NCBI RefSeq assembly: GCF_014705615.1
Contig: NZ_JACXJA010000016.1
Location: forward strand, 124,001 to 188,000
Direction of reading: 5' to 3'
DNA length: 64,000 nucleotides
Source of the DNA: Paenibacillus oceani
GTDB taxonomy: Bacteria > Bacillota > Bacilli > Paenibacillales > NBRC-103111
Positions 1-64,000 of the stretch are shown here, piece by piece. Numbering within the stretch: the first letter of the stretch is position 1; each line of letters starts with the position of its first letter. The position numbers and the translations under genes are program-made. The notes beneath the pieces are model-generated. The model made no database searches, was not told the origin of the DNA, and saw only the letters and a program-made list of their open reading frames with translations.

Positions 1-437
1 GTGCCGATACGATCAAGCCTGCGCGTATACGGGCGTCGATGTACCCGGGATTCGCCACCGACCTGCAGCAGCCGATGACCGCGCTGCTCGTCATGGCCAA
101 AGGGAAAAGCGTAGTGACCGAATCCGTCTTCCCGGACCGGTTCAATCATATTCCGCAGTTGAGGCGGATGGGCGCCGATATCGAACTGCGCAAAGAAACT
201 GCAACGATTCGCGGCGGCCGGCCGCTTCAAGGCAACTGGGTGCATGCGACCGATGTGCGCGCAGGGGCGTGCCTGCTGCTCGCCGGACTCGCTGCGGAAG
301 GAACGACGCGTATTACGGGCGTCGAGCATCTGGAGCGCGGATACGCCGATGTCATCGGCAGCTTCCGTTCGTTAGGAGCGCAGCTTAGCTTTATGGAGCA
401 GGCAGCGGAGGCGGGCTTCGACTCGCACATCGGCTAG
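1..437 (+). CDS. murA: UDP-N-acetylglucosamine 1-carboxyvinyltransferase, C-terminal part (5' end outside window)
   Basis: The frame is open from the first base (codons begin at position 3) to the TAG at 435-437, so only the last ~145 residues are present. The protein transfers enolpyruvate from PEP to UDP-GlcNAc, the first committed cytoplasmic step of peptidoglycan synthesis. The visible part carries family-typical segments: YPGFATDLQQPM, then ESVFPDRFNHIPQLRRMGAD, and near the end the TRITGVEHLERGYADV stretch. The catalytic-loop cysteine region lies upstream and cannot be checked. Bacillales often have two paralogues (murAA/murAB) and this fragment does not tell them apart. A strong terminator follows at 541-588. 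Confidence 0.93.
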   Translation, partial: ADTIKPARIRASMYPGFATDLQQPMTALLVMAKGKSVVTESVFPDRFNHIPQLRRMGADIELRKETATIRGGRPLQGNWVHATDVRAGACLLLAGLAAEGTTRITGVEHLERGYADVIGSFRSLGAQLSFMEQAAEAGFDSHIG

Positions 438-540
438 AGAAGGCTCCATGTGTCGTTCAGGCGCATAGAGATTCGAACAGGCACACGTATCATGCTATCC
501 CCAAAGTGTCGAATGACAGGGGAACGTCCCGAATTTCAAA

Positions 541-588
541 CAAAAGGACCTCAAATTCCGTTGCAAAACGGAGGCCGGGGTCCTTTTT
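541..588 (+). terminator. Rho-independent terminator after murA
   Basis: An AAAAGGACCTC arm pairs with a GGTCCTTTTT arm, closing an inner stem and followed by a T-run. It resembles the terminator at 20207-20250, which also begins AAGGACCTCAA. Confidence 0.85.
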
Positions 589-740
589 AGTCGTGGAAAA
601 GCCGTTTCGGGCGGGCACTAAATTGTAAAAGGACTAAGGGAACAGCCCCTCTGCTACGGAAAAGTAACCGCTTTTGAAGAAGAGGAGATGGCATAATTTG
701 AATTGATTTATGGACATATAGGTGTTAAGATTTTCATATG

Positions 741-776
741 GGTCATTAAATGACCTATAGGGACATCAACTGTCCC
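741..776 (+). other. two tandem hairpins in the NUDIX gene leader
   Basis: The first inverted repeat is GGTCAT-TAA-ATGACC (741-755). Four bases on, the second is GGGACA-TCAAC-TGTCCC (760-776). Neither has a T-tract. They lie 60-100 bases upstream of the NUDIX start and could be operator dyads or RNA hairpins. The rest of 589-838 shows no gene. Confidence 0.4.
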
Positions 777-838
777 ACGACTTAAAAAACTCAGCGTAGA
801 CTATATCCGCTTCTCCACAAATAGCAGGAGGTATTCCG

Positions 839-1402
839 ATGGATTATCCCGAACTGGTATTACCCCGGCTGCGTTATCAATATTGTCCAATGTGCCGCAC
901 GAAGCTGATCCGGGGAGTGTTAGGCGACGACGGGATTGAGCGGGTGAGCTGCCCGTCATGCCGCTGGACGCATTATCCGTCGAATGCGATGGGGGTTGTG
1001 ATCCTGATAACAACGGATCATGGGATTGTCGGGTTATTGCCGCCGGACGCTCCGGCTTCATTTCCGGGTGCGCTGCCGGGCGGTCACGGAGAGTACGGCG
1101 AGTCGCCGGAGGAAGCGGCTGTACGGGAAGCCTATGAGGAGACCGGACTGCACGTGGCGATCACCCAATTGTTAGGCTGGGAATTTGCGAGAAACGAATC
1201 GTATCCGGGGCCGATGCTTAACTTTTATTTCGAAGCGAAAGCGGTTGGCGGCGTATTACGGGGAAGTGAAGAAGGAAGAGCAGCGGTATTCGAACTAGAC
1301 CGGTTTCCGTCCGTCTCGCCCAAGCGGGGCGGAAGCACCCGGACGTTAAAGCTGTACAAGGAAAAGCTCGATCAAAGGAAGCTTGGCAGCATGGGCAATT
1401 GA
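839..1402 (+). CDS. NUDIX hydrolase with N-terminal zinc ribbon
   Basis: This is a 187-residue cytoplasmic protein. Residues 16-41 form a C-x2-C...C-x2-C zinc ribbon (CPMC and CPSC). The Nudix box follows at about residues 81-103 and matches G-x5-E-x7-R-E-U-x-E-E-x-G-U exactly, with REAYEETGL as its second half. The family hydrolyses nucleoside diphosphates linked to another group, using Mg2+. The zinc ribbon recalls NudC-type NADH pyrophosphatases, but the NudC specificity motif after the box is not evident, so the substrate is unknown. The start is fixed by AGGAGG at 826-831, seven bases before the ATG. The gene appears monocistronic. Confidence 0.88.
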   Translation: MDYPELVLPRLRYQYCPMCRTKLIRGVLGDDGIERVSCPSCRWTHYPSNAMGVVILITTDHGIVGLLPPDAPASFPGALPGGHGEYGESPEEAAVREAYEETGLHVAITQLLGWEFARNESYPGPMLNFYFEAKAVGGVLRGSEEGRAAVFELDRFPSVSPKRGGSTRTLKLYKEKLDQRKLGSMGN

Positions 1403-1551
1403 CGCATCCTCCGGACCGAAGCCTTCGTATACGCAGGCGGCGCCTGAGCAGCGGCACATGCTTCGACGGGCTCCTTCGAATTGAACTAGCACCGGGGAGC
1501 CCGGAACCGCGACGACGATCGATGATGGAGCCGGTTAGCTTGACAGGGCGG

Positions 1552-1743
1552 TTACGAATTGTCTGATCTTCGGGAAGTGCGTTCCAGGCGAATCGGTCTC
1601 TGAATTTCCGCATAATTGTCGTCGATATCCGATTGGATCGACTTGATCAGGTGAAGCGCATAACTTCGTTCATACTGGTCGGGAATGGATTGAATGATCT
1701 CCTCCAGCTGTTTAAACCTCGTTTCCGTGACGAACCTCATCAT
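1552..1743 (-). CDS. small conserved-looking hypothetical protein
   Basis: This is a 63-residue, charged, probably helical protein with no signal peptide or membrane segment. It is supported by a purine-rich SD (AGAGGGGG on the minus strand) just before the double ATG. It is convergent with the NUDIX gene and divergent from the ROK regulator. I do not recognise the family. The C-terminal tail is Arg/Ser-rich. Confidence 0.5.
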   Translation of the reverse strand: MMRFVTETRFKQLEEIIQSIPDQYERSYALHLIKSIQSDIDDNYAEIQRPIRLERTSRRSDNS

Positions 1744-1993
1744 CGGTCCCCCTCTGGTCGTTCTTCCTTACATCGTTCGTTCGGCTCTTCACGTTTCAGT
1801 CGAATGCTGTTCATCTTTCTATTCTACCCGTATCCGTTCGGTAAAGAAAGGGGACGTGGGAGAGCCGAGCTATACTTGCCGGGAATCGAGATTATGAACT
1901 TGATAGGATAGACATGACGTGAAAAAAATTTACACCGCGATGACAAATTCGGGATTGTGCTTTAACAAATGATCCTTAAAATAGAGATTGTAA
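1744..1993. other. non-coding stretch between the small protein and the ROK operator region
   Basis: The overlapping short frames here have no ribosome binding site. The stretch probably holds the promoter of the minus-strand 63-residue gene. No repeat or RNA was recognised. Confidence 0.3.
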
Positions 1994-2009
1994 TTGTTTA
2001 ATAAAACAA
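1994..2009. promoter_or_regulatory. XylR/ROK-like operator palindrome
   Basis: TTGTTT-AATA-AAACAA is a perfect 6+4+6 palindrome in an AT-rich island about 300 bases upstream of the ROK gene. It resembles the core of Bacillus XylR operators. Binding by the adjacent ROK regulator is inference. Confidence 0.45.
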
Positions 2010-2252
2010 ATTGATTTATTAATTAAAAGGGGGCGTTTGGTATTTTGGTTTCGACCGCGCGATACCGGAAAAGGTGAAGATGACCTTCCGACCTGCCGCG
2101 CTGAGCACAAAAAAGCACAATGCAATGAAGCACGGCGACTGGGTATTCATGCATGACAGCAGCAGATGAACGTATACACTGTAAAAGAGTACAGGACCGG
2201 ACCCTCCGGTTTTTCCGAACCAACCATAGCTGGGGATGTTCCTTTCCTATTC

Positions 2253-2271
2253 AAATCATTTGATTTATAAT
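2253..2271 (+). promoter_or_regulatory. -10 region with overlapping palindrome before the ROK gene
   Basis: The palindrome AAATCA-TT-TGATTT (2253-2266) runs into TATAAT (2266-2271), 34 bases before the ATG. A repressor on this dyad would block the promoter, suggesting autoregulation. The -35 element is poor. Confidence 0.5.
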
Positions 2272-2304
2272 ACGAAAGGAAGAAGTACCGAACCGGAGGA
2301 AAAT

Positions 2305-3462
2305 ATGCAAGCTAACAAACCGACAAGCAATAAATTGTTGAAATCGATTAATCAGCAAAAGGTTCTGCGCCTTATCTTCACAGACGGCCCGATCTCCCGG
2401 GTGGAGCTGGCGGAGAAAACGGGACTGACCCAACAAACGATTACGAATATCGTGAACCGGCTGCTGCAGGATCGGATCGTGCTGGAGATGACTCCGACCA
2501 CAAGCAGCGTGGGCCGCAAGCCGGTCCCGCTCATCGTCGACGGAAGCAGCATGTACGCGATCGGGATCGAGGTGGCGGTCCAGTATATCCGCGGCTCGCT
2601 GATGGATTTTCAGAATAAACGGATTTTTGAAGTCAAACGGGAGAAGATCGACCGGGAAGGTTATCCGCTAGCGTATATGATTCAAGTTGTGGACGAACTG
2701 CTGCAACACGTGCCGGATCAGAGCCGGCTGCAAGGAATCGGCTGCAGCATTCAAGGGCTCGTCGACTCCAAGCAAGGGATTGTGCTCTATTCTCCGGGGC
2801 TCGGCTACCGTGATTTCCCGCTTAGAGACCGGCTGGAGGAGAAGTACGGACTGCCGGTGCTGCTCGATAACGACGTTAATTTGCTTGCGCTCGTGGAGAA
2901 CCTGAACGGCAGGCTGGCCGCATCCCAGAATAATATGACGCTGAAGCTGGATTACGGGATCGGCGGAGCGATCGTAGCCAATAACCAGCTATGCTCCGGC
3001 GCGAATCATGTGGCCGGGGAATTCGGACATTACAAAGTCGTCGTCGGCGAACAGGCCGTAAAATGTCACTGCGGCGGCAAAGGCTGTCTGACGACGATCG
3101 CTTCGATCAGCAGCTTGCGGCGGTCCGGCTGGAAGCTGGACGATTTCCGGACCCGTGTGCTGGAGCAGGAACCGGAGGCGATAACGCGATTCGGTTCGAT
3201 GATCGACGGTATCGGCCTGGCGCTGAGCAACATGATAACGATGCTGAATCCCGAGCATGTGCTCGTAACCGGCGCTCTTGTAGATGCGTTCAGGGACACG
3301 CTGATCGATGCCGTCAAAGAACGGATCGCAAGCTCCGTCCCGGATACGTGCAAAGGGGTCCAAATCATATGCCTGCCGGAGACCCCGAATGAATCGATAT
3401 CGGCGGCCGGATTGGTCATGAACGATTTTTTCGAGGTGCCGCTGGAGCAGCTGTCTCTGTAG
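2305..3462 (+). CDS. ROK family transcriptional regulator (NagC/XylR type)
   Basis: This is a 385-residue cytoplasmic repressor. The N-terminal ~75 residues form a winged helix-turn-helix (NQQKVLRLIFTDGPISRVEL...GLTQQTITNIVNRL). A ROK sugar-kinase-like domain follows, with the zinc signature H-x10-C-x-C-x4-C (GHYKVVVGEQAVKCHCGGKGC) near residues 250-270. Such proteins bind sugars and control sugar uptake and catabolism genes. The start is ATG 2305 with GGAGGA upstream; an upstream in-frame start at 2236 would fall before the promoter -10. The gene lies 125 bases before an SBP gene, and both upstream regions carry the half-site AAATCA, so the SBP is a likely target. Confidence 0.9.
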   Translation: MQANKPTSNKLLKSINQQKVLRLIFTDGPISRVELAEKTGLTQQTITNIVNRLLQDRIVLEMTPTTSSVGRKPVPLIVDGSSMYAIGIEVAVQYIRGSLMDFQNKRIFEVKREKIDREGYPLAYMIQVVDELLQHVPDQSRLQGIGCSIQGLVDSKQGIVLYSPGLGYRDFPLRDRLEEKYGLPVLLDNDVNLLALVENLNGRLAASQNNMTLKLDYGIGGAIVANNQLCSGANHVAGEFGHYKVVVGEQAVKCHCGGKGCLTTIASISSLRRSGWKLDDFRTRVLEQEPEAITRFGSMIDGIGLALSNMITMLNPEHVLVTGALVDAFRDTLIDAVKERIASSVPDTCKGVQIICLPETPNESISAAGLVMNDFFEVPLEQLSL

Positions 3463-3552
3463 CGAACGGGGGAGAGGATATCAGTACGTGTCGTCTTCCT
3501 GCGCCCCCTTAATGAGGCGGAGCTGCGCGTTCCTCTTTTTCGGCACATTACT

Positions 3553-3575
3553 AAATCAAATATATTAATCAAATA
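3553..3575 (+). promoter_or_regulatory. direct repeat before the SBP gene
   Basis: AATCAAATA occurs twice (3554-3562 and 3567-3575) with a 13-base period, directly before the SBP ribosome binding site. It shares AAATCA with the dyad at 2253 and may be a regulator site. Confidence 0.35.
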
Positions 3576-3587
3576 AGGGTAATTCCG

Positions 3588-4931
3588 ATGCTGTCTCATA
3601 AAAAGATTGCAACGTACGGCACTGTGCTGCTCGCCGTTTCCATCGCTTTGTCGGGCTGCAGCCAGTCCGGCAGTGGCGGTACTCCGTCCGCCGGAACGAC
3701 GGAGCCGGGCGCTCCGCAGAACGTTCCCGAGTTAAACATCACGGAGCCGGTTACCGTCAAGCTATACTCTCACTACGCGGCGATCAACAACCAGAACGAT
3801 CTGAACGCATTGTTCAGCACCGTCAACCAGAAGCATCCGAACATCAAGATCGAGCTGATTAAAGGAATTACGCTGAACGATATGATAGCAGCCGGCGAAG
3901 TTCCCGACCTGATCGCTACGACCCATTTTTATATGAACGGACTGCTGCCTCTCGGGGTTGCCAGCGATTTGAATGCATTCGTCAAAACATACAAAGTGGA
4001 TCTCGGCCAGTTCGAGCCCCAAGCCGTCAATGCTGTGAAAAGTTATGGCAAAAACGGCGAATTGTATGGGATTCCGTATACGTTAAATTACGGGGTGCTG
4101 CTGTACAACAAAGAGATTTTTAACAAGTTCGGGGTTCCGTTCCCGAAAGACGGCATGACCTGGGAAGAGGCGATCGACCTCGGCAAAAGGCTGACCCGCA
4201 AAGACGGCGAAACACAGTTTATCGGACTCGATCTCGGGACCGACCGGACGCTTGCCCGCGGCTATTCGCTCGGAACGGTCGACAAGCAGGGCAAGGCGGC
4301 TTTCGATTCGGACGGCTACAAGAAGATGTTCGGACTTATGAAATCGGTTTATGAGATACCGGGGATGATCGGCGATAAGAACAAATATACGTACGGTGTC
4401 GATTATTTGATCAAGGATCAGAAGCTGGCCATGTTCCCGTCCTGGTTGGCAGCGATTACAAGCCGGTTGAAGACGGCGGAAGAAGGAGGGCAAACGTTCG
4501 ATTGGGACGTCGCCGGACACCCGGTATTCTCGGATAAGCCCGGCGTGGGCAGAGAGATTGAGTTCCAGTCGCTGATGGTGCCGCCGACGGCCAAAAACAA
4601 AGAAGCTGCCTACCGGGTCATTTTGACGATGATCGGCGAAGAGTCGCAGGAGGTGATGAACAAAGACCGGAATTTGACGATCCTGAACAAGCCGGAGCTG
4701 CGCACACAGTATGCTTCAACGACGAACATTTTCAAAAACAAAAACTTATCTGGTGTATTCTCGGTGAGACCGGCCGAAGCGCCAATCGCCTCGGAGTATG
4801 ATAGCGAAAACTACAAGTATTTGCGCGAGGCTACGGAAAGCATGATCTTTGGCGGTGTGGATATCAACTCCGCGCTCCGTACGGCGAATGAGAAAGCGAA
4901 CAAACACATTGAAGAAGTGAAGACGAGATAA
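3588..4931 (+). CDS. extracellular solute-binding lipoprotein (SBP family 1)
   Basis: This is a 447-residue sugar-type ABC substrate-binding protein anchored outside the membrane. It has a basic N-terminus, a hydrophobic segment and lipobox LSGC with the acylated Cys at 24, followed by a Ser/Gly linker. Family hallmarks are LLYNKEIFNKFGVPFPKDGMTWEE near residues 165-190 and a C-terminal helix containing VDINSALRTA. It is followed by an intercistronic hairpin and a HAD phosphatase and preceded by a ROK regulator. No permease or ATPase gene is nearby, so it must pair with a transporter elsewhere or act as a sensor. The length and motifs match the SBPs at 30818, 37355 and 52979. Confidence 0.9.
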   Translation: MLSHKKIATYGTVLLAVSIALSGCSQSGSGGTPSAGTTEPGAPQNVPELNITEPVTVKLYSHYAAINNQNDLNALFSTVNQKHPNIKIELIKGITLNDMIAAGEVPDLIATTHFYMNGLLPLGVASDLNAFVKTYKVDLGQFEPQAVNAVKSYGKNGELYGIPYTLNYGVLLYNKEIFNKFGVPFPKDGMTWEEAIDLGKRLTRKDGETQFIGLDLGTDRTLARGYSLGTVDKQGKAAFDSDGYKKMFGLMKSVYEIPGMIGDKNKYTYGVDYLIKDQKLAMFPSWLAAITSRLKTAEEGGQTFDWDVAGHPVFSDKPGVGREIEFQSLMVPPTAKNKEAAYRVILTMIGEESQEVMNKDRNLTILNKPELRTQYASTTNIFKNKNLSGVFSVRPAEAPIASEYDSENYKYLREATESMIFGGVDINSALRTANEKANKHIEEVKTR

Positions 4932-4940
4932 TGCGAGGTT

Positions 4941-4961
4941 GGGGCTCCCGGGCGGAGCCCC
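4941..4961 (+). other. GC-rich intercistronic hairpin
   Basis: GGGGCTC pairs with GAGCCCC across a 7-base loop right after the SBP stop, without a T-run. Such hairpins often stabilise SBP mRNA or partly terminate transcription before the next gene. Confidence 0.55.
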
Positions 4962-5009
4962 GCATTTGCGTCACTACATTCGCAAATCTTATAGGGAAAG
5001 AGGGATATC

Positions 5010-5777
5010 ATGACCGCATACCGGTTGCTGGCATTGGATATGGACGGCACGTTGTTAACCGACAACAAAACGATAACGGAGGCGGCGGCCCACTGGATCA
5101 GGCTTGCTGGAGAAGCGGGGGTCACGGTCATGTTCGCTACCGGGCGCGGGATGCAGACGGCCGGCGCGTTCTGGGACGAGCTTGGCTTGTTGTCTCCGAT
5201 GGTTCTGCTGAACGGTGCGGAGATATGGGAAGGGCCGGGGCGGCTGCATGAACGGACGTTTCTCAGCAGGGAAGATATCCGCAAGCTTCACGAATTGGCG
5301 GCGGTTGTGTCGGGGGCTCGCTTCTGGGGCTACAGCGTCGAAAGCTTGACCGGCAGCAAGCATTGGAACGACGAGATGTTCGACCGGGATTGGATGAAGT
5401 TCGGCATCCATCATCAGGAGATTGACGTCATCGAATCGCTGCGGGAAGAGGTGCAAAGCTGGGGGCATCTGGAGGTTACCCGGTCGGCGGATACCAATAT
5501 GGAAATATCGGTACGGGGCGTCAGCAAGGCGTCCGGTGTAAAAAAAGTGTGCGGGCTGCTCGGAATTACGATGGACCAGGTGATGGCGGTCGGCGATCAG
5601 CATAACGATATGGAGCTGATTCGCGCAGCGGGACTCGGGATCGCGATGGGCAATGCGGACGAAGCGTTGAAGCGGGCCGCCGACGGGGTGACGGATACGA
5701 ACGAGCGCAACGGAGTGGCGAAGGCGATTCAGAAATATATTTTTCAATTGGCCCCTTCAGAGTCGCAAGCGGGATAA
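5010..5777 (+). CDS. Cof-type HAD-IIB family phosphatase
   Basis: This is a 255-residue cytoplasmic haloacid-dehalogenase hydrolase. Motif I is DMDGTLLTD (residues 10-18) with both catalytic Asp. Motif II is the FATGRG segment, motif III is the Lys in the SKASGVKKV region, and motif IV is GDQHNDMEL. The Cof/YwpJ-type cap suggests phosphosugar or flavin-phosphate substrates, but specificity cannot be read from sequence. AAAGAGGG lies before the ATG. It sits 78 bases after the SBP and is probably co-transcribed with it; a sugar-phosphate role would fit. Confidence 0.9.
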   Translation: MTAYRLLALDMDGTLLTDNKTITEAAAHWIRLAGEAGVTVMFATGRGMQTAGAFWDELGLLSPMVLLNGAEIWEGPGRLHERTFLSREDIRKLHELAAVVSGARFWGYSVESLTGSKHWNDEMFDRDWMKFGIHHQEIDVIESLREEVQSWGHLEVTRSADTNMEISVRGVSKASGVKKVCGLLGITMDQVMAVGDQHNDMELIRAAGLGIAMGNADEALKRAADGVTDTNERNGVAKAIQKYIFQLAPSESQAG

Positions 5778-5850
5778 GGGGAGGGCAGACCGCAAGGGCT
5801 GTTCCAAGGGCGGCCCGTAAGGATACAAGCCCGGCAGCAACACCAGAACG

Positions 5851-5896
5851 AAAGCCTCTATATCCACTTTGCAGTGGGAGCGGAGGCTTTTTTTAT
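5851..5896 (+). terminator. Rho-independent terminator after the HAD gene
   Basis: AAGCCTC pairs with GAGGCTT, with an inner TCCACT/AGTGGGA stem and a run of seven or more T. Confidence 0.9.
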
Positions 5897-5965
5897 GCTT
5901 GGCCTGCAGCTTGTCCGCCTCGCTTACACGAGTGCGATTAGAAGCCATCCTTATTAACAAATCAG

Positions 5966-5999
5966 TTGGCAAGTAAGTATATATTATGTATAATATATA
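5966..5999 (+). promoter_or_regulatory. SigA-type promoter overlapped by a 22-bp palindrome
   Basis: TTGGCA (5966-5971) lies 17 bases from TATAAT (5989-5994). The spacer and -10 are covered by a perfect palindrome with arms TATATATTAT and ATAATATATA around GT (5978-5999). A near-identical palindrome sits in the promoter of the PhyH-HEAT gene at 35320-35337. Confidence 0.65.
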
Positions 6000-6064
6000 A
6001 TGTAATGAAATAGTCGGCGATTTCACCTGCCCAGCCGCCCCGAGACAAGTCGACGGAACCTGCA

Positions 6065-8038
6065 ATGTACATTAGGCAAGTCCACCATAACCAGGGAGCT
6101 GATCGGATCGTGAGGACCATCAAAAGAGCGGTGCATATCGATTTTCATACGATGCCGGACATACCGGATTTCGGAGAACGGTTCGATGCCGTCCAGTTCG
6201 CGCGCACGCTTGCCGATGCGCGGGTCGATTTTATCAATTTCTTCGCCAAATGCAATATCGGCTTTGCGTATTATCCGACGAAGATCGGCATCCCGCATCC
6301 GCATCTCAAGTTCGATATGCTGGGTCAGGTCGTCGAGGAGTGCCGCAAGCTGGGGATTGGCGTTACCGCGTATTTTAATGTAGGCCTCGACCACGAGATG
6401 GCGCGCAAGCGCCGGGACTGGACGGTCGTCAACGAGGACGGTCAGATTATATACGGGGACAGAACCGCCAACTTTTTCCGCAACATGTGCTACCATTCCG
6501 GTTATCGCGACTATATGCTGGCGATGATCCGCGAAGTTTTGGAGCGGTATCCGGTGGAGGGCGTGTTTCTGGACTGTATGGCGGTGCGCCCGTGCCACGG
6601 GAACGAATGTCTGGAGACGATGCGCGAGAAAGGGATGGACCCGCTCGATCCCGGTCAGGTGCGGGAGTTTGCCCGCGAAGCGCTGCTCGAGTTTTGCCGG
6701 GATGTCAAAAAGCTGGTCGGGGATGATAAATTTTTATATTTGAACGGACTGAGCACGCAGGAAACGAAGGGGCTGCGGACTCATTGGGAAATCGAGTGTC
6801 TCCCGGGCGCCTGGAGTTACGACTTCTTTCCGGCGCAAGCCGCGTATATCCGTAATTTGGGGCAGCAGGTGTTCTACATGACGGGGCGGTTTCATGCCAA
6901 CTGGGGCGATTTCGGAGGACTCAAAAGCAAGGCGTCGCTCCAGAACGACTGCTGGGATGCGATCATGAATGCGATGCCGACCTCGGTCGGCGATCATATG
7001 CATCCGCGGGACGGACTGGATGAACCGGTGTACCGGATGATCGGAGACATCTACCGCGACATCGAACGTTACGAGCCTTGGACCGACGAGGCGGCAGCCG
7101 TTGCGGATGTTGCCGTGCTGACCCGAACGGACGGACATCTTCACGGCTGTCATGCGGGAGCGGTCCGCATGCTGGGCGAACTTAAGCTTACGTACGACAT
7201 TATCGACGAAGAGATGGAGTTTGACCGCTACAACCTCCTTATTATGCCGGATCAGATAACGGTCACTCCGGCGCTGCGGGCGAAGCTGAAGGCTCATTTA
7301 TCGGCCGGCAAAGGGATTATCAGCTCCGGACACTCCGGGCTGGACGAGGCTCACACCGGGTTTGCCATGGAGGAGTGGCAGTTGAGCTATGAAGGGAAGG
7401 ATGCGTCGAACGCCTCTTATTTCCGGATAAAGGAAAATGCGGGGGATGACATACCCGATATGCCTTGCTCGATGTACGGAACGGGAATCCGGATGAAGCT
7501 CGGAGAGGGCTCCCGGACGATTGCGGACTACGTGCAGCCTTATTTTAACCGGCGGTGGGACGGTTTCCACGGTTCCTTCTATACGCCGCCCGAGAAGGAG
7601 AATGGGGAGCCTGCCGTGGCGAGATGCGGAAACATCATTCACTTCTGCTTCCCCGTATTCGGAAATTACAACCGTCATGCGTACCCGGTGCACAAATATG
7701 CGGTGAAGCATTGCATCGATCAGCTGCTTGCGCAGCCGGTGATCCGGTGCGAACGAATCCCGACGACAGCGCGTGTGACGGTTACGGCGAAGGAACGGAA
7801 CCGGATGATCCACATCAAGCTGACGTATCCGGAGAAGCGCGGCAGCTACGAAGTGATCGAGGACCGCCCGGTTCTGCACGGCGCGGCGGTATCCTTAAGG
7901 GCAGACGGCGTGACGGCCGTCTATATGGCGCCGGACCGGACGCCGCTGCCCTTCGACCGGACGCCGGACGGCTATGTGCGGATTGCCCTGCCGTCTATTG
8001 AAGGGTATGCGATGATTGTTGCGGAAACTGCGCTATGA
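6065..8038 (+). CDS. putative glycoside hydrolase (GHL6-like TIM barrel plus amidotransferase-like domain)
   Basis: This is a ~657-residue protein without a signal peptide, so probably cytoplasmic. Residues ~20-330 look like an alpha-amylase/fucosidase-type barrel (VHIDFHTMPDIPDFG, VEGVFLDCMAVRPCHG, YLNGLSTQETKGLRTHWEIE). Residues ~340-470 resemble the trimerisation (glutamine-amidotransferase-like) domain of beta-galactosidases, and the C-terminus is beta-rich. The closest family I can name is hypothetical glycosyl hydrolase 6. Acidic residues in FLDC and HWEIE are candidate catalytic residues. A GTG at 6110 with AGGGAG upstream is an alternative start, 15 codons shorter. The gene stands alone between two terminators. 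Confidence 0.68.
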   Translation: MYIRQVHHNQGADRIVRTIKRAVHIDFHTMPDIPDFGERFDAVQFARTLADARVDFINFFAKCNIGFAYYPTKIGIPHPHLKFDMLGQVVEECRKLGIGVTAYFNVGLDHEMARKRRDWTVVNEDGQIIYGDRTANFFRNMCYHSGYRDYMLAMIREVLERYPVEGVFLDCMAVRPCHGNECLETMREKGMDPLDPGQVREFAREALLEFCRDVKKLVGDDKFLYLNGLSTQETKGLRTHWEIECLPGAWSYDFFPAQAAYIRNLGQQVFYMTGRFHANWGDFGGLKSKASLQNDCWDAIMNAMPTSVGDHMHPRDGLDEPVYRMIGDIYRDIERYEPWTDEAAAVADVAVLTRTDGHLHGCHAGAVRMLGELKLTYDIIDEEMEFDRYNLLIMPDQITVTPALRAKLKAHLSAGKGIISSGHSGLDEAHTGFAMEEWQLSYEGKDASNASYFRIKENAGDDIPDMPCSMYGTGIRMKLGEGSRTIADYVQPYFNRRWDGFHGSFYTPPEKENGEPAVARCGNIIHFCFPVFGNYNRHAYPVHKYAVKHCIDQLLAQPVIRCERIPTTARVTVTAKERNRMIHIKLTYPEKRGSYEVIEDRPVLHGAAVSLRADGVTAVYMAPDRTPLPFDRTPDGYVRIALPSIEGYAMIVAETAL

Positions 8039-8067
8039 CGGACGGCTGACATTGGATTCGGAATGAG

Positions 8068-8103
8068 GAAAAAAACACTTGCTTACCTGCAAGTGTTTTT
8101 TTA
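8068..8103 (+). terminator. Rho-independent terminator
   Basis: AAAAACACTTGC pairs with GCAAGTGTTTTT around a 6-base loop, followed by T residues. Confidence 0.93.
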
Positions 8104-8221
8104 TTGACGCCGGAAGTTCAAGTTCTTCACCTTACTAATGCGGGTAAAGAGATCCTCGTATTTGTCGAGTCAGCCAGTGTTATGAGTTGCATGTCATTGT
8201 TTATCATTGCTTATCATAGCC

Positions 8222-8326
8222 GTTCGGCTCTCTGTGCTGCTGCTAGCTGGGGGAGGGGGACCGAATAGGAGCAGTTTGCAGCCTTTATTTGGATGTTCAA
8301 GATTGAAGCTGCTAGAGACTCTTATC
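8222..8326 (+). repeat. interspersed repeat copy A (short form)
   Basis: This is a short version of the family also found at 20471, 35016, 51054 and 60082. It keeps the left block (GAATAGGAGCAGTTTGCAGC then CTTTATT) and the right end (AGAGACTCTTAT) but lacks the central ~110 bases. Bases upstream (GTCGAGTCAGCCAGTGT, from 8167) also match the flank of copy E. Confidence 0.7.
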
Positions 8327-8479
8327 TGGTTAGGCAGTCTGTAGGCGCGTCGTCTCCGGTTTTCCGAAGCGGTATTTGTTCTGGCCGGGTTCCGTCTTAT
8401 GGTATAATGGGCTGGATAGGCTTGGGAAAACTGCCGGTATACGGCCATGACGAACGGACAGACAGAAAGGGAATCGGCA

Positions 8480-9241
8480 ATGAGTATTAGTCAAATGGAA
8501 CAGGTAAAGACGATCCGCAACAAAATTACGCGGTTTATGATGATGTACAAGTTCGCCCTAAGCGAGCTTGAGACGAAAGTGGACATTCTGAAGGAAGAAT
8601 TCCATCTGCTGCACGATTACAATCCGATCGAGCACACAAAGTCGCGGATCAAAACGCCGGTCAGCATTATGAACAAGCTTCACCGCAAAGGCTGCGGCAC
8701 TTCGTTTTCCAGCATCAGGGAAAATATCAAGGATATTGCGGGGCTGCGGATTACGTGCTCCTTCATCTCGGATATTTATTGGATCAGCGAGATGCTCAGC
8801 AACCAGAGCGACTTGAACATCGTAGAAATCAAGGATTATATCATGAATCCGAAGCCCAACGGCTATCGCAGCCTCCACCTGCTGATGCAGGTACCGGTTT
8901 TTATGTCGGACCGCCAGGAGAACGTGTTTGTCGAGGTGCAGATCCGGACGATCGCAATGGACTTTTGGGCGAGCCTGGAGCACAAAATTTTTTACAAATA
9001 CGATCAATCCGTCCCCGCCCGTCTGCTGCAGGAGCTGAAAGAAGCGGCTGACTCGTCCAATGAGCTCGATCTGCGGATGGAACGGCTGCACCGGGAGATC
9101 GAAGCGATTAAGGGAGAACAGCATCACGACGACGCCGAGGAGCTGGCCCGGTTTATGATCGACAATAAGCATTTCTCGATCCCGGCCGCTTTGATGGAAC
9201 TGCTCAGCGAAGATATAAAGCTTGGAAAATCCGGGGTATAA
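8480..9241 (+). CDS. small alarmone synthetase (RelA/SpoT synthetase-domain GTP pyrophosphokinase)
   Basis: This is a 253-residue single-domain protein that makes (p)ppGpp from ATP and GDP/GTP. It has the synthetase core only, with no HD hydrolase, TGS or ACT domain. Visible motifs are KTPVSIMNKLHRKG, IKDIAGLRITCSF, the G-loop region NPKPNGYRSLH, FVEVQIRTIAMDFWASLEHK and IFYKYD. It is ~40 residues longer than B. subtilis YjbM/YwaC, with a coiled C-terminal tail. ATG 8480 with AGAAAGGGA is preferred over the ATG 33 bases upstream. It is the first gene of a probable four-gene run to 11387. Confidence 0.9.
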   Translation: MSISQMEQVKTIRNKITRFMMMYKFALSELETKVDILKEEFHLLHDYNPIEHTKSRIKTPVSIMNKLHRKGCGTSFSSIRENIKDIAGLRITCSFISDIYWISEMLSNQSDLNIVEIKDYIMNPKPNGYRSLHLLMQVPVFMSDRQENVFVEVQIRTIAMDFWASLEHKIFYKYDQSVPARLLQELKEAADSSNELDLRMERLHREIEAIKGEQHHDDAEELARFMIDNKHFSIPAALMELLSEDIKLGKSGV

Positions 9242-9292
9242 GCGCCACGCTCGATGTGCCGGGGGAGAGGAAGAAAAAGGGAGGTTTTCGAA

Positions 9293-10363
9293 ATGAGCTG
9301 TACGGTTATGTTTCCGCATGACGGCGATATATTGAATGTGTACGATGGCCAAATCCGGGAGGAGCGGCTCGTTATTAACGTATCCATATCCGCGCCGGAC
9401 GGTAGGCAGTTGCTCGTCAACGGTGCCGAAGCGCGCCGGGAGGGCGAGTACTACTACGGGGAAGCCGCTTTGGACGGATATGCGAATACGATAACGGTGA
9501 CGGATCGGGAGACGGGTTACACCGACAGCCGGGTCGTCTATTGGCTGAAAAACGCCGTGAACAAATACCGGATTGCGGTTGACGACAACATCTGGTTTCT
9601 GAAAGACATCGTCGACAATCGTCATCAGTACCGGTCCATCTTCGACAACCCTTACCTCGGCATGTTCAAGGATATTCACGACAAGTACGGCACGAAGGTG
9701 CAGTTTAATCTGTACTACCAGACGGAAGGCTTCAACCTGACGCAGATGCCGGATACGTACAAGGAGGAGTGGAAGGCGAATGCCCACTGGCTCCGGTTAA
9801 CGTTCCATGCGCTGCAAAATGACCCGCCCCGGCCTTATGAACACGCGGAGCCCGAAGAGGTGCTGCGCGACTGCAAGCTCGTCACCGGCGAGATCGTCCG
9901 GTTTGCAGGCGAGGAGGTTCTGGAGCCGGCCACGACGATCCATTACGGCGCGGCGACACGCGAAGGGTGCAGAGCGCTCCGGCAGTTCGGCTTCCGCGGA
10001 TTAGCCGGTTATTTCCGGTTTGCAGACGGACGCCCGATCGTCTCTTATTATTTGAACGACGAGCAGACCGCGCATCTGAACGGGCGGGACTTCTGGAAAG
10101 ATCACAGCGAGGATCTCATCTTCATCAAGATCGATGCAGTGCTGGACGGGCTGAAGAAAAACGATATTATCCGGGAGCTCGACCGGGTCAAGGCGAACCC
10201 GGGCGAAGCGGGATTTATCGAGCTCCTGATTCACGAGCAATACTACTATCCGCATTATACGGCTTACCAGCCGGATTACTGGGAGAAGCTGGAGACCGCA
10301 GCCAGGTGGGCGACGGAGAACGGTTACAGTCCGGCCTTTTTGAGCGAGTGCATCGGGGAGTAA
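9293..10363 (+). CDS. polysaccharide-deacetylase-like protein
   Basis: This 356-residue protein has no signal peptide. A short N-terminal beta domain (residues 1-95) precedes a deacetylase-fold barrel recognised from VDDNIWFLKDI, the LGMFKDIHDKYGTKVQFNLY pattern (metal-site Asp-Asp and core strand), and HALQNDPPRPYEHA. The canonical H-x3-H pair of NodB enzymes is only partly visible, so catalytic activity is uncertain. The start is ATG 9293 behind GGGAGG. The gene is 51 bases after the alarmone synthetase and 27 before the nucleotidyltransferase. Confidence 0.6.
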   Translation: MSCTVMFPHDGDILNVYDGQIREERLVINVSISAPDGRQLLVNGAEARREGEYYYGEAALDGYANTITVTDRETGYTDSRVVYWLKNAVNKYRIAVDDNIWFLKDIVDNRHQYRSIFDNPYLGMFKDIHDKYGTKVQFNLYYQTEGFNLTQMPDTYKEEWKANAHWLRLTFHALQNDPPRPYEHAEPEEVLRDCKLVTGEIVRFAGEEVLEPATTIHYGAATREGCRALRQFGFRGLAGYFRFADGRPIVSYYLNDEQTAHLNGRDFWKDHSEDLIFIKIDAVLDGLKKNDIIRELDRVKANPGEAGFIELLIHEQYYYPHYTAYQPDYWEKLETAARWATENGYSPAFLSECIGE

Positions 10364-10390
10364 GGAAGCCGGAAGGAGCGGGTGAATCGG

Positions 10391-11203
10391 ATGAAGCGGA
10401 TGAAGACGGACACATCGCTAAATTTGAATAAGATCGTGGATCTGTTCAGGCAGCTGCTCGAGGACCGGTTGATCGGTATTTATTTGCACGGTTCGCTCGC
10501 TATGGGCTGCTTTCATCCGGATCGGAGCGACATCGATTTTCTGGTCATCCTGAAGGATAAGCCGGACGAGGACACGTACCGCAAACTGGCGCGTGCCGTA
10601 CTGAGGATGGCCGACGACATGCCGGAACTTCCCGAGCTCGAATTCAGCGTGCTGCTGGAATCGGCGGTGAAGCCGTTTACGTATCCTACGCCTTTTGAAT
10701 TTCACTACTCCCCGCTCCATAGAGAGAAATACAGATTGGACGCAAACTACAGATGCGGCGGATTAACGGACGAGGATTTGGCAGCCCATCTGACGATCGC
10801 CTATTACCGGGGCATCGCTCTATACGGCCCGCCGCTCCGGGAGCTGTACGAGCCTGTAGATGCCTTGTACTATACGTCGTCGATCCTTAATGACATTAAG
10901 GATGCGGCCCGGGATATTCTTGTGAACCCGCTGTATATGACGTTAAATTTATGCCGGGTGTTGTACTATTTGAAAGAAGGGACGATAAGCTCCAAAAAAG
11001 AAGGCGGGGAGTGGGCGGTACAAGTTGTTCCGGACCGGTACAAGGCGCTGATCCGCCATGGTCTGGACGAATACAGCGGAGTATCCGCGCGCCTGGAAGC
11101 GGAGACGCCGTTGCTGCCTGGCTTCGCCGAGTATATGCTGACTGAAATCAACCGGTCCCTCAGGGAACGCGAATCGTCCGGAAATCGGCTGACGAAGGAG
11201 TGA
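10391..11203 (+). CDS. ANT-type nucleotidyltransferase (aminoglycoside adenylyltransferase-like, DUF4111)
   Basis: This ~270-residue protein has the nucleotidyltransferase signature HGSLAMGCFHPDRSDIDFLV (GS-x10-D-x-D) at about residues 34-53, followed by a helical C-terminal domain as in AadA-type streptomycin/spectinomycin adenylyltransferases. An AMP-transfer role is likely, but resistance function is unproven. The start is ambiguous: GTG 10382 lies too close to the SD at 10371-10378, so ATG 10391 is used. It shares an operon-like arrangement with the preceding deacetylase-like gene and the small gene that follows. Confidence 0.8.
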   Translation: MKRMKTDTSLNLNKIVDLFRQLLEDRLIGIYLHGSLAMGCFHPDRSDIDFLVILKDKPDEDTYRKLARAVLRMADDMPELPELEFSVLLESAVKPFTYPTPFEFHYSPLHREKYRLDANYRCGGLTDEDLAAHLTIAYYRGIALYGPPLRELYEPVDALYYTSSILNDIKDAARDILVNPLYMTLNLCRVLYYLKEGTISSKKEGGEWAVQVVPDRYKALIRHGLDEYSGVSARLEAETPLLPGFAEYMLTEINRSLRERESSGNRLTKE

Positions 11204-11213
11204 GCGGCAGCAG

Positions 11214-11387
11214 ATGAACCCTTATCATTGCTGTGCTTCCTGTACGCATTATGAGATCCGGAAGCACACTCCGGAGAAATACTGGTGCAGCCGGCTCGGT
11301 TATGCAACGAGCCCGAAGTACGTATTCGACTGCTGGACGCCGAAAGAATCGGTCCTTCATGCAATCGGGAAGAACAAGCCGAAATAA
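11214..11387 (+). CDS. small Cys-rich protein (57 residues)
   Basis: Read directly from sequence, MNPYHCCASCTHYEIRKH is followed by YWCSRLGY and VFDCWTPKE, ending at TAA 11387. Five cysteines (CC-x2-C, C, C) suggest a metal-binding or zinc-ribbon-like fold. AAGGAG at 11195-11200 overlaps the end of the upstream gene, implying coupling. It resembles short uncharacterised Paenibacillus/Bacillus proteins with the same CSRLGY...DCWTP pattern, as I recall the family. Function unknown. Confidence 0.7.
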   Translation: MNPYHCCASCTHYEIRKHTPEKYWCSRLGYATSPKYVFDCWTPKESVLHAIGKNKPK

Positions 11388-11540
11388 TTCGCCGCGGCTG
11401 CGTTCGGGGTCGGGGAAGAGAGACGGCCTTTCCGCATTCCGGCAAATCGCTTCATCCTGGACGAGTACCAGCATGATGTTAACCGTACCTTTCCGGGCAG
11501 GAAAGCAGCTACACCGCTTGGAAGGAAGACCAGCAAGTTT

Positions 11541-11567
11541 CGGCAGGCCGAGCGCCTGCTTTTTTTG
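11541..11567 (+). terminator. Rho-independent terminator
   Basis: GCAGGC-CGAGC-GCCTGC is followed by seven T. It ends the run of genes that starts at 8480. Confidence 0.9.
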
Positions 11568-11657
11568 ATTTTACGAATCGAAGAGGAGCTGTGTTTCAAC
11601 TTTTTTTTGCCAAAAGGCGTATTGCATGCAACCGGATCGGCACAGCTTGCATCTAAA

Positions 11658-12257
11658 GTGCAGAGAGAGGGGGCGAGCGGACTGGATGTCATCGAACGGT
11701 TGAAGCGCCGGGATGAAGCTGCGCTGCAAAGTTTGATGGAGATACACGGCGACTATTTGCTTCGCACGGCCTATCTCCTGCTCAAAGACCGGCAGGCGGC
11801 GGAAGAGGCGGTTCAGGACACCTTTATCACCGCTTATTACAAGATCGGACAGCTCGCCGAGCCTTCCCGGCTGAAAGGCTGGCTGACCCGGATCGCCGTC
11901 AACCGGTGCCGGATGAAGCTTCGTACCTGGGACTGGAACCGGCTGCTCTCATATGCACGGATGGAATCGTTTCTGGGGGACGATCCGGAGCCCGGTCCGG
12001 AGGAGCGTTTCTTTCTGGAGCGGCGCACCGAGCGTCTCACCGATGCGGTTCATCGGCTGACATATTTATACAGAGAGGCGATCACGTTATATTACTACAA
12101 TGAACTGACTGTGCGGGAAATGGCGGAACAGCTCGGAACGAACGAAAATACGGTTAAAGCGCGCCTCGCCAGAGGGCGTTCGATGCTGAAGCGGATCTGG
12201 GAGGAGGGGGACCACGATGAGCAGGGACAACGAGTCGGCAAAAATACGATTGGATGA
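11658..12257 (+). CDS. ECF RNA polymerase sigma factor
   Basis: This is a sigma-70 family protein of about 190-200 residues. Region 2 is seen in LYRTAYL-like LLRTAYLLLKDRQAAEEAVQ and DTFITAYYKI; region 4 is seen in YREAITLYYYNELTVREMAE followed by LGTNENTVKARLARGR. The start is uncertain. The frame is open from 11565, but that overlaps the terminator. GTG 11658 lacks an SD, and a CTG at 11682 has a good SD (GAGAGGGGG). The 3' end overlaps the next gene by 41 bases, the usual layout for an ECF sigma and its regulator. Confidence 0.88.
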   Translation: MQREGASGLDVIERLKRRDEAALQSLMEIHGDYLLRTAYLLLKDRQAAEEAVQDTFITAYYKIGQLAEPSRLKGWLTRIAVNRCRMKLRTWDWNRLLSYARMESFLGDDPEPGPEERFFLERRTERLTDAVHRLTYLYREAITLYYYNELTVREMAEQLGTNENTVKARLARGRSMLKRIWEEGDHDEQGQRVGKNTIG

Positions 12258-12561
12258 GGAGCTCAGCGAGCTTCATTTTACGAAGCAGGAGGAGGTGCGG
12301 AAGCAAGCTTTTCCTGCTACCTGGAGCCAGCGGCTGCGCGCGTTATGGAACAAAGAGATCGAGCTTCCGGTCGTGCCCGGCGCTGCGGCGGCTTTGTTAT
12401 TGTTCGTCTTGCTGGGCGTTCAGCGGCTCCCTCCCGGCTCCGAACCGGAGCATCCCGCGCCTGCGGCGGTCCGGCAGCTCGTCGAAGCGGGCGGCAATAC
12501 GTATTGGGAAGATGAACTCGAGAAGGCGGTGACCTATGCTGAAAATCAAAATAAAAGTTAA
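12217..12561 (+). CDS. small membrane protein, probable anti-sigma factor
   Basis: This 114-residue protein has a charged cytoplasmic N-terminus (SELHFTKQEEVRKQ), a single membrane segment near residues 53-70 (PGAAAALLLFVLLGVQ) and a short outer tail. Size, topology and the 41-base overlap with the sigma gene fit an anti-sigma factor of the short inner-membrane type. No zinc (H-x3-C-x2-C) motif is present. The 3' end overlaps the next gene by 26 bases. Confidence 0.7.
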   Translation: MSRDNESAKIRLDEELSELHFTKQEEVRKQAFPATWSQRLRALWNKEIELPVVPGAAAALLLFVLLGVQRLPPGSEPEHPAPAAVRQLVEAGGNTYWEDELEKAVTYAENQNKS

Positions 12562-14794
12562 GCATCTGGTCCTGTCGGTATTGGCGATCGCGGTGGCCTT
12601 GCCGCTGCTGACGGAAGTGGCGCTTCCTTACTGGAATTTGTATTACGCTCGACAGCAGGCGGCTGCCGGCAATATCCGGGGGGGGCAGGGCATCATGGAG
12701 GCGCTCGACGGTTCGCTGTTTACGGAAAAGCAGAAGCTGAAACTGATACGGGAGACGATGATCGAAGGAGCTATGGCGCCTGAGCGGATGCGTGCATCCA
12801 ACTACGATTTGTATGTCGGCCCCGGTCATACCCAGTCCCATCTGCCGAACCGTACGGAGCTGTTCCGGACCGAAGAGAAAGTGCCTTACCTGGAATACTA
12901 TGTGAACCAGGCTCCGATCGACGGTTATTGGTCGCAGGCGGTGAAACATCTGGCGTATGTCTACGACCGCAAAGGGCTGCCGGAGGAAGCGATCCGGACG
13001 CTCGAGGAGGCGGAGCGGCGGCTGACTGCCAAAGGCTTCGCTAATGTGCGCCAAACGCTCGTAATAAGACGGGCGGAGCTGCTCGCGGCCAGCGGACAAG
13101 TGGAGGAGGCGGACCGGGTTCTGGCAGAGTTCGCATACCGCCAGCTGGAGGGCGAGATGAACAGCAGCGGGGAGATCGCCCGGATGAGAGCCCGGGTCTG
13201 GATCGATGCCGGTCAAAGCAGGCAAGCGCTGGAACGATTCAGTGCCGAGCTGGAGGAAGCGAATTCGCTCCCGGCGGCATCCGCCAATAGGCAGGTCTTT
13301 ATACACCAAATAACGATGCTGCAGGAGCTGCTGCAAAAAGAGGAACAACGGCTCGAAGCGGGACGTACAATCGTCTCGGGGACGCTCCGCCGCAGCGACG
13401 GCACGCCGATCGTAAACGCCGGCGTCTTCCTTCGGGAGGAGTCGATCGCGAATCGCAGCGTGACGGAACAAGATCCGTATCAGACGACTACGGATGCTTC
13501 CGGGCAGTATACGTTTTATGGAGTCACTCCCGGCAGCTACCAGCTGTACCTGGGGATGAATTTCGATCAGATCAGCGGCTGGACGTGGCCGATCGGCAAT
13601 GACGAATGGACGATCATCGACGGACAACCGAACGTTTCGCTGCCGGTGACGTTATATCCGCTGTTGGAGCTGTTTTCTCCGGTGAACCAGCAGACCCTGT
13701 CCGGACCCGACATCGAGTTCGAATGGGAACGGGTGGAAGGAGCAGCCTATTATAATGTAAATGTAGGAATCGGATTCAAAAACGGATCGGGCAGCACGAC
13801 GCTGCAGACGCATGTGGAGAATAACCGCTTAACGATTCAGGCGGAACGGTTGTACGATCAGGTATTCGGCTTGTCGTATGAGACGGAGAGGGACTGGGCG
13901 TCAGCCGACCCGGCGGGTCTGCTTGGTTTTTCCAATCCGGACAACCGGTTTTTCTGGAGCGTCGAAGCTTTCGGCGCGGACGGCCGGATGCTGACGAAGA
14001 GCAGCGGCTACCGGCTGGATGACGATTCCATCGGCAACCTGCCTTTCTTCTACATGAAGCAGAGGACGTTGACCGAAGCGGATCGGCTCGTTCAAGCACG
14101 CCATTATGAGGAAGCTTTGTCGAAATACAAGAAAGCGCTGGAGAACGATCCGAACGACGTTCACGCTCTCCGGATGGTCATTCGCCTGCTCCAGTCGAAA
14201 GCGCTCGTGATGAAGGACGAATCGATACAAGAAACGCTTGTTCCGTATTTGAAGCGGATGCTGGAGGTTCGTCCCGAAGCCGTCTATGCGAGCGCGCTGG
14301 CGGAATATTATGCCGGGAAACGGGACTGGGCGGAATACAATACGAGAATCGGGCTTTACGACCGGCTGCGTCGCTCGCCCTTGTCCTCTTACGAGCTATC
14401 GGTGCGCGGAAAGACGCTGACGCAGCAGAGCCGGTTCGACGAAGCTTTGACGTACTTCGAACAGGCGATGCGGCAAGATGGCAGCCACCGATTCGTCGGA
14501 TTGTATCTTGCAGTCGAAATCTTTACAGACCGCTCGATGGAGGATGCGCTACGGATTGCAAAAGCTTACCCGGAACATTTCGTCGGTCCGCCGCAGCGGA
14601 ATTGGGTCAGGCTGGTCGAGGCGATGGGCGAAGAATCTGCAGCCTCATCCCAGGCGAAGGCGTACATGGACGAATTAGGAGAGAAGCTGGAATGGGTGTT
14701 TCAAGGCGACGAGGAGCGGTTGAGATCGTGGATCGCGGCGACCCGACAAGACGGTATGAAGGAGTTTGTAAGAGCGGTTATGGCGGTTCGATAA
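12536..14794 (+). CDS. membrane-anchored TPR / carboxypeptidase-regulatory-domain protein
   Basis: This 752-residue protein has an N-terminal membrane anchor (VKHLVLSVLAIAVALPLL). TPR-like helices span residues ~40-270. A carboxypeptidase regulatory-like beta domain lies at ~280-345 (DASGQYTFYGVTPGSYQLYL), then a beta-sandwich to ~500, and a second TPR array at ~515-650 (ARHYEEALSKYKKALENDPN). It is probably extracytoplasmic and, being the last gene of the sigma operon, may sense or relay a cell-envelope signal. That role is inferred only from operon position. Confidence 0.75.
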   Translation: MLKIKIKVKHLVLSVLAIAVALPLLTEVALPYWNLYYARQQAAAGNIRGGQGIMEALDGSLFTEKQKLKLIRETMIEGAMAPERMRASNYDLYVGPGHTQSHLPNRTELFRTEEKVPYLEYYVNQAPIDGYWSQAVKHLAYVYDRKGLPEEAIRTLEEAERRLTAKGFANVRQTLVIRRAELLAASGQVEEADRVLAEFAYRQLEGEMNSSGEIARMRARVWIDAGQSRQALERFSAELEEANSLPAASANRQVFIHQITMLQELLQKEEQRLEAGRTIVSGTLRRSDGTPIVNAGVFLREESIANRSVTEQDPYQTTTDASGQYTFYGVTPGSYQLYLGMNFDQISGWTWPIGNDEWTIIDGQPNVSLPVTLYPLLELFSPVNQQTLSGPDIEFEWERVEGAAYYNVNVGIGFKNGSGSTTLQTHVENNRLTIQAERLYDQVFGLSYETERDWASADPAGLLGFSNPDNRFFWSVEAFGADGRMLTKSSGYRLDDDSIGNLPFFYMKQRTLTEADRLVQARHYEEALSKYKKALENDPNDVHALRMVIRLLQSKALVMKDESIQETLVPYLKRMLEVRPEAVYASALAEYYAGKRDWAEYNTRIGLYDRLRRSPLSSYELSVRGKTLTQQSRFDEALTYFEQAMRQDGSHRFVGLYLAVEIFTDRSMEDALRIAKAYPEHFVGPPQRNWVRLVEAMGEESAASSQAKAYMDELGEKLEWVFQGDEERLRSWIAATRQDGMKEFVRAVMAVR

Positions 14795-14813
14795 CTGAAT
14801 CGGGGTGGAGGAG

Positions 14814-14839
14814 AAAAGTCCGAGCGATCGGGCTTTTTT
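14814..14839 (+). terminator. Rho-independent terminator
   Basis: AAGTCCGA-GCGA-TCGGGCTT with a G-U pair and a T-run ends the sigma operon. Confidence 0.8.
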
Positions 14840-14882
14840 CGTTATGCCTTGAAGCTGGGGCATACGGCGAGCGGGCGTGTGC

Positions 14883-14928
14883 TTGACAGCAAGTGTAGGG
14901 GAGGATATATAATACTATTATGATAATA
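14883..14928 (+). promoter_or_regulatory. SigA promoter plus palindrome before the ADP-ribosylglycohydrolase
   Basis: TTGACA (14883-14888) lies 17-19 bases from TATATA/TATAAT (14906-14913). The 13-bp palindrome TATTAT-G-ATAATA (14916-14928) covers the expected transcription start, so it is a good repressor-site candidate. Confidence 0.75.
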
Positions 14929-14991
14929 ACAAAATGATACTAACAAATTTCAGTCTAGCTGACGGAATAAGCTGGATAGGGAGGGGAACTT

Positions 14992-15873
14992 ATGAATCGG
15001 TTGAATCGTATAAAAGGCGGTCTGTACGGTGTCGCAATCGGGGATGCCCTGGGCGGAACGACGGAGTTTATGACCCGAAGCGAGGTCAAAAACAAATACG
15101 GCTACCTGACGGAGATCATCGGAGGCGGCGTCTGGGATCTGGAGCCGGGCGAAGTGACGGATGATACGATGATGACGCTCGCGGTCGGCGAAGGGATCGT
15201 CCGCAACCCGCATGATCCGATTCCGCATATCGGGTCCAACTTCCTGGAATGGTACCGGTCCGATCCGAAAGATATCGGCAATATCATTAGAAGAGTATTA
15301 AGCACTTATAACGGCAGCTGGTTCGAAGCCGCCTACATCGCGGATCTGGATCTCGGTCAAAGCGCCGGTAACGGCTCGCTGATGCGTTGTCTGCCCGTAG
15401 GGCTAAGCTACCCCGGACTGCCGGAGATCGAGAAGTTTTCGCGGTTGCAGTCGAAAATGACCCATTACGACGAACGATGCAGCGAAGCTTGTACGCTGTA
15501 CAACCGGATCGTATACCGGATTATGAACGAGGAGCCGCTGCGCGAAGCCGTTCGCAGCGAAATCGGGAATACCGTCTACGCATCCGTCCTCTCCCGGGAA
15601 CCCGACTGCGAACCAAGCGGTTATGTCGTTCATAGTATGAGCTGGGCGCTTTATATCCTGCTCCAGGCCGAATCGTTTGCGGAGGTGGTCCAAGCGGCGG
15701 CGAACTTGGGCGGAGACTCGGATACGATCGCTGCGATAGCGGGAGGGATCGCGGGCGTGTATGATGGATATGAAGGCATTCCCGCGTCCTATTCGACCAA
15801 GATTCTGATCAGGGACCGGTTGGATGAGCTGGCGGAGCAGTTGGCCGCCGTGCGCGCCAGGCTGATTACTTAG
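14992..15873 (+). CDS. ADP-ribosylglycohydrolase family protein (DraG-like)
   Basis: This 293-residue cytoplasmic protein removes ADP-ribose from proteins or small molecules. Metal-site motifs are visible: GDALGGTTEF near the start, EVTDDTMMTLAV (residues 62-73) and NLGGDSDTIAAIAGGIAG near residue 238. The start is supported by GGGAGGGG before ATG 14992. No ADP-ribosyltransferase or macrodomain gene is adjacent, so its substrate is open. It is transcribed from its own promoter. Confidence 0.9.
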   Translation: MNRLNRIKGGLYGVAIGDALGGTTEFMTRSEVKNKYGYLTEIIGGGVWDLEPGEVTDDTMMTLAVGEGIVRNPHDPIPHIGSNFLEWYRSDPKDIGNIIRRVLSTYNGSWFEAAYIADLDLGQSAGNGSLMRCLPVGLSYPGLPEIEKFSRLQSKMTHYDERCSEACTLYNRIVYRIMNEEPLREAVRSEIGNTVYASVLSREPDCEPSGYVVHSMSWALYILLQAESFAEVVQAAANLGGDSDTIAAIAGGIAGVYDGYEGIPASYSTKILIRDRLDELAEQLAAVRARLIT

Positions 15874-15956
15874 CGACTGGTCGCTATGAGCTCCGGCTGG
15901 CGGCATCCGTTCCGGCCGAACGGTGTGAAATTCGCAAAGTGAAGGTGGAAGAAAAG

Positions 15957-16490
15957 ATGAGCAGCCTGTATCAAGACTTATACATAAGGCGGTTGGAGGA
16001 TGACGATATCGGTTCCGTGATGGAGCTTATGCAGCTGATCGTATCGCTGCTTCCTTCTTCCGACTATTACGCGATGGACGATTCCGGCTATTTTCGCGAG
16101 CATATCCGGAATATGGGGGAGCTGTACGGCGCTTTTGCCGATACGCAGCTTGTGGCCGTAACCGTCCTGGGATTTCCCGGACCGGGTCCCCGGAACTTGG
16201 CACGCGAGTACGGGGTGCCGGAATGGGAGCTGCTTCGCGTAGCGGCTCTGGAAGGCTCGGCGGTCCATCCGTCCGCAAGGGGGAAAGGGCTGCAGCGGTT
16301 ATTCGTGGAGCTTCGCGAACGGAGAGCTGCCGAGTACGGATGCTTGCACCTGTATTCGACAGTTCATCCGGACAATGAGGCAAGCCGGCGCAATCTGGAG
16401 TTGTCCGGATACGAATGGAAATTTTCCCGTCTGATGTACGGCGGTCTGCCCAGACATTGTTATGCGAAGCGGCTGAACGGACACTTGTAG
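15957..16490 (+). CDS. GNAT family N-acetyltransferase
   Basis: This ~177-residue protein has the acetyl-CoA binding signature in ALEGSAVHPSARGKGLQRLF (motif A, R/Q-x-x-G-x-G/A-like) and the downstream HPDNEASRRNLELSGY pattern of motif B. The ATG at 15957 behind GAAGGTGG is preferred to the GTG six codons upstream. The substrate cannot be inferred. It is 83 bases after the ADP-ribosylglycohydrolase, possibly co-transcribed. Confidence 0.85.
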   Translation: MSSLYQDLYIRRLEDDDIGSVMELMQLIVSLLPSSDYYAMDDSGYFREHIRNMGELYGAFADTQLVAVTVLGFPGPGPRNLAREYGVPEWELLRVAALEGSAVHPSARGKGLQRLFVELRERRAAEYGCLHLYSTVHPDNEASRRNLELSGYEWKFSRLMYGGLPRHCYAKRLNGHL

Positions 16491-16556
16491 GCAGCAACCG
16501 GCGGCTGCATCTGTGGCTTCGAACACCGCCCCAATGCGGTAGGGGGCCCCAACAAA

Positions 16557-16603
16557 ACATCCTCTGCCGCATCCGCCGAATATTGGCGGGCGATAGAGGA
16601 TGT
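16557..16603. terminator. large hairpin between convergent genes
   Basis: ACATCCTCT pairs with AGAGGATGT, and an inner CCGCC...GGCGG stem continues the helix. There is no clear T-run; it may act in both directions. Confidence 0.5.
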
Positions 16604-16629
16604 TCCGCGTATATCGGATCGCAAGCGGC

Positions 16630-17163
16630 TTAATTGGCTGAATGGCCCAGCTTGCGGAGCGTTTCGCCGATGAAATCCGGTTCATCGTGCGGTCCCCGGG
16701 AAGTTACGAAGTTGCGGTCCACGACGACCGGCTGATCGGAATATACACCGCCTTGCTCGGCGATTTTCTCCGCTACGCCCGAATAGGAAGTGAAATTTCG
16801 GCCCTGGACGAGCCCGGCTTCGGATAGCAGCAGCGGACCGTGACAGATGGCGGATATTGTGATCTCCTTCTCGTTGGCTTGCAGAAGGAAGTCCAGAATC
16901 TGATCGTTCTCCATCAGATTTTCGGGAGAACGTCCGCCTGGAATGACGATCGCGTCATAATCGTCCGCAGATGCTTCGTTGATCGACAAATGCGTCGTAT
17001 ACGTGATCGTCCCCTGCTTGCCTTGCAGCTCCTGTTCTTTCTCCAGGCCGATAATGACGGCTTCGTGCCCATATTTGGTTATCGCTTCGAACGGATGTTT
17101 CATCTCGGAATCCTCATACCCGTCTGCCAGCAGAAAAGCGACCTTGCATCCTCTCTGTTCCAT
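16630..17163 (-). CDS. DJ-1/PfpI family protein (type 1 glutamine-amidotransferase fold)
   Basis: This ~177-residue cytoplasmic stress-type protein has the nucleophile elbow AICHGP (catalytic Cys near 106), preceded by the AIVIPGGRSPE strand-loop and an N-terminal LLADGYEDSE with the conserved acidic residue. It is close to the YfkM/general-stress-protein-18 group, whose members act as protease, deglycase or chaperone-like proteins. ATG 17163 is chosen because the GTG three codons upstream abuts the SD (AAAGGAAG). It is convergent with the GNAT gene. Confidence 0.9.
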   Translation of the reverse strand: MEQRGCKVAFLLADGYEDSEMKHPFEAITKYGHEAVIIGLEKEQELQGKQGTITYTTHLSINEASADDYDAIVIPGGRSPENLMENDQILDFLLQANEKEITISAICHGPLLLSEAGLVQGRNFTSYSGVAEKIAEQGGVYSDQPVVVDRNFVTSRGPHDEPDFIGETLRKLGHSAN

Positions 17164-17420
17164 GTTCCGCACTTCCTTTCGTCATAAAGTTCTCTCTACA
17201 ACTATGTATTACCCGGCTTGGACGCGAGTCAAACGAAAGCCGGTATTCAACCGCGGGGCGGCGCGGGCTTGCGGGATTGCCAAGAATGACGAGAAAAAAT
17301 CAATTCCGTCCGGAAAATACGGAGGAGATGGAAGGGGATTCACGAATATATACGTATTGGGGTTTCATCGCGCCAATCTTCATGAGCGGGTTTTCATGGC
17401 AGGGAAGAAGGGGGAACGAT

Positions 17421-18833
17421 ATGAGAAGAGTAGCCATAATAGGAGCGGGCAGCGCCGTATTTTGCAAAACGCTGATGCTTGACATGATGGCCACGGAAGC
17501 GCTTGAAGATACGGAGTTCGTCCTGATGGCTCCCTCAACGAGAAAAACGAGCCAGGTCGCGACTTTCGCAGATCGCGTCATCAAGCGGAACGGGTTGAAA
17601 TCGAAAGTAAGTGTAACGACGGACCGCCGGGAAGCGCTGCGCGGCGCCGATTATGTGATCTGCTCGTTCCAGATCGGCGGGATGGGCGCATTTGAGCTGG
17701 ATTATAAAATTCCGCTGCGCTACGGCGTCGATCAATGCATCGGCGATACGCTCGGTCCCGGCGGCGTGTTCCGCGCGCTGCGCACCATTCCGGTTATCCT
17801 GGACGTAGCCCGCGATATGGAGGAACTGTGTCCGAAAGCGACGATGCTTAATTACGTCAATCCAATGGCGATGGTCGGTTGGGCGCTCGGGGAGACGAAT
17901 ATTCAGTACGTCGGCTTGTGCCACGGCGTGCAGACGACGCTTGATCTGATTTCCGGCTATGTGGAGGTGCCGAAATCGGAGATCGATTTTGTCTCCGCAG
18001 GGATCAACCATATGGGCTGGTTTCTTAAAATCGAACATAAGGGGAAAGACTTATATCCGGAGCTTCGGAGACGGTTCGAGGAGCCGGAGTATTACGTAAA
18101 CGAGAAAGTACGAGGCGAAGTGTTCCGGCATTTCGGCTATTTCATGACCGAATCGACCGGGCACCTGTCCGAATACGTTCCCTGGTTCCGCAAAAGCCCA
18201 AAAGCGATGGAGCTGTACTGCGACGAACCCGCCTTCGGAGGCGAATCGGGAGCCGCCTATCAATGGGGCGAATACGTGGCCCGCAAATACGAGGAGCGTG
18301 ACCTTCTGGCGGACGAGCCGGCCGACCTGCCTCCGCGTAGTATCGAATATTGCGCCTACATCATTGAAGCGCTCGAAACCGGCAAAACGTTCAAATTCAG
18401 CGGCAACTTGCGAAATAACGGCATGATCGCCAATCTTCCGGCGGATTGCTGCGCGGAAGGCCCGTTGTTCGCGGATCGGACCGGCATCCACCGGACGATT
18501 GTCGGGGAGCTGCCGCCGCAGTGCGCCGCGCTTAATATGACCAATATCAATGTTCAGCGTCTGGCTGTTCTGGCAGCCAAATCGGGAGATCCGGAAACGG
18601 TGGTGCAGGCCGTCGCGATGGACCCGCTTACTTCATCTGTGCTGACGCTGAAGGAAATCCGCGATATGGTGACCGAGATGCTGCAAGCGCAGGCGCAGTG
18701 GCTGCCGCAATTCACAGGGCGGCTGCCGAAGTCGACTCCGGTGATTCCGATTCCGGCCGACGTCCGGAGGGCGCATGTACCGATCGATCCGGCGCTCGCG
18801 ATCTTCTCGCGTTTCGGAGAATTGGCCAAGTAG
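17421..18833 (+). CDS. GH4 family glycosidase, alpha-galactosidase-like
   Basis: This 470-residue NAD+- and Mn2+-dependent glycoside hydrolase has the Rossmann motif VAIIGAGSAVF, the GH4 signature DTLGPGGVFRALRTIP, the metal-site Cys in GLCHGVQ, and GINHMGWFL, which resembles MelA alpha-galactosidases. Alpha-galacturonidase (LplD-like) remains possible. ATG 17421 follows GAAGAAGGGGG; longer forms starting at 17277 lack the SD. There is no signal peptide, so it acts on imported oligosaccharides. The start codon lies about 250 bases from the divergent PfpI gene. Confidence 0.88.
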   Translation: MRRVAIIGAGSAVFCKTLMLDMMATEALEDTEFVLMAPSTRKTSQVATFADRVIKRNGLKSKVSVTTDRREALRGADYVICSFQIGGMGAFELDYKIPLRYGVDQCIGDTLGPGGVFRALRTIPVILDVARDMEELCPKATMLNYVNPMAMVGWALGETNIQYVGLCHGVQTTLDLISGYVEVPKSEIDFVSAGINHMGWFLKIEHKGKDLYPELRRRFEEPEYYVNEKVRGEVFRHFGYFMTESTGHLSEYVPWFRKSPKAMELYCDEPAFGGESGAAYQWGEYVARKYEERDLLADEPADLPPRSIEYCAYIIEALETGKTFKFSGNLRNNGMIANLPADCCAEGPLFADRTGIHRTIVGELPPQCAALNMTNINVQRLAVLAAKSGDPETVVQAVAMDPLTSSVLTLKEIRDMVTEMLQAQAQWLPQFTGRLPKSTPVIPIPADVRRAHVPIDPALAIFSRFGELAK

Positions 18834-18875
18834 GCTGCACGATAAACGAATACATACATAGGAGCCGAGTTAACG

Positions 18876-20066
18876 ATGAATCCATTTGCAGATTCCGTAA
18901 GTATGGGAAGGTATCATTTAGAGCACGATTCGTACGGCCTGGCGTCATTTTTCTTTTACCGGGCGATCTTGGAAGAGAATACGAACGGAAACGCCTGGAA
19001 CGGATTAATCATGTCCTTCAGCCTGATGCGTAGGGAGGAAGACGCTCAGATCGCGCTTGCCCGGTTCGCTTTGCAGGAAGGGCTGCCGTTTGATAAAAAT
19101 CTGGTCACGTTCGCCATGATGATGTTTCAGCGCAGTCCGATCGCTTTGTCGTCGTGGTTCCGGGCGATGTCGAAACGTTTCGGGCTGACTGCCGAGGAGC
19201 GGGATAATTACTCGCAGCTGGCGGACGAGATGGAGCAGACGTACCGGAAAGCGGCGGAAGAGCAGGGCGAGACGCTGCTGAACTTGCAGGGCAACCTTAC
19301 TTTGGAGGAATATGCGGGCAAAACGATGGAGCTGGACAATCTGGTCGGAGGCCAGGTGGATGCAATCTATACCCGCGCCCAGGCCGGCTTGGACGGGGAT
19401 ATGCACGAGGCGCTGAACGCGGTCCGGATGTTGTGCATGGTGCCCGATCCGAGAAGCGAGAAGCTGCTCCGCCGCGTATGCCGCAACGAAGACCTGAACG
19501 GCAAAGTGATTACGCAGGCGCTGCTGTCGCTGCGCTGGCTCGGAGTCCGCGGCAATGTGAAAATTCATAAGATGGGCGAGCCGTTCGTCGTGAATCTGGA
19601 CGATCCGCAGCCGGAGCTTACGATATCGGTGCCGGCCGCGTACAAACCGGCTCTCGACCGGATGAAGCTGTGGATGGCAAAGGAACAGGGCGCCGTTACC
19701 GAAGCGGAATACGAAAGCCACGCGTCTACGGACGAGCCGGAGCTGCCGCAGGAGCTGGCCGAGAAGCTGGAGAAGGCGGACATCCCGGCCGTTCTGCAGG
19801 AAGTGGTGCATACACTGATCCGGGCCGCCTACGATCATTATTATCCGTTCGTACCGACCATTCGCGAAACCCGCCAGTGGAGCACGGCGTTCCTTCTGCT
19901 GATGAGGGAGTATTTATTGGGCATCGGCGAAGCGTGGCCATACGGGGAGCCGGAGCAGGACGATACGGCTGTGCTGCACCGCAACTGGCTGTTAAGCGCC
20001 AGCCCGGATTTTCAAAATTCGGTGAAAACGGCCGGATTGATTCGGGCCAGCTTGAAGAAAGACTAG
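18876..20066 (+). CDS. conserved helical (TPR-like) hypothetical protein
   Basis: This 396-residue soluble protein is rich in helices. The N-terminal 60 residues (YHLEHDSYGLASFFFYRAIL, EENTNGNAWNGLIMSF) look like TPR pairs, and residues ~170-230 contain a HEAT-like stretch. It has no catalytic motif or signal peptide. AGGAG lies 15 bases before the ATG. It lies 42 bases after the GH4 gene, but functional linkage is not evident. The product resembles uncharacterised Paenibacillaceae proteins. Confidence 0.72.
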   Translation: MNPFADSVSMGRYHLEHDSYGLASFFFYRAILEENTNGNAWNGLIMSFSLMRREEDAQIALARFALQEGLPFDKNLVTFAMMMFQRSPIALSSWFRAMSKRFGLTAEERDNYSQLADEMEQTYRKAAEEQGETLLNLQGNLTLEEYAGKTMELDNLVGGQVDAIYTRAQAGLDGDMHEALNAVRMLCMVPDPRSEKLLRRVCRNEDLNGKVITQALLSLRWLGVRGNVKIHKMGEPFVVNLDDPQPELTISVPAAYKPALDRMKLWMAKEQGAVTEAEYESHASTDEPELPQELAEKLEKADIPAVLQEVVHTLIRAAYDHYYPFVPTIRETRQWSTAFLLLMREYLLGIGEAWPYGEPEQDDTAVLHRNWLLSASPDFQNSVKTAGLIRASLKKD

Positions 20067-20206
20067 GGTTGTCGGAGTGGAAGGATAAGGATAGGGCAAG
20101 TGCAGGTGCAAGTGCAAATGTGAGTATACGAAAACGGCTATAAGACGGGCTGTCACTATAGTGATTATGCGATTGTGGAGCCCGGCCAAGAATCGATTTG
20201 AACAAT

Positions 20207-20250
20207 AAGGACCTCAATCCACGTTACAGTGGAAGCTGAGGTCCTTTCGT
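20207..20250 (+). terminator. Rho-independent terminator
   Basis: AAGGACCTCA pairs with TGAGGTCCTT, with an inner CCAC/GTGG stem, followed by TTCGTTTTG. A (GTGCAA/AGGTGC)-type hexamer repeat lies just upstream at 20098-20121. Confidence 0.85.
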
Positions 20251-20470
20251 TTTGAAACCCGGGGATGTTCCCGCCTCATGCGACACGTTTGGGGCAGCCA
20301 CATACTTGCGCGGGCATCTTAATGACGGTGTCGGAGGCAGTGGCAGGTTCGCGATTTGTTGCTGACGGGTGCTGCCGCACCGATCATGGCGCTTTGCCAA
20401 CGTGGCTGCCGCGATCTTCTGGCGATCTGCGTGCTGCCCAAGTCGCAGGATTCATCGTAGCCGCCCGGTC
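20251..20470. other. non-coding stretch before repeat copy B
   Basis: No ribosome binding site or family signal supports the short frames here. Nothing beyond flanking sequence of the repeat was recognised. Confidence 0.3.
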
Positions 20471-20695
20471 CGGTGCCTCTGCTTATGGGGAGGAAGGAGC
20501 CGAATAAGAGCGGTTTGTACCCTTTATTTCCTCCGAAACCGGCTCGAAGGGGGAAATAAGAGCAATTGGAGACTCTTAAAATCGGCGAAAAGGGTGCGGA
20601 CCCCACAAGTTGGTTGAAATAAGGGGTACAAACCACCTCTATTTGTCCCGATCATCCTCAAATGCCAAAAATAGGAGGTGCGAGAGACTCTTATT
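20471..20695 (+). repeat. interspersed repeat copy B (full form)
   Basis: The element has three related modules. Left is AATAAGAGCGGTTTGTACCC + TTTATT (20503-). A central inverted copy is AAATAAGGGGTACAAACCACC (from 20627). The right end is AGGTGCGAGAGACTCTTATT. A second AATAAGAGC lies between left and centre. The left module can pair with either the central or the right one. Confidence 0.85.
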
Positions 20696-20907
20696 CGTTG
20701 TCGAGCCCATGCAAGGAACGCTTGCCTTCAAGCGAATCATGTCTGCTGCAAGTAACGTCCCGTTTACGCAGTGTATTCTACGCGGAATAGGCTTCGTGAA
20801 AAAGCTTCGTACGATAGTTTTTGTTCCTGTATATTTTGTACAAACACCAAGACACATTTTTGAGTTTGTCCATTGAGTCTCGTTCCGATTTTGTGTAATC
20901 TCATTAA

Positions 20908-20922
20908 TGATAATAATTATCA
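20908..20922. promoter_or_regulatory. Fur box
   Basis: TGATAAT-A-ATTATCA is a perfect 7-1-7 Fur operator, with a further overlapping half-site (ATTATCATTATCA) to 20928. It sits 45 bases before the siderophore-binding protein start and should give iron repression. Confidence 0.92.
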
Positions 20923-20967
20923 TTATCACAGAGAGGCAGATTGCTCAAAAAGCGGGAGGGAACCAAG

Positions 20968-21981
20968 TTGAAAAGGCTGACAAAACAGAGCATATCCGTG
21001 ATCGCTGCGGCAACGATGATGGGGCTGCTATTGATCGGGTGTACATCCGGCAATTCGGATTCAGGTTCAGCGAAAGGGGACAACGGCGGCAGTCCTGCCG
21101 GTACGAATGCGACATCGCCAAACGGGCAGACGGGAACTAAGGAACAAGCGACGACACGCTCGTATACAGATTACAAAGGGCATACAGTGCAAATTCCGGC
21201 AGCGCCGAAAAGAGTTGTATTCGCAGGGGAGACGACAGGCGATCTGATTGAGCTGGACATTCCTATGATCGGCATTTTCGGTGATCATCTGGATGGCAGA
21301 GTGTACCAGAAAGAAGCGGCGCAAATCGAAAACGTAGGTTTTCCGCTTAATCTGGAGAAGGTGATTTCCTTAAATCCCGATCTGATCATCGTCGGCAATA
21401 CGGACGAGAAAGCTTACGCCCAGCTGGACAAAATCGCGCCGACAATTATGTTCGACACGTTTGCTTCGCTGGACGACCGCTTCAAGGAATTGGGCATTAT
21501 TTTCAATAAACAGCAACAGACGGCCGACTGGTTGAAAGCTCATCACGCCAAAACCGCCGAGATGTGGAAGAAGCTGTATGCGACAGTGCTGAAGCCGGGC
21601 GAGACGGCCTCCGTGTTCACTTATTACCCCGGAGACCGGTTGTTCGTCATGGCAAGAGCAGGTCTGCCGCAGCTGTTGTACGGCGAAGGCGGGCTGAAGC
21701 CGACGGCCCCGATTCAGCAAGTGCTGGATGCGAAGGAAGGTTTCCGCCAAATATCCGTGGAAAGTCTCCCCGAATTTGCAGGCGACCGCATCTTTATTCT
21801 GGACCCGGTTGCCGACGAAGCAAAGAAATCGACGGATGCCCTCATAAACAGCGCGGTATGGAAAGGACTGCCGGCCGTTAAGAATGGGCATGTATATCGC
21901 CTTTACATTCAGAAATCGGACTCCGACGCCGCCTCGCGGGAATGGCTGCTGGAGGAGCTGCCGCGCATGCTCGCCAAGTGA
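20968..21981 (+). CDS. iron-siderophore ABC transporter substrate-binding lipoprotein (FecB/FeuA-like)
   Basis: This 337-residue lipoprotein has a signal with lipobox LIGC (Cys 25), a Ser/Gly/Thr linker, then a class III (helical-hinge) binding domain: PAAPKRVVFAGETTGDLIEL, IENVGFPLNLEKVISLNPDLII, KAYAQLDKIAPTIMFDT, and a C-terminal KNGHVYRL. The start is TTG 20968 behind GGGAGG; a TTG nine codons upstream lacks an SD. The Fur box upstream implies iron control. No permease or ATPase gene is adjacent, so it must use a transporter encoded elsewhere. Confidence 0.92.
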   Translation: MKRLTKQSISVIAAATMMGLLLIGCTSGNSDSGSAKGDNGGSPAGTNATSPNGQTGTKEQATTRSYTDYKGHTVQIPAAPKRVVFAGETTGDLIELDIPMIGIFGDHLDGRVYQKEAAQIENVGFPLNLEKVISLNPDLIIVGNTDEKAYAQLDKIAPTIMFDTFASLDDRFKELGIIFNKQQQTADWLKAHHAKTAEMWKKLYATVLKPGETASVFTYYPGDRLFVMARAGLPQLLYGEGGLKPTAPIQQVLDAKEGFRQISVESLPEFAGDRIFILDPVADEAKKSTDALINSAVWKGLPAVKNGHVYRLYIQKSDSDAASREWLLEELPRMLAK

Positions 21982-21996
21982 CTGTCAAGAACCATG

Positions 21997-22092
21997 AAGA
22001 GCAAGAAGAGCAAGAAGAGCAAGAAGAGCAAGAAGAGCAAGAAGAGCAAGAAGAGCAAGAAGAGCAAGAAGAGCAAGAAGAGCAAGAAGAGC
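21997..22092 (+). repeat. 9-bp minisatellite, about 10.7 copies
   Basis: The unit AAGAGCAAG is repeated almost without error directly after the siderophore-binding gene. It is open in several frames (Lys-Ser-Lys on plus, Ser/Cys on minus) but has no SD, so coding is unlikely. Copy number should vary between strains. Confidence 0.95.
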
Positions 22093-22225
22093 CATGAAGA
22101 GCCAAAGAGCCATCGTCAAAGCTGGTACTTCCAGCACGTCGGGAAAAGTTTGCCGGACCGTGCTTCACCCTTTGGGGATTTCCTGAGCCTTCGCTTTGCT
22201 GAAGCTATTGTCGATAAATTGTCGG

Positions 22226-22253
22226 TGGACATTATGTCCCATGGATGTATAAT
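22226..22253 (+). promoter_or_regulatory. ilvA promoter with overlapping palindrome
   Basis: TGGACA (22226-22231) lies 16 bases from TATAAT (22248-22253). The palindrome GGACAT-T-ATGTCC (22227-22239) overlaps the -35 and may be an operator. Confidence 0.65.
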
Positions 22254-22318
22254 GTAGAGATATTATGTGTACATGGATGCTGGACCGATAGGCATGTGCT
22301 GGATGGAGGAACTTACGG

Positions 22319-23572
22319 ATGGTTGCGGATCGAGTCAGACTGGAAGACATTATCGTGGCGGGGCACGCGCTGAAGGACGTTGTGCACCATACGCCATTGC
22401 AAAAAAACTATATTTTATCGGAACGGTACGGCTGCAACGTTTATTTGAAACGGGAAGATCTCCAAGTCGTCCGTTCCTTCAAAATTCGCGGCGCTTATAA
22501 CCTGATGCGCGGGTTGTCCGAGGACGAGCTTAAGAAAGGCGTCGTCTGCGCGAGCGCCGGCAATCATGCGCAGGGAGTCGCTTATTCATGCAAGGCAATG
22601 CAGGTTTCGGGCAAAATTTTCATGCCGGCGACGACGCCGCGGCAAAAAATATCCCAGGTGAAGCTGTTCGGAGGCCCGTTCGTGGAAGTGCTGCTGACCG
22701 GCGACACGTTTGACGATTCGTTGCGGGAGGCGCTTGATTATTGTAGTCGCGAAGGGATGCAGTTTATTCATCCGTTTGATCAGCCCGAGATTATCGCCGG
22801 ACAAGGTACGGTCGGTCTGGAGATTTTGAACGATATGCGGGAGCCGGTCGATTACATTTTTGCCGGGATCGGCGGGGGTGGCTTGATGGCCGGCATCGCC
22901 GCTTACGTCAAAGGCTCGAAGCCGTCCGTGAAGCTGATCGGCGTAGAAGCGACCGGAGCGCCATCGATGCGCCAATCGATCCAAAGAGGCGAGATCGTTA
23001 CGCTCGGTGAAATCGACAAGTTCGTGGACGGTGCCGCGGTGAAACGCGTAGGCGAGCTGACTTACGAAATCTGCAAGGAAGCGCTGGACGATATTCTGGT
23101 CGTGCCGGAAGGCAAAGTGTGCACCACCATCCTCGAGCTGTACAACGAAAACGCGATCGTCGCCGAACCTGCGGGAGCGCTGCCGATTGCCGCGCTCGAC
23201 TTTTACAGAGACCAGATTGCCGGCAAAAACGTCGTATGCGTAATCAGCGGAGGCAATAACGATATCGACCGGATGCAGGAGATCAAAGAGCGCTCGCTTA
23301 TTTATGAAGGGCTGAAGCATTATTTTCTGGTCAATTTCCCGCAGCGGGCCGGGGCGCTCCGCGAGTTTCTGGAGTTCGTCCTCGGGCCGAACGACGATAT
23401 TACCCGCTTCGAATATGTGAAGAAGACAAGCAAAGACAACGGACCGGCGCTTGTAGGCATCGAGTTGAAGCAGAGGGACGATTACGAACCGCTGATCGAC
23501 CGGATGCGGACGCGGGGGCTGCAGTTCAGCTATATTAACGAGGATTCCAATCTGTTCAGCCTGTTGATTTAA
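22319..23572 (+). CDS. ilvA: threonine ammonia-lyase (biosynthetic threonine dehydratase)
   Basis: This 417-residue PLP enzyme converts threonine to 2-oxobutanoate, the first step of isoleucine synthesis. The PLP lysine is in RSFKIRGAYN (Lys ~55). The substrate loop is SAGNHAQG and the PLP phosphate-binding glycine loop is GIGGGGLMAG. A C-terminal ACT-like regulatory domain (residues ~330-417, YFLVNFPQRAGALREFLEFV) marks the isoleucine-sensitive short form of Bacillales. GGATGGAGG precedes the ATG. It is a single gene with its own promoter and terminator. Confidence 0.95.
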   Translation: MVADRVRLEDIIVAGHALKDVVHHTPLQKNYILSERYGCNVYLKREDLQVVRSFKIRGAYNLMRGLSEDELKKGVVCASAGNHAQGVAYSCKAMQVSGKIFMPATTPRQKISQVKLFGGPFVEVLLTGDTFDDSLREALDYCSREGMQFIHPFDQPEIIAGQGTVGLEILNDMREPVDYIFAGIGGGGLMAGIAAYVKGSKPSVKLIGVEATGAPSMRQSIQRGEIVTLGEIDKFVDGAAVKRVGELTYEICKEALDDILVVPEGKVCTTILELYNENAIVAEPAGALPIAALDFYRDQIAGKNVVCVISGGNNDIDRMQEIKERSLIYEGLKHYFLVNFPQRAGALREFLEFVLGPNDDITRFEYVKKTSKDNGPALVGIELKQRDDYEPLIDRMRTRGLQFSYINEDSNLFSLLI

Positions 23573-23612
23573 GGGCTGGACAACTTTGGAAGCCAGATGA
23601 GCTTCGATACCC

Positions 23613-23646
23613 AAAAGACAGATGATCCAATCGCTGTCTTTTTTTG
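23613..23646 (+). terminator. Rho-independent terminator after ilvA
   Basis: AAAGACAG pairs with CTGTCTTT around a 12-base loop, followed by a T-run. Confidence 0.92.
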
Positions 23647-23798
23647 TTTTTTCAAGGAAATAGCAGGAAATATTCGGGAATTGGGCGAATCTATCCGATA
23701 TGGAGGCAATATTCTATATTAGCTAATCAGCATAATCGGAAGAAAGGGGGCGCGGCACCGGAACTTGCAGACTTACACGAAACGGGGAGGTTAGTCGG

Positions 23799-24272
23799 AT
23801 GCACAAACCTAACTACAATGTCGGTCACAACGTCGGTACGACCATTCGCTGGTTTATTTTCATACCCAGCTTTTTCGGCGCTTATATGCTGATGGCCTTA
23901 TTTCGATATCCGGTCGATTATTTCGTGCTTGGTTGGTTTACGAAGTATAGTTTGCAGACCAAATTTATTTTGGACCATCTGTATTCGGACTTTATCTGCA
24001 TCGCGTTCGCCATATTCGTAAGCTGCATATTCGCGCCCGGAAAAAGGGTCATGATCGCGGCCGTCTACATGGGATTTGTGCTTATCGCCATACCAGGGCA
24101 GCTCAAGACCGATCTGCTCTACAACTATTACGGTTATCAGCCCTGGAAGATGCCGTTTCTTATTTCTTGCTATGTAGCCGCAGCCGTCTTACCGTTTCTT
24201 TTTATGCTGCTGCAGCAGTATTTAGAAAAGAAAGCTTCAATGCCGGCGGACACCCCCAAGCAAATCGCGTAA
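23799..24272 (+). CDS. multi-pass membrane protein, unknown function
   Basis: This 157-residue protein has four likely membrane segments (around residues 16-36, 63-80, 85-100 and 122-142) and a short polar tail. The start is supported by GGGGAGG before the ATG. I do not recognise the family. It probably forms a transcription unit with the next membrane protein 31 bases downstream. Confidence 0.7.
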   Translation: MHKPNYNVGHNVGTTIRWFIFIPSFFGAYMLMALFRYPVDYFVLGWFTKYSLQTKFILDHLYSDFICIAFAIFVSCIFAPGKRVMIAAVYMGFVLIAIPGQLKTDLLYNYYGYQPWKMPFLISCYVAAAVLPFLFMLLQQYLEKKASMPADTPKQIA

Positions 24273-24303
24273 TAAAAAACCGGATCAGCCGGGAGGTTTC
24301 AAA

Positions 24304-24819
24304 GTGATCATTCTGCTGGTAGTCGGCCTGTTTGTCCTTGCAGCCGGAACTTTCGCGGGTATTCTGGAATCCGATATTCTGATCGTCGTTTGCAGTGTTG
24401 CCGGAGGTCTGATCCTCGTCTCCCTATGGAAAATTTGGAACGTGCTGCAGAAGATTCATTATCGGCTGCTCGGCATTGCGTTGACGGACAGTCAACTGAA
24501 CACGATTGTGAAACATTCCGGGAAATACGTTGTCGAGTCGGACCTGTTCGACGTTTATCCGGATTCCAACACTCTATACCCGCTGGTTATGCTGGACGGC
24601 GAACTTTATATACGGGCCAGACTGTTTCGCGATTATGTGGAGCAGGAAGAACATCGGTATCGGTTTTCGCTGCCGGGCCGGGAGCCTGTCCAGATGAAGT
24701 TTTCCGATCGTTATGTTCCGGGCGCCGCGCTGTTCGGTCACGGGGATCAAGTGTTCGTTTCGGTTTCGAGGCTTGGGCTTACCCCGGTTTTCTATAAGGA
24801 TCGTATCCAGCTGGAGTAA
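24304..24819 (+). CDS. membrane-anchored protein, unknown function
   Basis: This 171-residue protein starts at GTG 24304 behind GGGAGG. Two N-terminal hydrophobic segments (residues 1-20 and 26-42) precede a ~125-residue soluble beta-rich domain (ESDLFDVYPDSNTLYPLVML...). No known motif was recognised. Its partner is the preceding membrane protein. Confidence 0.7.
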   Translation: MIILLVVGLFVLAAGTFAGILESDILIVVCSVAGGLILVSLWKIWNVLQKIHYRLLGIALTDSQLNTIVKHSGKYVVESDLFDVYPDSNTLYPLVMLDGELYIRARLFRDYVEQEEHRYRFSLPGREPVQMKFSDRYVPGAALFGHGDQVFVSVSRLGLTPVFYKDRIQLE

Positions 24820-24840
24820 CTGCCGAGAAGATGGCACGAT

Positions 24841-24880
24841 AAAAACCCCCGCAAGGCGATCAGCCTCATGCGGGGGTTGC
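24841..24880. terminator. bidirectional terminator between convergent genes
   Basis: AACCCCCGCA pairs with TGCGGGGGTT. An A-run on the left serves the minus-strand aldo/keto reductase gene. Confidence 0.85.
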
Positions 24881-24896
24881 TTCGATTGACAGTCAA

Positions 24897-25841
24897 TCAG
24901 ATCGCTTTGAGCTCGGCGGACAAGTCGAGCCAGTTCAATTCCTCTTCGCTCAGCTGAATCCGGGTAGCGTCGTGGCACGATTCCAGCTCCGCCTTGTTTT
25001 TCGGTCCGATCAGAGCGCAGGACGGGAACGGCTGGTTCAATACGTACGCAAGCGCAATCTGAATCGTGGACACGCCGCGCTCCTTGCCGAGCTGTTCGGC
25101 CCGGCGATACCGCTCCCAGTTGGCGTCGCTGTAGAAGACGCGGACAAGGTCGGCGTTGTCGCGTACTTCCGGCGTAAACGATCCGGTAAAAAATCCGCGC
25201 GCCTGCGACGACCAGGACAGCAGCGGGAACTGCTTCTCGCGGTGCCAGGCGCAGTCGGCGCTGTCTGCGGATACGCAGCCTGCCCAGAACGGCTCGTTAG
25301 CCTTCGCCAAGCTTAAGTTCGGACTGCTGAACGTAAAACCGACGAGTCCGTTCGCTTCGGCATAATCGTTCGCTTCCTGAATCCGTTGATGCGTCCAGTT
25401 CGATACGCCGATGGCACGTACGCGGCCTGCTTCGATATGCTCGTTCAGCGCCTCGATAATCGGGCCTACCGGTACGTTCGGGTCGTCGCGATGAAGAGCA
25501 TACAGATCGACATAATCGGTGCGCAGACGCTGCAAGCTGATGGCGAGCTCTTCGTCGATCGCTTGCTTGTTGACGCGGGGACCGCTCGCATTGTGATGGG
25601 CTCCTTTCGTCAGCACGATCACTTCGCTGCGGTTGCCGCGGGATTCCATCCATAAGCCGATTGTTTCTTCGCTTTTGCCACCTGCATAAATATGGGCGGA
25701 ATCGAGCGAATTGCCGCCCAGCGCGATATATTCGTCAAGCAGCACACCGACCGTGTCCAGCAGCTCCGGCTTGTAGTAATCCGTTCCCATCATGAGCTGG
25801 GAGCAAGGTTTGTCCAGTCCGGGTATCGTAAAATAGTTCAT
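24897..25841 (-). CDS. aldo/keto reductase
   Basis: This 314-residue NADPH-dependent oxidoreductase has a TIM barrel. The catalytic tetrad is visible as Asp and Tyr in NSLDSAHIYAGG, Lys in VIVLTKGAHH and His in LYALHRDD. The cofactor segment SNWTHQRIQEA and C-terminal ALIGPKNKAEL are typical. It is encoded 15 bases after the Gfo/Idh/MocA gene on the same strand. The two probably act on related sugars or polyols. Confidence 0.92.
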   Translation of the reverse strand: MNYFTIPGLDKPCSQLMMGTDYYKPELLDTVGVLLDEYIALGGNSLDSAHIYAGGKSEETIGLWMESRGNRSEVIVLTKGAHHNASGPRVNKQAIDEELAISLQRLRTDYVDLYALHRDDPNVPVGPIIEALNEHIEAGRVRAIGVSNWTHQRIQEANDYAEANGLVGFTFSSPNLSLAKANEPFWAGCVSADSADCAWHREKQFPLLSWSSQARGFFTGSFTPEVRDNADLVRVFYSDANWERYRRAEQLGKERGVSTIQIALAYVLNQPFPSCALIGPKNKAELESCHDATRIQLSEEELNWLDLSAELKAI

Positions 25842-25856
25842 GTCGGCTTCTCTCCT

Positions 25857-26867
25857 TTATCCGTTCGGGATCGAAATTCGGGAACGCGTGCGCGCCGATT
25901 CGAGGCAGGCGTCGAGAACTCGCATATTCAGGACGGCATCGTTCGGTGCAAATCGGGCAGGGGTGCCATCCAGGACGGCAGCCGCCATCTCATCCGATTG
26001 CAGACTGTACTGGTTGACGGGCTCCAGCTGTTCTTCGCGCCGGTTGCCTTTGACCGTGACATAAAAGACCGAAGGAGCATCCGTCGAGCAGACGAAGGCG
26101 GAAGGAAGCTCGATGCGGCCTTCCGTGCCGAGCACCTCCAGCGTGTTGCGGCCTGCGGCCCACATCGCGCAATCGAACGTAAGCGCCACGCCTCCGGAAA
26201 ATTCCAGCAGCCCGGAAGCCATCATGTCCACGCCCCCATGCTCGGGCGAGAAGAACGCATGTACGGTTGCCGCTTCCGGCTCGCGGCCGAGCAGCATACG
26301 GGCGGCGCTGATCGGATAGACGCCGATATCGTACAAGGCGCCGCCTCCCATGGCTTGGTCGTTGCGGAAGTTGGTCGTATTGGCCGAGCTGTTAAAGGTA
26401 AACGTTCCGTGGATTCCGCGAATCGCGCCGATCTCGCCGGATGCGATAATCTCTTGAATGCGCGCATACCGCGGATGATGGCGGTACATGAACGCTTCGG
26501 CCAGCTTCACGCCGTGCTTGTCGCACGCGGCGACCATCTCGGCCGCTTCGGCGGCGTCCATCGAGAACGGTTTCTCGCACAGCACGTGCTTGCCGGCTTC
26601 CGCGGCGCGGATCGTCCACTCTTTGTGCATGTTATTGGGCAGCGGTATGTATACCGCGTCGATATCGTCGTCGGCAAGCAGCGCTTCATAGCTGCCGTAC
26701 GCTTTCGGGATGCCGAGCATCTCAGCGGTTTGCTTGGCTTTGGCTTCGTCGCGGCTTGCGATCGCAGTGACGATACCCCGCTGCGATTGCTGGATTCCGG
26801 GAATGACCGAACGGATGGCGATTCCGGCGCATCCCAGAATGCCCCATCGAAGTTTACTTTGTCCCAT
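25857..26867 (-). CDS. Gfo/Idh/MocA family oxidoreductase
   Basis: This 336-residue NAD(P)-dependent sugar/inositol dehydrogenase-like protein has an N-terminal Rossmann fold (LRWGILGCAGIAIRSVIPGI), the HVLCEKPFSMDAAEA motif with the conserved EKP lysine, and a C-terminal beta-sheet domain (GGGALYDIGVYPI). AAGGGG lies upstream of the ATG. It is the first gene of a two-gene operon with the aldo/keto reductase. The physiological substrate is unknown. Confidence 0.93.
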   Translation of the reverse strand: MGQSKLRWGILGCAGIAIRSVIPGIQQSQRGIVTAIASRDEAKAKQTAEMLGIPKAYGSYEALLADDDIDAVYIPLPNNMHKEWTIRAAEAGKHVLCEKPFSMDAAEAAEMVAACDKHGVKLAEAFMYRHHPRYARIQEIIASGEIGAIRGIHGTFTFNSSANTTNFRNDQAMGGGALYDIGVYPISAARMLLGREPEAATVHAFFSPEHGGVDMMASGLLEFSGGVALTFDCAMWAAGRNTLEVLGTEGRIELPSAFVCSTDAPSVFYVTVKGNRREEQLEPVNQYSLQSDEMAAAVLDGTPARFAPNDAVLNMRVLDACLESARTRSRISIPNG

Positions 26868-26893
26868 TAGTTGTCCAACCCCTTATTAGCAGT

Positions 26894-26970
26894 ATATTGT
26901 CATTATAGTTCAATCACATTAGAATAAAAATAATAATATATTGACTCGGATAACACGATATTGTCATTAT
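26894..26970. promoter_or_regulatory. two direct repeats of ATATTGTCATTAT
   Basis: Exact 13-bp copies lie at 26894-26906 and 26958-26970, 64 bases apart (about six helical turns), in the AT-rich spacer just upstream of the Gfo/Idh/MocA gene. They are candidate regulator sites. Confidence 0.5.
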
Positions 26971-27135
26971 TCGTGTTTCGTGCTTGGCCGCTTGCGGCGC
27001 TCGTTGTCCCGCCCCGGAGCGCACTCCCGTTACCTGGATATATGCATATTTGAGAGTTCATTCCAGTCGTTTGGCTTCCTATGTCTGGGGCAAATGGCAA
27101 ATACGAAATCATTCATGCCCGCATCGAAATCGGCG

Positions 27136-27144
27136 TGATATAAT
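27136..27144 (+). promoter_or_regulatory. extended -10 element before the ankyrin gene
   Basis: TGATATAAT matches the extended -10 form. No clear -35 is present. Confidence 0.5.
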
Positions 27145-27232
27145 TGGGATAACGCAAGATATGACGAGACCGGGTAGACGATCATGAAGAGGGACCCATC
27201 ACGGTCTACGAAAGGAAATGGGGTGCCGGCCA

Positions 27233-28936
27233 TTGAACAACCTGGCAAACGGAACGGGCGAAGCAGGCGGTTTTAACGATAAGCCGAATCAGGGAACAGA
27301 CGCGTTGCGGTGGATACAACCCGAAGAACTCCGCACGGATGAAGGTACAGACATTTGGCAAATGATAATGGCTTCGATCACGGGCGATCTGGCAAGCGCC
27401 GAGCAGTTGCTTCGCGTTAAGCCGCAGCTCGCCGCGTGCAGCTGGGGGTATTTCACGCCGATTCATTTTGCCGTGCGTTACGGACATGCCGAGCTTGTCC
27501 GGCTGCTGCTGAAGCACGGGGCGAATGCGACGGAACGATGGCTGGGCTGGCAGGACGACCCGCTTACCAAAGCGAAGGATCGCGGGTATGCCGGCATTGA
27601 GGAGTTGCTGTCCGGTCACCTGGAGAGCACGTTCCATATATCGCCTGACGGAGCCCGGGTATGCGGATTGATCCGGTCGGGTAAGAGCGAAGAAGCTGTG
27701 CAGCTGATCGACGGGCGCCCGGAGCTGATCCATGCCGGCGACGAGCGCGGCAATACGCCTTTGCACTGGGCTGTGCTGACCCGTAATCTGCGGCTGCTGG
27801 ACGGCTTGATCGAACGAGGGGCTGACCCGGACGCCCGGAGGATGGATGGGGCGACACCGCTTCAACTCGCGATTGAAGGCGACTACTGGTTTAGAAGCCA
27901 GCGCGATCTGAATCGTAACGCCATCCGCAACGCGTGGTTTGTCGTCGGTTATCTGGTTGCCCGCGGAGCGGCATACGATCTATGGACGGCAGCGGCCATC
28001 GGCGATACCGAATCGATCGAGTCTTTTCTGAACGAAGACTCCGCACTTGTTCAGGCGCCCGATTCGATGGGGAGAAGAGCGTTAAGCTATGCCGCCAAAT
28101 ACGGACATTCCGCAGCCGTTCAACTGCTGCTCGATTATGGAGCCGATCCGAATGCGGCGGAACCGGATGCGCCTTACGGCAGTGCTTTGTGGCATGCCGT
28201 GAACGGCAATTATGAAGATATCGTTCAAAGGCTGCTCGAATCCGGAGCGAATCCGAACGCCCCGGTCGATGCAAGTGGCAATCCGCTGTTCATCGCGGCG
28301 AAGAGAGGTCACAGCTCGCTCGTTCAGCTGCTGTATGCCCACGGCGCTGCGATGAATCTGGATGCGGCATGCTGTCTGGGCCGGCTCGATCTGGCCGGCG
28401 AGATTTTGCAGGCGAACCCGTCTCTCGTGAACAGCGGCGGCGACTACGGGCCGTTGTGTATGGCGGCGGGAGAAGGGCGTACGGACCTGGTTCGTCTGCT
28501 GATCCGCCGGGGTGCGGATCTGAATGCGCCCTGGTACGCCAACAATTATATGGGCTACGCGATGGAGAAAGGACCGGAACTCGTAAGCTTGCTGCTCGAA
28601 TCGGGGGCCGATCCGAATCACGCAAACTGGCTCGGTGTCACGTATCTTCATAAAGCGGCGGCGGCAGGCAATCTGGAACTTGCCCGGCAGTTCGTGGATG
28701 CCGGCGCCGATTGCAACGCGATGGACGAGGAGTACGGGGCGACGCCTCTTGGCTGGGCGGCCAAATACGGCAAAGCCGAATTGGTCCAATATTTGCTGGA
28801 CCTTGAAGCGGACCCCCGGCTTCCGGCCGAGCAATCCTGGACACAGCCTCTGTCCTGGGCAAGGCGCAAGGGGCATGCGGATATCGCGGAACTGCTTGAG
28901 GTTGCGCTGACAAAATTGAAGACAGCCGGACATTGA
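27233..28936 (+). CDS. ankyrin-repeat protein
   Basis: This ~567-residue protein consists almost wholly of ankyrin repeats (about 14), for example GNTPLHWAVLTRNLRLLDGL, GRRALSYAAKYGHSAAVQLL and the final GATPLGWAAKYGKAELVQYL. There is no signal peptide or transmembrane segment. Ankyrin stacks mediate protein-protein contacts. The gene stands alone and its partner is unknown. The start is uncertain: ATG 27218 has its SD only about two bases away, while TTG 27233 has GGGGTG at good spacing. Confidence 0.88.
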   Translation: MNNLANGTGEAGGFNDKPNQGTDALRWIQPEELRTDEGTDIWQMIMASITGDLASAEQLLRVKPQLAACSWGYFTPIHFAVRYGHAELVRLLLKHGANATERWLGWQDDPLTKAKDRGYAGIEELLSGHLESTFHISPDGARVCGLIRSGKSEEAVQLIDGRPELIHAGDERGNTPLHWAVLTRNLRLLDGLIERGADPDARRMDGATPLQLAIEGDYWFRSQRDLNRNAIRNAWFVVGYLVARGAAYDLWTAAAIGDTESIESFLNEDSALVQAPDSMGRRALSYAAKYGHSAAVQLLLDYGADPNAAEPDAPYGSALWHAVNGNYEDIVQRLLESGANPNAPVDASGNPLFIAAKRGHSSLVQLLYAHGAAMNLDAACCLGRLDLAGEILQANPSLVNSGGDYGPLCMAAGEGRTDLVRLLIRRGADLNAPWYANNYMGYAMEKGPELVSLLLESGADPNHANWLGVTYLHKAAAAGNLELARQFVDAGADCNAMDEEYGATPLGWAAKYGKAELVQYLLDLEADPRLPAEQSWTQPLSWARRKGHADIAELLEVALTKLKTAGH

Positions 28937-28962
28937 CAGGTCCGGTCTCCAGCAATTACGAA

Positions 28963-28988
28963 GGGTGCCGTATGTGATACCGGCACCC
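28963..28988. terminator. hairpin between convergent genes
   Basis: GGGTGCCG pairs with CGGCACCC around a 10-base loop. The T-tract is weak on both strands. Confidence 0.65.
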
Positions 28989-29000
28989 CAATTTCATGGA

Positions 29001-29372
29001 TTAAACATGTACAAATAGCTGATCCTCGTTAACCGTAACGTCATAGCGCTCGACGGTCACATCGTACGTTTTCGTTCTCGTCTTCGGATCGACCACCATG
29101 CAGCCCGTCTTGATCTCGAATTCCCAGAAATGCCAGGGACACCGTACAATTTCGCCTTCCTGTTCAAAGCAAAACTCGCCGCGGGCGGTAGAGGTAACGA
29201 AGGAAGTCGTGATTCCCAAGCAGAGCGGTGCGCCTTGATGCGGACACAAATTGCGGATGGCATAATAATTTCCGTTCACATTGTACACGCCGATGCTGCG
29301 TCCGCCGATCTCCACGATTTTTCTCGACCCCGGTGCGATTTCCGAGGTGCTGCCTACACATACACGGTTCAA
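29001..29372 (-). CDS. Rieske [2Fe-2S] domain protein
   Basis: This 123-residue protein has the two Rieske cluster motifs C-P-H-x-G (NLCPHQGAPL) and C-P-W-H (VRCPWHFWEF), about 40 residues apart. It is a small ferredoxin-like electron carrier, as found with oxygenases. Its start overlaps the amidohydrolase stop by 4 bases (ATGA), so the two are translationally coupled. No reductase or oxygenase large subunit gene is nearby. Confidence 0.93.
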   Translation of the reverse strand: MNRVCVGSTSEIAPGSRKIVEIGGRSIGVYNVNGNYYAIRNLCPHQGAPLCLGITTSFVTSTARGEFCFEQEGEIVRCPWHFWEFEIKTGCMVVDPKTRTKTYDVTVERYDVTVNEDQLFVHV

Positions 29373-30502
29373 GCCCGGGCACCTCCCGCCGCTTGTTTTC
29401 TCGCCGGCAACCTGTACAGCTCCGCCGCATTTTGATAAAAGATACGTTCCTTCATCTCCTCGTCCATCTTCGGAAATGCAAGCAGCGGCGAATCAAAATC
29501 CCAGTGCGGATAATCGCTTGCAAACATTAAGTTTTCCCGGGCGTAGATCGCCTCCATCATAGGCATAAACATCTCCTTTTGCGGCGGAAGCTCGATGGGC
29601 TGGGACGTTACTTTCATATGCTTGCGATAGTATTCGCTTGGCGGCTCTTTCACCCACGGAGTCTGATGACGCAGCGCCTTCCAATCCTGATCGAGTCTCC
29701 AGATGAAGGGGGCCACCCACATCATCCCGGCCTCGACCATGATTACTTTCAGGTCCGGATATTTGACGAACACGCCTTCGAAAATAAAGCTGGCCATATG
29801 CGCCATCATAATTTGCGTGCGTGCTGCCCTGTATTCCGCGTAATAGCTTACATAACCGGCGCCGGTAGGCGGGTTGTTGATCCCGATTCCCTCCATGCTC
29901 ACGTGGATCGCGAACGGCAAATTGTTGCGCACGCAAGCTTCGTAGATCGGCTCGTACATCCGGTTGCCGTATGGTTTTATCGCACCGTTGGAGACGATGA
30001 CTTGAACCATGTCCGGATGCGAGCCGACCCGGTCGATTTCCTTGGCCGCCAGGATCGGATCCTGCTTCGGAATATGGACCGAACCTTTCAGCCTGCTGTC
30101 CCGGGACAAATAGTGCTCGATCACGTAGTCGTTGGAAGCCGAGCAGAGCGCTGCCGCATAATCCGTGTCCGGCGTCGTGTGAACGCCGTAATCGCTGCCC
30201 GTCATTATTCCGTACTCCAGATTGAATTTATCGATATGCTGGGCCCGAATATAGTTCAAATAGCTGTCTTCTTCCTTATTTCGCGGAGGTTGATGCTCCT
30301 GCATCGAGCCGTTCGTGCCGCCATTCAGATACATGTGGTTTTGTCCGGGAAGCCGGCGTCCCCAAGTTTCAACCTGTTCGCGGTATATACGGGGCAAATA
30401 CGGCTTTATTCCGTCCAGTGGAATGGTGGCATGAATATCGCAATCGATGATGGACGTTTTCCCTCCGGGGGATTTGATTTTCGTCGACGCATTCGTTTCC
30501 AT
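29369..30502 (-). CDS. amidohydrolase family (TIM-barrel metal-dependent hydrolase)
   Basis: This 377-residue enzyme is related to ACMSD / amidohydrolase-2 proteins. Metal-ligand motifs are visible: D-x-H in IDCDIHA (residues ~19-25), His in LPFAIHVSMEG, His in QIMMAHMASF and the terminal Asp in MFASDYPHWDFDS. The family performs hydrolysis or decarboxylation of aromatic or cyclic substrates. Its tight coupling to a Rieske protein suggests catabolism of an aromatic or heterocyclic compound. GAGGAAG precedes the start. Confidence 0.9.
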   Translation of the reverse strand: METNASTKIKSPGGKTSIIDCDIHATIPLDGIKPYLPRIYREQVETWGRRLPGQNHMYLNGGTNGSMQEHQPPRNKEEDSYLNYIRAQHIDKFNLEYGIMTGSDYGVHTTPDTDYAAALCSASNDYVIEHYLSRDSRLKGSVHIPKQDPILAAKEIDRVGSHPDMVQVIVSNGAIKPYGNRMYEPIYEACVRNNLPFAIHVSMEGIGINNPPTGAGYVSYYAEYRAARTQIMMAHMASFIFEGVFVKYPDLKVIMVEAGMMWVAPFIWRLDQDWKALRHQTPWVKEPPSEYYRKHMKVTSQPIELPPQKEMFMPMMEAIYARENLMFASDYPHWDFDSPLLAFPKMDEEMKERIFYQNAAELYRLPARKQAAGGARA

Positions 30503-30758
30503 ACGGTCACTTCCTCAACTATTAAGGTTTGGTAAAGTACTTATTTTCATCTTACAGGGGAGGGGGGGGCAAGAATATACAGGAATTTACCGTTTTATTT
30601 TCACTTTTTTGCATATGATCCGAATAGGTGCGGCTAATTTCGGTTCTTGATCCTTCGGGATCTGTCAGAGGAACTTCGGTCAGTGGACGAAGTATGGAAA
30701 TGGAGGGCTTGGACAAAATTTTCGCCGGAGTACGCCGCCCGCCTGCCATCTTATCGTT

Positions 30759-30804
30759 AAAGAAGAAACAGACCTCCCGCCGAACCTGCAGCTGGAAGGT
30801 CTAT
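30759..30804 (-). terminator. Rho-independent terminator after the minus-strand SBP gene
   Basis: On the minus strand, AGACCTTCC pairs with GGGAGGTCT and is followed by GTTTCTTCTTT. The bases between here and the amidohydrolase start hold a G-rich tract at 30557-30569 and presumably the amidohydrolase promoter. Confidence 0.65.
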
Positions 30805-30817
30805 TGGATTATGAGGA

Positions 30818-32152
30818 TTACTTGCTTGCTTTTTCCTGCGCGATCCATTGATTCGATTCCTCTTCAATTTGCCGGAAAGCGGTATTTAAGTCGATTGTTC
30901 CTTGCGCGAGCTGCTCCAACGGCTTGAGGTATAGATCCTGCACACGCAAATCGTACACTGTCATCGGAGGGGAGTTCGTAAATTTGTTTTTGAGAATCGC
31001 CGAATAGTTCTTATTCGGGTAAGGCGCTTTGGTGCCGTAGGCTTGGATGACGGCCGGCGTTTGCAGGATCGGAATGATGGCGCGTTCGGATAACGATTTT
31101 TGCACTTCTTCCGACAGCATGTAGGAGAGCACTTCCATAGCTTGATCCGGATGCTTGCTAAGTGAGGTTATGGCGAACATCGTAGGCAGCGCCTGCTGTC
31201 CGACTCCGGGAACTTCTTTATATAGAGGATAAGAAGCGATGTCCCAATTCATTGCGGATACGTCAAAGTTCAGAAACATATTGGCTAGTCCGAGAAACAT
31301 GGCCATATTGCCTTTCAAAAATTGATTCGGATCGGACATTTTCTTATTATCGGTAGTTTGATAGGCGGCAACCAAATGCTCGTACAGCGTCTTCCAGCGG
31401 GGATCGGTTTGGATCGTCGGCTTGTCCGTTTTGGCATCGACGTACGGAATCGAGAACGGACTTAGGGCAAGGGCGTAGGAAGGATACGTTCCGAGTCCGT
31501 AATATTTGATCCCGCCGTCGGTCCGGTTAAACCGCTTGGCCAGATCCAGCAGCTCGTCCCGTGTCATGCCGTCTTTCGGGAACGCCACTCCGAACTTATC
31601 GAATACATCTTTGTTGTAATAAAGTACCTCGGTGTTGCTCACCAGCGGGAGAGCGGAGATGCCGCCGCCAGACATCGATTTGGCGATATGGAGGGAGGAC
31701 GGGTCCAGTTGGGCCAGGTTGACATTATGTTTCTGGATCAGCCCGCTCATATCGGACTGGATCTTGAAACGGTCCAAATTGTTGAAGGTGGCCGTATGAG
31801 TATCCCAATACACGTCGATCGCGGTTTTGGATGTGATCAGACTTTCCATCGTAACTTCTTTGCTTGCTTGAATATACTTGATCGTATATTCCGGGAATTT
31901 GGCTCTCATCGTTTGGCCGAATCGTTCGTTGAACGCTTCCTCCGACCAGCCCGAGGTGGAGAAAAAAACAAGCTCCACCGGTTCCCGCATCGCTGACGGT
32001 ACCGGCTGTTGCGAAGTCTCTTGCCCGGTGAAGCCGCATGCAGCCAGTATCGACATAGTCCCTGCATCGAGCAGAAACCGGTAAGGGGTTAGCGCTTTCC
32101 TAGAAATAGGTTTAATCAGCCTCTTGACGGTATGGACACTCGAAAAAAACAA
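30818..32152 (-). CDS. extracellular solute-binding lipoprotein (SBP family 1)
   Basis: This is a 444-residue sugar-type SBP. TTG 32152 is the start, with GAGGAGGG eight bases upstream; the longer ATG form is unlikely. The signal is long and somewhat atypical, with lipobox LAAC (Cys 39). Shared family motifs are EVLYYNKDVFDKFGVAFPKDGM and a C-terminal IDLNTAFRQI. It is divergent from an AraC regulator, which is the likely controller. No permease genes are nearby. Confidence 0.88.
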   Translation of the reverse strand: MFFSSVHTVKRLIKPISRKALTPYRFLLDAGTMSILAACGFTGQETSQQPVPSAMREPVELVFFSTSGWSEEAFNERFGQTMRAKFPEYTIKYIQASKEVTMESLITSKTAIDVYWDTHTATFNNLDRFKIQSDMSGLIQKHNVNLAQLDPSSLHIAKSMSGGGISALPLVSNTEVLYYNKDVFDKFGVAFPKDGMTRDELLDLAKRFNRTDGGIKYYGLGTYPSYALALSPFSIPYVDAKTDKPTIQTDPRWKTLYEHLVAAYQTTDNKKMSDPNQFLKGNMAMFLGLANMFLNFDVSAMNWDIASYPLYKEVPGVGQQALPTMFAITSLSKHPDQAMEVLSYMLSEEVQKSLSERAIIPILQTPAVIQAYGTKAPYPNKNYSAILKNKFTNSPPMTVYDLRVQDLYLKPLEQLAQGTIDLNTAFRQIEEESNQWIAQEKASK

Positions 32153-32318
32153 CTTGTAACCCTCCTCAACGTCATTGGATAACCTAATTACGCTTTCATG
32201 ATACATGCCGCCTGCGCGAAAAAACATGCAAGAATTTGAGATTTAATTTTCATTTTTTTGTGTCCGAAAGTTTGTTATTCTGAAAAAGGACGATCTGGCA
32301 AACAGGGGAGAATCGCGC

Positions 32319-33113
32319 ATGATGACATTATGGAACGGGAGCATCGAGGTGGAGAACTGCGTTTATACGGGACCGCGACCGAGCTTCATGTACCCGGAGA
32401 GCACAAACCAAACGTACACGCTGCTTGGGATCGAGACCGGATCCTTCGAATATGAGATTAGGGAAGAGTCGGGCCGGGCCGCCTTCGGGGACTTGTTGTT
32501 ATGTCCGCCGGACACGCTGTTTAAACGTAAAGCGCTTGAGGAAATTACGTTCCATGTCATTTATTTTCATTGGGTCATGCCGAAGCTGGAGTTGTACGAT
32601 CAGCTGCCAGTCGGCAAATTTGGAATTCACGACACCGCCCGGCTGCTGTCGACTTATTCTTATTTGCGTGGGATGCAAAAGATTTTCAGCACGATGACTA
32701 CCGCTAGAAACAGGGCGATTCCGCTGCTGCTGGACCTGCTGTTTTTGTGCGAAATGGACAGGGAGCTAGCCCTTAAGGGTAAAGATTCGAGCGACCCGAT
32801 CATGCAGCTGGCCGCGGGGTATATCCACCGGCATTTGTTCGAAGAGATCAGCCTGAAGCAGATTGCGGGGAAGCTGGGCATCGGGCAATCCCAATTAACC
32901 CGGCGTTTTCATGCGGCTTATGGGACGACTCCTGTCGATTATATAACGAAGCTCCGCTTGGACGAAGTAAAGAGACGGCTGCTGGAGACCGATGAGACGC
33001 TGGATACGATCGCGTACCGGTGCGGATTCGAGAACGGCTCGTACTTAAGCCGCGTATTCAGCGCGAAGATCGGAATAACCCCCTCGTCCTTCAGAAGAAA
33101 TTACCGGATCTAG
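32319..33113 (+). CDS. AraC family transcriptional regulator
   Basis: This 264-residue protein has an N-terminal cupin-like sensor (residues 1-130) and a C-terminal double helix-turn-helix (residues ~165-262): SLKQIAGKLGIGQSQLTRRF and ETLDTIAYRCGFENGSYLSR, ending VFSAKIGITPSSFRRNY. It is divergent from the SBP gene across a 166-base spacer and probably activates it on binding a sugar. GGGGAG lies upstream of the double ATG. Confidence 0.93.
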   Translation: MMTLWNGSIEVENCVYTGPRPSFMYPESTNQTYTLLGIETGSFEYEIREESGRAAFGDLLLCPPDTLFKRKALEEITFHVIYFHWVMPKLELYDQLPVGKFGIHDTARLLSTYSYLRGMQKIFSTMTTARNRAIPLLLDLLFLCEMDRELALKGKDSSDPIMQLAAGYIHRHLFEEISLKQIAGKLGIGQSQLTRRFHAAYGTTPVDYITKLRLDEVKRRLLETDETLDTIAYRCGFENGSYLSRVFSAKIGITPSSFRRNYRI

Positions 33114-33254
33114 CTGGCGGCGCTTTTAAGAAAATTCCTGACGGGGTTTGAGGCTCGCTGTTTCCGGAGAATATGGTTAAATAAAAATACTCGGTTGCAT
33201 GAACGGAGCGTTAAGGTTAGAATAAGGGGTATGTTCAGGAACGGAGGGTTTCGT

Positions 33255-33296
33255 GTGGTGGATTTTATCCGAGTAGCAAGAATTTGGCGCGGCTAA
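33255..33296 (+). CDS. candidate leader peptide 1 (13 residues) of hflX
   Basis: GTG 33255 follows GGAGGG with six bases spacing and reads MVDFIRVARIWRG then TAA. An overlapping frame from 33253 (MWWILSE) is equally close to the same SD. Translation is inferred only. Confidence 0.35.
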   Translation: MVDFIRVARIWRG

Positions 33297-33379
33297 TGGA
33301 AGGTGCCAAAGGTCTGCCTGCGGGCAGAGGACTCGGGATAGGTCTGTCCACATAAGCTCATACGACAAGAAGGGAAATT

Positions 33380-33445
33380 GTGCTGCAAGACGGGAGGAGT
33401 GTGTCCCGAGGCGGCAGAAGTTCTGTTTTCTTTCTTTCCGTGTGA
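33380..33445 (+). CDS. candidate leader peptide 2 (21 residues) of hflX
   Basis: GTG 33380 lies five bases after AAGGG. The peptide is Ser/Gly/Arg-rich and ends SSVFFLSV before TGA, about 70 bases upstream of the terminator. Hairpins flank it (TCTGCC-TGCG-GGCAGA at 33313-33328). Confidence 0.35.
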   Translation: MLQDGRSVSRGGRSSVFFLSV

Positions 33446-33515
33446 CGATAGACCCGGCTATTCGGAATCTAGGCGTTTCGCCTTGCGAATGTATCCTTAC
33501 GTCCTCTATACCGGT

Positions 33516-33552
33516 AACACAGGCAACGGCCGCGTCGTCTGTGTTTTTTTGT
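33516..33552 (+). terminator. attenuator-like terminator in the hflX leader
   Basis: AACACAG pairs with CTGTGTT, with an inner ACG-GCCG-CGT hairpin, followed by seven T. It sits 37 bases before the hflX start and after the two short ORFs. Confidence 0.8.
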
Positions 33553-33588
33553 ATTTTCAAAAACCGAGAATGAAAGGGCGATGAATAT

Positions 33589-34854
33589 ATGGAACAAAAA
33601 GCGATAATAGTTGGAGTTAATTTAAACGACCAGTCCGATTTTACGGATTCGATGGAAGAGCTTAAAAATTTGGCGGCGGCCTGCGATGTTGACGTAGTCG
33701 GGGAATTGACGCAGAATGCAAGCAAAATTCATATCTCGCATTACATCGGAACAGGCAAAGTCAAAGAAGTGAAGGAGCTGCTGGAACAGCGCGATGCCTC
33801 GATCGCAATATTTAACGACGAGCTGTCTCCTTCGCAAATCCGCAATCTGGAGAAAGATCTGGACTGCAAGGTGATCGACCGCACCATCCTGATTCTCGAT
33901 ATATTTGCCGATCGGGCCCAGACGAGAGAAGCCCAGCTGCAAGTCGATGTGGCCCAGCTGCAATATATGCTGCCGCGTCTGATCGGACTGCGGGAATCGC
34001 TCGGGCGGCAAGGCGGCGGTGTCGGGATGAAGAACAGAGGGGCTGGCGAAACGAAGCTGGAGCTGGACCGCCGCAGAATCGAAGCCAAAATATCCGCCCT
34101 GCAAAAAGAGCTGGAAGGGTTGGTCGCCCAGCGACAAGTACAGCGGAAGCAGCGGCAAAAAAACCGGATTCCCGTAGTCAGTCTCGTCGGATACACGAAC
34201 GCCGGCAAGTCGAGCCTGATGAATGCGATCCTCGAGACTTACAATCCGGAAAGCGGCAAGCAGGTTTTGGCCAAAGACATGCTGTTCGCCACGCTCGAAA
34301 CGTCGGTGCGTAATATTACTTTGCCGGACAACAAAGCGTTTCTGCTCACCGATACGGTAGGTTTCGTAAGGAAACTGCCGCATCATCTGATCAAAGCGTT
34401 CCGCTCGACGCTGGAGGAAGTATCCGAAGCCGATCTGCTGATTCACGTTGTCGATTATTCCAACCCGGAGCACGAGAAGCTGATCGAGGTTACCCGGGAG
34501 ACGGTGGAGGAGCTGGGCGCCGGCCATATACCCGTTATATACGCCTACAACAAGGCCGAATTGACGGATGGGGAGTGGCCGGCCAACGAGGAGGAGCGGG
34601 TGTACATCTCCGCAAGGCATAAGACCGGGCTGGATGAACTGATGCAGCGCATCCGCAGTAGCATCTTCGGCGACTACGTCCGGTGCGACATGCTGGTTCC
34701 GTTCGATCAAGGCCGCCTCATCGCGTACTTTAACGATAATGCGAATGTGACGGCTACAAGCTACGAGGAGAACGGGACGAAGCTGACGATGGAGTGCAGG
34801 CGCGCGGATTACGAGAAGTATCAAGCTTATATTGTCGAAGGGGAGGGCAGCTGA
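33589..34854 (+). CDS. hflX: GTPase HflX, ribosome-associated
   Basis: This 421-residue GTPase splits or rescues stalled 70S ribosomes. The N-terminal domain (IIVGVNLNDQ..., SKIHISHYIGTGKVKEV) is followed by the glycine-rich HflX signature RESLGRQGGGVGMKNRGAGE. A helical linker then precedes the G domain: G1 GYTNAGKSS (residue ~200), G3 DTVGFVRKLPHHLI and G4 YNKAEL (NKxE rather than NKxD). AAAGGG lies upstream of the ATG. The leader contains short ORFs and a terminator, an arrangement reported for antibiotic-inducible hflX genes in Listeria. Confidence 0.95.
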   Translation: MEQKAIIVGVNLNDQSDFTDSMEELKNLAAACDVDVVGELTQNASKIHISHYIGTGKVKEVKELLEQRDASIAIFNDELSPSQIRNLEKDLDCKVIDRTILILDIFADRAQTREAQLQVDVAQLQYMLPRLIGLRESLGRQGGGVGMKNRGAGETKLELDRRRIEAKISALQKELEGLVAQRQVQRKQRQKNRIPVVSLVGYTNAGKSSLMNAILETYNPESGKQVLAKDMLFATLETSVRNITLPDNKAFLLTDTVGFVRKLPHHLIKAFRSTLEEVSEADLLIHVVDYSNPEHEKLIEVTRETVEELGAGHIPVIYAYNKAELTDGEWPANEEERVYISARHKTGLDELMQRIRSSIFGDYVRCDMLVPFDQGRLIAYFNDNANVTATSYEENGTKLTMECRRADYEKYQAYIVEGEGS

Positions 34855-34882
34855 TTTCAGGCTGACTGTAACCTCTTGTCGA

Positions 34883-34912
34883 AACCCGGGACGTTATGTC
34901 CCGGGTTATTTC
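34883..34912 (+). terminator. terminator after hflX
   Basis: AACCCGGGAC pairs perfectly with GTCCCGGGTT around a 5-base loop, followed by ATTTC. Confidence 0.8.
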
Positions 34913-35015
34913 AACTTACCGAAATCCGCGACATGATGTTCCGTTTTTGGCAACGTTGCGTGCCTAGCCAAGCCAGCTTTAACGAACCGGTGGAAGTGGC
35001 CATGTGGACTTTTTG

Positions 35016-35234
35016 CCCTGCTTCAATCGGGGAAGGAACACAATAGGAGCGGTTTGTACCCTTTATTTTGTCCAAAACCCGCTTGAATGAGGGATTAAGA
35101 GCGATTTGAAGCTGTTAAAATCGGCGAAAAGGGTGCAGTCCTCACCAACTGGGTGAAATAAGGGGTGCAAACCGCCTTTATTGGTTTCGTTTTTGCGAAA
35201 AGGCAGAAAATAAAGGGTGCCAGAGACGCTTATT
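35016..35234 (+). repeat. interspersed repeat copy C (full form)
   Basis: It shows the same order of modules as copy B: CAATAGGAGCGGTTTGTACC, then GGATTAAGAGCGATTTG, the central inverted module AATAAGGGGTGCAAACCGCC, and the right end AATAAAGGGTGCCAGAGACG then CTTATT. The central-right pair closes a hairpin with inner TTTCG/CGAAA. Confidence 0.85.
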
Positions 35235-35297
35235 ACGTATAGAGCTCGCACACGCAGAGAGTTTGGCGAAAGCATGGACAAGCAATCGAAGTTCCGA

Positions 35298-35337
35298 TTG
35301 ACGGCCGTCACCTATTTAGTATATTATATATAATATA
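35298..35337 (+). promoter_or_regulatory. promoter with TATATTAT palindrome before the PhyH-HEAT gene
   Basis: TTGACG (35298-35303) lies 16 bases from TATATT. The perfect palindrome TATATTATATATAATATA (35320-35337) covers the -10. It has the same half-sites and 2-base spacing as the palindrome at 5978-5999. Confidence 0.6.
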
Positions 35338-35495
35338 GATTATGTACATGGAGGTTGCGGAGAAACCGGAGGCATAAGATGGAAGCGCATGCACGATTGC
35401 CGTGCAGGAACAAGCACACAGGGGATCACACCGCGAGTGGTCGTTACTAACGTATTTAGAAGATCATATCGATGAGTACAGGGGAGGATTTCGCC

Positions 35496-36989
35496 TTGAT
35501 CGATGCTAAATATTTGTTGAACGATGAGCAGGTGGCTCAGTTTATCACCCATGGATTTGTGCAGCTTCAGACTGATTTCACCGAACAGTTTCACCAGGCC
35601 GTGCTGAAGAAAATGAGCGAAGTGTACGAGAACGAAGGCAATCCCGGCAATAATCTCGTTCCCCGCATTCCGGAAATTCAGAAGTTTTTCGATCATCCTA
35701 CCGTTAAAGGGGCATTAACCAGCCTACTTGGGCCTAGCTATACGATGCACGCTCACCGGCACGGGCATTTCAACCGGCCGGGAACGAGCGACGGGGGATG
35801 GCACAAGGACAACTATTGGGGGAATGAGAAGACCCGCAATCATCTTCCGTGGTCAGCGATGATTTTTTATTATCCGCAGGACGTCACGGACGATATGGGG
35901 CCTACCGGCATCGTACCGGGTTCGCAAAACCGTTATAAAATGAACGTCGCCTCGGAAATCAACTTGCCGGTCGTCGGCAAGGCGGGGTCGTTCGTACTGA
36001 TCAATTACGATATATGGCACCGGGCTACAGCCAACACGTCGGCGAACGACCGGTATATGCTGAAATTATTATTTTTCCGCCTGGAGGCGCCGAAGCGAGC
36101 GGAGTGGAACAACCTCAGGGAGGAGTGGAAGACGCCTGAGGGAATGATGCCCGTTCCGGACAACACCTTATTGTGGAACCATGTGTGGAAATGGATGTCC
36201 GGGTCCCCGGCTTGGGCGGACCGGCCGGCCGATCCTGCCGAGCGTACGGGGGCAGCGCGCCATAGCGATATCGCCGGGCTGGAAAGCCGGTTATACGGAG
36301 AAGACGAGAATGAGGCTTTGAACGCGGCTTACGGCTTGGCGGCGATCGGAGCGGAAGCGGTCCCGGCGCTTATACGCGGATTGAAGCATACTGATCCCGA
36401 TGTGGTCAATCCGCTGACGTTTTCGATTCCCCGGCTTTGCGCACACGGCCTGGCGGCTATGGGACCCGAGGCGATTCCCGCACTAACTGAAGCGCTGGGC
36501 GATTCGTACGGGAACCGGGACGTGATCGGGCAGATCGCTTTTGCACTCGGCGAGATCGGTCCTCCCGCTTCCGGCGCCGTACCCGCATTAATCGGCTTGC
36601 TGCAGGAGGAATCGGATTTTATCCGCCAACATGTCGTGGAAGCGCTCGGCATGATCCAGGAGCCGGCGGAACAGGTCGTTCCCGCTCTTGGCGGCGCTCT
36701 GCAGGACTCGTCGATGTACGTCCGCTTCTCGGCCGGCCTGGCGCTCGCGCGGATCGGTCCTGCGGCCGCCTCCGCAGTCGGCGCGCTGAAGCAGGCGCTT
36801 CACGACGGGGATGAAGGTCCCGCTCCGATGCTGGCGGCATCCAAAGCCGACAAAGGGGCGCGTTACGTTTCGGCTATCGCCGCGACTGCGCTTCAGCGAA
36901 TACGAACAGACGAAGCGTTGGACATTTTGTTATCCTATTTGCAAACCGCCAGATGGTGTCCGTCCACAACTAAAGTTTCTACGTTTTAA
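35496..36989 (+). CDS. phytanoyl-CoA dioxygenase (PhyH) domain fused to HEAT repeats
   Basis: This 497-residue protein starts at TTG 35496 with GGGGAGG upstream. Residues 1-225 are a PhyH-type Fe(II)/2-oxoglutarate dioxygenase: the H-x-D of GGWHKDNYWG and distal His of YDIWHRATANTS form the iron site, and PTGIVPGSQNRYK is typical. Residues ~255-490 hold about six PBS-lyase-type HEAT repeats (EALNAAYGLAAIGAEAVPAL, FIRQHVVEALGMIQEPAEQV). The substrate is unknown. The HEAT part probably binds a protein partner. It has its own promoter, and no neighbour is clearly linked. Confidence 0.87.
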   Translation: MIDAKYLLNDEQVAQFITHGFVQLQTDFTEQFHQAVLKKMSEVYENEGNPGNNLVPRIPEIQKFFDHPTVKGALTSLLGPSYTMHAHRHGHFNRPGTSDGGWHKDNYWGNEKTRNHLPWSAMIFYYPQDVTDDMGPTGIVPGSQNRYKMNVASEINLPVVGKAGSFVLINYDIWHRATANTSANDRYMLKLLFFRLEAPKRAEWNNLREEWKTPEGMMPVPDNTLLWNHVWKWMSGSPAWADRPADPAERTGAARHSDIAGLESRLYGEDENEALNAAYGLAAIGAEAVPALIRGLKHTDPDVVNPLTFSIPRLCAHGLAAMGPEAIPALTEALGDSYGNRDVIGQIAFALGEIGPPASGAVPALIGLLQEESDFIRQHVVEALGMIQEPAEQVVPALGGALQDSSMYVRFSAGLALARIGPAAASAVGALKQALHDGDEGPAPMLAASKADKGARYVSAIAATALQRIRTDEALDILLSYLQTARWCPSTTKVSTF

Positions 36990-37277
36990 TGTACAGGAAC
37001 GGAAGCGGGTCCATCGTATAAGAAAACAGGTGCGGCTCGACCCCCGGCAAGTACGACGGTTATTGGGCAAATTGGCCTTGCCGGGGGGCCGGCTCCCTAC
37101 GAACAGAACGGATGTATGCCTCCCTGGGGGCAATCGTTCGCCCTATCCTCCCATCCTCCAGCCCTACGGCTTCCTAGCTGCAGATGAAACCTATACCTAC
37201 GGATTTCGATCGATCATACCCGCAGTTGCGATACCTCTTCTGACTAACAACAGCATGTGCCGAGTTTCTTTCAACCT
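36990..37277. other. non-coding stretch, nothing recognised
   Basis: A frame spans part of this region but overlaps the upstream gene and has no SD or family motif. No terminator with a clear T-run was found after the PhyH-HEAT gene. Confidence 0.3.
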
Positions 37278-37291
37278 TGTATGCGTTTACA
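37278..37291. promoter_or_regulatory. cre-like site (CcpA operator) before the SBP gene
   Basis: TGTATGCGTTTACA matches the cre consensus TGWAARCGYTWNCW at 13 of 14 positions. It lies 64 bases upstream of the start codon. Confidence 0.6.
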
Positions 37292-37354
37292 AGTATGGAT
37301 AGATAGGACGGATTACGTTGCAAGTCCGGAAAAATTAAAAATGGGGTGTTCCAT

Positions 37355-38689
37355 ATGCGGAAATCAAGAGTGATTTCATCCATCGGACTTTTATCCCTCA
37401 CGTTAATTGTAAGCGCTTGCGGAAAGGCGGCCGGTCCAGCGGAGCCGGCTCCCGGTCAAACGCCGGACACTTCGCCGCCTCCGGCAACGGTTAATAACCA
37501 GCCGGTTACCGTGAAAATCGCCGTCCACGCCGGGATCGTCAACGACAACGATTTGAAACGGTATTTTATCGAACCGGTAAAAGCGAAATATCCGCATATC
37601 ACAATCGAGAGAATCAATGTGGCCGACAAAGGGCTGAGCTTGCCCGAGCTGGTCTCGACGAATGCCGTTCCCGACATGGTGATCAATTATCCGTACAACT
37701 TGACGGATCTGACGCAGCTCGGCATCAGCTACAACATGGATGAATTGATCAAAACCCATAAGCTGGACTTGAACCGGATCAGCCCGGAATATTTGGAATC
37801 GATCAAAATCGTGAATGGTTCGAATTTTTATACGGGGTTGCCGATGAACAACAATACGTTCGCGTTGTTTTTCAATAAAGATTTGTTCGACCGGTTCGGC
37901 GTATCGTATCCGAAGGACGGCATGACCTGGGATGAAGTACGTGAAATCGCGGTCAAATTGACCCGCAGCGAAAACGGAGTCCAGTATTACGGCCTGTTCC
38001 CGGATAACGTGTACCGGGGGGCATATCAGGCAAGCGTGCCGTTCGTCGATCTGCAAAACAATAAATCGGTATTCCAGACCGATGCATGGAAAAACTTGTT
38101 CGAGCTGTGGTATAGTCTCTACAAATTTCCCGGAGCCGTAATCATGCCGAAAGAAATGAATACCGTCAACGGCTTCAAGACCGGACAAATCGCGATGTTC
38201 TCCGGGTATTCGGGCCAATTGCCGGATCTGTTGTCGATGAAGGATCTCAACTGGGATGTGGTCACCTATCCGACCAATAAAGTCGCGCCTGGGGTCGGCC
38301 AGCGGGTAGATTCTCCGATGATGTCGATTACGAGCACAAGCAAGGTCAAAGATGCGGCGATGCAAATCATATCCGTCATTTTGTCGGATGAAGTGCAAAC
38401 CGAGATGACGCGCAACCTGCAGTCGTCCGTCTTGAAAGATCCGAAAATTAACGCCCAGTTCGGTAAGGCGACTCCGGAGCTTGCCTCCAAAAACGTCGTT
38501 GCGTTTACGAAGCTGAAAGTAGCGGTGCTGAAACCGTTCGGGTTCGTGCCGGTCGGCAGCGCAGCCGGCATCCCGATCACCGCGTTCACCGAGCTGCTCT
38601 ACGCAGGGAAAGACGTGAATACGGTTCTTCGCGAAGCGGACGAGAAAATGGAAAAGGTGATCGCGGAAGAATTGCAGAAGAAAAAATAG
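37355..38689 (+). CDS. extracellular solute-binding lipoprotein (SBP family 1)
   Basis: This is a 444-residue sugar-type SBP with ATG 37355 behind a GGGGTG purine run; a GTG three codons upstream is less likely. Lipobox is VSAC (Cys 22), followed by a Pro/Ala linker. Shared motifs are FALFFNKDLFDRFGVSYPKDGMTWDE and a C-terminal DVNTVLREADEKMEK. It has no permease, ATPase or dedicated regulator next to it. One cre-like site lies upstream and a second lies inside the signal-peptide codons, so carbon catabolite repression is likely. Confidence 0.9.
   Translation: MRKSRVISSIGLLSLTLIVSACGKAAGPAEPAPGQTPDTSPPPATVNNQPVTVKIAVHAGIVNDNDLKRYFIEPVKAKYPHITIERINVADKGLSLPELVSTNAVPDMVINYPYNLTDLTQLGISYNMDELIKTHKLDLNRISPEYLESIKIVNGSNFYTGLPMNNNTFALFFNKDLFDRFGVSYPKDGMTWDEVREIAVKLTRSENGVQYYGLFPDNVYRGAYQASVPFVDLQNNKSVFQTDAWKNLFELWYSLYKFPGAVIMPKEMNTVNGFKTGQIAMFSGYSGQLPDLLSMKDLNWDVVTYPTNKVAPGVGQRVDSPMMSITSTSKVKDAAMQIISVILSDEVQTEMTRNLQSSVLKDPKINAQFGKATPELASKNVVAFTKLKVAVLKPFGFVPVGSAAGIPITAFTELLYAGKDVNTVLREADEKMEKVIAEELQKKK
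37408..37421. promoter_or_regulatory. intragenic cre-like site
   Basis: TGTAAGCGCTTGCG matches the cre consensus at 13 of 14 positions, within codons 18-23 of the SBP gene. CcpA bound here could act as a roadblock. Confidence 0.5.
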
Positions 38690-38756
38690 AGCGGGTCTTT
38701 CAGGAACGAATCCATCACCTTCTCCAAGGCGGGGCGGGAACATAGAAGGAATGCGA

Positions 38757-38786
38757 GGAAGGCTGCCGCGTGCGGCCTTTTTTGTT
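38757..38786 (+). terminator. Rho-independent terminator
   Basis: AAGGC...CCGC pairs with GCGGCCTT, followed by TTTTTGTTTT. Confidence 0.8.
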
Positions 38787-38873
38787 TTAACCGATTGATC
38801 CTTCGGCGGGGGAAGGAAATCATGGAAGTAGTCCAGAATAACTATCCGGATAAGGAAGGGGGCTTACCGAACG

Positions 38874-39668
38874 ATGAGTGAATGGAAATCGTTGACGGGT
38901 GATTCGCAGGCAAGGTGGGATGAGGTGGCGCCATTTTGGGACGATTATATGGGGGCGGCCAGCAACCGGTTTCACCGGGAGATCGTCAGGCCGAAAACGG
39001 AGGAGCTCCTGGATGTCAAAGAAGGACATGCCGTTCTCGATCTGGCCTGCGGCAACGGGAATTTCTCCAGACGGCTGGCGGATCTGGGCGCCAATGTAGT
39101 CGCTTTTGACTACAGTCCGGTCATGGTTCAGAGGGCGCTGGAGAGGTCCTCGGACTATGCCGGACGAATCGATTACCGGGTGGCGGATGCGACGAACGCC
39201 GAATCCTTATTGGGGCTGGGGACGCAGCAATATGAAAGCGCAGTGGCAAATATGGCGCTGCATGACATCGCGGATATATCGGCTATTCCGAAAGCGCTGC
39301 AGGTTATGTTGAAGCCCGGCGGCGTATTCGTCTTTTCGATTCCGCACCCTTGCTTCCAGCCTCCCGGTATGAGGAAAATTCATGAGACGGAAGAAATAAA
39401 CGGTGTTGTTGCCACGAGAAACAGCATTCAGATCAGCAAATATTTGACTCCGGAGCCGTGCGAAAGCATCGGGATTCGCGGTCAGCCGGTACCGCATTAT
39501 TTGTTCCATCGCCCGCTGTCGGCGTATATGAACCTGTTTATGCGCTCTAGCTTTGTGCTGGACGGCTTCGAGGAACCGAGCTTCGAGCCGGACGACAAAG
39601 CGGGCGAAAGGTTCGACTGGTATGAGATCCCCCCGGCGGCGATATTCCGGTTCCGCAAGCAGGGATGA
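38874..39668 (+). CDS. class I SAM-dependent methyltransferase
   Basis: This 264-residue cytoplasmic protein has motif I VLDLACGNGNFSRRLADLG (residues ~57-75), the acidic post-I residue in VVAFDYSP, motif II around YESAVANMALHDI and motif III LKPGGVFVFSIPHPCF. The last segment resembles UbiE/Tam-type enzymes. Substrate unknown. AAGGAAGGGGG precedes the ATG. It is 60 bases before the ABC exporter pair and may be co-transcribed with it. Confidence 0.9.
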   Translation: MSEWKSLTGDSQARWDEVAPFWDDYMGAASNRFHREIVRPKTEELLDVKEGHAVLDLACGNGNFSRRLADLGANVVAFDYSPVMVQRALERSSDYAGRIDYRVADATNAESLLGLGTQQYESAVANMALHDIADISAIPKALQVMLKPGGVFVFSIPHPCFQPPGMRKIHETEEINGVVATRNSIQISKYLTPEPCESIGIRGQPVPHYLFHRPLSAYMNLFMRSSFVLDGFEEPSFEPDDKAGERFDWYEIPPAAIFRFRKQG

Positions 39669-39728
39669 GGTTTCGCCAGCTGTTGTGCGGCTGGCGTAAT
39701 ATAACATCGGAGAAAAGGGGGGACACGC

Positions 39729-41507
39729 TTGACTAAGCCGGTATCGACGGATTCGGACAAATCTTTGTGGGCGGTGTACGTCTGGTGCGTATCCTTTCTC
39801 AAGCCGTATCTGTTCTTGTTAGTTTTATTAATAACGTCAGCTGCCGTCGTATCGGCGGCCGAGCTTGCCATTCCGCAATTTATCCGTACTTTTATCGATG
39901 TTACGCTCCCGTCCGGGGACCGGAGCGGATACTATTCGGCGATGGCTTGGCTGGCCGGTATTATCGCAATCATGATCGCGGCGGGCATGGTTCAGAATCT
40001 GCTCCGCCGCATGTTACAGGAGAGAGCGGCACGTGATTTGCAGGTTGCCATCCTCGGGCATCTGCGGCGGCTCGGATTTGCTTACTTCGAACGTACGCCG
40101 TCAGGCCAGACGCTGTCACTGGTCCATACGGAAGTCGCCGCTGCTCAGAACTTATACCGGCAGCACTTCCCAGCGATGATCGGCAGTTTTTTGTTCTCGG
40201 CCCTTTCGATCGCGATTATGGCATCCACGCACATCGGGCTGACGCTGATCGTGATCCCCTGCTTCTTGCTATACTACGTATTCGGTCCGATGCTTGAGCG
40301 CAAAGCTTCCGTCAGCGGCAAGGAAATGTCGCAAAACCGGATCGAAGAAAACCAGAAGGCGTACGAAAGCGTCTCCGCTGCGATGGAACTGCGGGCGTTT
40401 GGCGCGCACGGATGGGATATGAACCGGTATAACGAAAAGGTGACTGCTCACAACCGGAGCATGATTCGCACGTATTGGTACGCCTATTTGCGGGGGACGA
40501 ACCGGAGACTGACTTATTACGCGGGTGCCATTGCCGTTTTTATATACGGATATCATTTGATACAACATGATCTGTTAACGGTTGGGGGATTCGTATCTTT
40601 TCTGCTGTATTATTTCGCTGCGATGCATCGGCTGACCGCTGTCGTGACCAGCGTTACGGAGCAGAAAGTGCTTATGTATCAAGCGGAGAAGCTGTATCAA
40701 TTCATCCGGCGCAAGCCGCTCGTCGAACCGCCGGCGGAGCCTGTAAGACGGGACAGCATTCAAGGAGAGATCCGATTCGAACGGGTTTCGTTCAGCTATG
40801 ATAACGGAAGGCTCGTTTTGAAAGAGATGGACTTGGTCGTACGGCCAGGGCAGCGGGTAGCGCTGGTCGGACAAAGCGGCTGCGGTAAATCAACCGCCCT
40901 CAAGCTGATCGGCAGATTTTACGACCCGGACAGCGGCTCCGTTCGCATAGATGGCATACTTGTCCGAGATTTGTCGCCCGACTCGCTTGGACATGCTCTA
41001 GGTTATGTGTTCCAGGACACCTATTTATTTGGCGCCTCGGTCAAAGAAAATATCCGTTTCGGCCAACCGGATGCAACAGATGAAGAGGTTGAGCTTGCCG
41101 CCAAAGCCGCGTTCGCCCATGATTTCATTACCGAGCTGCCGGACGGCTACGATACGCTTGTCGGGGAACGCGGAGTGCGTCTGTCGGGCGGACAAAAGCA
41201 GCGCATCTCCATCGCTCGCATGTTTATCAAAAATCCTGCCGTCGTTTTGCTGGATGAAGCTACCTCCGCCCTGGACAATACCAGCGAACGCGAGGTGAAA
41301 TCGGCACTGGATCGTCTGTTGGCGGGCCGAACGGTGATCGCCGTCGCTCACCGGCTGACGACCATTAGCGACTTCGATGTAATCGCTATGATGGAAGACG
41401 GCCGGGTGATCGAATTCGGTACTTATAAGCAGTTGATAGCGGCCGGAGGTGCTTTTAAGCAACTGGCCGAAGGCGAAGCGCCGAGAAAGGAGGGGGCCGG
41501 TGTCTAA
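39729..41507 (+). CDS. ABC exporter half-transporter, subunit 1 (membrane + ATPase)
   Basis: This 592-residue protein starts at TTG 39729 with AAGGGGGG upstream. Six membrane helices (residues ~20-300) are followed by an ATPase domain: Walker A LVGQSGCGKST, signature LSGGQKQRISIARM, Walker B VVLLDEATSALD and H-loop VAHRLTT. It overlaps the next gene by 8 bases, so the two form a heterodimeric exporter of the multidrug or lipid type. Both ATP sites keep the catalytic Glu. Confidence 0.93.
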   Translation: MTKPVSTDSDKSLWAVYVWCVSFLKPYLFLLVLLITSAAVVSAAELAIPQFIRTFIDVTLPSGDRSGYYSAMAWLAGIIAIMIAAGMVQNLLRRMLQERAARDLQVAILGHLRRLGFAYFERTPSGQTLSLVHTEVAAAQNLYRQHFPAMIGSFLFSALSIAIMASTHIGLTLIVIPCFLLYYVFGPMLERKASVSGKEMSQNRIEENQKAYESVSAAMELRAFGAHGWDMNRYNEKVTAHNRSMIRTYWYAYLRGTNRRLTYYAGAIAVFIYGYHLIQHDLLTVGGFVSFLLYYFAAMHRLTAVVTSVTEQKVLMYQAEKLYQFIRRKPLVEPPAEPVRRDSIQGEIRFERVSFSYDNGRLVLKEMDLVVRPGQRVALVGQSGCGKSTALKLIGRFYDPDSGSVRIDGILVRDLSPDSLGHALGYVFQDTYLFGASVKENIRFGQPDATDEEVELAAKAAFAHDFITELPDGYDTLVGERGVRLSGGQKQRISIARMFIKNPAVVLLDEATSALDNTSEREVKSALDRLLAGRTVIAVAHRLTTISDFDVIAMMEDGRVIEFGTYKQLIAAGGAFKQLAEGEAPRKEGAGV

Positions 41508-43233
41508 TCTCATTTGGCTGGCCAGGCTGGCGGGCAAAGCTAAGTGGCTGCTCCTGCTATCCGTTGTATTGATGACGGCTGAGTCGTTATCGTATCTGAT
41601 GCAGACCGGACTGCAGCAAACGATCATTGACGACGTGCTGATGGCGGGACGGACGGAGTTGTTTTGGCCGACCTTGCTGCAAATCGCTGCGGCTTATATC
41701 GCTTATTCGCTTTTATTTACGTTCGGGCCGCATGCGATCCATCACACCGTTGCCCGGGTTCGCCATTCGTTGTCGGGCAGTCTGATGGATCGGCTCCACC
41801 AGATCCCGTCGCTTGATTTGCAAAAAGAAAGAACCGGGCACTACGTGTATCATTTCACAACGGATTTGCAAAATGTGGCCGGCATGACCGGAGGCGATTT
41901 GCCGAGGTTGTTTCAGCACTTGACCACCGTGTTGTTTCTATCCTATGTGATTGCCAAGGCAAACCTGATCTTGTTTGCAGTTTTGGCAGCATTCAGCGTG
42001 ATTTACGTACTTCTTGGAAAAAGGTTTGCCGCCGAACGCAAACAGGCTGCTGCCGAAATCAACCGCACCAAATCTGCGCTGCTTGTACATATGGAGGAGA
42101 GCATATCGTCAACTCGTGAAGTCATCGCCTTCCACCGGCAGTCGTGGGAATCCGCCATCTACAAAAAACGGTTCGGAGCTTATTACCGTGACGTCATGCG
42201 GGAAGGCAAGCTGATTAACCGGCAGCAGCTGATCAGCGACCCTCTGCGATGGGGAACGACGTGGATCGTGCTTCTGGCCGGCGGACTTCTCGTCATCGAC
42301 GGCCAGCTGTCGCTGGGGATGTTCGTGATCACGTACCAGTTTGCCAACCGGTTTATGGATTCCTTTCATGGTTTGTATCAATTTGCGCTGGGGTTGTCCG
42401 GCAAGGTGTCCTCGGTCGAGAGGTTGCGCCGCTATCTGGATGGGGATCGTCTGCACTCGTTAGGTGACCCGCTGCAAGGACCGCTCTCGGAACTGAGGTT
42501 CGAACAGGTATCGTTTGCGTATGACACCGGACGGAATGCCGTATTGGCCGGAATCAGTCTGGACATCCCGCTGGGACGGAAGGTTGCTCTGGTCGGCACA
42601 AGCGGCGGCGGCAAATCGACCCTAGCGGGCTTATTGCTCCGGTTTCTGGAACCTACGGACGGTGTACTTGCGGTAAACGGCCGACCGCTGCCGGAATGGT
42701 CCCGCGGCGACTGGATGAATCGGGTGGCAGTCGTGCTTCAAGACCCTTACTTTTTCCCCGATACGATCCGGACGAATTTGCTGCTGGGATTGGAACAAGT
42801 GTCGGATCGGACCATGATCGAGGTGTGCGAGGCGATGCAAATTCATGATTTCATTATGAATACTCCTCAGGGCTACAACACGGTGATCGGGGAAAGAGGC
42901 ATTACGCTCTCCGGCGGGCAAAGGCAGAGGCTTGCTTTGGCGAGAGCGCTGCTGCGCAATCCGGATATTCTCATCCTTGACGAATCGACTTCGGCACTCG
43001 ATCTCGAGACGGAACGGTGCATCCAGGAGCAGTTGGATATCATCCGCGAGGGGCAGACGACGATCATCATCGCGCACAGGCTGTCGACGATCCGCAATGC
43101 GGACCTGATTGTGGTGCTCGATAAAGGGAAGCTGGCAGAAAGCGGGTCGCACGATCAGTTAATGCAGGACGGGCCGCTATACCGCGAACTTGTATGGAAG
43201 GAGCAGGAGGGGGAGGGGCTCGTGGCCGGGTAA
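41500..43233 (+). CDS. ABC exporter half-transporter, subunit 2 (membrane + ATPase)
   Basis: This 577-residue protein starts at GTG 41500 with AAAGGAGGGGG inside the end of the first gene. Six membrane helices are followed by Walker A LVGTSGGGKST, signature LSGGQRQRLALARA, Walker B ILILDESTSALD and H-loop IAHRLST. It is the partner of the preceding subunit, and the overlap suggests translational coupling. The exported substrate is unknown; peptides, drugs or lipids are typical. Confidence 0.93.
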   Translation: MSNLIWLARLAGKAKWLLLLSVVLMTAESLSYLMQTGLQQTIIDDVLMAGRTELFWPTLLQIAAAYIAYSLLFTFGPHAIHHTVARVRHSLSGSLMDRLHQIPSLDLQKERTGHYVYHFTTDLQNVAGMTGGDLPRLFQHLTTVLFLSYVIAKANLILFAVLAAFSVIYVLLGKRFAAERKQAAAEINRTKSALLVHMEESISSTREVIAFHRQSWESAIYKKRFGAYYRDVMREGKLINRQQLISDPLRWGTTWIVLLAGGLLVIDGQLSLGMFVITYQFANRFMDSFHGLYQFALGLSGKVSSVERLRRYLDGDRLHSLGDPLQGPLSELRFEQVSFAYDTGRNAVLAGISLDIPLGRKVALVGTSGGGKSTLAGLLLRFLEPTDGVLAVNGRPLPEWSRGDWMNRVAVVLQDPYFFPDTIRTNLLLGLEQVSDRTMIEVCEAMQIHDFIMNTPQGYNTVIGERGITLSGGQRQRLALARALLRNPDILILDESTSALDLETERCIQEQLDIIREGQTTIIIAHRLSTIRNADLIVVLDKGKLAESGSHDQLMQDGPLYRELVWKEQEGEGLVAG

Positions 43234-43268
43234 CAATCAAAGAAGCAGACAAGGCTTGAAGCTTGCGC

Positions 43269-43312
43269 GAAAGCGTACCCGGTTTGATGCTGGAACAGGT
43301 ACGCTTTTGTAT
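43269..43312 (+). terminator. terminator after the ABC exporter
   Basis: AAAGCGTACC pairs with GGTACGCTTT across a ~20-base loop, followed by TTG. Confidence 0.75.
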
Positions 43313-43460
43313 GTTAAGCCGGGTGGTGCACGAATGCCGATCCCGGTACCATCATAAAAGAAATCGGTCCGCTGTAAGTCGTATCCAAGTCTGTTTCCAA
43401 CCTCCCAAAAAGACAGCAATCCGTAAGAAAGCCTGGCGCAATCAACATGCTACAATAGGA

Positions 43461-43499
43461 AAGCAATAGGAGCATAAGTTCGCTTATGGCTAATTGCTT
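43461..43499. promoter_or_regulatory. two-tier inverted repeat before the MFS gene
   Basis: The inner dyad CATAAG-TTCG-CTTATG (43473-43488) is nested in an outer dyad AAGCAAT...ATTGCTT (43461-43499). It sits 38 bases before the MFS start, a usual place for a TetR/MarR-type operator. Confidence 0.5.
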
Positions 43500-43536
43500 A
43501 TGGTTTTAGATGGAGACAAGACCGGAGAGGAGCCAG

Positions 43537-45027
43537 ATGGTGGAGAGTCAAGGTACTAAAAAAGATAGAGAAGGAACCTTTGGCAGCAGAAGTAATTTTA
43601 TTGTAGTTTTGGTTATGATTCTGGGCGTGTTTGTCGCCATTTTGAACGAGACGCTGCTTAATGTGGCCTTGTCCAAAATTATGGCCGATATCGGCGTTTT
43701 GCCCAGTAAGGCCCAATGGCTGACGACCGGATATTTGCTGGTGATCGGGGTGCTGATCCCGGTGACGGCGTATTTGATTCAGAGATTTACGACAAGGAGT
43801 TTGTTTCTGACCGCTATGGGGCTGTTTACGGCGGGGACGTTCGTCGCTGCGGTCGCTCCCGGATTTGAAGCGCTTTTGGCCGGGAGAATCTTGCAGGCGG
43901 CGGGGACGGGGCTGTTGTTCCCTTTGCTGACCAATGTCGTATTCGCTACAGTCCCTATCGAGAAAAGAGGCTCGGCCATGGGGATGATCGGGATCGTGAT
44001 TACGTTCGCTCCTGCAATCGGGCCGACTTTGTCCGGCATCATCGTCGAGCATTTCAGCTGGCGGCTGCTCTTTTACAGCGTGCTTCCTGTCGCTCTGTTC
44101 GTCATCGCCTTCGCTTACGTGAAGCTACGCAACGTGACGGAGACGACGAATCCGAAAGTCGACCTATTGTCGCTTCTGCTGTCGACGCTCGGGTTCGGAG
44201 GACTGGTGTACGGGTTCAGCAGCGCAGGAGAAGGGCACGGCGGATGGACCAGCAGCAAGGTTTACGTGCCGATCGGAATCGGAGTTGTTTCGCTGGTGTT
44301 ATTTACATGGAGACAGTTGACGCTGACGCAGCCGCTGCTTGACCTTAGAACGTTTAAGTACAACGTGTTCCGGATGTCGACGCTGATTATGATTATCGTC
44401 ATGATGGCGATGTTCTCGGCGATGATGCTTTTGCCGATTTATTTGCAGAACGCCTTGAGCTACAGTCCGCTTGAAGCCGGGCTGATCATGCTGCCGGGCG
44501 GAGTCGTGATGGGGATCATGTCGCCGGTCACGGGAAAGCTGTTCGACAAGTTTGGCGCCAAGTGGCTGGCTGTGGTCGGGCTGGGGCTGATCGCCGCTTC
44601 GTTATGGCAGTTCGCGTTTCTTTCGGTGTCCACACCGTATTTCACGATCATGATCTTTAATACGTTGCTGATGCTCGGAATCTCGATGCTGATGATGCCG
44701 GTTATGACCAATGCCTTGAACGAACTTCCTTCCAGGCTGTATCCTCACGGAACGGCCATTATCAGCACGCTCCAGCAAGTGGCCGGAGCCGTAGGGACCG
44801 CGCTGCTCGTCACGATTATGACGAACGGGTCCAAGCGTTATTTGGAACAACTCGGCGGCTCTGCGGACGATAGGGAGATGCAAATTCTTGCCATGATGGC
44901 GGGAATGAAAAGCGCCTTTCTGCTCGCCTTCGCTCTGGTCGCGGTCGCATGGGCGGTATCGTTTATGCTCAAACGGTCAGTTCCGCCGGAAGGGGAGCTG
45001 GAAGGCAGCAGGGCAACGGTTCACTAG
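43537..45027 (+). CDS. MFS transporter, DHA2 (14-TM, EmrB/QacA) drug efflux family
   Basis: This 496-residue inner-membrane proton antiporter has 14 predicted hydrophobic segments. Motif A-like VLIPVTAYLIQRFTTRSLFL and antiporter motif C GIVITFAPAIGPTLSGIIVE are clear, as is the N-terminal LNETLLNVALSKIM of this family. ATG 43537 behind GAGAGGAG is preferred to the ATG nine codons upstream. A nested inverted repeat upstream suggests drug-responsive repression, though no regulator gene is adjacent. Confidence 0.93.
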   Translation: MVESQGTKKDREGTFGSRSNFIVVLVMILGVFVAILNETLLNVALSKIMADIGVLPSKAQWLTTGYLLVIGVLIPVTAYLIQRFTTRSLFLTAMGLFTAGTFVAAVAPGFEALLAGRILQAAGTGLLFPLLTNVVFATVPIEKRGSAMGMIGIVITFAPAIGPTLSGIIVEHFSWRLLFYSVLPVALFVIAFAYVKLRNVTETTNPKVDLLSLLLSTLGFGGLVYGFSSAGEGHGGWTSSKVYVPIGIGVVSLVLFTWRQLTLTQPLLDLRTFKYNVFRMSTLIMIIVMMAMFSAMMLLPIYLQNALSYSPLEAGLIMLPGGVVMGIMSPVTGKLFDKFGAKWLAVVGLGLIAASLWQFAFLSVSTPYFTIMIFNTLLMLGISMLMMPVMTNALNELPSRLYPHGTAIISTLQQVAGAVGTALLVTIMTNGSKRYLEQLGGSADDREMQILAMMAGMKSAFLLAFALVAVAWAVSFMLKRSVPPEGELEGSRATVH

Positions 45028-45091
45028 TCGCCGAAGCGGCGGACTGTTGGCGGTTGAGAGGCGCTCTGAATATCAAAAGCTCTGTTTCTAT

Positions 45092-45313
45092 CTATTTATT
45101 AGGTTTGCCCGGTTTTGGGACCATTTTCGGCTTGGCCACTAACGTCATTTTCTTATTGTCGATATAGTCGATTTCATAGTCGCCGAGCTGGCGGATCAGG
45201 GACAAGACGGCGGGCGGAAAATTGGCTGCCTGAACATCCAGCGCATCTTCCAGCTCGTTGTACCAGCCGAGCATATTTTTATGGATCGTGACGAATTTCG
45301 CTTTATTTTTCAT
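45092..45313 (-). CDS. small hypothetical protein
   Basis: This 73-residue protein has a basic, proline-rich tail (KPKMVPKPGKPNK) and no membrane segment. AGAGGGG on the minus strand precedes the ATG by six bases. It is convergent with the MFS gene. Family not recognised; probably a conserved small Paenibacillaceae protein. Confidence 0.6.
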   Translation of the reverse strand: MKNKAKFVTIHKNMLGWYNELEDALDVQAANFPPAVLSLIRQLGDYEIDYIDNKKMTLVAKPKMVPKPGKPNK

Positions 45314-45493
45314 AGCGTACCCCTCTGTTCTAGTTTTTCTATATCCTATGCGCCGCCACAGTAATAGGGATGGACTAATAGAGGTAGAAACCGAAAAAGA
45401 TTCGAAACGGAACCCCCGTTTGTTAATCCTGACCGAATCGTTGATAATAACTTTAACGCGGTTATTACACCATATAGAAATGAGCGATCAACG

Positions 45494-46234
45494 GTGCAAA
45501 AACGATGGGTTGGCGAGGTCACGCATATTACGAGATATCCGGTCAAATCGATGGCGGGAGAGTCTTTAACCCGGACGGCTGTAGCGGCTTACGGGTTGTA
45601 CGGGGACAGGAGCCATGCTCTCGTCGATCCCGCGAAGCAAGGCTGGGAGCGTTATATTACCGCCAGACAAATTCCCCGGCTGCTCGGCTACAGGCCGACA
45701 TTTCTCGAACAAAGCACGGAGGGGGAATTTCCGCAGTTGCAAATCGCTTCTCCGGATGGGCGGACATTCGGGTGGGACGAGCAGTTGTTAAGCGAGCTCG
45801 GCAGCCTCTCGAACCGGACGATGACGATGATCCGGCACCAGCCGGACAGTGTCGATCTGCTGGCCGTGGATACGGGGGCGATTCTTCTGATTACCGACCG
45901 GTCTTTGCGGAAGCTGGAGCGTCTGACGGGCCGGGAGATCGATCCGCGCCGGTTTCGCGCCAATATCGTCGTTTCCCTGCACGAGGATGCCACAGAGGAC
46001 GAGACCGGTTGGATCGGAAAGGAACTTTCCATAGGCGGCTGCCGGCTCCAGATCGAAGAGCCGTGCGAGCGATGCTCTGTCATTACGTTAGATCCGGATA
46101 CCTACGAGCGAGATGTGAAGATTCTGAAGCAAGTCAACGAACAGATGAATCTGATCTTCGGCGTATATGCTTCGGTAACGGCGGTCGGCGACGTAGGCGT
46201 GGGAGACCGGGTGTATGTAGGGGAGCAAGGATAG
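45494..46234 (+). CDS. MOSC domain-containing protein
   Basis: This 246-residue protein has a MOSC N-terminal beta-barrel (VGEVTHITRYPVKSMAGESL at residues 5-24) and a MOSC domain with the conserved Cys in EEPCERCSVITLDPDT, equivalent to the molybdenum-cofactor ligand of mARC/YcbX proteins. A molybdenum-dependent N-reduction or sulfur-transfer role is likely. The GTG start lacks a strong SD and could be placed slightly differently. Confidence 0.88.
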   Translation: MQKRWVGEVTHITRYPVKSMAGESLTRTAVAAYGLYGDRSHALVDPAKQGWERYITARQIPRLLGYRPTFLEQSTEGEFPQLQIASPDGRTFGWDEQLLSELGSLSNRTMTMIRHQPDSVDLLAVDTGAILLITDRSLRKLERLTGREIDPRRFRANIVVSLHEDATEDETGWIGKELSIGGCRLQIEEPCERCSVITLDPDTYERDVKILKQVNEQMNLIFGVYASVTAVGDVGVGDRVYVGEQG

Positions 46235-46285
46235 ATTTGATCAGATGGCCAATTAAAAGAATGGAAACTTATGATCAATTATTCC

Positions 46286-46315
46286 TTGACAGGAATATTC
46301 CTTAAAGGGTATATT
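46286..46315 (+). promoter_or_regulatory. promoter with a palindrome in its spacer before the VOC gene
   Basis: TTGACA (46286-46291) lies 18 bases from TATATT (46310-46315). The perfect 12-bp palindrome AGGAATATTCCT (46291-46302) follows the -35 directly, as a repressor site would. Confidence 0.65.
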
Positions 46316-46442
46316 TGAAACGTAACCTACAGCGGATAAGAAAAGCTGCTACGACTAGAGGAACCAAAAACGGCTGGCCAAGCGGCTCAACCTTATAGCC
46401 CGTAACAAAGCCGGCTCGACAAATTATCGATGAGGTGATCGT

Positions 46443-46859
46443 ATGGCAGTTAGAGCGAATCAAATTTTTGTTAATTTACCGGTTAAAGATTTGAACCAAA
46501 CGATCGAGTTTTTTACAAAAGTCGGGTTTGAGTTTAATCCGGAATATACGGACGAGAATGCAGCATGTATGATCGTCAGCGACCATATTTTCGTGATGCT
46601 GCTGGTCGAAGAGTTTTTCAAAAATTTCACTAAAAAAGAGATCGCGGATGCAACGAAAACGACGGAAGTTATCGTGGCGCTGTCTGCAGACAGCAAAGAG
46701 CAAGTGAATGAGATCGTAAACCGTGCGCTCGCAGCCGGCGGTACAGTATCCAATGAACCTATGGATCAAGGCTTCATGTACGGATGGAGCTTCCAGGATA
46801 TTAACGGCCATCTGTGGGAACTGATGTATATGGATATGAGCGGAGGCGGCCAAGCTTAA
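46443..46859 (+). CDS. VOC superfamily (glyoxalase/bleomycin-resistance-like) protein
   Basis: This 138-residue protein has two beta-alpha-beta-beta-beta modules: VNLPVKDLNQTIEFFTKVGF at the start and SFQDINGHLWELMYMDM at the end, where the terminal Glu is the usual metal ligand. It is close to the YdeN/PhnB-like lactoylglutathione-lyase-related proteins. Substrate unknown. GAGGTGATC precedes the ATG. It is monocistronic with its own promoter and terminator. Confidence 0.92.
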   Translation: MAVRANQIFVNLPVKDLNQTIEFFTKVGFEFNPEYTDENAACMIVSDHIFVMLLVEEFFKNFTKKEIADATKTTEVIVALSADSKEQVNEIVNRALAAGGTVSNEPMDQGFMYGWSFQDINGHLWELMYMDMSGGGQA

Positions 46860-46900
46860 ATCCGCGGCAGAACGAGCTTGTTGGGTATGAAAGCGAAGAC

Positions 46901-46926
46901 GGGCCTCCTCAAGCGGGAGGCTTTTC
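46901..46926 (+). terminator. Rho-independent terminator after the VOC gene
   Basis: GCCTCC-TCAAGC-GGGAGGC is followed by TTTTC. Confidence 0.88.
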
Positions 46927-46955
46927 GCATACGGGGAGATCGAAAGGAGTTCATA

Positions 46956-47165
46956 GTGGGCGCATATGTGTATTCGGGAATCGTATGGGGGCTGCTTCTG
47001 ATCGCGGGCGTGCTGCTCATCGCCGCATCCCGGACGAATCGGAAAGATAAGAACAGCGGCATTTTAAGATGGACGGGGTATGGACTTCTTCTCTGTACTC
47101 TTGGGCTGATTGTCCTGGAAATCTATGCTGGTTTCGAGGAAGCGTCGCATCGGATCGGTCATTAA
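46956..47165 (+). CDS. small two-TM membrane protein
   Basis: This 69-residue protein starts at GTG 46956, six bases after AAAGGAG; a longer frame from 46878 runs through the terminator and is unlikely. There are two hydrophobic helices (residues ~6-24 and ~40-58) around a basic loop RTNRKDKNSG. Function unknown. Confidence 0.65.
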   Translation: MGAYVYSGIVWGLLLIAGVLLIAASRTNRKDKNSGILRWTGYGLLLCTLGLIVLEIYAGFEEASHRIGH

Positions 47166-47237
47166 ACGCCGAGCGCGAGCCGTTTATTCATTTCGCTAAG
47201 ATGATATGAAAGAAAAAGGGTATGGGTAGCAGATCGG

Positions 47238-47269
47238 AAGTCCGATTCTGGATAGAGCGGGCTTTTTTT
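47238..47269 (+). terminator. Rho-independent terminator
   Basis: AAGTCCG pairs with CGGGCTT (one G-U pair) across a 13-base loop, followed by a T-run. A TTGACA at 47360 may belong to the promoter of the next gene. Confidence 0.75.
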
Positions 47270-47517
47270 GCATTCGAAGCTGACGGGTTTCTCTGCCGGA
47301 TTTATCGGCCTGCGACCGGAACGGGACGTTTTCCGTCCTTTCTAAGTATAATGAAAATGTTGACATTTCGTTTTTAGGCAACTAAGCTTAATTGAAAATT
47401 AATACGATTTTTTTGGGGAATTTTTTGGGGTTATCCGTAATACATGATAGAATTTCCTTCCTACTATTAGTTCATCTTATATATTTATATAGTAAAGAAT
47501 TTTTGAGGGGTGCCGAA

Positions 47518-49389
47518 GTGGAATTTATCCAATTAATTTGTCCAAATTGTAACGGGAAAATTGAAAATAAAAAAGGGCAAACGTTCAAATGTCCTTTTTG
47601 TGAGACGGAACTATTATTAAAAGAGAATAAAGTCTATTATGTGGACCAAACGATTCATAATTATTACGGGACGCCTCCTGCATCCGCTCCTGTGACAACA
47701 AACCCGGCGAAACGTGCAAAAACGGCAGGTCTTGTGTCGCTCGTGCTCCTTTGTGCCATGGTTGGATATTTCTTTTTGATCGGCAATCCAGTTAAAGACA
47801 GCGGTACTGTCAAATCGCCGCCTGTACGAACGATGCCGGAAAGCGAAGTGCTCCTGTTCTTTTTAAAAGATATTTTCAACAAAGGCACAGCGATGCCGAC
47901 GGAAGAAGAAATTGAGCGAATCCGTTATTTGTCCGCAGACCATTCTGAAGATCAGTGGCATTTCGTTTACAGCTTCGACGATCCGTTTACGAATAAGCAA
48001 GCTGAAAAAATCAACTATGTGATTTCAGACAAAATATTGAATACTCAAAAAATCGAACAAAAAGACTTTGAGGCGTTTAGCGGACTAACGGCGTTAAATC
48101 TGATGGGGGAATACGAGATCTCCAAAAATCAGGACGTCAGTTTTCGGCATATGGAACAATTAAAAAGCTATGAAGGCGGCTTTAACGAATCGTTCCAGGT
48201 GTTCGCCCAATATTTTGCCGATAAAGCCAAGGTCGTAGAACTCTCCGTACAAATCCGGAACAACGCTGAACTGGCCTTACTGCTGGAGTTTCCGAATTTG
48301 CAGTCGCTTGACATTTCCTATGTCGATAAGTCTGTTACGGACTTCCATCTGCTGAATCAGCTGAAGCTAAAGTCATTATCATTTCGTACGATCAACGATA
48401 TAAAATGGTTGTCTTCCTTAACCGGCTTGGAGTCCTTAGGCATCTATTATAGTGATGCAACCGACTTTAGTTCTTTGTATTCACTGAGTCAATTACAAGA
48501 GTTGAGGTTTGAGGCAGTAAAAAATTTAAAAACGATTGATTTTGTACAAAACATGCCTAACCTGCAAGTGCTGGAGATCGATCGGGCCGATCTTGCGAGC
48601 TTAGAACGGCTAAGAAATAAGTTATCCTTGACGAAGCTGCGAGTAGCGTACCTCTCTCCATTAGGTTCTGTTGAATTTGTGAACAGTTTAACTTCTCTGA
48701 CGGAATTGTCGATAACGGGTTATCATGGAGCGGTCTCCTCATTCACACTGCCTAATTTAAAGAAAGCCGAAGTATCCGGTTCGATCTTGAAAAAGCTGAC
48801 GGCGCCTGCCTTGCAATCTTTAAAGGTTAACATTGGCAGCGTAGATCTACATGGGGCAGATGTCGTGAAATACCCGCAGCTGGAGCAGCTTTCACTGATT
48901 GATGGAAGTTTTGAAGATATCCGTTCCCTGGATCGTCTGCCCAGTCTGCAATCCTTATATGTAGAAGATATGAGTTTTTATGATGAAACGAGTGCGTTAT
49001 TCCAATTGCAGCATATCAAAACGTTGACCTGTAAGGATTGCAGTTTCCAGCTCCGCAGCCAAGATCCGTTCTCAAATGATACGCTCGAACATTTAATTTT
49101 GACCAAGACGTGGTTTCAAATAGGCAACGAACGAGTGAGTGAAATGGATAAGGTGATGCCTTATTTTGCAAATGTGACAGCCTTACGTTCATTTTCCATG
49201 CAGGACAGCTCGCTGCAATCGCTGGATTTCATGAACAAGTGGCAGCATATGGAGGTGCTTCATTTGGAAAATAACGCGATTTCCAATGTGGAGCCTCTGG
49301 TGAAACTTCCAAATCTGAAAAAGTTGTATATGGAAGGCAATCCGGTACAAAACAAGTCTGTTCTGGATAAGAGAATTTTAGTTTATTGA
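47518..49389 (+). CDS. zinc-ribbon, membrane-anchored leucine-rich-repeat protein
   Basis: This 623-residue protein starts at GTG 47518 with GAGGGG upstream. An N-terminal zinc ribbon (CPNC...CPFC, residues ~9-33) is followed by one membrane helix (TAGLVSLVLLCAMVGYFFLI) and a large domain of leucine-rich repeats (for example LTGLESLGIYYSDATDFSSL and MEVLHLENNAISNVEPLVKL). The layout suggests a cytoplasmic zinc ribbon and an outside LRR domain. The gene is clearly more AT-rich than its neighbours, including AT-rich upstream DNA, which points to horizontal acquisition. Function unknown. Confidence 0.82.
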   Translation: MEFIQLICPNCNGKIENKKGQTFKCPFCETELLLKENKVYYVDQTIHNYYGTPPASAPVTTNPAKRAKTAGLVSLVLLCAMVGYFFLIGNPVKDSGTVKSPPVRTMPESEVLLFFLKDIFNKGTAMPTEEEIERIRYLSADHSEDQWHFVYSFDDPFTNKQAEKINYVISDKILNTQKIEQKDFEAFSGLTALNLMGEYEISKNQDVSFRHMEQLKSYEGGFNESFQVFAQYFADKAKVVELSVQIRNNAELALLLEFPNLQSLDISYVDKSVTDFHLLNQLKLKSLSFRTINDIKWLSSLTGLESLGIYYSDATDFSSLYSLSQLQELRFEAVKNLKTIDFVQNMPNLQVLEIDRADLASLERLRNKLSLTKLRVAYLSPLGSVEFVNSLTSLTELSITGYHGAVSSFTLPNLKKAEVSGSILKKLTAPALQSLKVNIGSVDLHGADVVKYPQLEQLSLIDGSFEDIRSLDRLPSLQSLYVEDMSFYDETSALFQLQHIKTLTCKDCSFQLRSQDPFSNDTLEHLILTKTWFQIGNERVSEMDKVMPYFANVTALRSFSMQDSSLQSLDFMNKWQHMEVLHLENNAISNVEPLVKLPNLKKLYMEGNPVQNKSVLDKRILVY

Positions 49390-49636
49390 TAAAAAAGGTC
49401 GGTTGTCCAGCTCCCTATAGGATAGACAGGTAACACGGTCTGTCGCATAGGGAGTTTTATTTGCTGCGGAAACGATTGTATCAAATCCCTCACGGAAGCC
49501 GCACAGGGGAACAGCGTCTCCATGCCCGGTCCATATTCCGTAGATAGTAGGCAGGACTTGAAAAGGACGGTGCGAATTGATAAGATTTTGGTGACGTCCA
49601 AAATCCAATTCAATCAGGCAGGGAGCAGGAATAGCG

Positions 49637-51016
49637 ATGAATTCAAAGCCGAGCCGACGCACTTTCAGAGACCGTATGAACGAAATGATCGCCACGCTGC
49701 GCCGCGATATCGAGTCGGGCGTTTATGCGCCCGGCTCTTTTTTGCCTTCGGAAGAACGACTTGCCGAGCAGTTCGAAGTGAGCTACAAATCGGTGGCCAA
49801 AGCACTTGATCAGCTGGCGGCCGAAGGGTTGCTGGTCAAAATACGCCGGGTGGGCAGCAAGGTCGTCAAAAAGGAGACGGTTCATTTCGGGTTTCACGAT
49901 ACGATGTACCGGGACGTCGACCTGGCCTCGCTGCTTGCCTTGTTTCACCAGGAGCATCCGCATATCGAGATCCGTCCGGTCGCCATCTCGCAAAACTATG
50001 CTTCGGATACGATCGACGATCTGATGACATCCGGCCGGTTCGACGTCATGATGACCAATCATATTTACTACCAGCACGCCCGGGAGCGCAATCGGCTGAA
50101 CGTGCTGGAGCCGGTGTGCCTTGCGGACGACACGTATCCGTTTCTTCGCGAGGAGCTGCTTGTCGACGGCGTCAGCTACGCTTTGCCGCTTGTATTTTCA
50201 CCGGTCATCCTCGCCTATAATCCGGAGCATTTCCGGGAGGCGGGGCTCCCGGAGCCGGACAGCGGATGGACGTGGGAACGGATGCTGGAGGCTGCCGCGC
50301 AGTTGACGAAGCCAGAAGGAAGATATGGATTTGCCGCCAGCTTCCTGGCCGGCAACAACCGCTGGCCGGCGATCTGGATGCAGCTTGCCTCCGATCCGCT
50401 GCATTCATCCGGCTGGCGGCTGGAGGCGGAGGAACTTGCCGCGGCCCTGACGTACAGCTGCGGCTTGATGAAAGCAGACGGAGTCGTTCCGAGTTTTCTC
50501 GACGTTTCGACGATGCAGTCCCTGTTCGCCGAAGGCAAGCTGTCGATGCTGATGACGACTTACTTTTTGCTGAACGGCTTGGGCGACAAGATTCCGTACG
50601 ATATAGCGCCATTGCCTTACGTAACGAAACCGCGGACCATGCTGCTGTGGATCGGACTGGCCATTTACCGCAAGACGGCGGTGCCGGAGGCGGCCCGCAC
50701 GTTCGTTGAGTTTATGTCGTCTCCCGAGGCGCAAGCGGTCATCCGCCGCAATACGCTCAGCATCCCGGGCTCCGCCGTCGCGGCCGGCGCGTCGGAGCCG
50801 AAGGTGCACAAGCCGGAACGGTACAATTTGTACCGGGAAATTATTCCGACCTACCGGAGCCATCGGCAATACGGGCTGAGCCACGAGACGATCGAAGCGG
50901 TGCGCGAGCTGCTGCCGCTGCTGTACTCCGGCTTGATCGGAGCTGCGGAGCTGCGCGTCCGGCTGGCGGAGCTGCTGGATCAGCAGGAGGCCGGGCGGAT
51001 CGCTTCCGGCGGTTAA
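49637..51016 (+). CDS. GntR-type DNA-binding domain fused to a solute-binding-protein domain
   Basis: This 459-residue protein has no signal peptide. Residues 1-75 are a GntR winged helix (RDIESGVYAPGSFLPSEERL, EQFEVSYKSVAKALDQLAAE). Residues ~80-455 are a family-1 sugar-binding SBP fold (SLLALFHQEHPHIEIRPVAI, VILAYNPEHFREAGLPEPDS, PEAARTFVEFMSSPEAQAVI). It should be a cytoplasmic one-component sensor in which an SBP-like domain reads a (poly)sugar ligand, by analogy with LacI proteins. It lies upstream of the 2-hydroxyacid dehydrogenase, SBP and heparinase-like genes and probably regulates them. Confidence 0.88.
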   Translation: MNSKPSRRTFRDRMNEMIATLRRDIESGVYAPGSFLPSEERLAEQFEVSYKSVAKALDQLAAEGLLVKIRRVGSKVVKKETVHFGFHDTMYRDVDLASLLALFHQEHPHIEIRPVAISQNYASDTIDDLMTSGRFDVMMTNHIYYQHARERNRLNVLEPVCLADDTYPFLREELLVDGVSYALPLVFSPVILAYNPEHFREAGLPEPDSGWTWERMLEAAAQLTKPEGRYGFAASFLAGNNRWPAIWMQLASDPLHSSGWRLEAEELAAALTYSCGLMKADGVVPSFLDVSTMQSLFAEGKLSMLMTTYFLLNGLGDKIPYDIAPLPYVTKPRTMLLWIGLAIYRKTAVPEAARTFVEFMSSPEAQAVIRRNTLSIPGSAVAAGASEPKVHKPERYNLYREIIPTYRSHRQYGLSHETIEAVRELLPLLYSGLIGAAELRVRLAELLDQQEAGRIASGG

Positions 51017-51053
51017 GGCACTTCGGCACGGTGCGGCTGCCAGTCCAATAACA

Positions 51054-51272
51054 AAAGGGTACATCCCCCGCCAGTTGGTTGGAATAAGAGCGGTTTGAAG
51101 CTTTTATTTTGTGCGAACCCGTGTGGATGGAGGAATTAAGAGCGGTTTGGGCTGTTAAAATCGGCAAAAAGGGTGCAACCCCCACCAGTTGGTTGGAATA
51201 AGAGGTACAAACCACCTTTATTTCGTTTGTTTTATGGATAATGAGGAAAATAAAGGGTTAAAAGACACTTAT
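51054..51272 (+). repeat. interspersed repeat copy D (full form with partial internal duplication)
   Basis: It contains GGAATAAGAGCGGTTTGAAG, AATTAAGAGCGGTTTGGGC, the central inverted AATAAGAGGTACAAACCACC and the right end AATAAAGGG...GACACTTATC. Its first 35 bases (AAAAGGGTACATCCCCCGCC then AGTTGGTTGGAATAAG) duplicate the internal segment before the central module. Confidence 0.85.
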
Positions 51273-51624
51273 CTTGCTCAAAGTCCGCGTGCGTGACGAA
51301 TGTTGGCTATCTGCACGAACACGGCGTATCTACATGGGACGAATGGGCTGATGAGAACGGCGATTTGGGGCCGGTGTGCGGCAAGCAGCGGCGCGAATCG
51401 GGAGGACCAAGCTGCTCGCAAAAATGAGGTGACCGGTTTCGCTTATTGGAGTCGGGTTGCCCCCGTAACACCTCATCAACGAGCGGCTGGAGCCAAAATA
51501 CCCGTTCCCTCCACGCACAAACGTAGGGGGTTGCTCGCCAAAGGACCGTCCGATGGTTTACAGATCCCAGAAAAAGTCATGGTTTTTTCAGGGAGTGCGA
51601 ATTATTAAGTTTGATCTTCAACGA
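51273..51624 (+). other. non-coding block after repeat D, related to the block after repeat E
   Basis: Segments CCCGTTCCCTCCACGCAC (from 51502) and GGACCGTCCG (from 51544) have counterparts in the same order after copy E. No gene was recognised. Confidence 0.45.
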
Positions 51625-51668
51625 GAGACCGTTTAATGCCAGTTCACAGGCTAAAAACGGTCTTTTTG
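51625..51668 (+). terminator. Rho-independent terminator with no coding gene before it
   Basis: AGACCGTTT pairs with AAACGGTCT and is followed by TTTT. It may end an RNA that begins within or before repeat D. Confidence 0.75.
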
Positions 51669-51799
51669 CATCTTAGAAAAAAGCCAAGAGGGCTGTTCTG
51701 TTCAGTGGCCGCGAGCTTTTTGGACGGTTTTTTGGCGTGCATTTGTGCAGCCGGACGCGCAATTGAAATCAAAAAAAGCGACGAATGAAAATCCGATGG

Positions 51800-51851
51800 T
51801 TGACATTGCTGCGGGAAGGATTATAATTTGTTATGTAGATAGTATGTAGAT
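51800..51851 (+). promoter_or_regulatory. SigA promoter with direct-repeat operator before the dehydrogenase gene
   Basis: TTGACA (51800-51805) lies 16 bases from TATAAT (51822-51827). Just downstream TATGTAGAT occurs twice (51832-51840, 51843-51851), one helical turn apart. An imperfect inverted copy lies near 51896-51907. Confidence 0.75.
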
Positions 51852-51931
51852 GTTTATTTTTGAATTATTGTAGCTTGTTAATGTATTCTGCGTATCTTCT
51901 ACATATCTAAAAAGAATGGAGGACGAGAAGC

Positions 51932-52918
51932 TTGGCATGGACGATCGCTCTCTGCTATCCGCCCAACTTGCAACGACCGATTATGCACGAACGGCACCTG
52001 GAACGTCTGGCGGGCCTGGGGAGGGTGATTCACACGGAATGGACGGACCCGGAGCAAGCACGCCGTTCGCTGTATGAGGCCGATGCGGCCATCACCTCGT
52101 GGGGGACGCCGGCGCTGGACGAGGAGTGGCTTCGCCACTGTCCCCGGCTGAAGGTGGTCGCGCATGCAGCCGGCACGGTCAAAGGGCTTGTATCCTCCGC
52201 GCTGTGGGAACGGGGCATCCGCGTATCGAGCGCCAACGGACCACTGGGGGAGGGGGTTGCCGAGACAACGCTAGGCATGACGATCGCCTCGCTGAAAAAT
52301 ATGTGGCGCATCGACCGGGCAACGCGTTCCGGCGGATGGAAGGAAGAAAGAAAAGGGGCGAGAGAACTGTATCAGATTACGGTCGGCGTGATCGGAGCGG
52401 GCAAGGCGGGCATGCACTATATGAAGCTGCTGCGCCCTTTTCAGATCAAGGTGCTGGCTTACGATCCGTTCGTCAACCAGCAGCAGCTGGCAGAGCTGGG
52501 AGCGACCCGGACGGACCTGGACGAATTGATCCGCCAATCCGATGTCATTTCGATTCACGCGCCGCTGCTGCCTTCGACCCGCAATATGATCGATCGGAGC
52601 CGGCTTATGGCGATGAAGGACGACGCCATTGTGATCAATACGGCCAGGGCGCCGATCATCGACGAGGAGGCGCTGGTCGAGCAGCTGTCGCTCGGACGGC
52701 TGTTCGCCTGTCTGGACGTCACCTCGTCGGAGCCGCTGGCGGCCGATCATCCGCTGCGCTCGCTGCCGAATTGCGCGTTGACGTGCCATATTGCAGGAGC
52801 GGTATCCAACGGCGGCTATCGGCTCGGACAATTTGCAGTCGAAGAGCTTGAACGTTTTAAGCGGGGGATCAGGATGGAAGGCGAAGTGGAGCGCGAGCAG
52901 ATGGAGATTTTGGCGTAG
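51932..52918 (+). CDS. D-isomer-specific 2-hydroxyacid dehydrogenase
   Basis: This 328-residue NAD-dependent enzyme starts at TTG 51932 with GGAGG upstream. The NAD-binding motif is VGVIGAGKAGMHYMK. The catalytic Arg is in NTARAPIIDEEAL, Glu in LDVTSSEPLAADHPL and His in CHIAGAVSNGGY. The family reduces 2-keto acids or oxidises phosphoglycerate. Within this locus it may handle a uronic-acid-type catabolite, by inference. It is followed 60 bases on by an SBP gene with a cre-like site between them. Confidence 0.92.
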   Translation: MAWTIALCYPPNLQRPIMHERHLERLAGLGRVIHTEWTDPEQARRSLYEADAAITSWGTPALDEEWLRHCPRLKVVAHAAGTVKGLVSSALWERGIRVSSANGPLGEGVAETTLGMTIASLKNMWRIDRATRSGGWKEERKGARELYQITVGVIGAGKAGMHYMKLLRPFQIKVLAYDPFVNQQQLAELGATRTDLDELIRQSDVISIHAPLLPSTRNMIDRSRLMAMKDDAIVINTARAPIIDEEALVEQLSLGRLFACLDVTSSEPLAADHPLRSLPNCALTCHIAGAVSNGGYRLGQFAVEELERFKRGIRMEGEVEREQMEILA

Positions 52919-52941
52919 GAGCCGCTGGCTTGGACAATTAA

Positions 52942-52955
52942 AGAAAGCGTTTGCA
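52942..52955. promoter_or_regulatory. cre-like site before the SBP gene
   Basis: AGAAAGCGTTTGCA matches the cre consensus at 13 of 14 positions and ends 23 bases before the start codon. Confidence 0.6.
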
Positions 52956-52978
52956 AAAATAAGGAGGCAATGTGGACC

Positions 52979-54310
52979 ATGAACCGAACTGTGAAAACGG
53001 CATGGCTGCCAGTGATGCTGGCGAGCGCGCTTGCCCTGACCGCATGCGGCAGCGACGGAACGGAGCGGCGGCAGGCCCAAGAGGACAATGGCGCGGCCGT
53101 ACCGAGTGGGCCTAAGCCGGTCGATCTGTTTATTTATACCGATGTGACTGACGAAGTGTTCCAGGCGACTTGGGGCGAGCGCATCCGCCGGCAATTCCCC
53201 CATGTGACTATCAAACATCAGCAGGGGGTAAAAGGCGCGCGGATCGAAGATCTGGTGGCGGCGGGCACGATCCCGGATGTGATGCGGACGCAGACGACAA
53301 CGATTCGCGACGAATATTTGAACCTGGGGCTTTCCTACGATATGCGCGAGTTGGTGCAGAAACACAAGCTGGACCTTAACCGGTTCAATCCCGTTTATTT
53401 GCAGCGCATCATCAATGAAACCGGTGCGTCCGGAGGCGAAATCTACGGCTTGCCGATCAATTCCCCCAGTCCGCTCGTCCTGTTTTACAACAAAGACCTG
53501 TTCGGCAAGTTCGGCGTTCCGTATCCGAAGGACGGTATGTCATGGGACGATTTGGTTCCGCTGGTCCAGCAGCTGTCACGCTCGGAAGGCGGCATCTTGT
53601 ATCGCGGGCTGACGACCAATTATATGTCGGTGCTGCGGGACAATGCGTGGTCCCACCCGATTTTGAACCCGAATGCCGACGAGATGGCCGATACGGCCAA
53701 ATGGCAAATTTTGTTCAACAATCTGAAGCGTTTTTACGAGATTCCCAACAATCCGATGGCGGCCTCGCTTACGGCCGAGCTCCAGCTGTTTTACAAAGAA
53801 CGGACGGCTGCGATGTATGTCGGGCAAATTAACCAGTTCAACTCGTTCCCGGCCGATCTGAGCTGGGATATGGTCAGCTTGCCGCAGTTGAAGGAAGCGC
53901 CGAACAGGCTGTCCCAGCTGACGCCTCCGTACTGGTCAATTACCCGTCAAAGCAAGGTGAAGGACGAAGCGTTCGCCGTCATACTGGATTTGCTGTCCGA
54001 GGACGTGCAGCTCGCACAAGCCAAGGAAGGCAAAATTCCGACTCTTGCGGACAAAAAGCTGGAGCAGGCGTTCGGTCAGGAGACGCCGGCGCTGAAGGGT
54101 AAAAATACAAAAGCGGTCTTTTATCATCCGTTCGCCGACCCGACGCCGCTCAGGAAAGCCGAACTGCCGGTTGTGCCGCTTGGCAAGCAGCAAACGATTG
54201 TCAGCAACGCTTTCGAGAAGGTAGTGAAGCAGGGGACCGACGTCAATACGGCGCTGCGGGAGGCGCAGGATCAGCTTAAAAAAGAGCTGGATACCGCAAA
54301 AGCCAAGTAG
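52979..54310 (+). CDS. extracellular solute-binding lipoprotein (SBP family 1)
   Basis: This is a 443-residue sugar-type SBP. AAGGAGG at 52961-52967 lies only two bases before ATG 52970, so ATG 52979 is used. Lipobox is LTAC (Cys 23). Shared motifs are PLVLFYNKDLFGKFGVPYPK and DGMSWDDLV, with C-terminal DVNTALREAQDQLKK. It lies between a dehydrogenase and a heparinase-like gene and presumably captures oligosaccharides released by that enzyme. No permease genes are in the window. Confidence 0.9.
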   Translation: MNRTVKTAWLPVMLASALALTACGSDGTERRQAQEDNGAAVPSGPKPVDLFIYTDVTDEVFQATWGERIRRQFPHVTIKHQQGVKGARIEDLVAAGTIPDVMRTQTTTIRDEYLNLGLSYDMRELVQKHKLDLNRFNPVYLQRIINETGASGGEIYGLPINSPSPLVLFYNKDLFGKFGVPYPKDGMSWDDLVPLVQQLSRSEGGILYRGLTTNYMSVLRDNAWSHPILNPNADEMADTAKWQILFNNLKRFYEIPNNPMAASLTAELQLFYKERTAAMYVGQINQFNSFPADLSWDMVSLPQLKEAPNRLSQLTPPYWSITRQSKVKDEAFAVILDLLSEDVQLAQAKEGKIPTLADKKLEQAFGQETPALKGKNTKAVFYHPFADPTPLRKAELPVVPLGKQQTIVSNAFEKVVKQGTDVNTALREAQDQLKKELDTAKAK

Positions 54311-54360
54311 AGCCGGCCGACTGCGCAGGGCGTACAGACGACAGAACAGCGGACCGGGAT

Positions 54361-54427
54361 GAAGCGATCCTATGACGATACGAAGCTGTATATCGCCTGG
54401 GACGGACGATATGTAAGCGGATACAAT
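54361..54427 (+). pseudogene. fossil fragment of a carbohydrate-binding domain gene
   Basis: The frame YDDTKLYIAWDGRYVSGYN here closely matches YDDTHLYIALDGQYESGYS in the next gene (around 54789-54845), with corresponding similarity in DNA. It is a ~60-base remnant of a duplicated or deleted paralogue just upstream of the intact gene. A weak hairpin (AAAGGCTG/CAGCCTTT, 54428-54455) follows. Confidence 0.65.
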
Positions 54428-54471
54428 AAAAGGCTGCAGCAATCCTTACAGCCTTTGAGGAGGAGACGCAC

Positions 54472-57400
54472 ATGCAGGGAAAATGGAAGCAAGGTCTCAC
54501 CCGGGTGCAGGCGGGCGTATTGATCGTGGCGCTGGCATCGCCAGGCTGGACGGCAGCGGGCGGCTCGCCGGTGACGGAGCCGTATGAAGGGGAGAGCGCC
54601 GCTGTAGTAGTTGCGCCGGAGGTTGCCGTGCATACGGATCGATGGCTGACAGCGCAGCCCACTTCAGTCCCCGTCCAGACGGACGGCGTGTGGAGCGAAA
54701 GCGTGTGGGAAGAAGTTTACGGAACGGGCGGTTTTTCCACCGCCTTTTTCAATGAACAGGCGGAACAGCAGACGATCATGAAGCTGGCTTATGACGATAC
54801 GCATCTGTATATTGCCTTGGACGGCCAATATGAAAGCGGATACAGTGCGGCGAATGCGCCGGAGGCGGAGCGGGTTTTCGTGCTGCTGAGCCGCGACGAC
54901 GACATGATGAAATTTTACAGCGTCCCTGTCACGATTACGCCGGGACCGCATCCGATCCGGATTCGGTACAACAATTTCACCGCCGCCGATGTGCGGGAAA
55001 CGCTGCAAGTGACGGTGGACTTGACGCAAGCCGGGCAGTCGCAGCAGGCGGTGAGCAAACGAAGCGACGGCTGGAGCGCCGAAGTCAGCATCCCGCTGTC
55101 CGCGCTCGGAGTCGATGAGATCGAACCCGGTGAGCGCTGGCATGTGAATGCGATCCGTTATTTTGGGATCGCTTCCCAACGTCCGCTCAGCTCCTGGGCG
55201 CCGGTGCGGAGGGCGACGGTGATCGACGGCGACGGTTCCGGCCCGAACCGCGGATATACGCTGAGCGTATACACGGCCAATGAAGGACGATTCGGCAGCC
55301 TGTATTTCGGAGGAAGAGCGAATGCGCCCGTCAGCGGCAAGCCGGTTGTCGCGTGGCCGCTGACGACCCCGGCACGATTGCTGTACGACAGCTTTACGGA
55401 GAAGCAGCTAATCCTGCAGGAGAGTGATTGGAATGCGGTTGAGTCGTCGGTGGACATGCGCTGGACTTCACCGCACGGTGAACAGACTTCGATCGTTCCG
55501 GTGTCCAGTGTAAGCGAGGGAAACGAGCGGGTCCTCTCGTTCACCCATCCGGAGCCGCTGCAAAACGGGACGTACCGGCTGCAGGTGACCGCAGAGGAAA
55601 ACGGAGGGCTTCAGGCCAGACAGCTGGAGCTGGCCTTTGACCGGGACGGACTGATCGCGGCCGGCGATAAGCGGTTTCCGGTTCAACCGTTGGCGGCGGT
55701 GACTCATTTGACGCCTGCGGCCCCATCGCCGGAAGTCGCTTTGCTGCTGACACTTGTGCCGGAGAAGGTGGGGATGTTTTTCGCGGGGGTGCCGCATGCC
55801 CCGGAGCTGTCGGAGCGGGCGACCAATTACACTTGGTCGGTTGCCGATCCGTGGGCATTGACCTCGACGGACAGCGGGAAGTTGAAGTATCCGAATGCGC
55901 AGTATCCGGAAAACAAGCAGCTGACGGTGACCAATCGTCTGGGTCAGACGGTGGACTACCCGTACTACGAGGATGCGAACGGAACACGGTACTTTCTGTC
56001 CGCCCATCTGTGGTATTTGCAGCGGCAGTACTTGTTGACGCGGACGCGGGAGCTGGCGTTAACCGATCCGCTCGGTGCGGCGCGTCTGATACATCGGTTC
56101 GCCGAGGTGTTCCCGGGCTGGGTGCCGATGAACGATTACGACAAAGGCGTGCAGTATCCGGTCGAGCCGGCGGGCGGTCCGCCTTACCCGTACTATGGCG
56201 GCTTGTGGTCCCGCTGGTCGCAGTCCGAACTGAACGCGCTCGGGCAGTTGGCGGATGCTTATGCGATCGTTAAACGGACAAACGCCTTCGATCTGCTGAG
56301 CGCCGAATTGGGCGAAGACGCGGACGCGCGCATCGTCGAGGACATGTTCCGGCCGACGCTGGATTACTTTCATTCGTTTCCGGTCATTAAGCACAACAAC
56401 GAGGTGCTGAACTACATCGGCCTGATCGCGCTGGCCAAAGCGCTGAACGATCCCGCCTTGATGCACGAGGCGGTGGAGCTGGTGGAGCGGTACGCAGCCA
56501 ATGTGTATATGCTGGACGGCTTCTGGAAGGAAGTGTCGGTGACGTACCACAAAGATTCGGCGCTGCTGCTCAGCCGGGCGGCCGAGCAGGCGGCGGGGTG
56601 GAGCGATCCGCCGGGGTACGTGTCGCCGCGGACGGGCACGCGGCTGGAACAGCTGGATTTGCTGCAGCGGATGCCGCAGCTGCCGGCGATGCTCGGGCTC
56701 GCTGCGAAGCTGACGTACCCGGACGGACGGGTGCTGCCGATCAACGATACCTGGGCGTTCTATAAACCGCCGCAGCCGCAGGATACCGGCTCGCTGGTGC
56801 TGCCCGGCGGCGGGATTGCCAAGCTGGCGCGCGGCCAGGGGGCCGGACAGACGATGCTGTATATGGGCTTTTCGCCGAACAACGGCCACGATCACAAAGA
56901 TCCGCTCAATTTGACGCTGTATGCGAACGGTCAGGAGCTGCTGCCGGACATCGGTTATACGCATACGAAGTATAGGCAGTGGAGCGCATCGACGCTGGCG
57001 CACAACACAGTGGTGGTGGACGGCCGCGATGCGTCGATCTCGGGGAATGCCAAGCCGGGCGGCCTCATCCGCGAGATGGTCAAGCTGGGCGATGCGGCCG
57101 AGGTGGTGCGGGCGGAGCAATCGAACGCATACCCGCAGACGGAGACGTATGGACGGGAGCCTTGGCTGATCGGGTTCCACGGAGGGGGAGCGAACGAGGC
57201 GTATGTGCTGGACTTGTTTCGCGTGACCGGCGGAGCGAGGCACGAGTATACGCTGAACGGCGATGCGAACCGGACGGCATATTTCGAAACGGAGGCGGCG
57301 CTGCAGGAGTACGGCCCGTATTTGCTGGACGGAAATCCGGCCGTGGTGGAGCCGGTGAACGAATACGATACCGGCACGATCAGCGACGGTCAGTACCACG

Positions 57401-59928
57401 GGTACATGCATGTGCGTAACGTGCGGTCGGCCGCGCTGGAGGACGGACGGTTCGAAGCGACGCTGCGGACGATGGAAGGCGCGGGAGCGCGTTCGAATCT
57501 GCGAATCAGCGGGTTTGCCGGAACGGGGGCGAGTCAACTGTTCATAGGTGAATCGCCGTCGCTGCAGGCCACCCGGCTGAAAGGCTTGAACTATGACACG
57601 CAGACGGAGGCGGTCAAGCATTTCATGCCGAAGCTGGTCGTGCGCCGGGAAGGAACAGCGCTGAAAAGCAACTTCATTACGGTGCTGGAGCCGTTCGCGT
57701 CCGGGCAGCAGCCGCGGATCGAACACATCGAAGTGCTGCACAGCGACGAGCAGACCGGAGCGGCGGCGGTGGCGATCACCTACGGCAACATGCGGGATAT
57801 TGTGCTAAGCGCGCCGCAGTATGCGGGTGTGCCGCTGGTCGTCGGCGATTTGCGGCTGGACGGCAAGCTTGGCTTTATCCGGCTGGTGGACGGCCAGATC
57901 GAGCAGATGCGTCTGGCGGACGGCACGCGGCTGAGCAAGGGAGCGGTCGTAATCACGGCAGGCGGCGCGGTTCAAGGTACGATTGTGCGAACGGAGCGGG
58001 AGCGGGACGGCGACGGGCATAACGCGCTGGTGACGGAGGCGGCGGTGCCGCAGTCCGCGGCAGGCCGTTACGTGATCGTCACGCATCCGGATGGATCGGC
58101 AGCCGGCTACCGGATCGAAAGCGTTCAGCCGGGGGCAGGCGAGACGGCGCTTGTGCTGGGAGAGCAGGAGCCGGGCTTCACGATCGGGCCGGACGGCCGC
58201 TCCGGACAGTTGTATTTTCCGATGAAGCAGTGGACCGGTGCGCATACGCTGCATCTTGCAAATCTGGAGGCAAGCGGGTTTGCCGCTCTTCCGCAACTTA
58301 TGGCGGGAACGGTAAGCGGAACGGTATACGGTCCCGGGCTTGAACCGCTGGATGGCGCAAATGTGAATGTGAGCGGATTTGGCGGTTTCTCAGCCGTAAC
58401 CGGACCGGACGGCGCCTTCGTGCTGCCACAGGTTCCGGGCGGCTGGCAGCGGGTAACGGCTAAGAAAGACGGCTATCGTACGACAGTGTCGGATGCCGTC
58501 TATGTAGAAGCGGGTCAGACGGTAAGCGTTCCGCTGAAGCTGGATGACAACTCGCCTCCGATGTTGACCGGCGCGCCTGCGGTAGGCGCGGGAATCGGGG
58601 AGTCGATACAGGCGGCGTCGTCCCGCGACGGCTGGCTGTACCTGGTACCGGAATCGGTTCCTCCGGTGCCGTCGCAGCTGGAAACGGCTGTCGTCAGCGC
58701 AGCGGTGTACGCTGCCCGCGCCGAGGCCGCGGCTCATATTCCAGCTTTGCTCGATACGTCCGGTTTCGCTGCCGGGAGGTATTTGTTGTACGCAGTAGAC
58801 GGCCGCGGACGTGTGTCCGCAGGATCGCTCGTATGGCTGTTGTCTACCGTCCAAGAGATCGTGGACAATGAAGATTCGCTCGTCGGGTATTCCGGGACGT
58901 GGACGACGACGCGCAACGACGACCGGCATATCGGCAGCAGCGCTGTAACGGCGACCTCGGACGGAGCCTACGCCGAGATTCCCTTTTATGGCGCAAGGGC
59001 GCAACTGCTCGGCGTTCGTTTCCATACGCACGGCAAAGCTGCGATTTATGTCGATGGCGAATACCGGACAACGGTAGACAACTACCGTGCAAGCTGGAAA
59101 GCGCAGGAGGTCCTATTCGATACGGGAGAGCTGCCGGAAGGGGCGCACATCATCCGGTACGAGCGGCTCGGCGAGAAAAACGCAGCCTCCAGCAACTATT
59201 TGATCCACTTTGACGCGCTGCGTGTCATGACAGCGGCACAACTGCCGCCGGTTGCCGCCCGCGTCGGAGAAGGACCGGTTGCCGTTGGCTCGCCGGTAGC
59301 GGCCACGAGCTCCAAGAGCGCTACCCTTTATCTTGTCCCGCGAAGCACGAGCGCGATCCGCAGTGCGATCGAAGCGGCAGCGGCGGGAGCCGGCGGCTCA
59401 AGCGTGACGGTGACGGCTTCGGCATACGGGCTGCTGGACACGACCGGTTTTTCGCCGGGCTTGTACAGCGTATATGCGATCGATGCGAACGGCGTCCTAT
59501 CCGAACCGCTTCCGCCGATTCCCGTGATCGATCCCGGCGCAACGATTGTAGACAGCGCCGGCCCGGTTGTCTACTACAGCGGATCGTGGTATACGACAAA
59601 CAATGATAGCCGGCATATCGGCAATAGCGCGGTGACGGCGATGAACAATGGGGCTTATGCCGACATTCCGTTTTACGGGAAAAGGGCGCAGCTGCTCGGC
59701 GTTCGCTTCCATGCGCACGGCAAAGCCGCGATTTATATCGATGGCGAGTACCGGACAACGGTGGACAATTACCGCGCAGCCTGGAAGGCGCAGGAGATTA
59801 TTTTCGATACGGGAGCGCTGCCGGAAGGGCTGCACACGATCAGATACGAGCGAATCGGCGAGAAAAATCCCGCCGCCAGCGACTATTTGGTTCACTTCGA
59901 CGCGCTTCGGGTGACCAACGAGCCGTAG
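54472..59928 (+). CDS. giant secreted heparinase II/III-like polysaccharide lyase with carbohydrate-binding modules
   Basis: This 1818-residue protein has a signal peptide ending near ALASPGWTAAGG. Residues ~60-270 look like a family-9-type carbohydrate-binding domain. Residues ~450-780 are an alpha/alpha toroid, and ~790-1230 a heparinase II/III-like beta domain with NNGHDHKDPLNLTLYANGQE and LAHNTVVVDGRD. Residues ~1275-1360 are a carboxypeptidase regulatory-like fold. The C-terminus is two tandem copies of an Ig-like linker plus a ~125-residue galactose-binding-like module (IPFYGARAQLLGVRFH, AAIYVDGEYRTTVDNYRA). GGAGGAG precedes the ATG. It probably cleaves an acidic polysaccharide outside the cell. 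Substrate unknown. Confidence 0.82.
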   Translation: MQGKWKQGLTRVQAGVLIVALASPGWTAAGGSPVTEPYEGESAAVVVAPEVAVHTDRWLTAQPTSVPVQTDGVWSESVWEEVYGTGGFSTAFFNEQAEQQTIMKLAYDDTHLYIALDGQYESGYSAANAPEAERVFVLLSRDDDMMKFYSVPVTITPGPHPIRIRYNNFTAADVRETLQVTVDLTQAGQSQQAVSKRSDGWSAEVSIPLSALGVDEIEPGERWHVNAIRYFGIASQRPLSSWAPVRRATVIDGDGSGPNRGYTLSVYTANEGRFGSLYFGGRANAPVSGKPVVAWPLTTPARLLYDSFTEKQLILQESDWNAVESSVDMRWTSPHGEQTSIVPVSSVSEGNERVLSFTHPEPLQNGTYRLQVTAEENGGLQARQLELAFDRDGLIAAGDKRFPVQPLAAVTHLTPAAPSPEVALLLTLVPEKVGMFFAGVPHAPELSERATNYTWSVADPWALTSTDSGKLKYPNAQYPENKQLTVTNRLGQTVDYPYYEDANGTRYFLSAHLWYLQRQYLLTRTRELALTDPLGAARLIHRFAEVFPGWVPMNDYDKGVQYPVEPAGGPPYPYYGGLWSRWSQSELNALGQLADAYAIVKRTNAFDLLSAELGEDADARIVEDMFRPTLDYFHSFPVIKHNNEVLNYIGLIALAKALNDPALMHEAVELVERYAANVYMLDGFWKEVSVTYHKDSALLLSRAAEQAAGWSDPPGYVSPRTGTRLEQLDLLQRMPQLPAMLGLAAKLTYPDGRVLPINDTWAFYKPPQPQDTGSLVLPGGGIAKLARGQGAGQTMLYMGFSPNNGHDHKDPLNLTLYANGQELLPDIGYTHTKYRQWSASTLAHNTVVVDGRDASISGNAKPGGLIREMVKLGDAAEVVRAEQSNAYPQTETYGREPWLIGFHGGGANEAYVLDLFRVTGGARHEYTLNGDANRTAYFETEAALQEYGPYLLDGNPAVVEPVNEYDTGTISDGQYHGYMHVRNVRSAALEDGRFEATLRTMEGAGARSNLRISGFAGTGASQLFIGESPSLQATRLKGLNYDTQTEAVKHFMPKLVVRREGTALKSNFITVLEPFASGQQPRIEHIEVLHSDEQTGAAAVAITYGNMRDIVLSAPQYAGVPLVVGDLRLDGKLGFIRLVDGQIEQMRLADGTRLSKGAVVITAGGAVQGTIVRTERERDGDGHNALVTEAAVPQSAAGRYVIVTHPDGSAAGYRIESVQPGAGETALVLGEQEPGFTIGPDGRSGQLYFPMKQWTGAHTLHLANLEASGFAALPQLMAGTVSGTVYGPGLEPLDGANVNVSGFGGFSAVTGPDGAFVLPQVPGGWQRVTAKKDGYRTTVSDAVYVEAGQTVSVPLKLDDNSPPMLTGAPAVGAGIGESIQAASSRDGWLYLVPESVPPVPSQLETAVVSAAVYAARAEAAAHIPALLDTSGFAAGRYLLYAVDGRGRVSAGSLVWLLSTVQEIVDNEDSLVGYSGTWTTTRNDDRHIGSSAVTATSDGAYAEIPFYGARAQLLGVRFHTHGKAAIYVDGEYRTTVDNYRASWKAQEVLFDTGELPEGAHIIRYERLGEKNAASSNYLIHFDALRVMTAAQLPPVAARVGEGPVAVGSPVAATSSKSATLYLVPRSTSAIRSAIEAAAAGAGGSSVTVTASAYGLLDTTGFSPGLYSVYAIDANGVLSEPLPPIPVIDPGATIVDSAGPVVYYSGSWYTTNNDSRHIGNSAVTAMNNGAYADIPFYGKRAQLLGVRFHAHGKAAIYIDGEYRTTVDNYRAAWKAQEIIFDTGALPEGLHTIRYERIGEKNPAASDYLVHFDALRVTNEP

Positions 59929-60081
59929 TCGGGGGGAGGAGGGGATGCCGATCCGCAGATTCGCAGATCAGATGTATAACATCCTCAACCTGCTCATGCG
60001 GGAAAGTGGGCCCCTCCCTTGACGAGTCAGCAAGTGTCGCAAGCCCGATACCAAGCCGTTTGTCGCGGCTGTTCGGCTTTC

Positions 60082-60303
60082 GGCCCTGCTTGTAGCGGGG
60101 AAAGGAGCGGATAAGAGCGGTTTGTAACCTCTATTTTGTCCAAAACCCGTTTGGCTAGGGAAATAAGAGCGGTTTGGGACTGCTGTTATCCGCAATAAGG
60201 GTACCGACCCCACAAACGGGTTGAAATAAGGGGTACAAACCACCTCTATTCGTCTCTGTTTTCCCGAAACGCCGAACATAGCGGGTGCTAAAGACTCTTA
60301 TAT
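60082..60303 (+). repeat. interspersed repeat copy E (full form)
   Basis: The order is GGATAAGAGCGGTTTGTAAC, AAATAAGAGCGGTTTGGG, the central inverted AAATAAGGGGTACAAACCACC core and the right end GGGTGCTAAAGACTCTTA. Its upstream flank (GACGAGTCAGCAAGTGT, from 60020) matches copy A. Confidence 0.85.
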
Positions 60304-60307
60304 TGTG

Positions 60308-60337
60308 CTAGAGCTAGAGCTAGAGCTAGAGCTAGAG
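60308..60337 (+). repeat. hexanucleotide microsatellite (CTAGAG)5
   Basis: Five uninterrupted copies directly abut repeat copy E. A second short run of AAAGAG units lies at 60395-60412. Confidence 0.95.
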
Positions 60338-60520
60338 CCCGTACGAATGGCAACTTGCGATCCACATAGCCGACCCAATCTGCCGATCAAGCAAGAAAGA
60401 GAAAGAGAAAGAGGTAGTCTTACTTGCCCCCATTGCAATCGGGCGTTTACCACCACGAAATCTGAGCATGGGATGCTGGAGCGAAGGCCCCGTTTCCTCC
60501 CACGCACTGCATGTCAACAG
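60338..60520 (+). other. non-coding block after repeat E, related to the block after repeat D
   Basis: CTTGCCCCC, GCTGGAGCGA and CGTTTCCTCCCACGCACTGC occur in the same order as related segments at 51468-51520. No gene was recognised. Confidence 0.45.
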
Positions 60521-60550
60521 ACCGTCCGGACTTTTACCGGACGGTTTTTT
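60521..60550 (+). terminator. Rho-independent terminator with no coding gene before it
   Basis: ACCGTCCGG pairs with CCGGACGGT, followed by TTTTT. Downstream, TATAAT at 60648-60653 may belong to the promoter of the next gene. Very short frames between 60650 and 60780 are not supported. Confidence 0.85.
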
Positions 60551-60795
60551 GGCTTTCTCAATCGGATTGTCATCGAGTGACAAAAGTGGTGACAACGCGC
60601 TCCCAGATATGGGCCGTTCGTTGCTATGTTGCGGATGGCGCCTCTCCTATAATGAAAAAGGCAAAAACTGCACGCATTGCCAACAAATCGAGGGAGGAAG
60701 AGGAGATGAGGCACGGATGAAGCGCGAAGTCGGGTACGGACAGCAGCCGATGCCGGGTTATGGATCAATCCGCGATTAGGAGAAGGAGCAGTGCA

Positions 60796-63700
60796 ATGGG
60801 AAACCGTAATCGATTTTTGGGGAAAACGCTTTGTTTGACGCTGGCGCTTTCGATTCCGCTGTCCGGTCTGCTGGCGCAGACGGGAATCGGGGGGACTGCG
60901 GCGGCCGAGGCGAGTACATCGGAAACGATGCTGAGAAGCTTGTTCGGCGGGTTGACCACAGAGTCGATCATGTCGCAGGTCGGGACGCCGGAGTCGAACG
61001 ACGACCCGATCGTTAAACAGAACCTCGGTTTATTCGCCGCAGAGGCCGGGGGTGTCGCCAAAGCCGTCTACGCGGCGGAGAAGCCGGCCGCGCCGGTACT
61101 GGACCCGCTGCCCGCCTACTCGAACCTTCCAAGCATCGCCGTAACGGGAAGCGCGGCGGCGGGAGCGTCCGTAACGGTAAGTTATGTGTGGAACGGGGGA
61201 GGCGAAACCGCAGCGGGAACCGTCACAGCCGACGCTTCCGCGGCATTTCGGTTCGATTTGCCGCTGATGGAGGAAGGGGAGTACCGGATTACCGCCATAG
61301 CGAGTCAGAACGGGACGTCAAGCGACCGTTCCGGGCCGGCTGTCGTCATAGCCGACCGTACGCCGCCGCAGAGAGTTGAGAATGCGGGCTGGAAGCTGCT
61401 GTACCCGTCCAATACGACGGTGCTGCTGCAGTGGATGCCTCCGCTTGTCCCGTACGGACAGGGCGGCATGAAGCCCGATGCTTCAATCGCCCGCTACACC
61501 GTGTCCGATACGTCGGATACGCAGCTTCGGGAAACGGCGGGGCTGGAGGCGATCATGGAAGGGCTGGAGCCTGCGCGCATGTATCTGTATCGGGTTCGTG
61601 CGGTCGATCAGGCCGGCAACGTATCCGACTACGAGACGATTTATGCGGGAACGTCGCCTGCCGGGGAGGTCAAGTTGACCGATTTTGACTCCGAGGTGCC
61701 GGTGCCTCCCGCAATGAGCGGCGATGGCGGCACGATCCTGTACACGGACGAGGAGAGCCGGCTGTACCGCGTCGATACGTCGACAGGAGATCACGTGGAA
61801 GTGGTTCTGACGCGCGACGGGGAAGCGCCGGATGGCACTATCCGGGAACTGGCCGTCAACCGTGCCGGGAACCGCTTCGCCTTCTCGTCGGATGCGGCCA
61901 ACCTGCGGGTCGCCCAAGATCCGAACGGCGCGCCGAATGCCGTGTATGTGTATGACGCGGATACGGAGCTGATCGGGCTTGTGTCTACGTCCGGACAGCG
62001 GGCCGGCAAACCGGTCTTGAGCGGCAGCGGGCAGCTGCTCGCCTTTGTGGAGAACGGCCAAGTTTACGTGCACGACCGGGCGGGCAATTCCGTCAGGCTG
62101 GTAAGCGCGGCGGAGGAAGGAGGGGCCGGCAACGGCATCAGCGACTTTCCGGCGATCAGCGCGGACGGGCGTCGGATCGTCTATGAGACGACCTCGACGA
62201 ACCTGAAGGGGGCCGCAACGAGCGGGGGCGGGTCCAACGCCATCGCCGTGTACGACGTCGCCTCGGACCGGCACCTATGGGTGGCCGGAGGCGGCGGCTC
62301 GAGCCGCAACCCGGCGATCAGCGCCGACGGCGCGTTTGTCGTGTACCGGGGCAGTTTTGGCGGCTTCCCCAAGCTGCATATGCTGGATATGCGGGACCCG
62401 GACAGCGCCAATTGGACCAATGAGGCGTTCCCGGACAACCGCTCTACGAATCAGCGGAAGGACAAATCGTACAGTCGGGTCGCGATCAGCGGCGACGGCA
62501 GCTATGCGGTTGCGACACTGCATGACTATAACCCGCAAGGAAGCCCGTACGCCAATTCGTATGCCGAGCGGTTCAACCGTCAGACCGGAGCGGTCGATAC
62601 CGTCGGCAATCCGGCATCCAGCGCCCCGTTCGCCTTGATCGACGAAACGGGCAACCGGATCGTTTATGCGAGGGACGGCGGTTTGTACACGTACTGCAAC
62701 GGAGTATGCGTGCAGCCTGAACCCTCGGATGACATCGAATCGGTTAATTGGTCGGCGGCAAGCGGCGATCAGACGTTCGGCAACGTGAATCCCGGCGCCG
62801 TTGTCACGATTCAGGCGATCGGCAAGCCGGGAGGCGATGTCGTGGCCGAGGTTGCTTACCGCGAGAGGATCGAGGGAGATCCAGCCCGTGAGGGTGCGGC
62901 GAAGAAAACGCTGGTGATGACGGAAACGCCGGGCGGTTCCGGCTTATACCGGGCGACGTTCTCCGTAGCCGAAGGCATGACGCAAATCGACTCCATCGCC
63001 GCCCGGCCGGCAGGCGGCGGAGATTCGCGGTACGCGCCTCAGACGCCGATTCACGTCGCCGGCAAGCTGTCGGTCACGATTGAGGCTCCGTATCCCGGCG
63101 TGCTCGGCACACTCCAGCTCGCGCTGCAAGGCTCGGGAGGACTGTCAACAAAGAGGCCGCTGGTTGCAGGACAGACGCGTTACGAGTTGATGTGGCCGGC
63201 CGATCCCGGCGTGACCTTGGAGATCCGCGACGCGAACGGCACAGCGGTTTACGCGAGACAAAGCGGCGTAGCGGTTCACAAGGGAGCGGCGACATCGGTC
63301 GCGCTGGCTCCGGTCATTCCCGCCACCCTGTCCGTCGAGGTGTTGCACGGCTTTCGCCCGGTGGTTGCACAGCTGACGTTCAAGGACGAGAGCGGCGCGA
63401 CGATCGGCAGCATGACCACGGACAGTATGGGTAAGGCTGTCTTGTCGGGCCGCCAGGCCGGCGAAACCGTAACGGTATCGGTCGCGCCTCCGAACGAATA
63501 TGCCGTGCCGGCCGATCGGCAGGTTACGCTCCGCATCGGGAACGAATCGCTGCAAGTTCCGCTCGAAAAGTGGAGCGATACGGTAGGCAGCCATAAAATC
63601 GAGTTCGCCCGCGAGGTTGGCCGGGAACCTTTTACACTACCGGTAATCGGCAGCGAGGTCCGCGTGACGGCCAGAGCGAAAAGCGGTATTGCGCTGCGGG

Positions 63701-64000
63701 CCAAAATCGTCAAGGAGGTGTGGGACGGCGGGGAGTCGACCGTACCGGCAGACGAGTGGATCGGGCTTGCCGAATCGCCGGATGATCCGGGAGGCTACAC
63801 GGGGAGCTTTGCGATCGCAGAAGGAACAGCCTCATTAAAGGAGCTCACGTTCGAAGCTAACGGCGTCTTGTTCGCCGAAACGTATCCGATCCGAAAACAT
63901 GTGGCAAGCCGGCTCCAGGTCCAACTTGACGTGCTTCCCGATTCGGAATGGTCGGCCAAATTGGCAGGCGCTGCGTTAGACATGTCGTCTTCCGGCGGTT
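60796..64000 (+). CDS. giant secreted protein with FnIII and beta-propeller domains (3' end outside window)
   Basis: The frame is open from ATG 60796 (GGAGAAGGAG upstream) to the window edge, at least 1068 residues. A signal peptide (LCLTLALSIPLSGLLAQTG) is followed by a low-complexity region. A fibronectin type III-like domain spans about 190-285 (PPQRVENAGWKLLYPSNTTV, YLYRVRAVDQAGNVSDYETI). A TolB-like beta-propeller lies at about 300-620 (repeated ISADGRRIVYE-type blades), then several Ig/CNA-B-like beta domains. No catalytic motif is seen. It may be a surface or extracellular-matrix protein working with the preceding lyase. Confidence 0.85.
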   Translation, partial: MGNRNRFLGKTLCLTLALSIPLSGLLAQTGIGGTAAAEASTSETMLRSLFGGLTTESIMSQVGTPESNDDPIVKQNLGLFAAEAGGVAKAVYAAEKPAAPVLDPLPAYSNLPSIAVTGSAAAGASVTVSYVWNGGGETAAGTVTADASAAFRFDLPLMEEGEYRITAIASQNGTSSDRSGPAVVIADRTPPQRVENAGWKLLYPSNTTVLLQWMPPLVPYGQGGMKPDASIARYTVSDTSDTQLRETAGLEAIMEGLEPARMYLYRVRAVDQAGNVSDYETIYAGTSPAGEVKLTDFDSEVPVPPAMSGDGGTILYTDEESRLYRVDTSTGDHVEVVLTRDGEAPDGTIRELAVNRAGNRFAFSSDAANLRVAQDPNGAPNAVYVYDADTELIGLVSTSGQRAGKPVLSGSGQLLAFVENGQVYVHDRAGNSVRLVSAAEEGGAGNGISDFPAISADGRRIVYETTSTNLKGAATSGGGSNAIAVYDVASDRHLWVAGGGGSSRNPAISADGAFVVYRGSFGGFPKLHMLDMRDPDSANWTNEAFPDNRSTNQRKDKSYSRVAISGDGSYAVATLHDYNPQGSPYANSYAERFNRQTGAVDTVGNPASSAPFALIDETGNRIVYARDGGLYTYCNGVCVQPEPSDDIESVNWSAASGDQTFGNVNPGAVVTIQAIGKPGGDVVAEVAYRERIEGDPAREGAAKKTLVMTETPGGSGLYRATFSVAEGMTQIDSIAARPAGGGDSRYAPQTPIHVAGKLSVTIEAPYPGVLGTLQLALQGSGGLSTKRPLVAGQTRYELMWPADPGVTLEIRDANGTAVYARQSGVAVHKGAATSVALAPVIPATLSVEVLHGFRPVVAQLTFKDESGATIGSMTTDSMGKAVLSGRQAGETVTVSVAPPNEYAVPADRQVTLRIGNESLQVPLEKWSDTVGSHKIEFAREVGREPFTLPVIGSEVRVTARAKSGIALRAKIVKEVWDGGESTVPADEWIGLAESPDDPGGYTGSFAIAEGTASLKELTFEANGVLFAETYPIRKHVASRLQVQLDVLPDSEWSAKLAGAALDMSSSGG

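Follow-up and report, generated by a model that had tools for sequence, protein, structure and literature searches.

In AraR and the members of the LacI family a DNA-binding head is combined with a sugar sensor of the LacI type, which resembles periplasmic binding proteins. The fusion protein described here carries an SBP_bac_1 domain, the fold of family-1 solute-binding proteins (SBPs), in the place of such a LacI-type sensor. Within the GntR regulators the subfamilies FadR, HutC, MocR, YtrA, AraR and PlmA are distinguished, of which AraR is a minor one, and FarR, NagQ and NanR are cited as having operators with direct repeats (available part of PMC4494728). These subfamilies share the winged-helix family with the fusion, but it is other C-terminal domains that define them. 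The list of subfamilies in the available part of the same source has no solute-binding type, and the term "solute-binding" is absent from its main text.

Transcription factors that pair a solute-binding sensor with other DNA-binding heads are known. DsvR of V. cholerae consists, by predicted structure, of an HTH and an SBP_bac5 domain, and SgrR of E. coli displays negative autoregulation (available part of PMC13060122; for background on SgrR see also the available part of PMC4021124). Judged from these partial sources, both resemble the fusion in the union of an N-terminal HTH and a C-terminal solute-binding domain in one transcription factor. Their sensor, however, is of the SBP_bac_5 type whereas that of the fusion is SBP_bac_1, and the fusion, unlike these regulators, is found in 17-51 copies per genus genome. 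YbbB (Btr) of Bacillus, encoded 5' of feuA, is assigned to the AraC family of regulators and carries a putative substrate-binding domain like that of FeuA (available part of PMC3896406). It likewise joins a DNA-binding domain to a substrate-binding domain according to that part of the source, but with an AraC-type head and a FeuA-like domain rather than a GntR head and SBP_bac_1. The fusion would work like SgrR and Btr and belongs to neither.

By profile, the fusion's sensor matches CUT1-type sugar-binding proteins (AbnE, Lmo0181 and MBP), from which the fusion differs in its lack of a signal peptide or lipobox, in its DNA-binding head and in its separate group in the tree. The exoproteome of one Paenibacillus holds many SBPs, and GntR genes are among the regulators beside its carbohydrate enzymes (available part of PMC4867992). 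A GntR-SBP_bac_1 fusion was not found in the available part of this source, nor is the architecture the topic of PMC3302838 in its available part. The open-licence literature, which mostly excludes subscription papers, yielded no description of a GntR-SBP_bac_1 regulator, and this is weak evidence of absence. The domain pair itself is visible to anybody running Pfam; new here are the candidate operators of one of these fusions. This fusion is encoded in the window, as we call the whole analysed stretch of 64,000 nucleotides of Paenibacillus oceani, together with the following features.

49537..49555 (+): candidate operator O3 at the fusion's own promoter, 14/19 to O1
49558..49586 (+): candidate promoter of the fusion gene, TTGAAA-17-TAAGAT, with TG before the second hexamer, 9/12
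49637..51016 (+): GntR-SBP_bac_1 fusion regulator, 459 aa (open reading frame, Pfam, orthologues, dN/dS)
49688..49864 (+): GntR winged-helix DNA-binding domain, residues 18-76 (PF00392, E 1e-16)
49937..50737 (+): SBP_bac_1 sensor domain, Pfam-matched part, residues 101-367 (PF01547, E 4.5e-21)
51800..51827 (+): sigma-70 promoter TTGACA-16-TATAAT, 12/12, 5' of the dehydrogenase gene
51832..51850 (+): candidate operator O1, TATGTAGATAGTATGTAGA, a direct repeat (period 11 bp) that covers the expected transcription start
51887..51905 (-): candidate operator O2, an inverted copy of O1 (spacing and match in 3 species)
51932..52918 (+): D-isomer-specific 2-hydroxyacid dehydrogenase (PF02826, E 1.6e-52), beside 3/3 orthologues
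52970..54310 (+): SBP lipoprotein with no permease gene adjoining (PF13416/PF01547), beside 3/3 orthologues
54472..59928 (+): large heparinase II/III-like protein, probable lyase (PF07940, E 7.3e-14)

Architecture and integrity of the fusion protein

The fusion gene is one open frame without internal stops. All three Pfam matches of its product (GntR, SBP_bac_1 and SBP_bac_8, the latter at E 3.4e-16) pass the curated cut-offs, PF00392 with 60.8 bits against a cut-off of 27 and PF01547 with 76.6 bits against 26. The NCBIfam GntR models score far under their cut-offs and cover almost only the head. Behind the winged helix Pfam gives SBP families only, and a C-terminal domain of the FadR, HutC, MocR, YtrA, AraR or PlmA type is absent. 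At E 0.001 there were likewise no Pfam matches in the protein to an SgrR-type HTH or SBP_bac_5, to an AraC head or a FeuA-type domain, or to a LacI-type periplasmic-binding domain.

A search of the PDB with a profile built from 35 family members matched Lmo0181 (5f7v, columns 84-391, E 3.6e-41), AbnE (6rjy, columns 82-416, E 1.2e-34) and entries of MBP (E about 1e-17), and the matches to the sensor begin near profile column 82. The assignment of the fold rests on such sequence profiles because the AlphaFold2 model of the fusion protein is weak (pLDDT 57.4, pTM 0.45, 9-row alignment); queried with this weak model, Foldseek placed sugar-binding proteins on top, with query TM-scores of 0.34-0.46 among the 50 matches listed, a ranking that carries little weight for us. 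Within its first 60 residues the protein has a maximum 19-residue hydropathy of 0.27 and no cysteine, in contrast to the lipoprotein-type start of the neighbouring SBP. Across the family, none of 37 genes exceeds a hydropathy of 1.6 in the first 70 residues. An earlier note, made from the letters of the window, had read the protein as a GntR winged helix joined to a family-1 SBP without signal peptide, and the Pfam search that it proposed for GntR and SBP_bac_1/8 recovered both domains; the cut-offs passed, the low hydropathy and the missing N-terminal cysteine agree with its reading.

Over residues 1-458/459 the fusion is 83-84% identical to its orthologues from Paenibacillus ginsengarvi (L051) and from P. 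hemerocallicola (L052). This end-to-end similarity rules out a frameshift or sequencing error joining two genes, against which the note had cautioned. Purifying selection acts across the whole fusion gene and is strongest at the junction of the domains: dN/dS against the orthologues is 0.16-0.18 overall, 0.07-0.13 in the GntR part and 0.18-0.19 in the sensor residues, compared with 0.035-0.05 at residues 70-100 (31 codons), which form the junction. Taken with the domain scores above cut-off and the missing export signal, the selection across the junction upholds the view of a cytoplasmic regulator with an SBP-type domain as its predicted sensor. To a frameshift or assembly artefact that fused two genes we assign a vanishingly small probability. 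Nothing in the window's own gene speaks for it, and its sole footing is a paralogue (L040) that is itself split over 2 frames; two orthologues, 37 genes of the same genome, fusions in other genera and a copy on a plasmid contradict an artefact, which is already refuted.

A family of fusions and the origin of their sensor

The fusion is a family member and not a single oddity. Its architecture is found in 37 genes of the genome holding the window, and the 34 others that were aligned are 23-39% identical to the window's fusion. Both GntR and SBP_bac_1 were matched (Pfam, E 0.001) by all 35 own-genome members scanned, as well as by 7/7 scanned fusions of a set of 19 that come from a plasmid or from other genera. 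L024 and the split L040 were omitted from set A3, and L040 was omitted from the tree. At one locus (L031:1238-2608 and 7166-8620) two fusion regulators lie on the same strand about 5 kb apart, with an SBP gene and 2 others between them.

Five genus genomes carry 37, 32, 44, 51 and 17 profile matches at E 1e-70, and 3 of 15 other relatives searched carry 13, 2 and 2 at the same threshold, with at most 83 candidates scored per genome. At least one profile match at E 1e-70 occurs in 66 of 104 genomes of the taxonomic family; among 296 genomes sampled from the order there are 94 with such a match, the window's genome counted. The matches listed in the survey of the order start at profile position 6 or before, and hence cover the head; its weakest matches, down to E 7e-78, lie outside the listed ones. 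In a sample of 398 genomes of the phylum five genomes had a match at E 1e-50, namely the one holding the window, two others of the order and two from outside the order. The matches in the last two (L071, L072) were rejected as fusions, being plain exported SBPs without a GntR head. No relative of the fusion was found in the viral contigs searched.

A full-length copy with 33% identity is located on a plasmid of Mesobacillus foraminis (Bacillaceae; L075:3196-4614, NZ_CP033045.1). It belongs to a run of sugar-uptake genes: an SBP gene and two permease genes lie on one side of it, and the other side encodes an alcohol dehydrogenase, Gfo/Idh/MocA oxidoreductases, an N-acetylmannosamine-6-phosphate epimerase and a ROK protein. 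The annotation of this copy reads merely "extracellular solute-binding protein", and such regulators may therefore often be filed as transport proteins.

In a FastTree phylogeny the 54 fusion sensors and 52 plain SBPs are split by one branch with a support of 98, and the label (fusion sensor or plain SBP) changes once along the tree, against 35.7 times in shuffles. We regard this as good but not final evidence that the sensor was recruited a single time, because FastTree is prone to joining long branches (8 long rows and 2 long-branch joins were flagged, all among the plain SBPs) and because the plain SBPs in the tree were drawn mostly from loci around fusions. The suggestion in the earlier note that the sensor evolved apart from the family-1 SBPs requires correction, since the sensors match the Pfam model of the latter and form one group beside the plain SBPs sampled. 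Recruitment from the SBP that presently neighbours the fusion was also considered and is unsupported: the distances among sensors do not follow those among neighbouring SBPs (Mantel r 0.10, p 0.16 for 24 pairs; r 0.12, p 0.11 for the 23 that are left once divergent members are removed), nor is the neighbour the nearest, with a median of 10.5 other SBPs ranking closer to the sensor (24 pairs).

These results bear on the question whether the SBP domain is a sensor at all. It might serve dimerisation or stability only and bind no ligand, which we consider very unlikely. The weaker constraint on the sensor than on the GntR part, reflected in the dN/dS values above, would accord with such a role, as would the failure of the sensor distances to mirror those of the neighbouring SBPs. 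The long profile match to sugar-binding proteins, the maintenance of 54 members as one group and the overall purifying selection nonetheless argue for a domain that binds a ligand.

Gene neighbourhood

The earlier note had placed the fusion next to an SBP gene and a polysaccharide lyase gene. Both neighbours are present, but they do not adjoin the fusion gene directly, as the dehydrogenase gene (51932-52918) intervenes. The heparinase-like gene, from which the idea of an acidic oligosaccharide as a possible ligand derives, was found in the window and at the P. hemerocallicola locus, and the 17-kb P. ginsengarvi locus gave no tblastn match to it at E 1e-10; the dehydrogenase and the SBP are therefore the sole partners kept in all three species. 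Two upstream genes were tested as well, and neither of them turned up next to the orthologues. The gene just 5' of the fusion gene (47392-49389) encodes, as read from its sequence, a leucine-rich-repeat-like protein with a zinc-ribbon-like start, for which tblastn gave no match near either orthologue; LRR families match two of the scanned neighbour proteins.

An SBP gene is located at most 4 genes away in 27 of the 37 fusion loci and a permease motif in 2 of them (regular expression on our own gene calls, with the complete set of eight neighbours in 18 of the 37). In 18 loci from other genera the corresponding numbers are 8 and 4. Among the matches listed, PF00528 occurs within 6 kb of 3 of the 37 fusions compared with 39 of 120 plain SBPs, where the PF00528 list covers 150 of 193 candidates and the plain-SBP list 144 of 250; the scarcity of a permease gene at this distance further distinguishes the fusions from CUT1-type proteins. 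None of the matches listed for ABC permeases (PF00528) falls on the 205-kb contig holding the window (C8). The window has SBP genes at 3588-4931, 30818-32227, 37346-38689 and 52970-54310, and orphan SBPs look common in the genome.

Within 2 genes of a fusion there are 115 proteins of at least 200 aa, of which 105 were scanned together and five of the ten longest separately. SBP_bac_1 was matched by 19 of the 105, which also include 2-hydroxyacid dehydrogenases (6), Gfo/Idh/MocA proteins (6) and AraC proteins (5). Hepar_II_III_C was detected in 4 of these 5 large neighbours. Two further loci each encode a protein of some 1000 aa that has a hydrophobic segment at its N-terminus and an SBP at its C-terminus (L156:1946-4948, minus strand; L158:1015-4257, plus strand), and in which two repeated carbohydrate-binding-like regions can be read from the sequence.

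Candidate operators and the proposed regulation

Region 51800-51910, which the earlier note had singled out as regulatory, indeed holds a conserved promoter and repeated candidate operators. O1 is identical in three species amid diverged intergenic DNA, and O2 lies at 55 bp from O1 in all three, matching it at 14, 16 and 16 of 19 positions. O3 is located two bases 5' of the -35 element (49558) in the fusion gene's candidate promoter and matches O1 at 14/19 in each of the three species, with the GTAGATAGTA core exact in the window. Both hexamers of the fusion-gene promoter are likewise kept in the three species, to which this small conservation footprint extends. The own-genome loci, some of which overlap, total 638 kb and hold 7 matches to O1 of at least 14/19 (0.011 per kb), and 13/19 matches also occur beside O1, O2 and O3.

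The exact O1 19-mer is present once per genome in the three genus genomes with an orthologue and lacking in the two without; the former are the same three species as in the footprint and not independent of it. With up to 3 mismatches, 1 O1 site was found in the window against 0.00 expected in shuffles, an expectation that is no independent test of a motif chosen from the window's own sequence. Across the five genus genomes O1 sites with up to 3 mismatches (9) are no commoner than those of a backward control (14), so that only the exact sites speak for O1. The GTAGATAGTA core alone is weak, with 2 hits in the window and as many reached by 22 of 100 shuffles.

O1 and O2 could also pair into an RNA hairpin, but their pairing is no better than in shuffles (z 0.71), and region 49300-52100 gave no Rfam match at the gathering score. 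On these two grounds we rejected the reading of the leader as an RNA element; an RNA stem is further disfavoured because O2 varies while O1 does not.

We consider it likely that the fusion protein is a one-component regulator which responds to a ligand and controls the dehydrogenase/SBP cluster, probably as a repressor. Its GntR winged helices would bind operators built of TATGTAGA-type half-sites, namely O1 over the start of the strong promoter, the inverted O2 55 bp further on and the weaker O3 at the fusion's own promoter. The SBP domain, severed from export and transport, may close around a sugar or sugar acid that the cell has imported, and this closure would alter the binding to DNA. Repression would thereby be lifted by the ligand, which would place the dehydrogenase-SBP(-lyase) cluster and the fusion gene itself under its control. 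Ligand-relieved repression appears as the simplest mode given the position of O1 over the expected start and of O2 within the leader, and the constant spacing of 55 bp between O1 and O2 suggests contact between the bound molecules. From the sequence data we infer the binding to DNA, the class of the ligand, the sign of the regulation and a dimer or tetramer contact over 55 bp.

Alternatively, the protein might act as an activator that recruits polymerase in its ligand-bound form, in which case O3 would be the telling site. The position of O3 directly upstream of the fusion gene's -35, kept in 3 species, is what an activator would call for. The best site at the target promoter, however, overlaps the expected start, the second site lies in the leader, and a target promoter of perfect consensus should need no activator, so that we regard activation as unlikely and prefer repression.

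The operators of the window's fusion do not extend to its paralogues. Around the other 36 fusions nothing exceeds 14/19 to O1. A motif shared by the fusion's own and the neighbouring promoters ranks top in 3 of 37 loci, with 1 expected, and the window locus ranks fourth in this test via another motif. Repeats 5' of the 37 fusions reach z >2 in 12 of 37 cases, compared with 13 of 60 control regions (p 0.067), a difference short of significance. Footprinting took in 85 of the same-genus fusion genes, and conserved repeats were sought in the 300 bp upstream, in groups with orthologues and against single-letter shuffles. In 5 of 26 paralogue groups a conserved repeat 5' of the fusion was matched in strength by 0 of 60 shuffles, where about 0.4 such groups are expected; these five repeats differ from O1, and the other 21 groups, the window's included, fall short of this level. 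The idea of a separate operator for every paralogue is thus a lead rather than a result.

It is quite unlikely that the conserved repeats of the window serve another regulator and that the fusion protein acts elsewhere or otherwise. Such a reading could draw on the failure of local motif sharing as a family-wide rule. It is opposed by the restriction of exact O1 sites to the orthologue-bearing genus genomes and by the weaker copy of O1 at the fusion's own promoter, both of which favour the fusion protein as the regulator that binds them.

Polysaccharide utilisation loci of Bacteroides have dedicated regulators. We suggest only tentatively that the fusions constitute an unrecognised GntR subfamily of single origin that multiplied in this genus to 17-51 dedicated switches, which have their own operators and read, inside the cell, the products of polysaccharide-degradation clusters with permease-less lipoprotein SBPs. 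If this is true, the family would be a Gram-positive counterpart to the Bacteroides regulators. Few regulators with a sensor of the solute-binding type have been described; the placement of a family-1 SBP behind a GntR head adds a further sensor swap to them, and does so with dozens of paralogues in one genome. These paralogues provide a natural series of a transport fold turning into a switch and of diverging operator specificity, and the conserved candidate operators make ligand and regulon directly testable.

Two further repeats were observed near fusion genes. In the window, CCAGTTGGTTGGAATAAGAG is present in two exact copies (51071-51090 and 51185-51204), 114 bp apart in the gap 3' of the fusion gene. 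At locus L039, CTGTATCATAT occurs twice as a direct repeat with an 11-bp period about 150-160 bp 5' of the fusion, and 0 of 40 shuffles are as strong.
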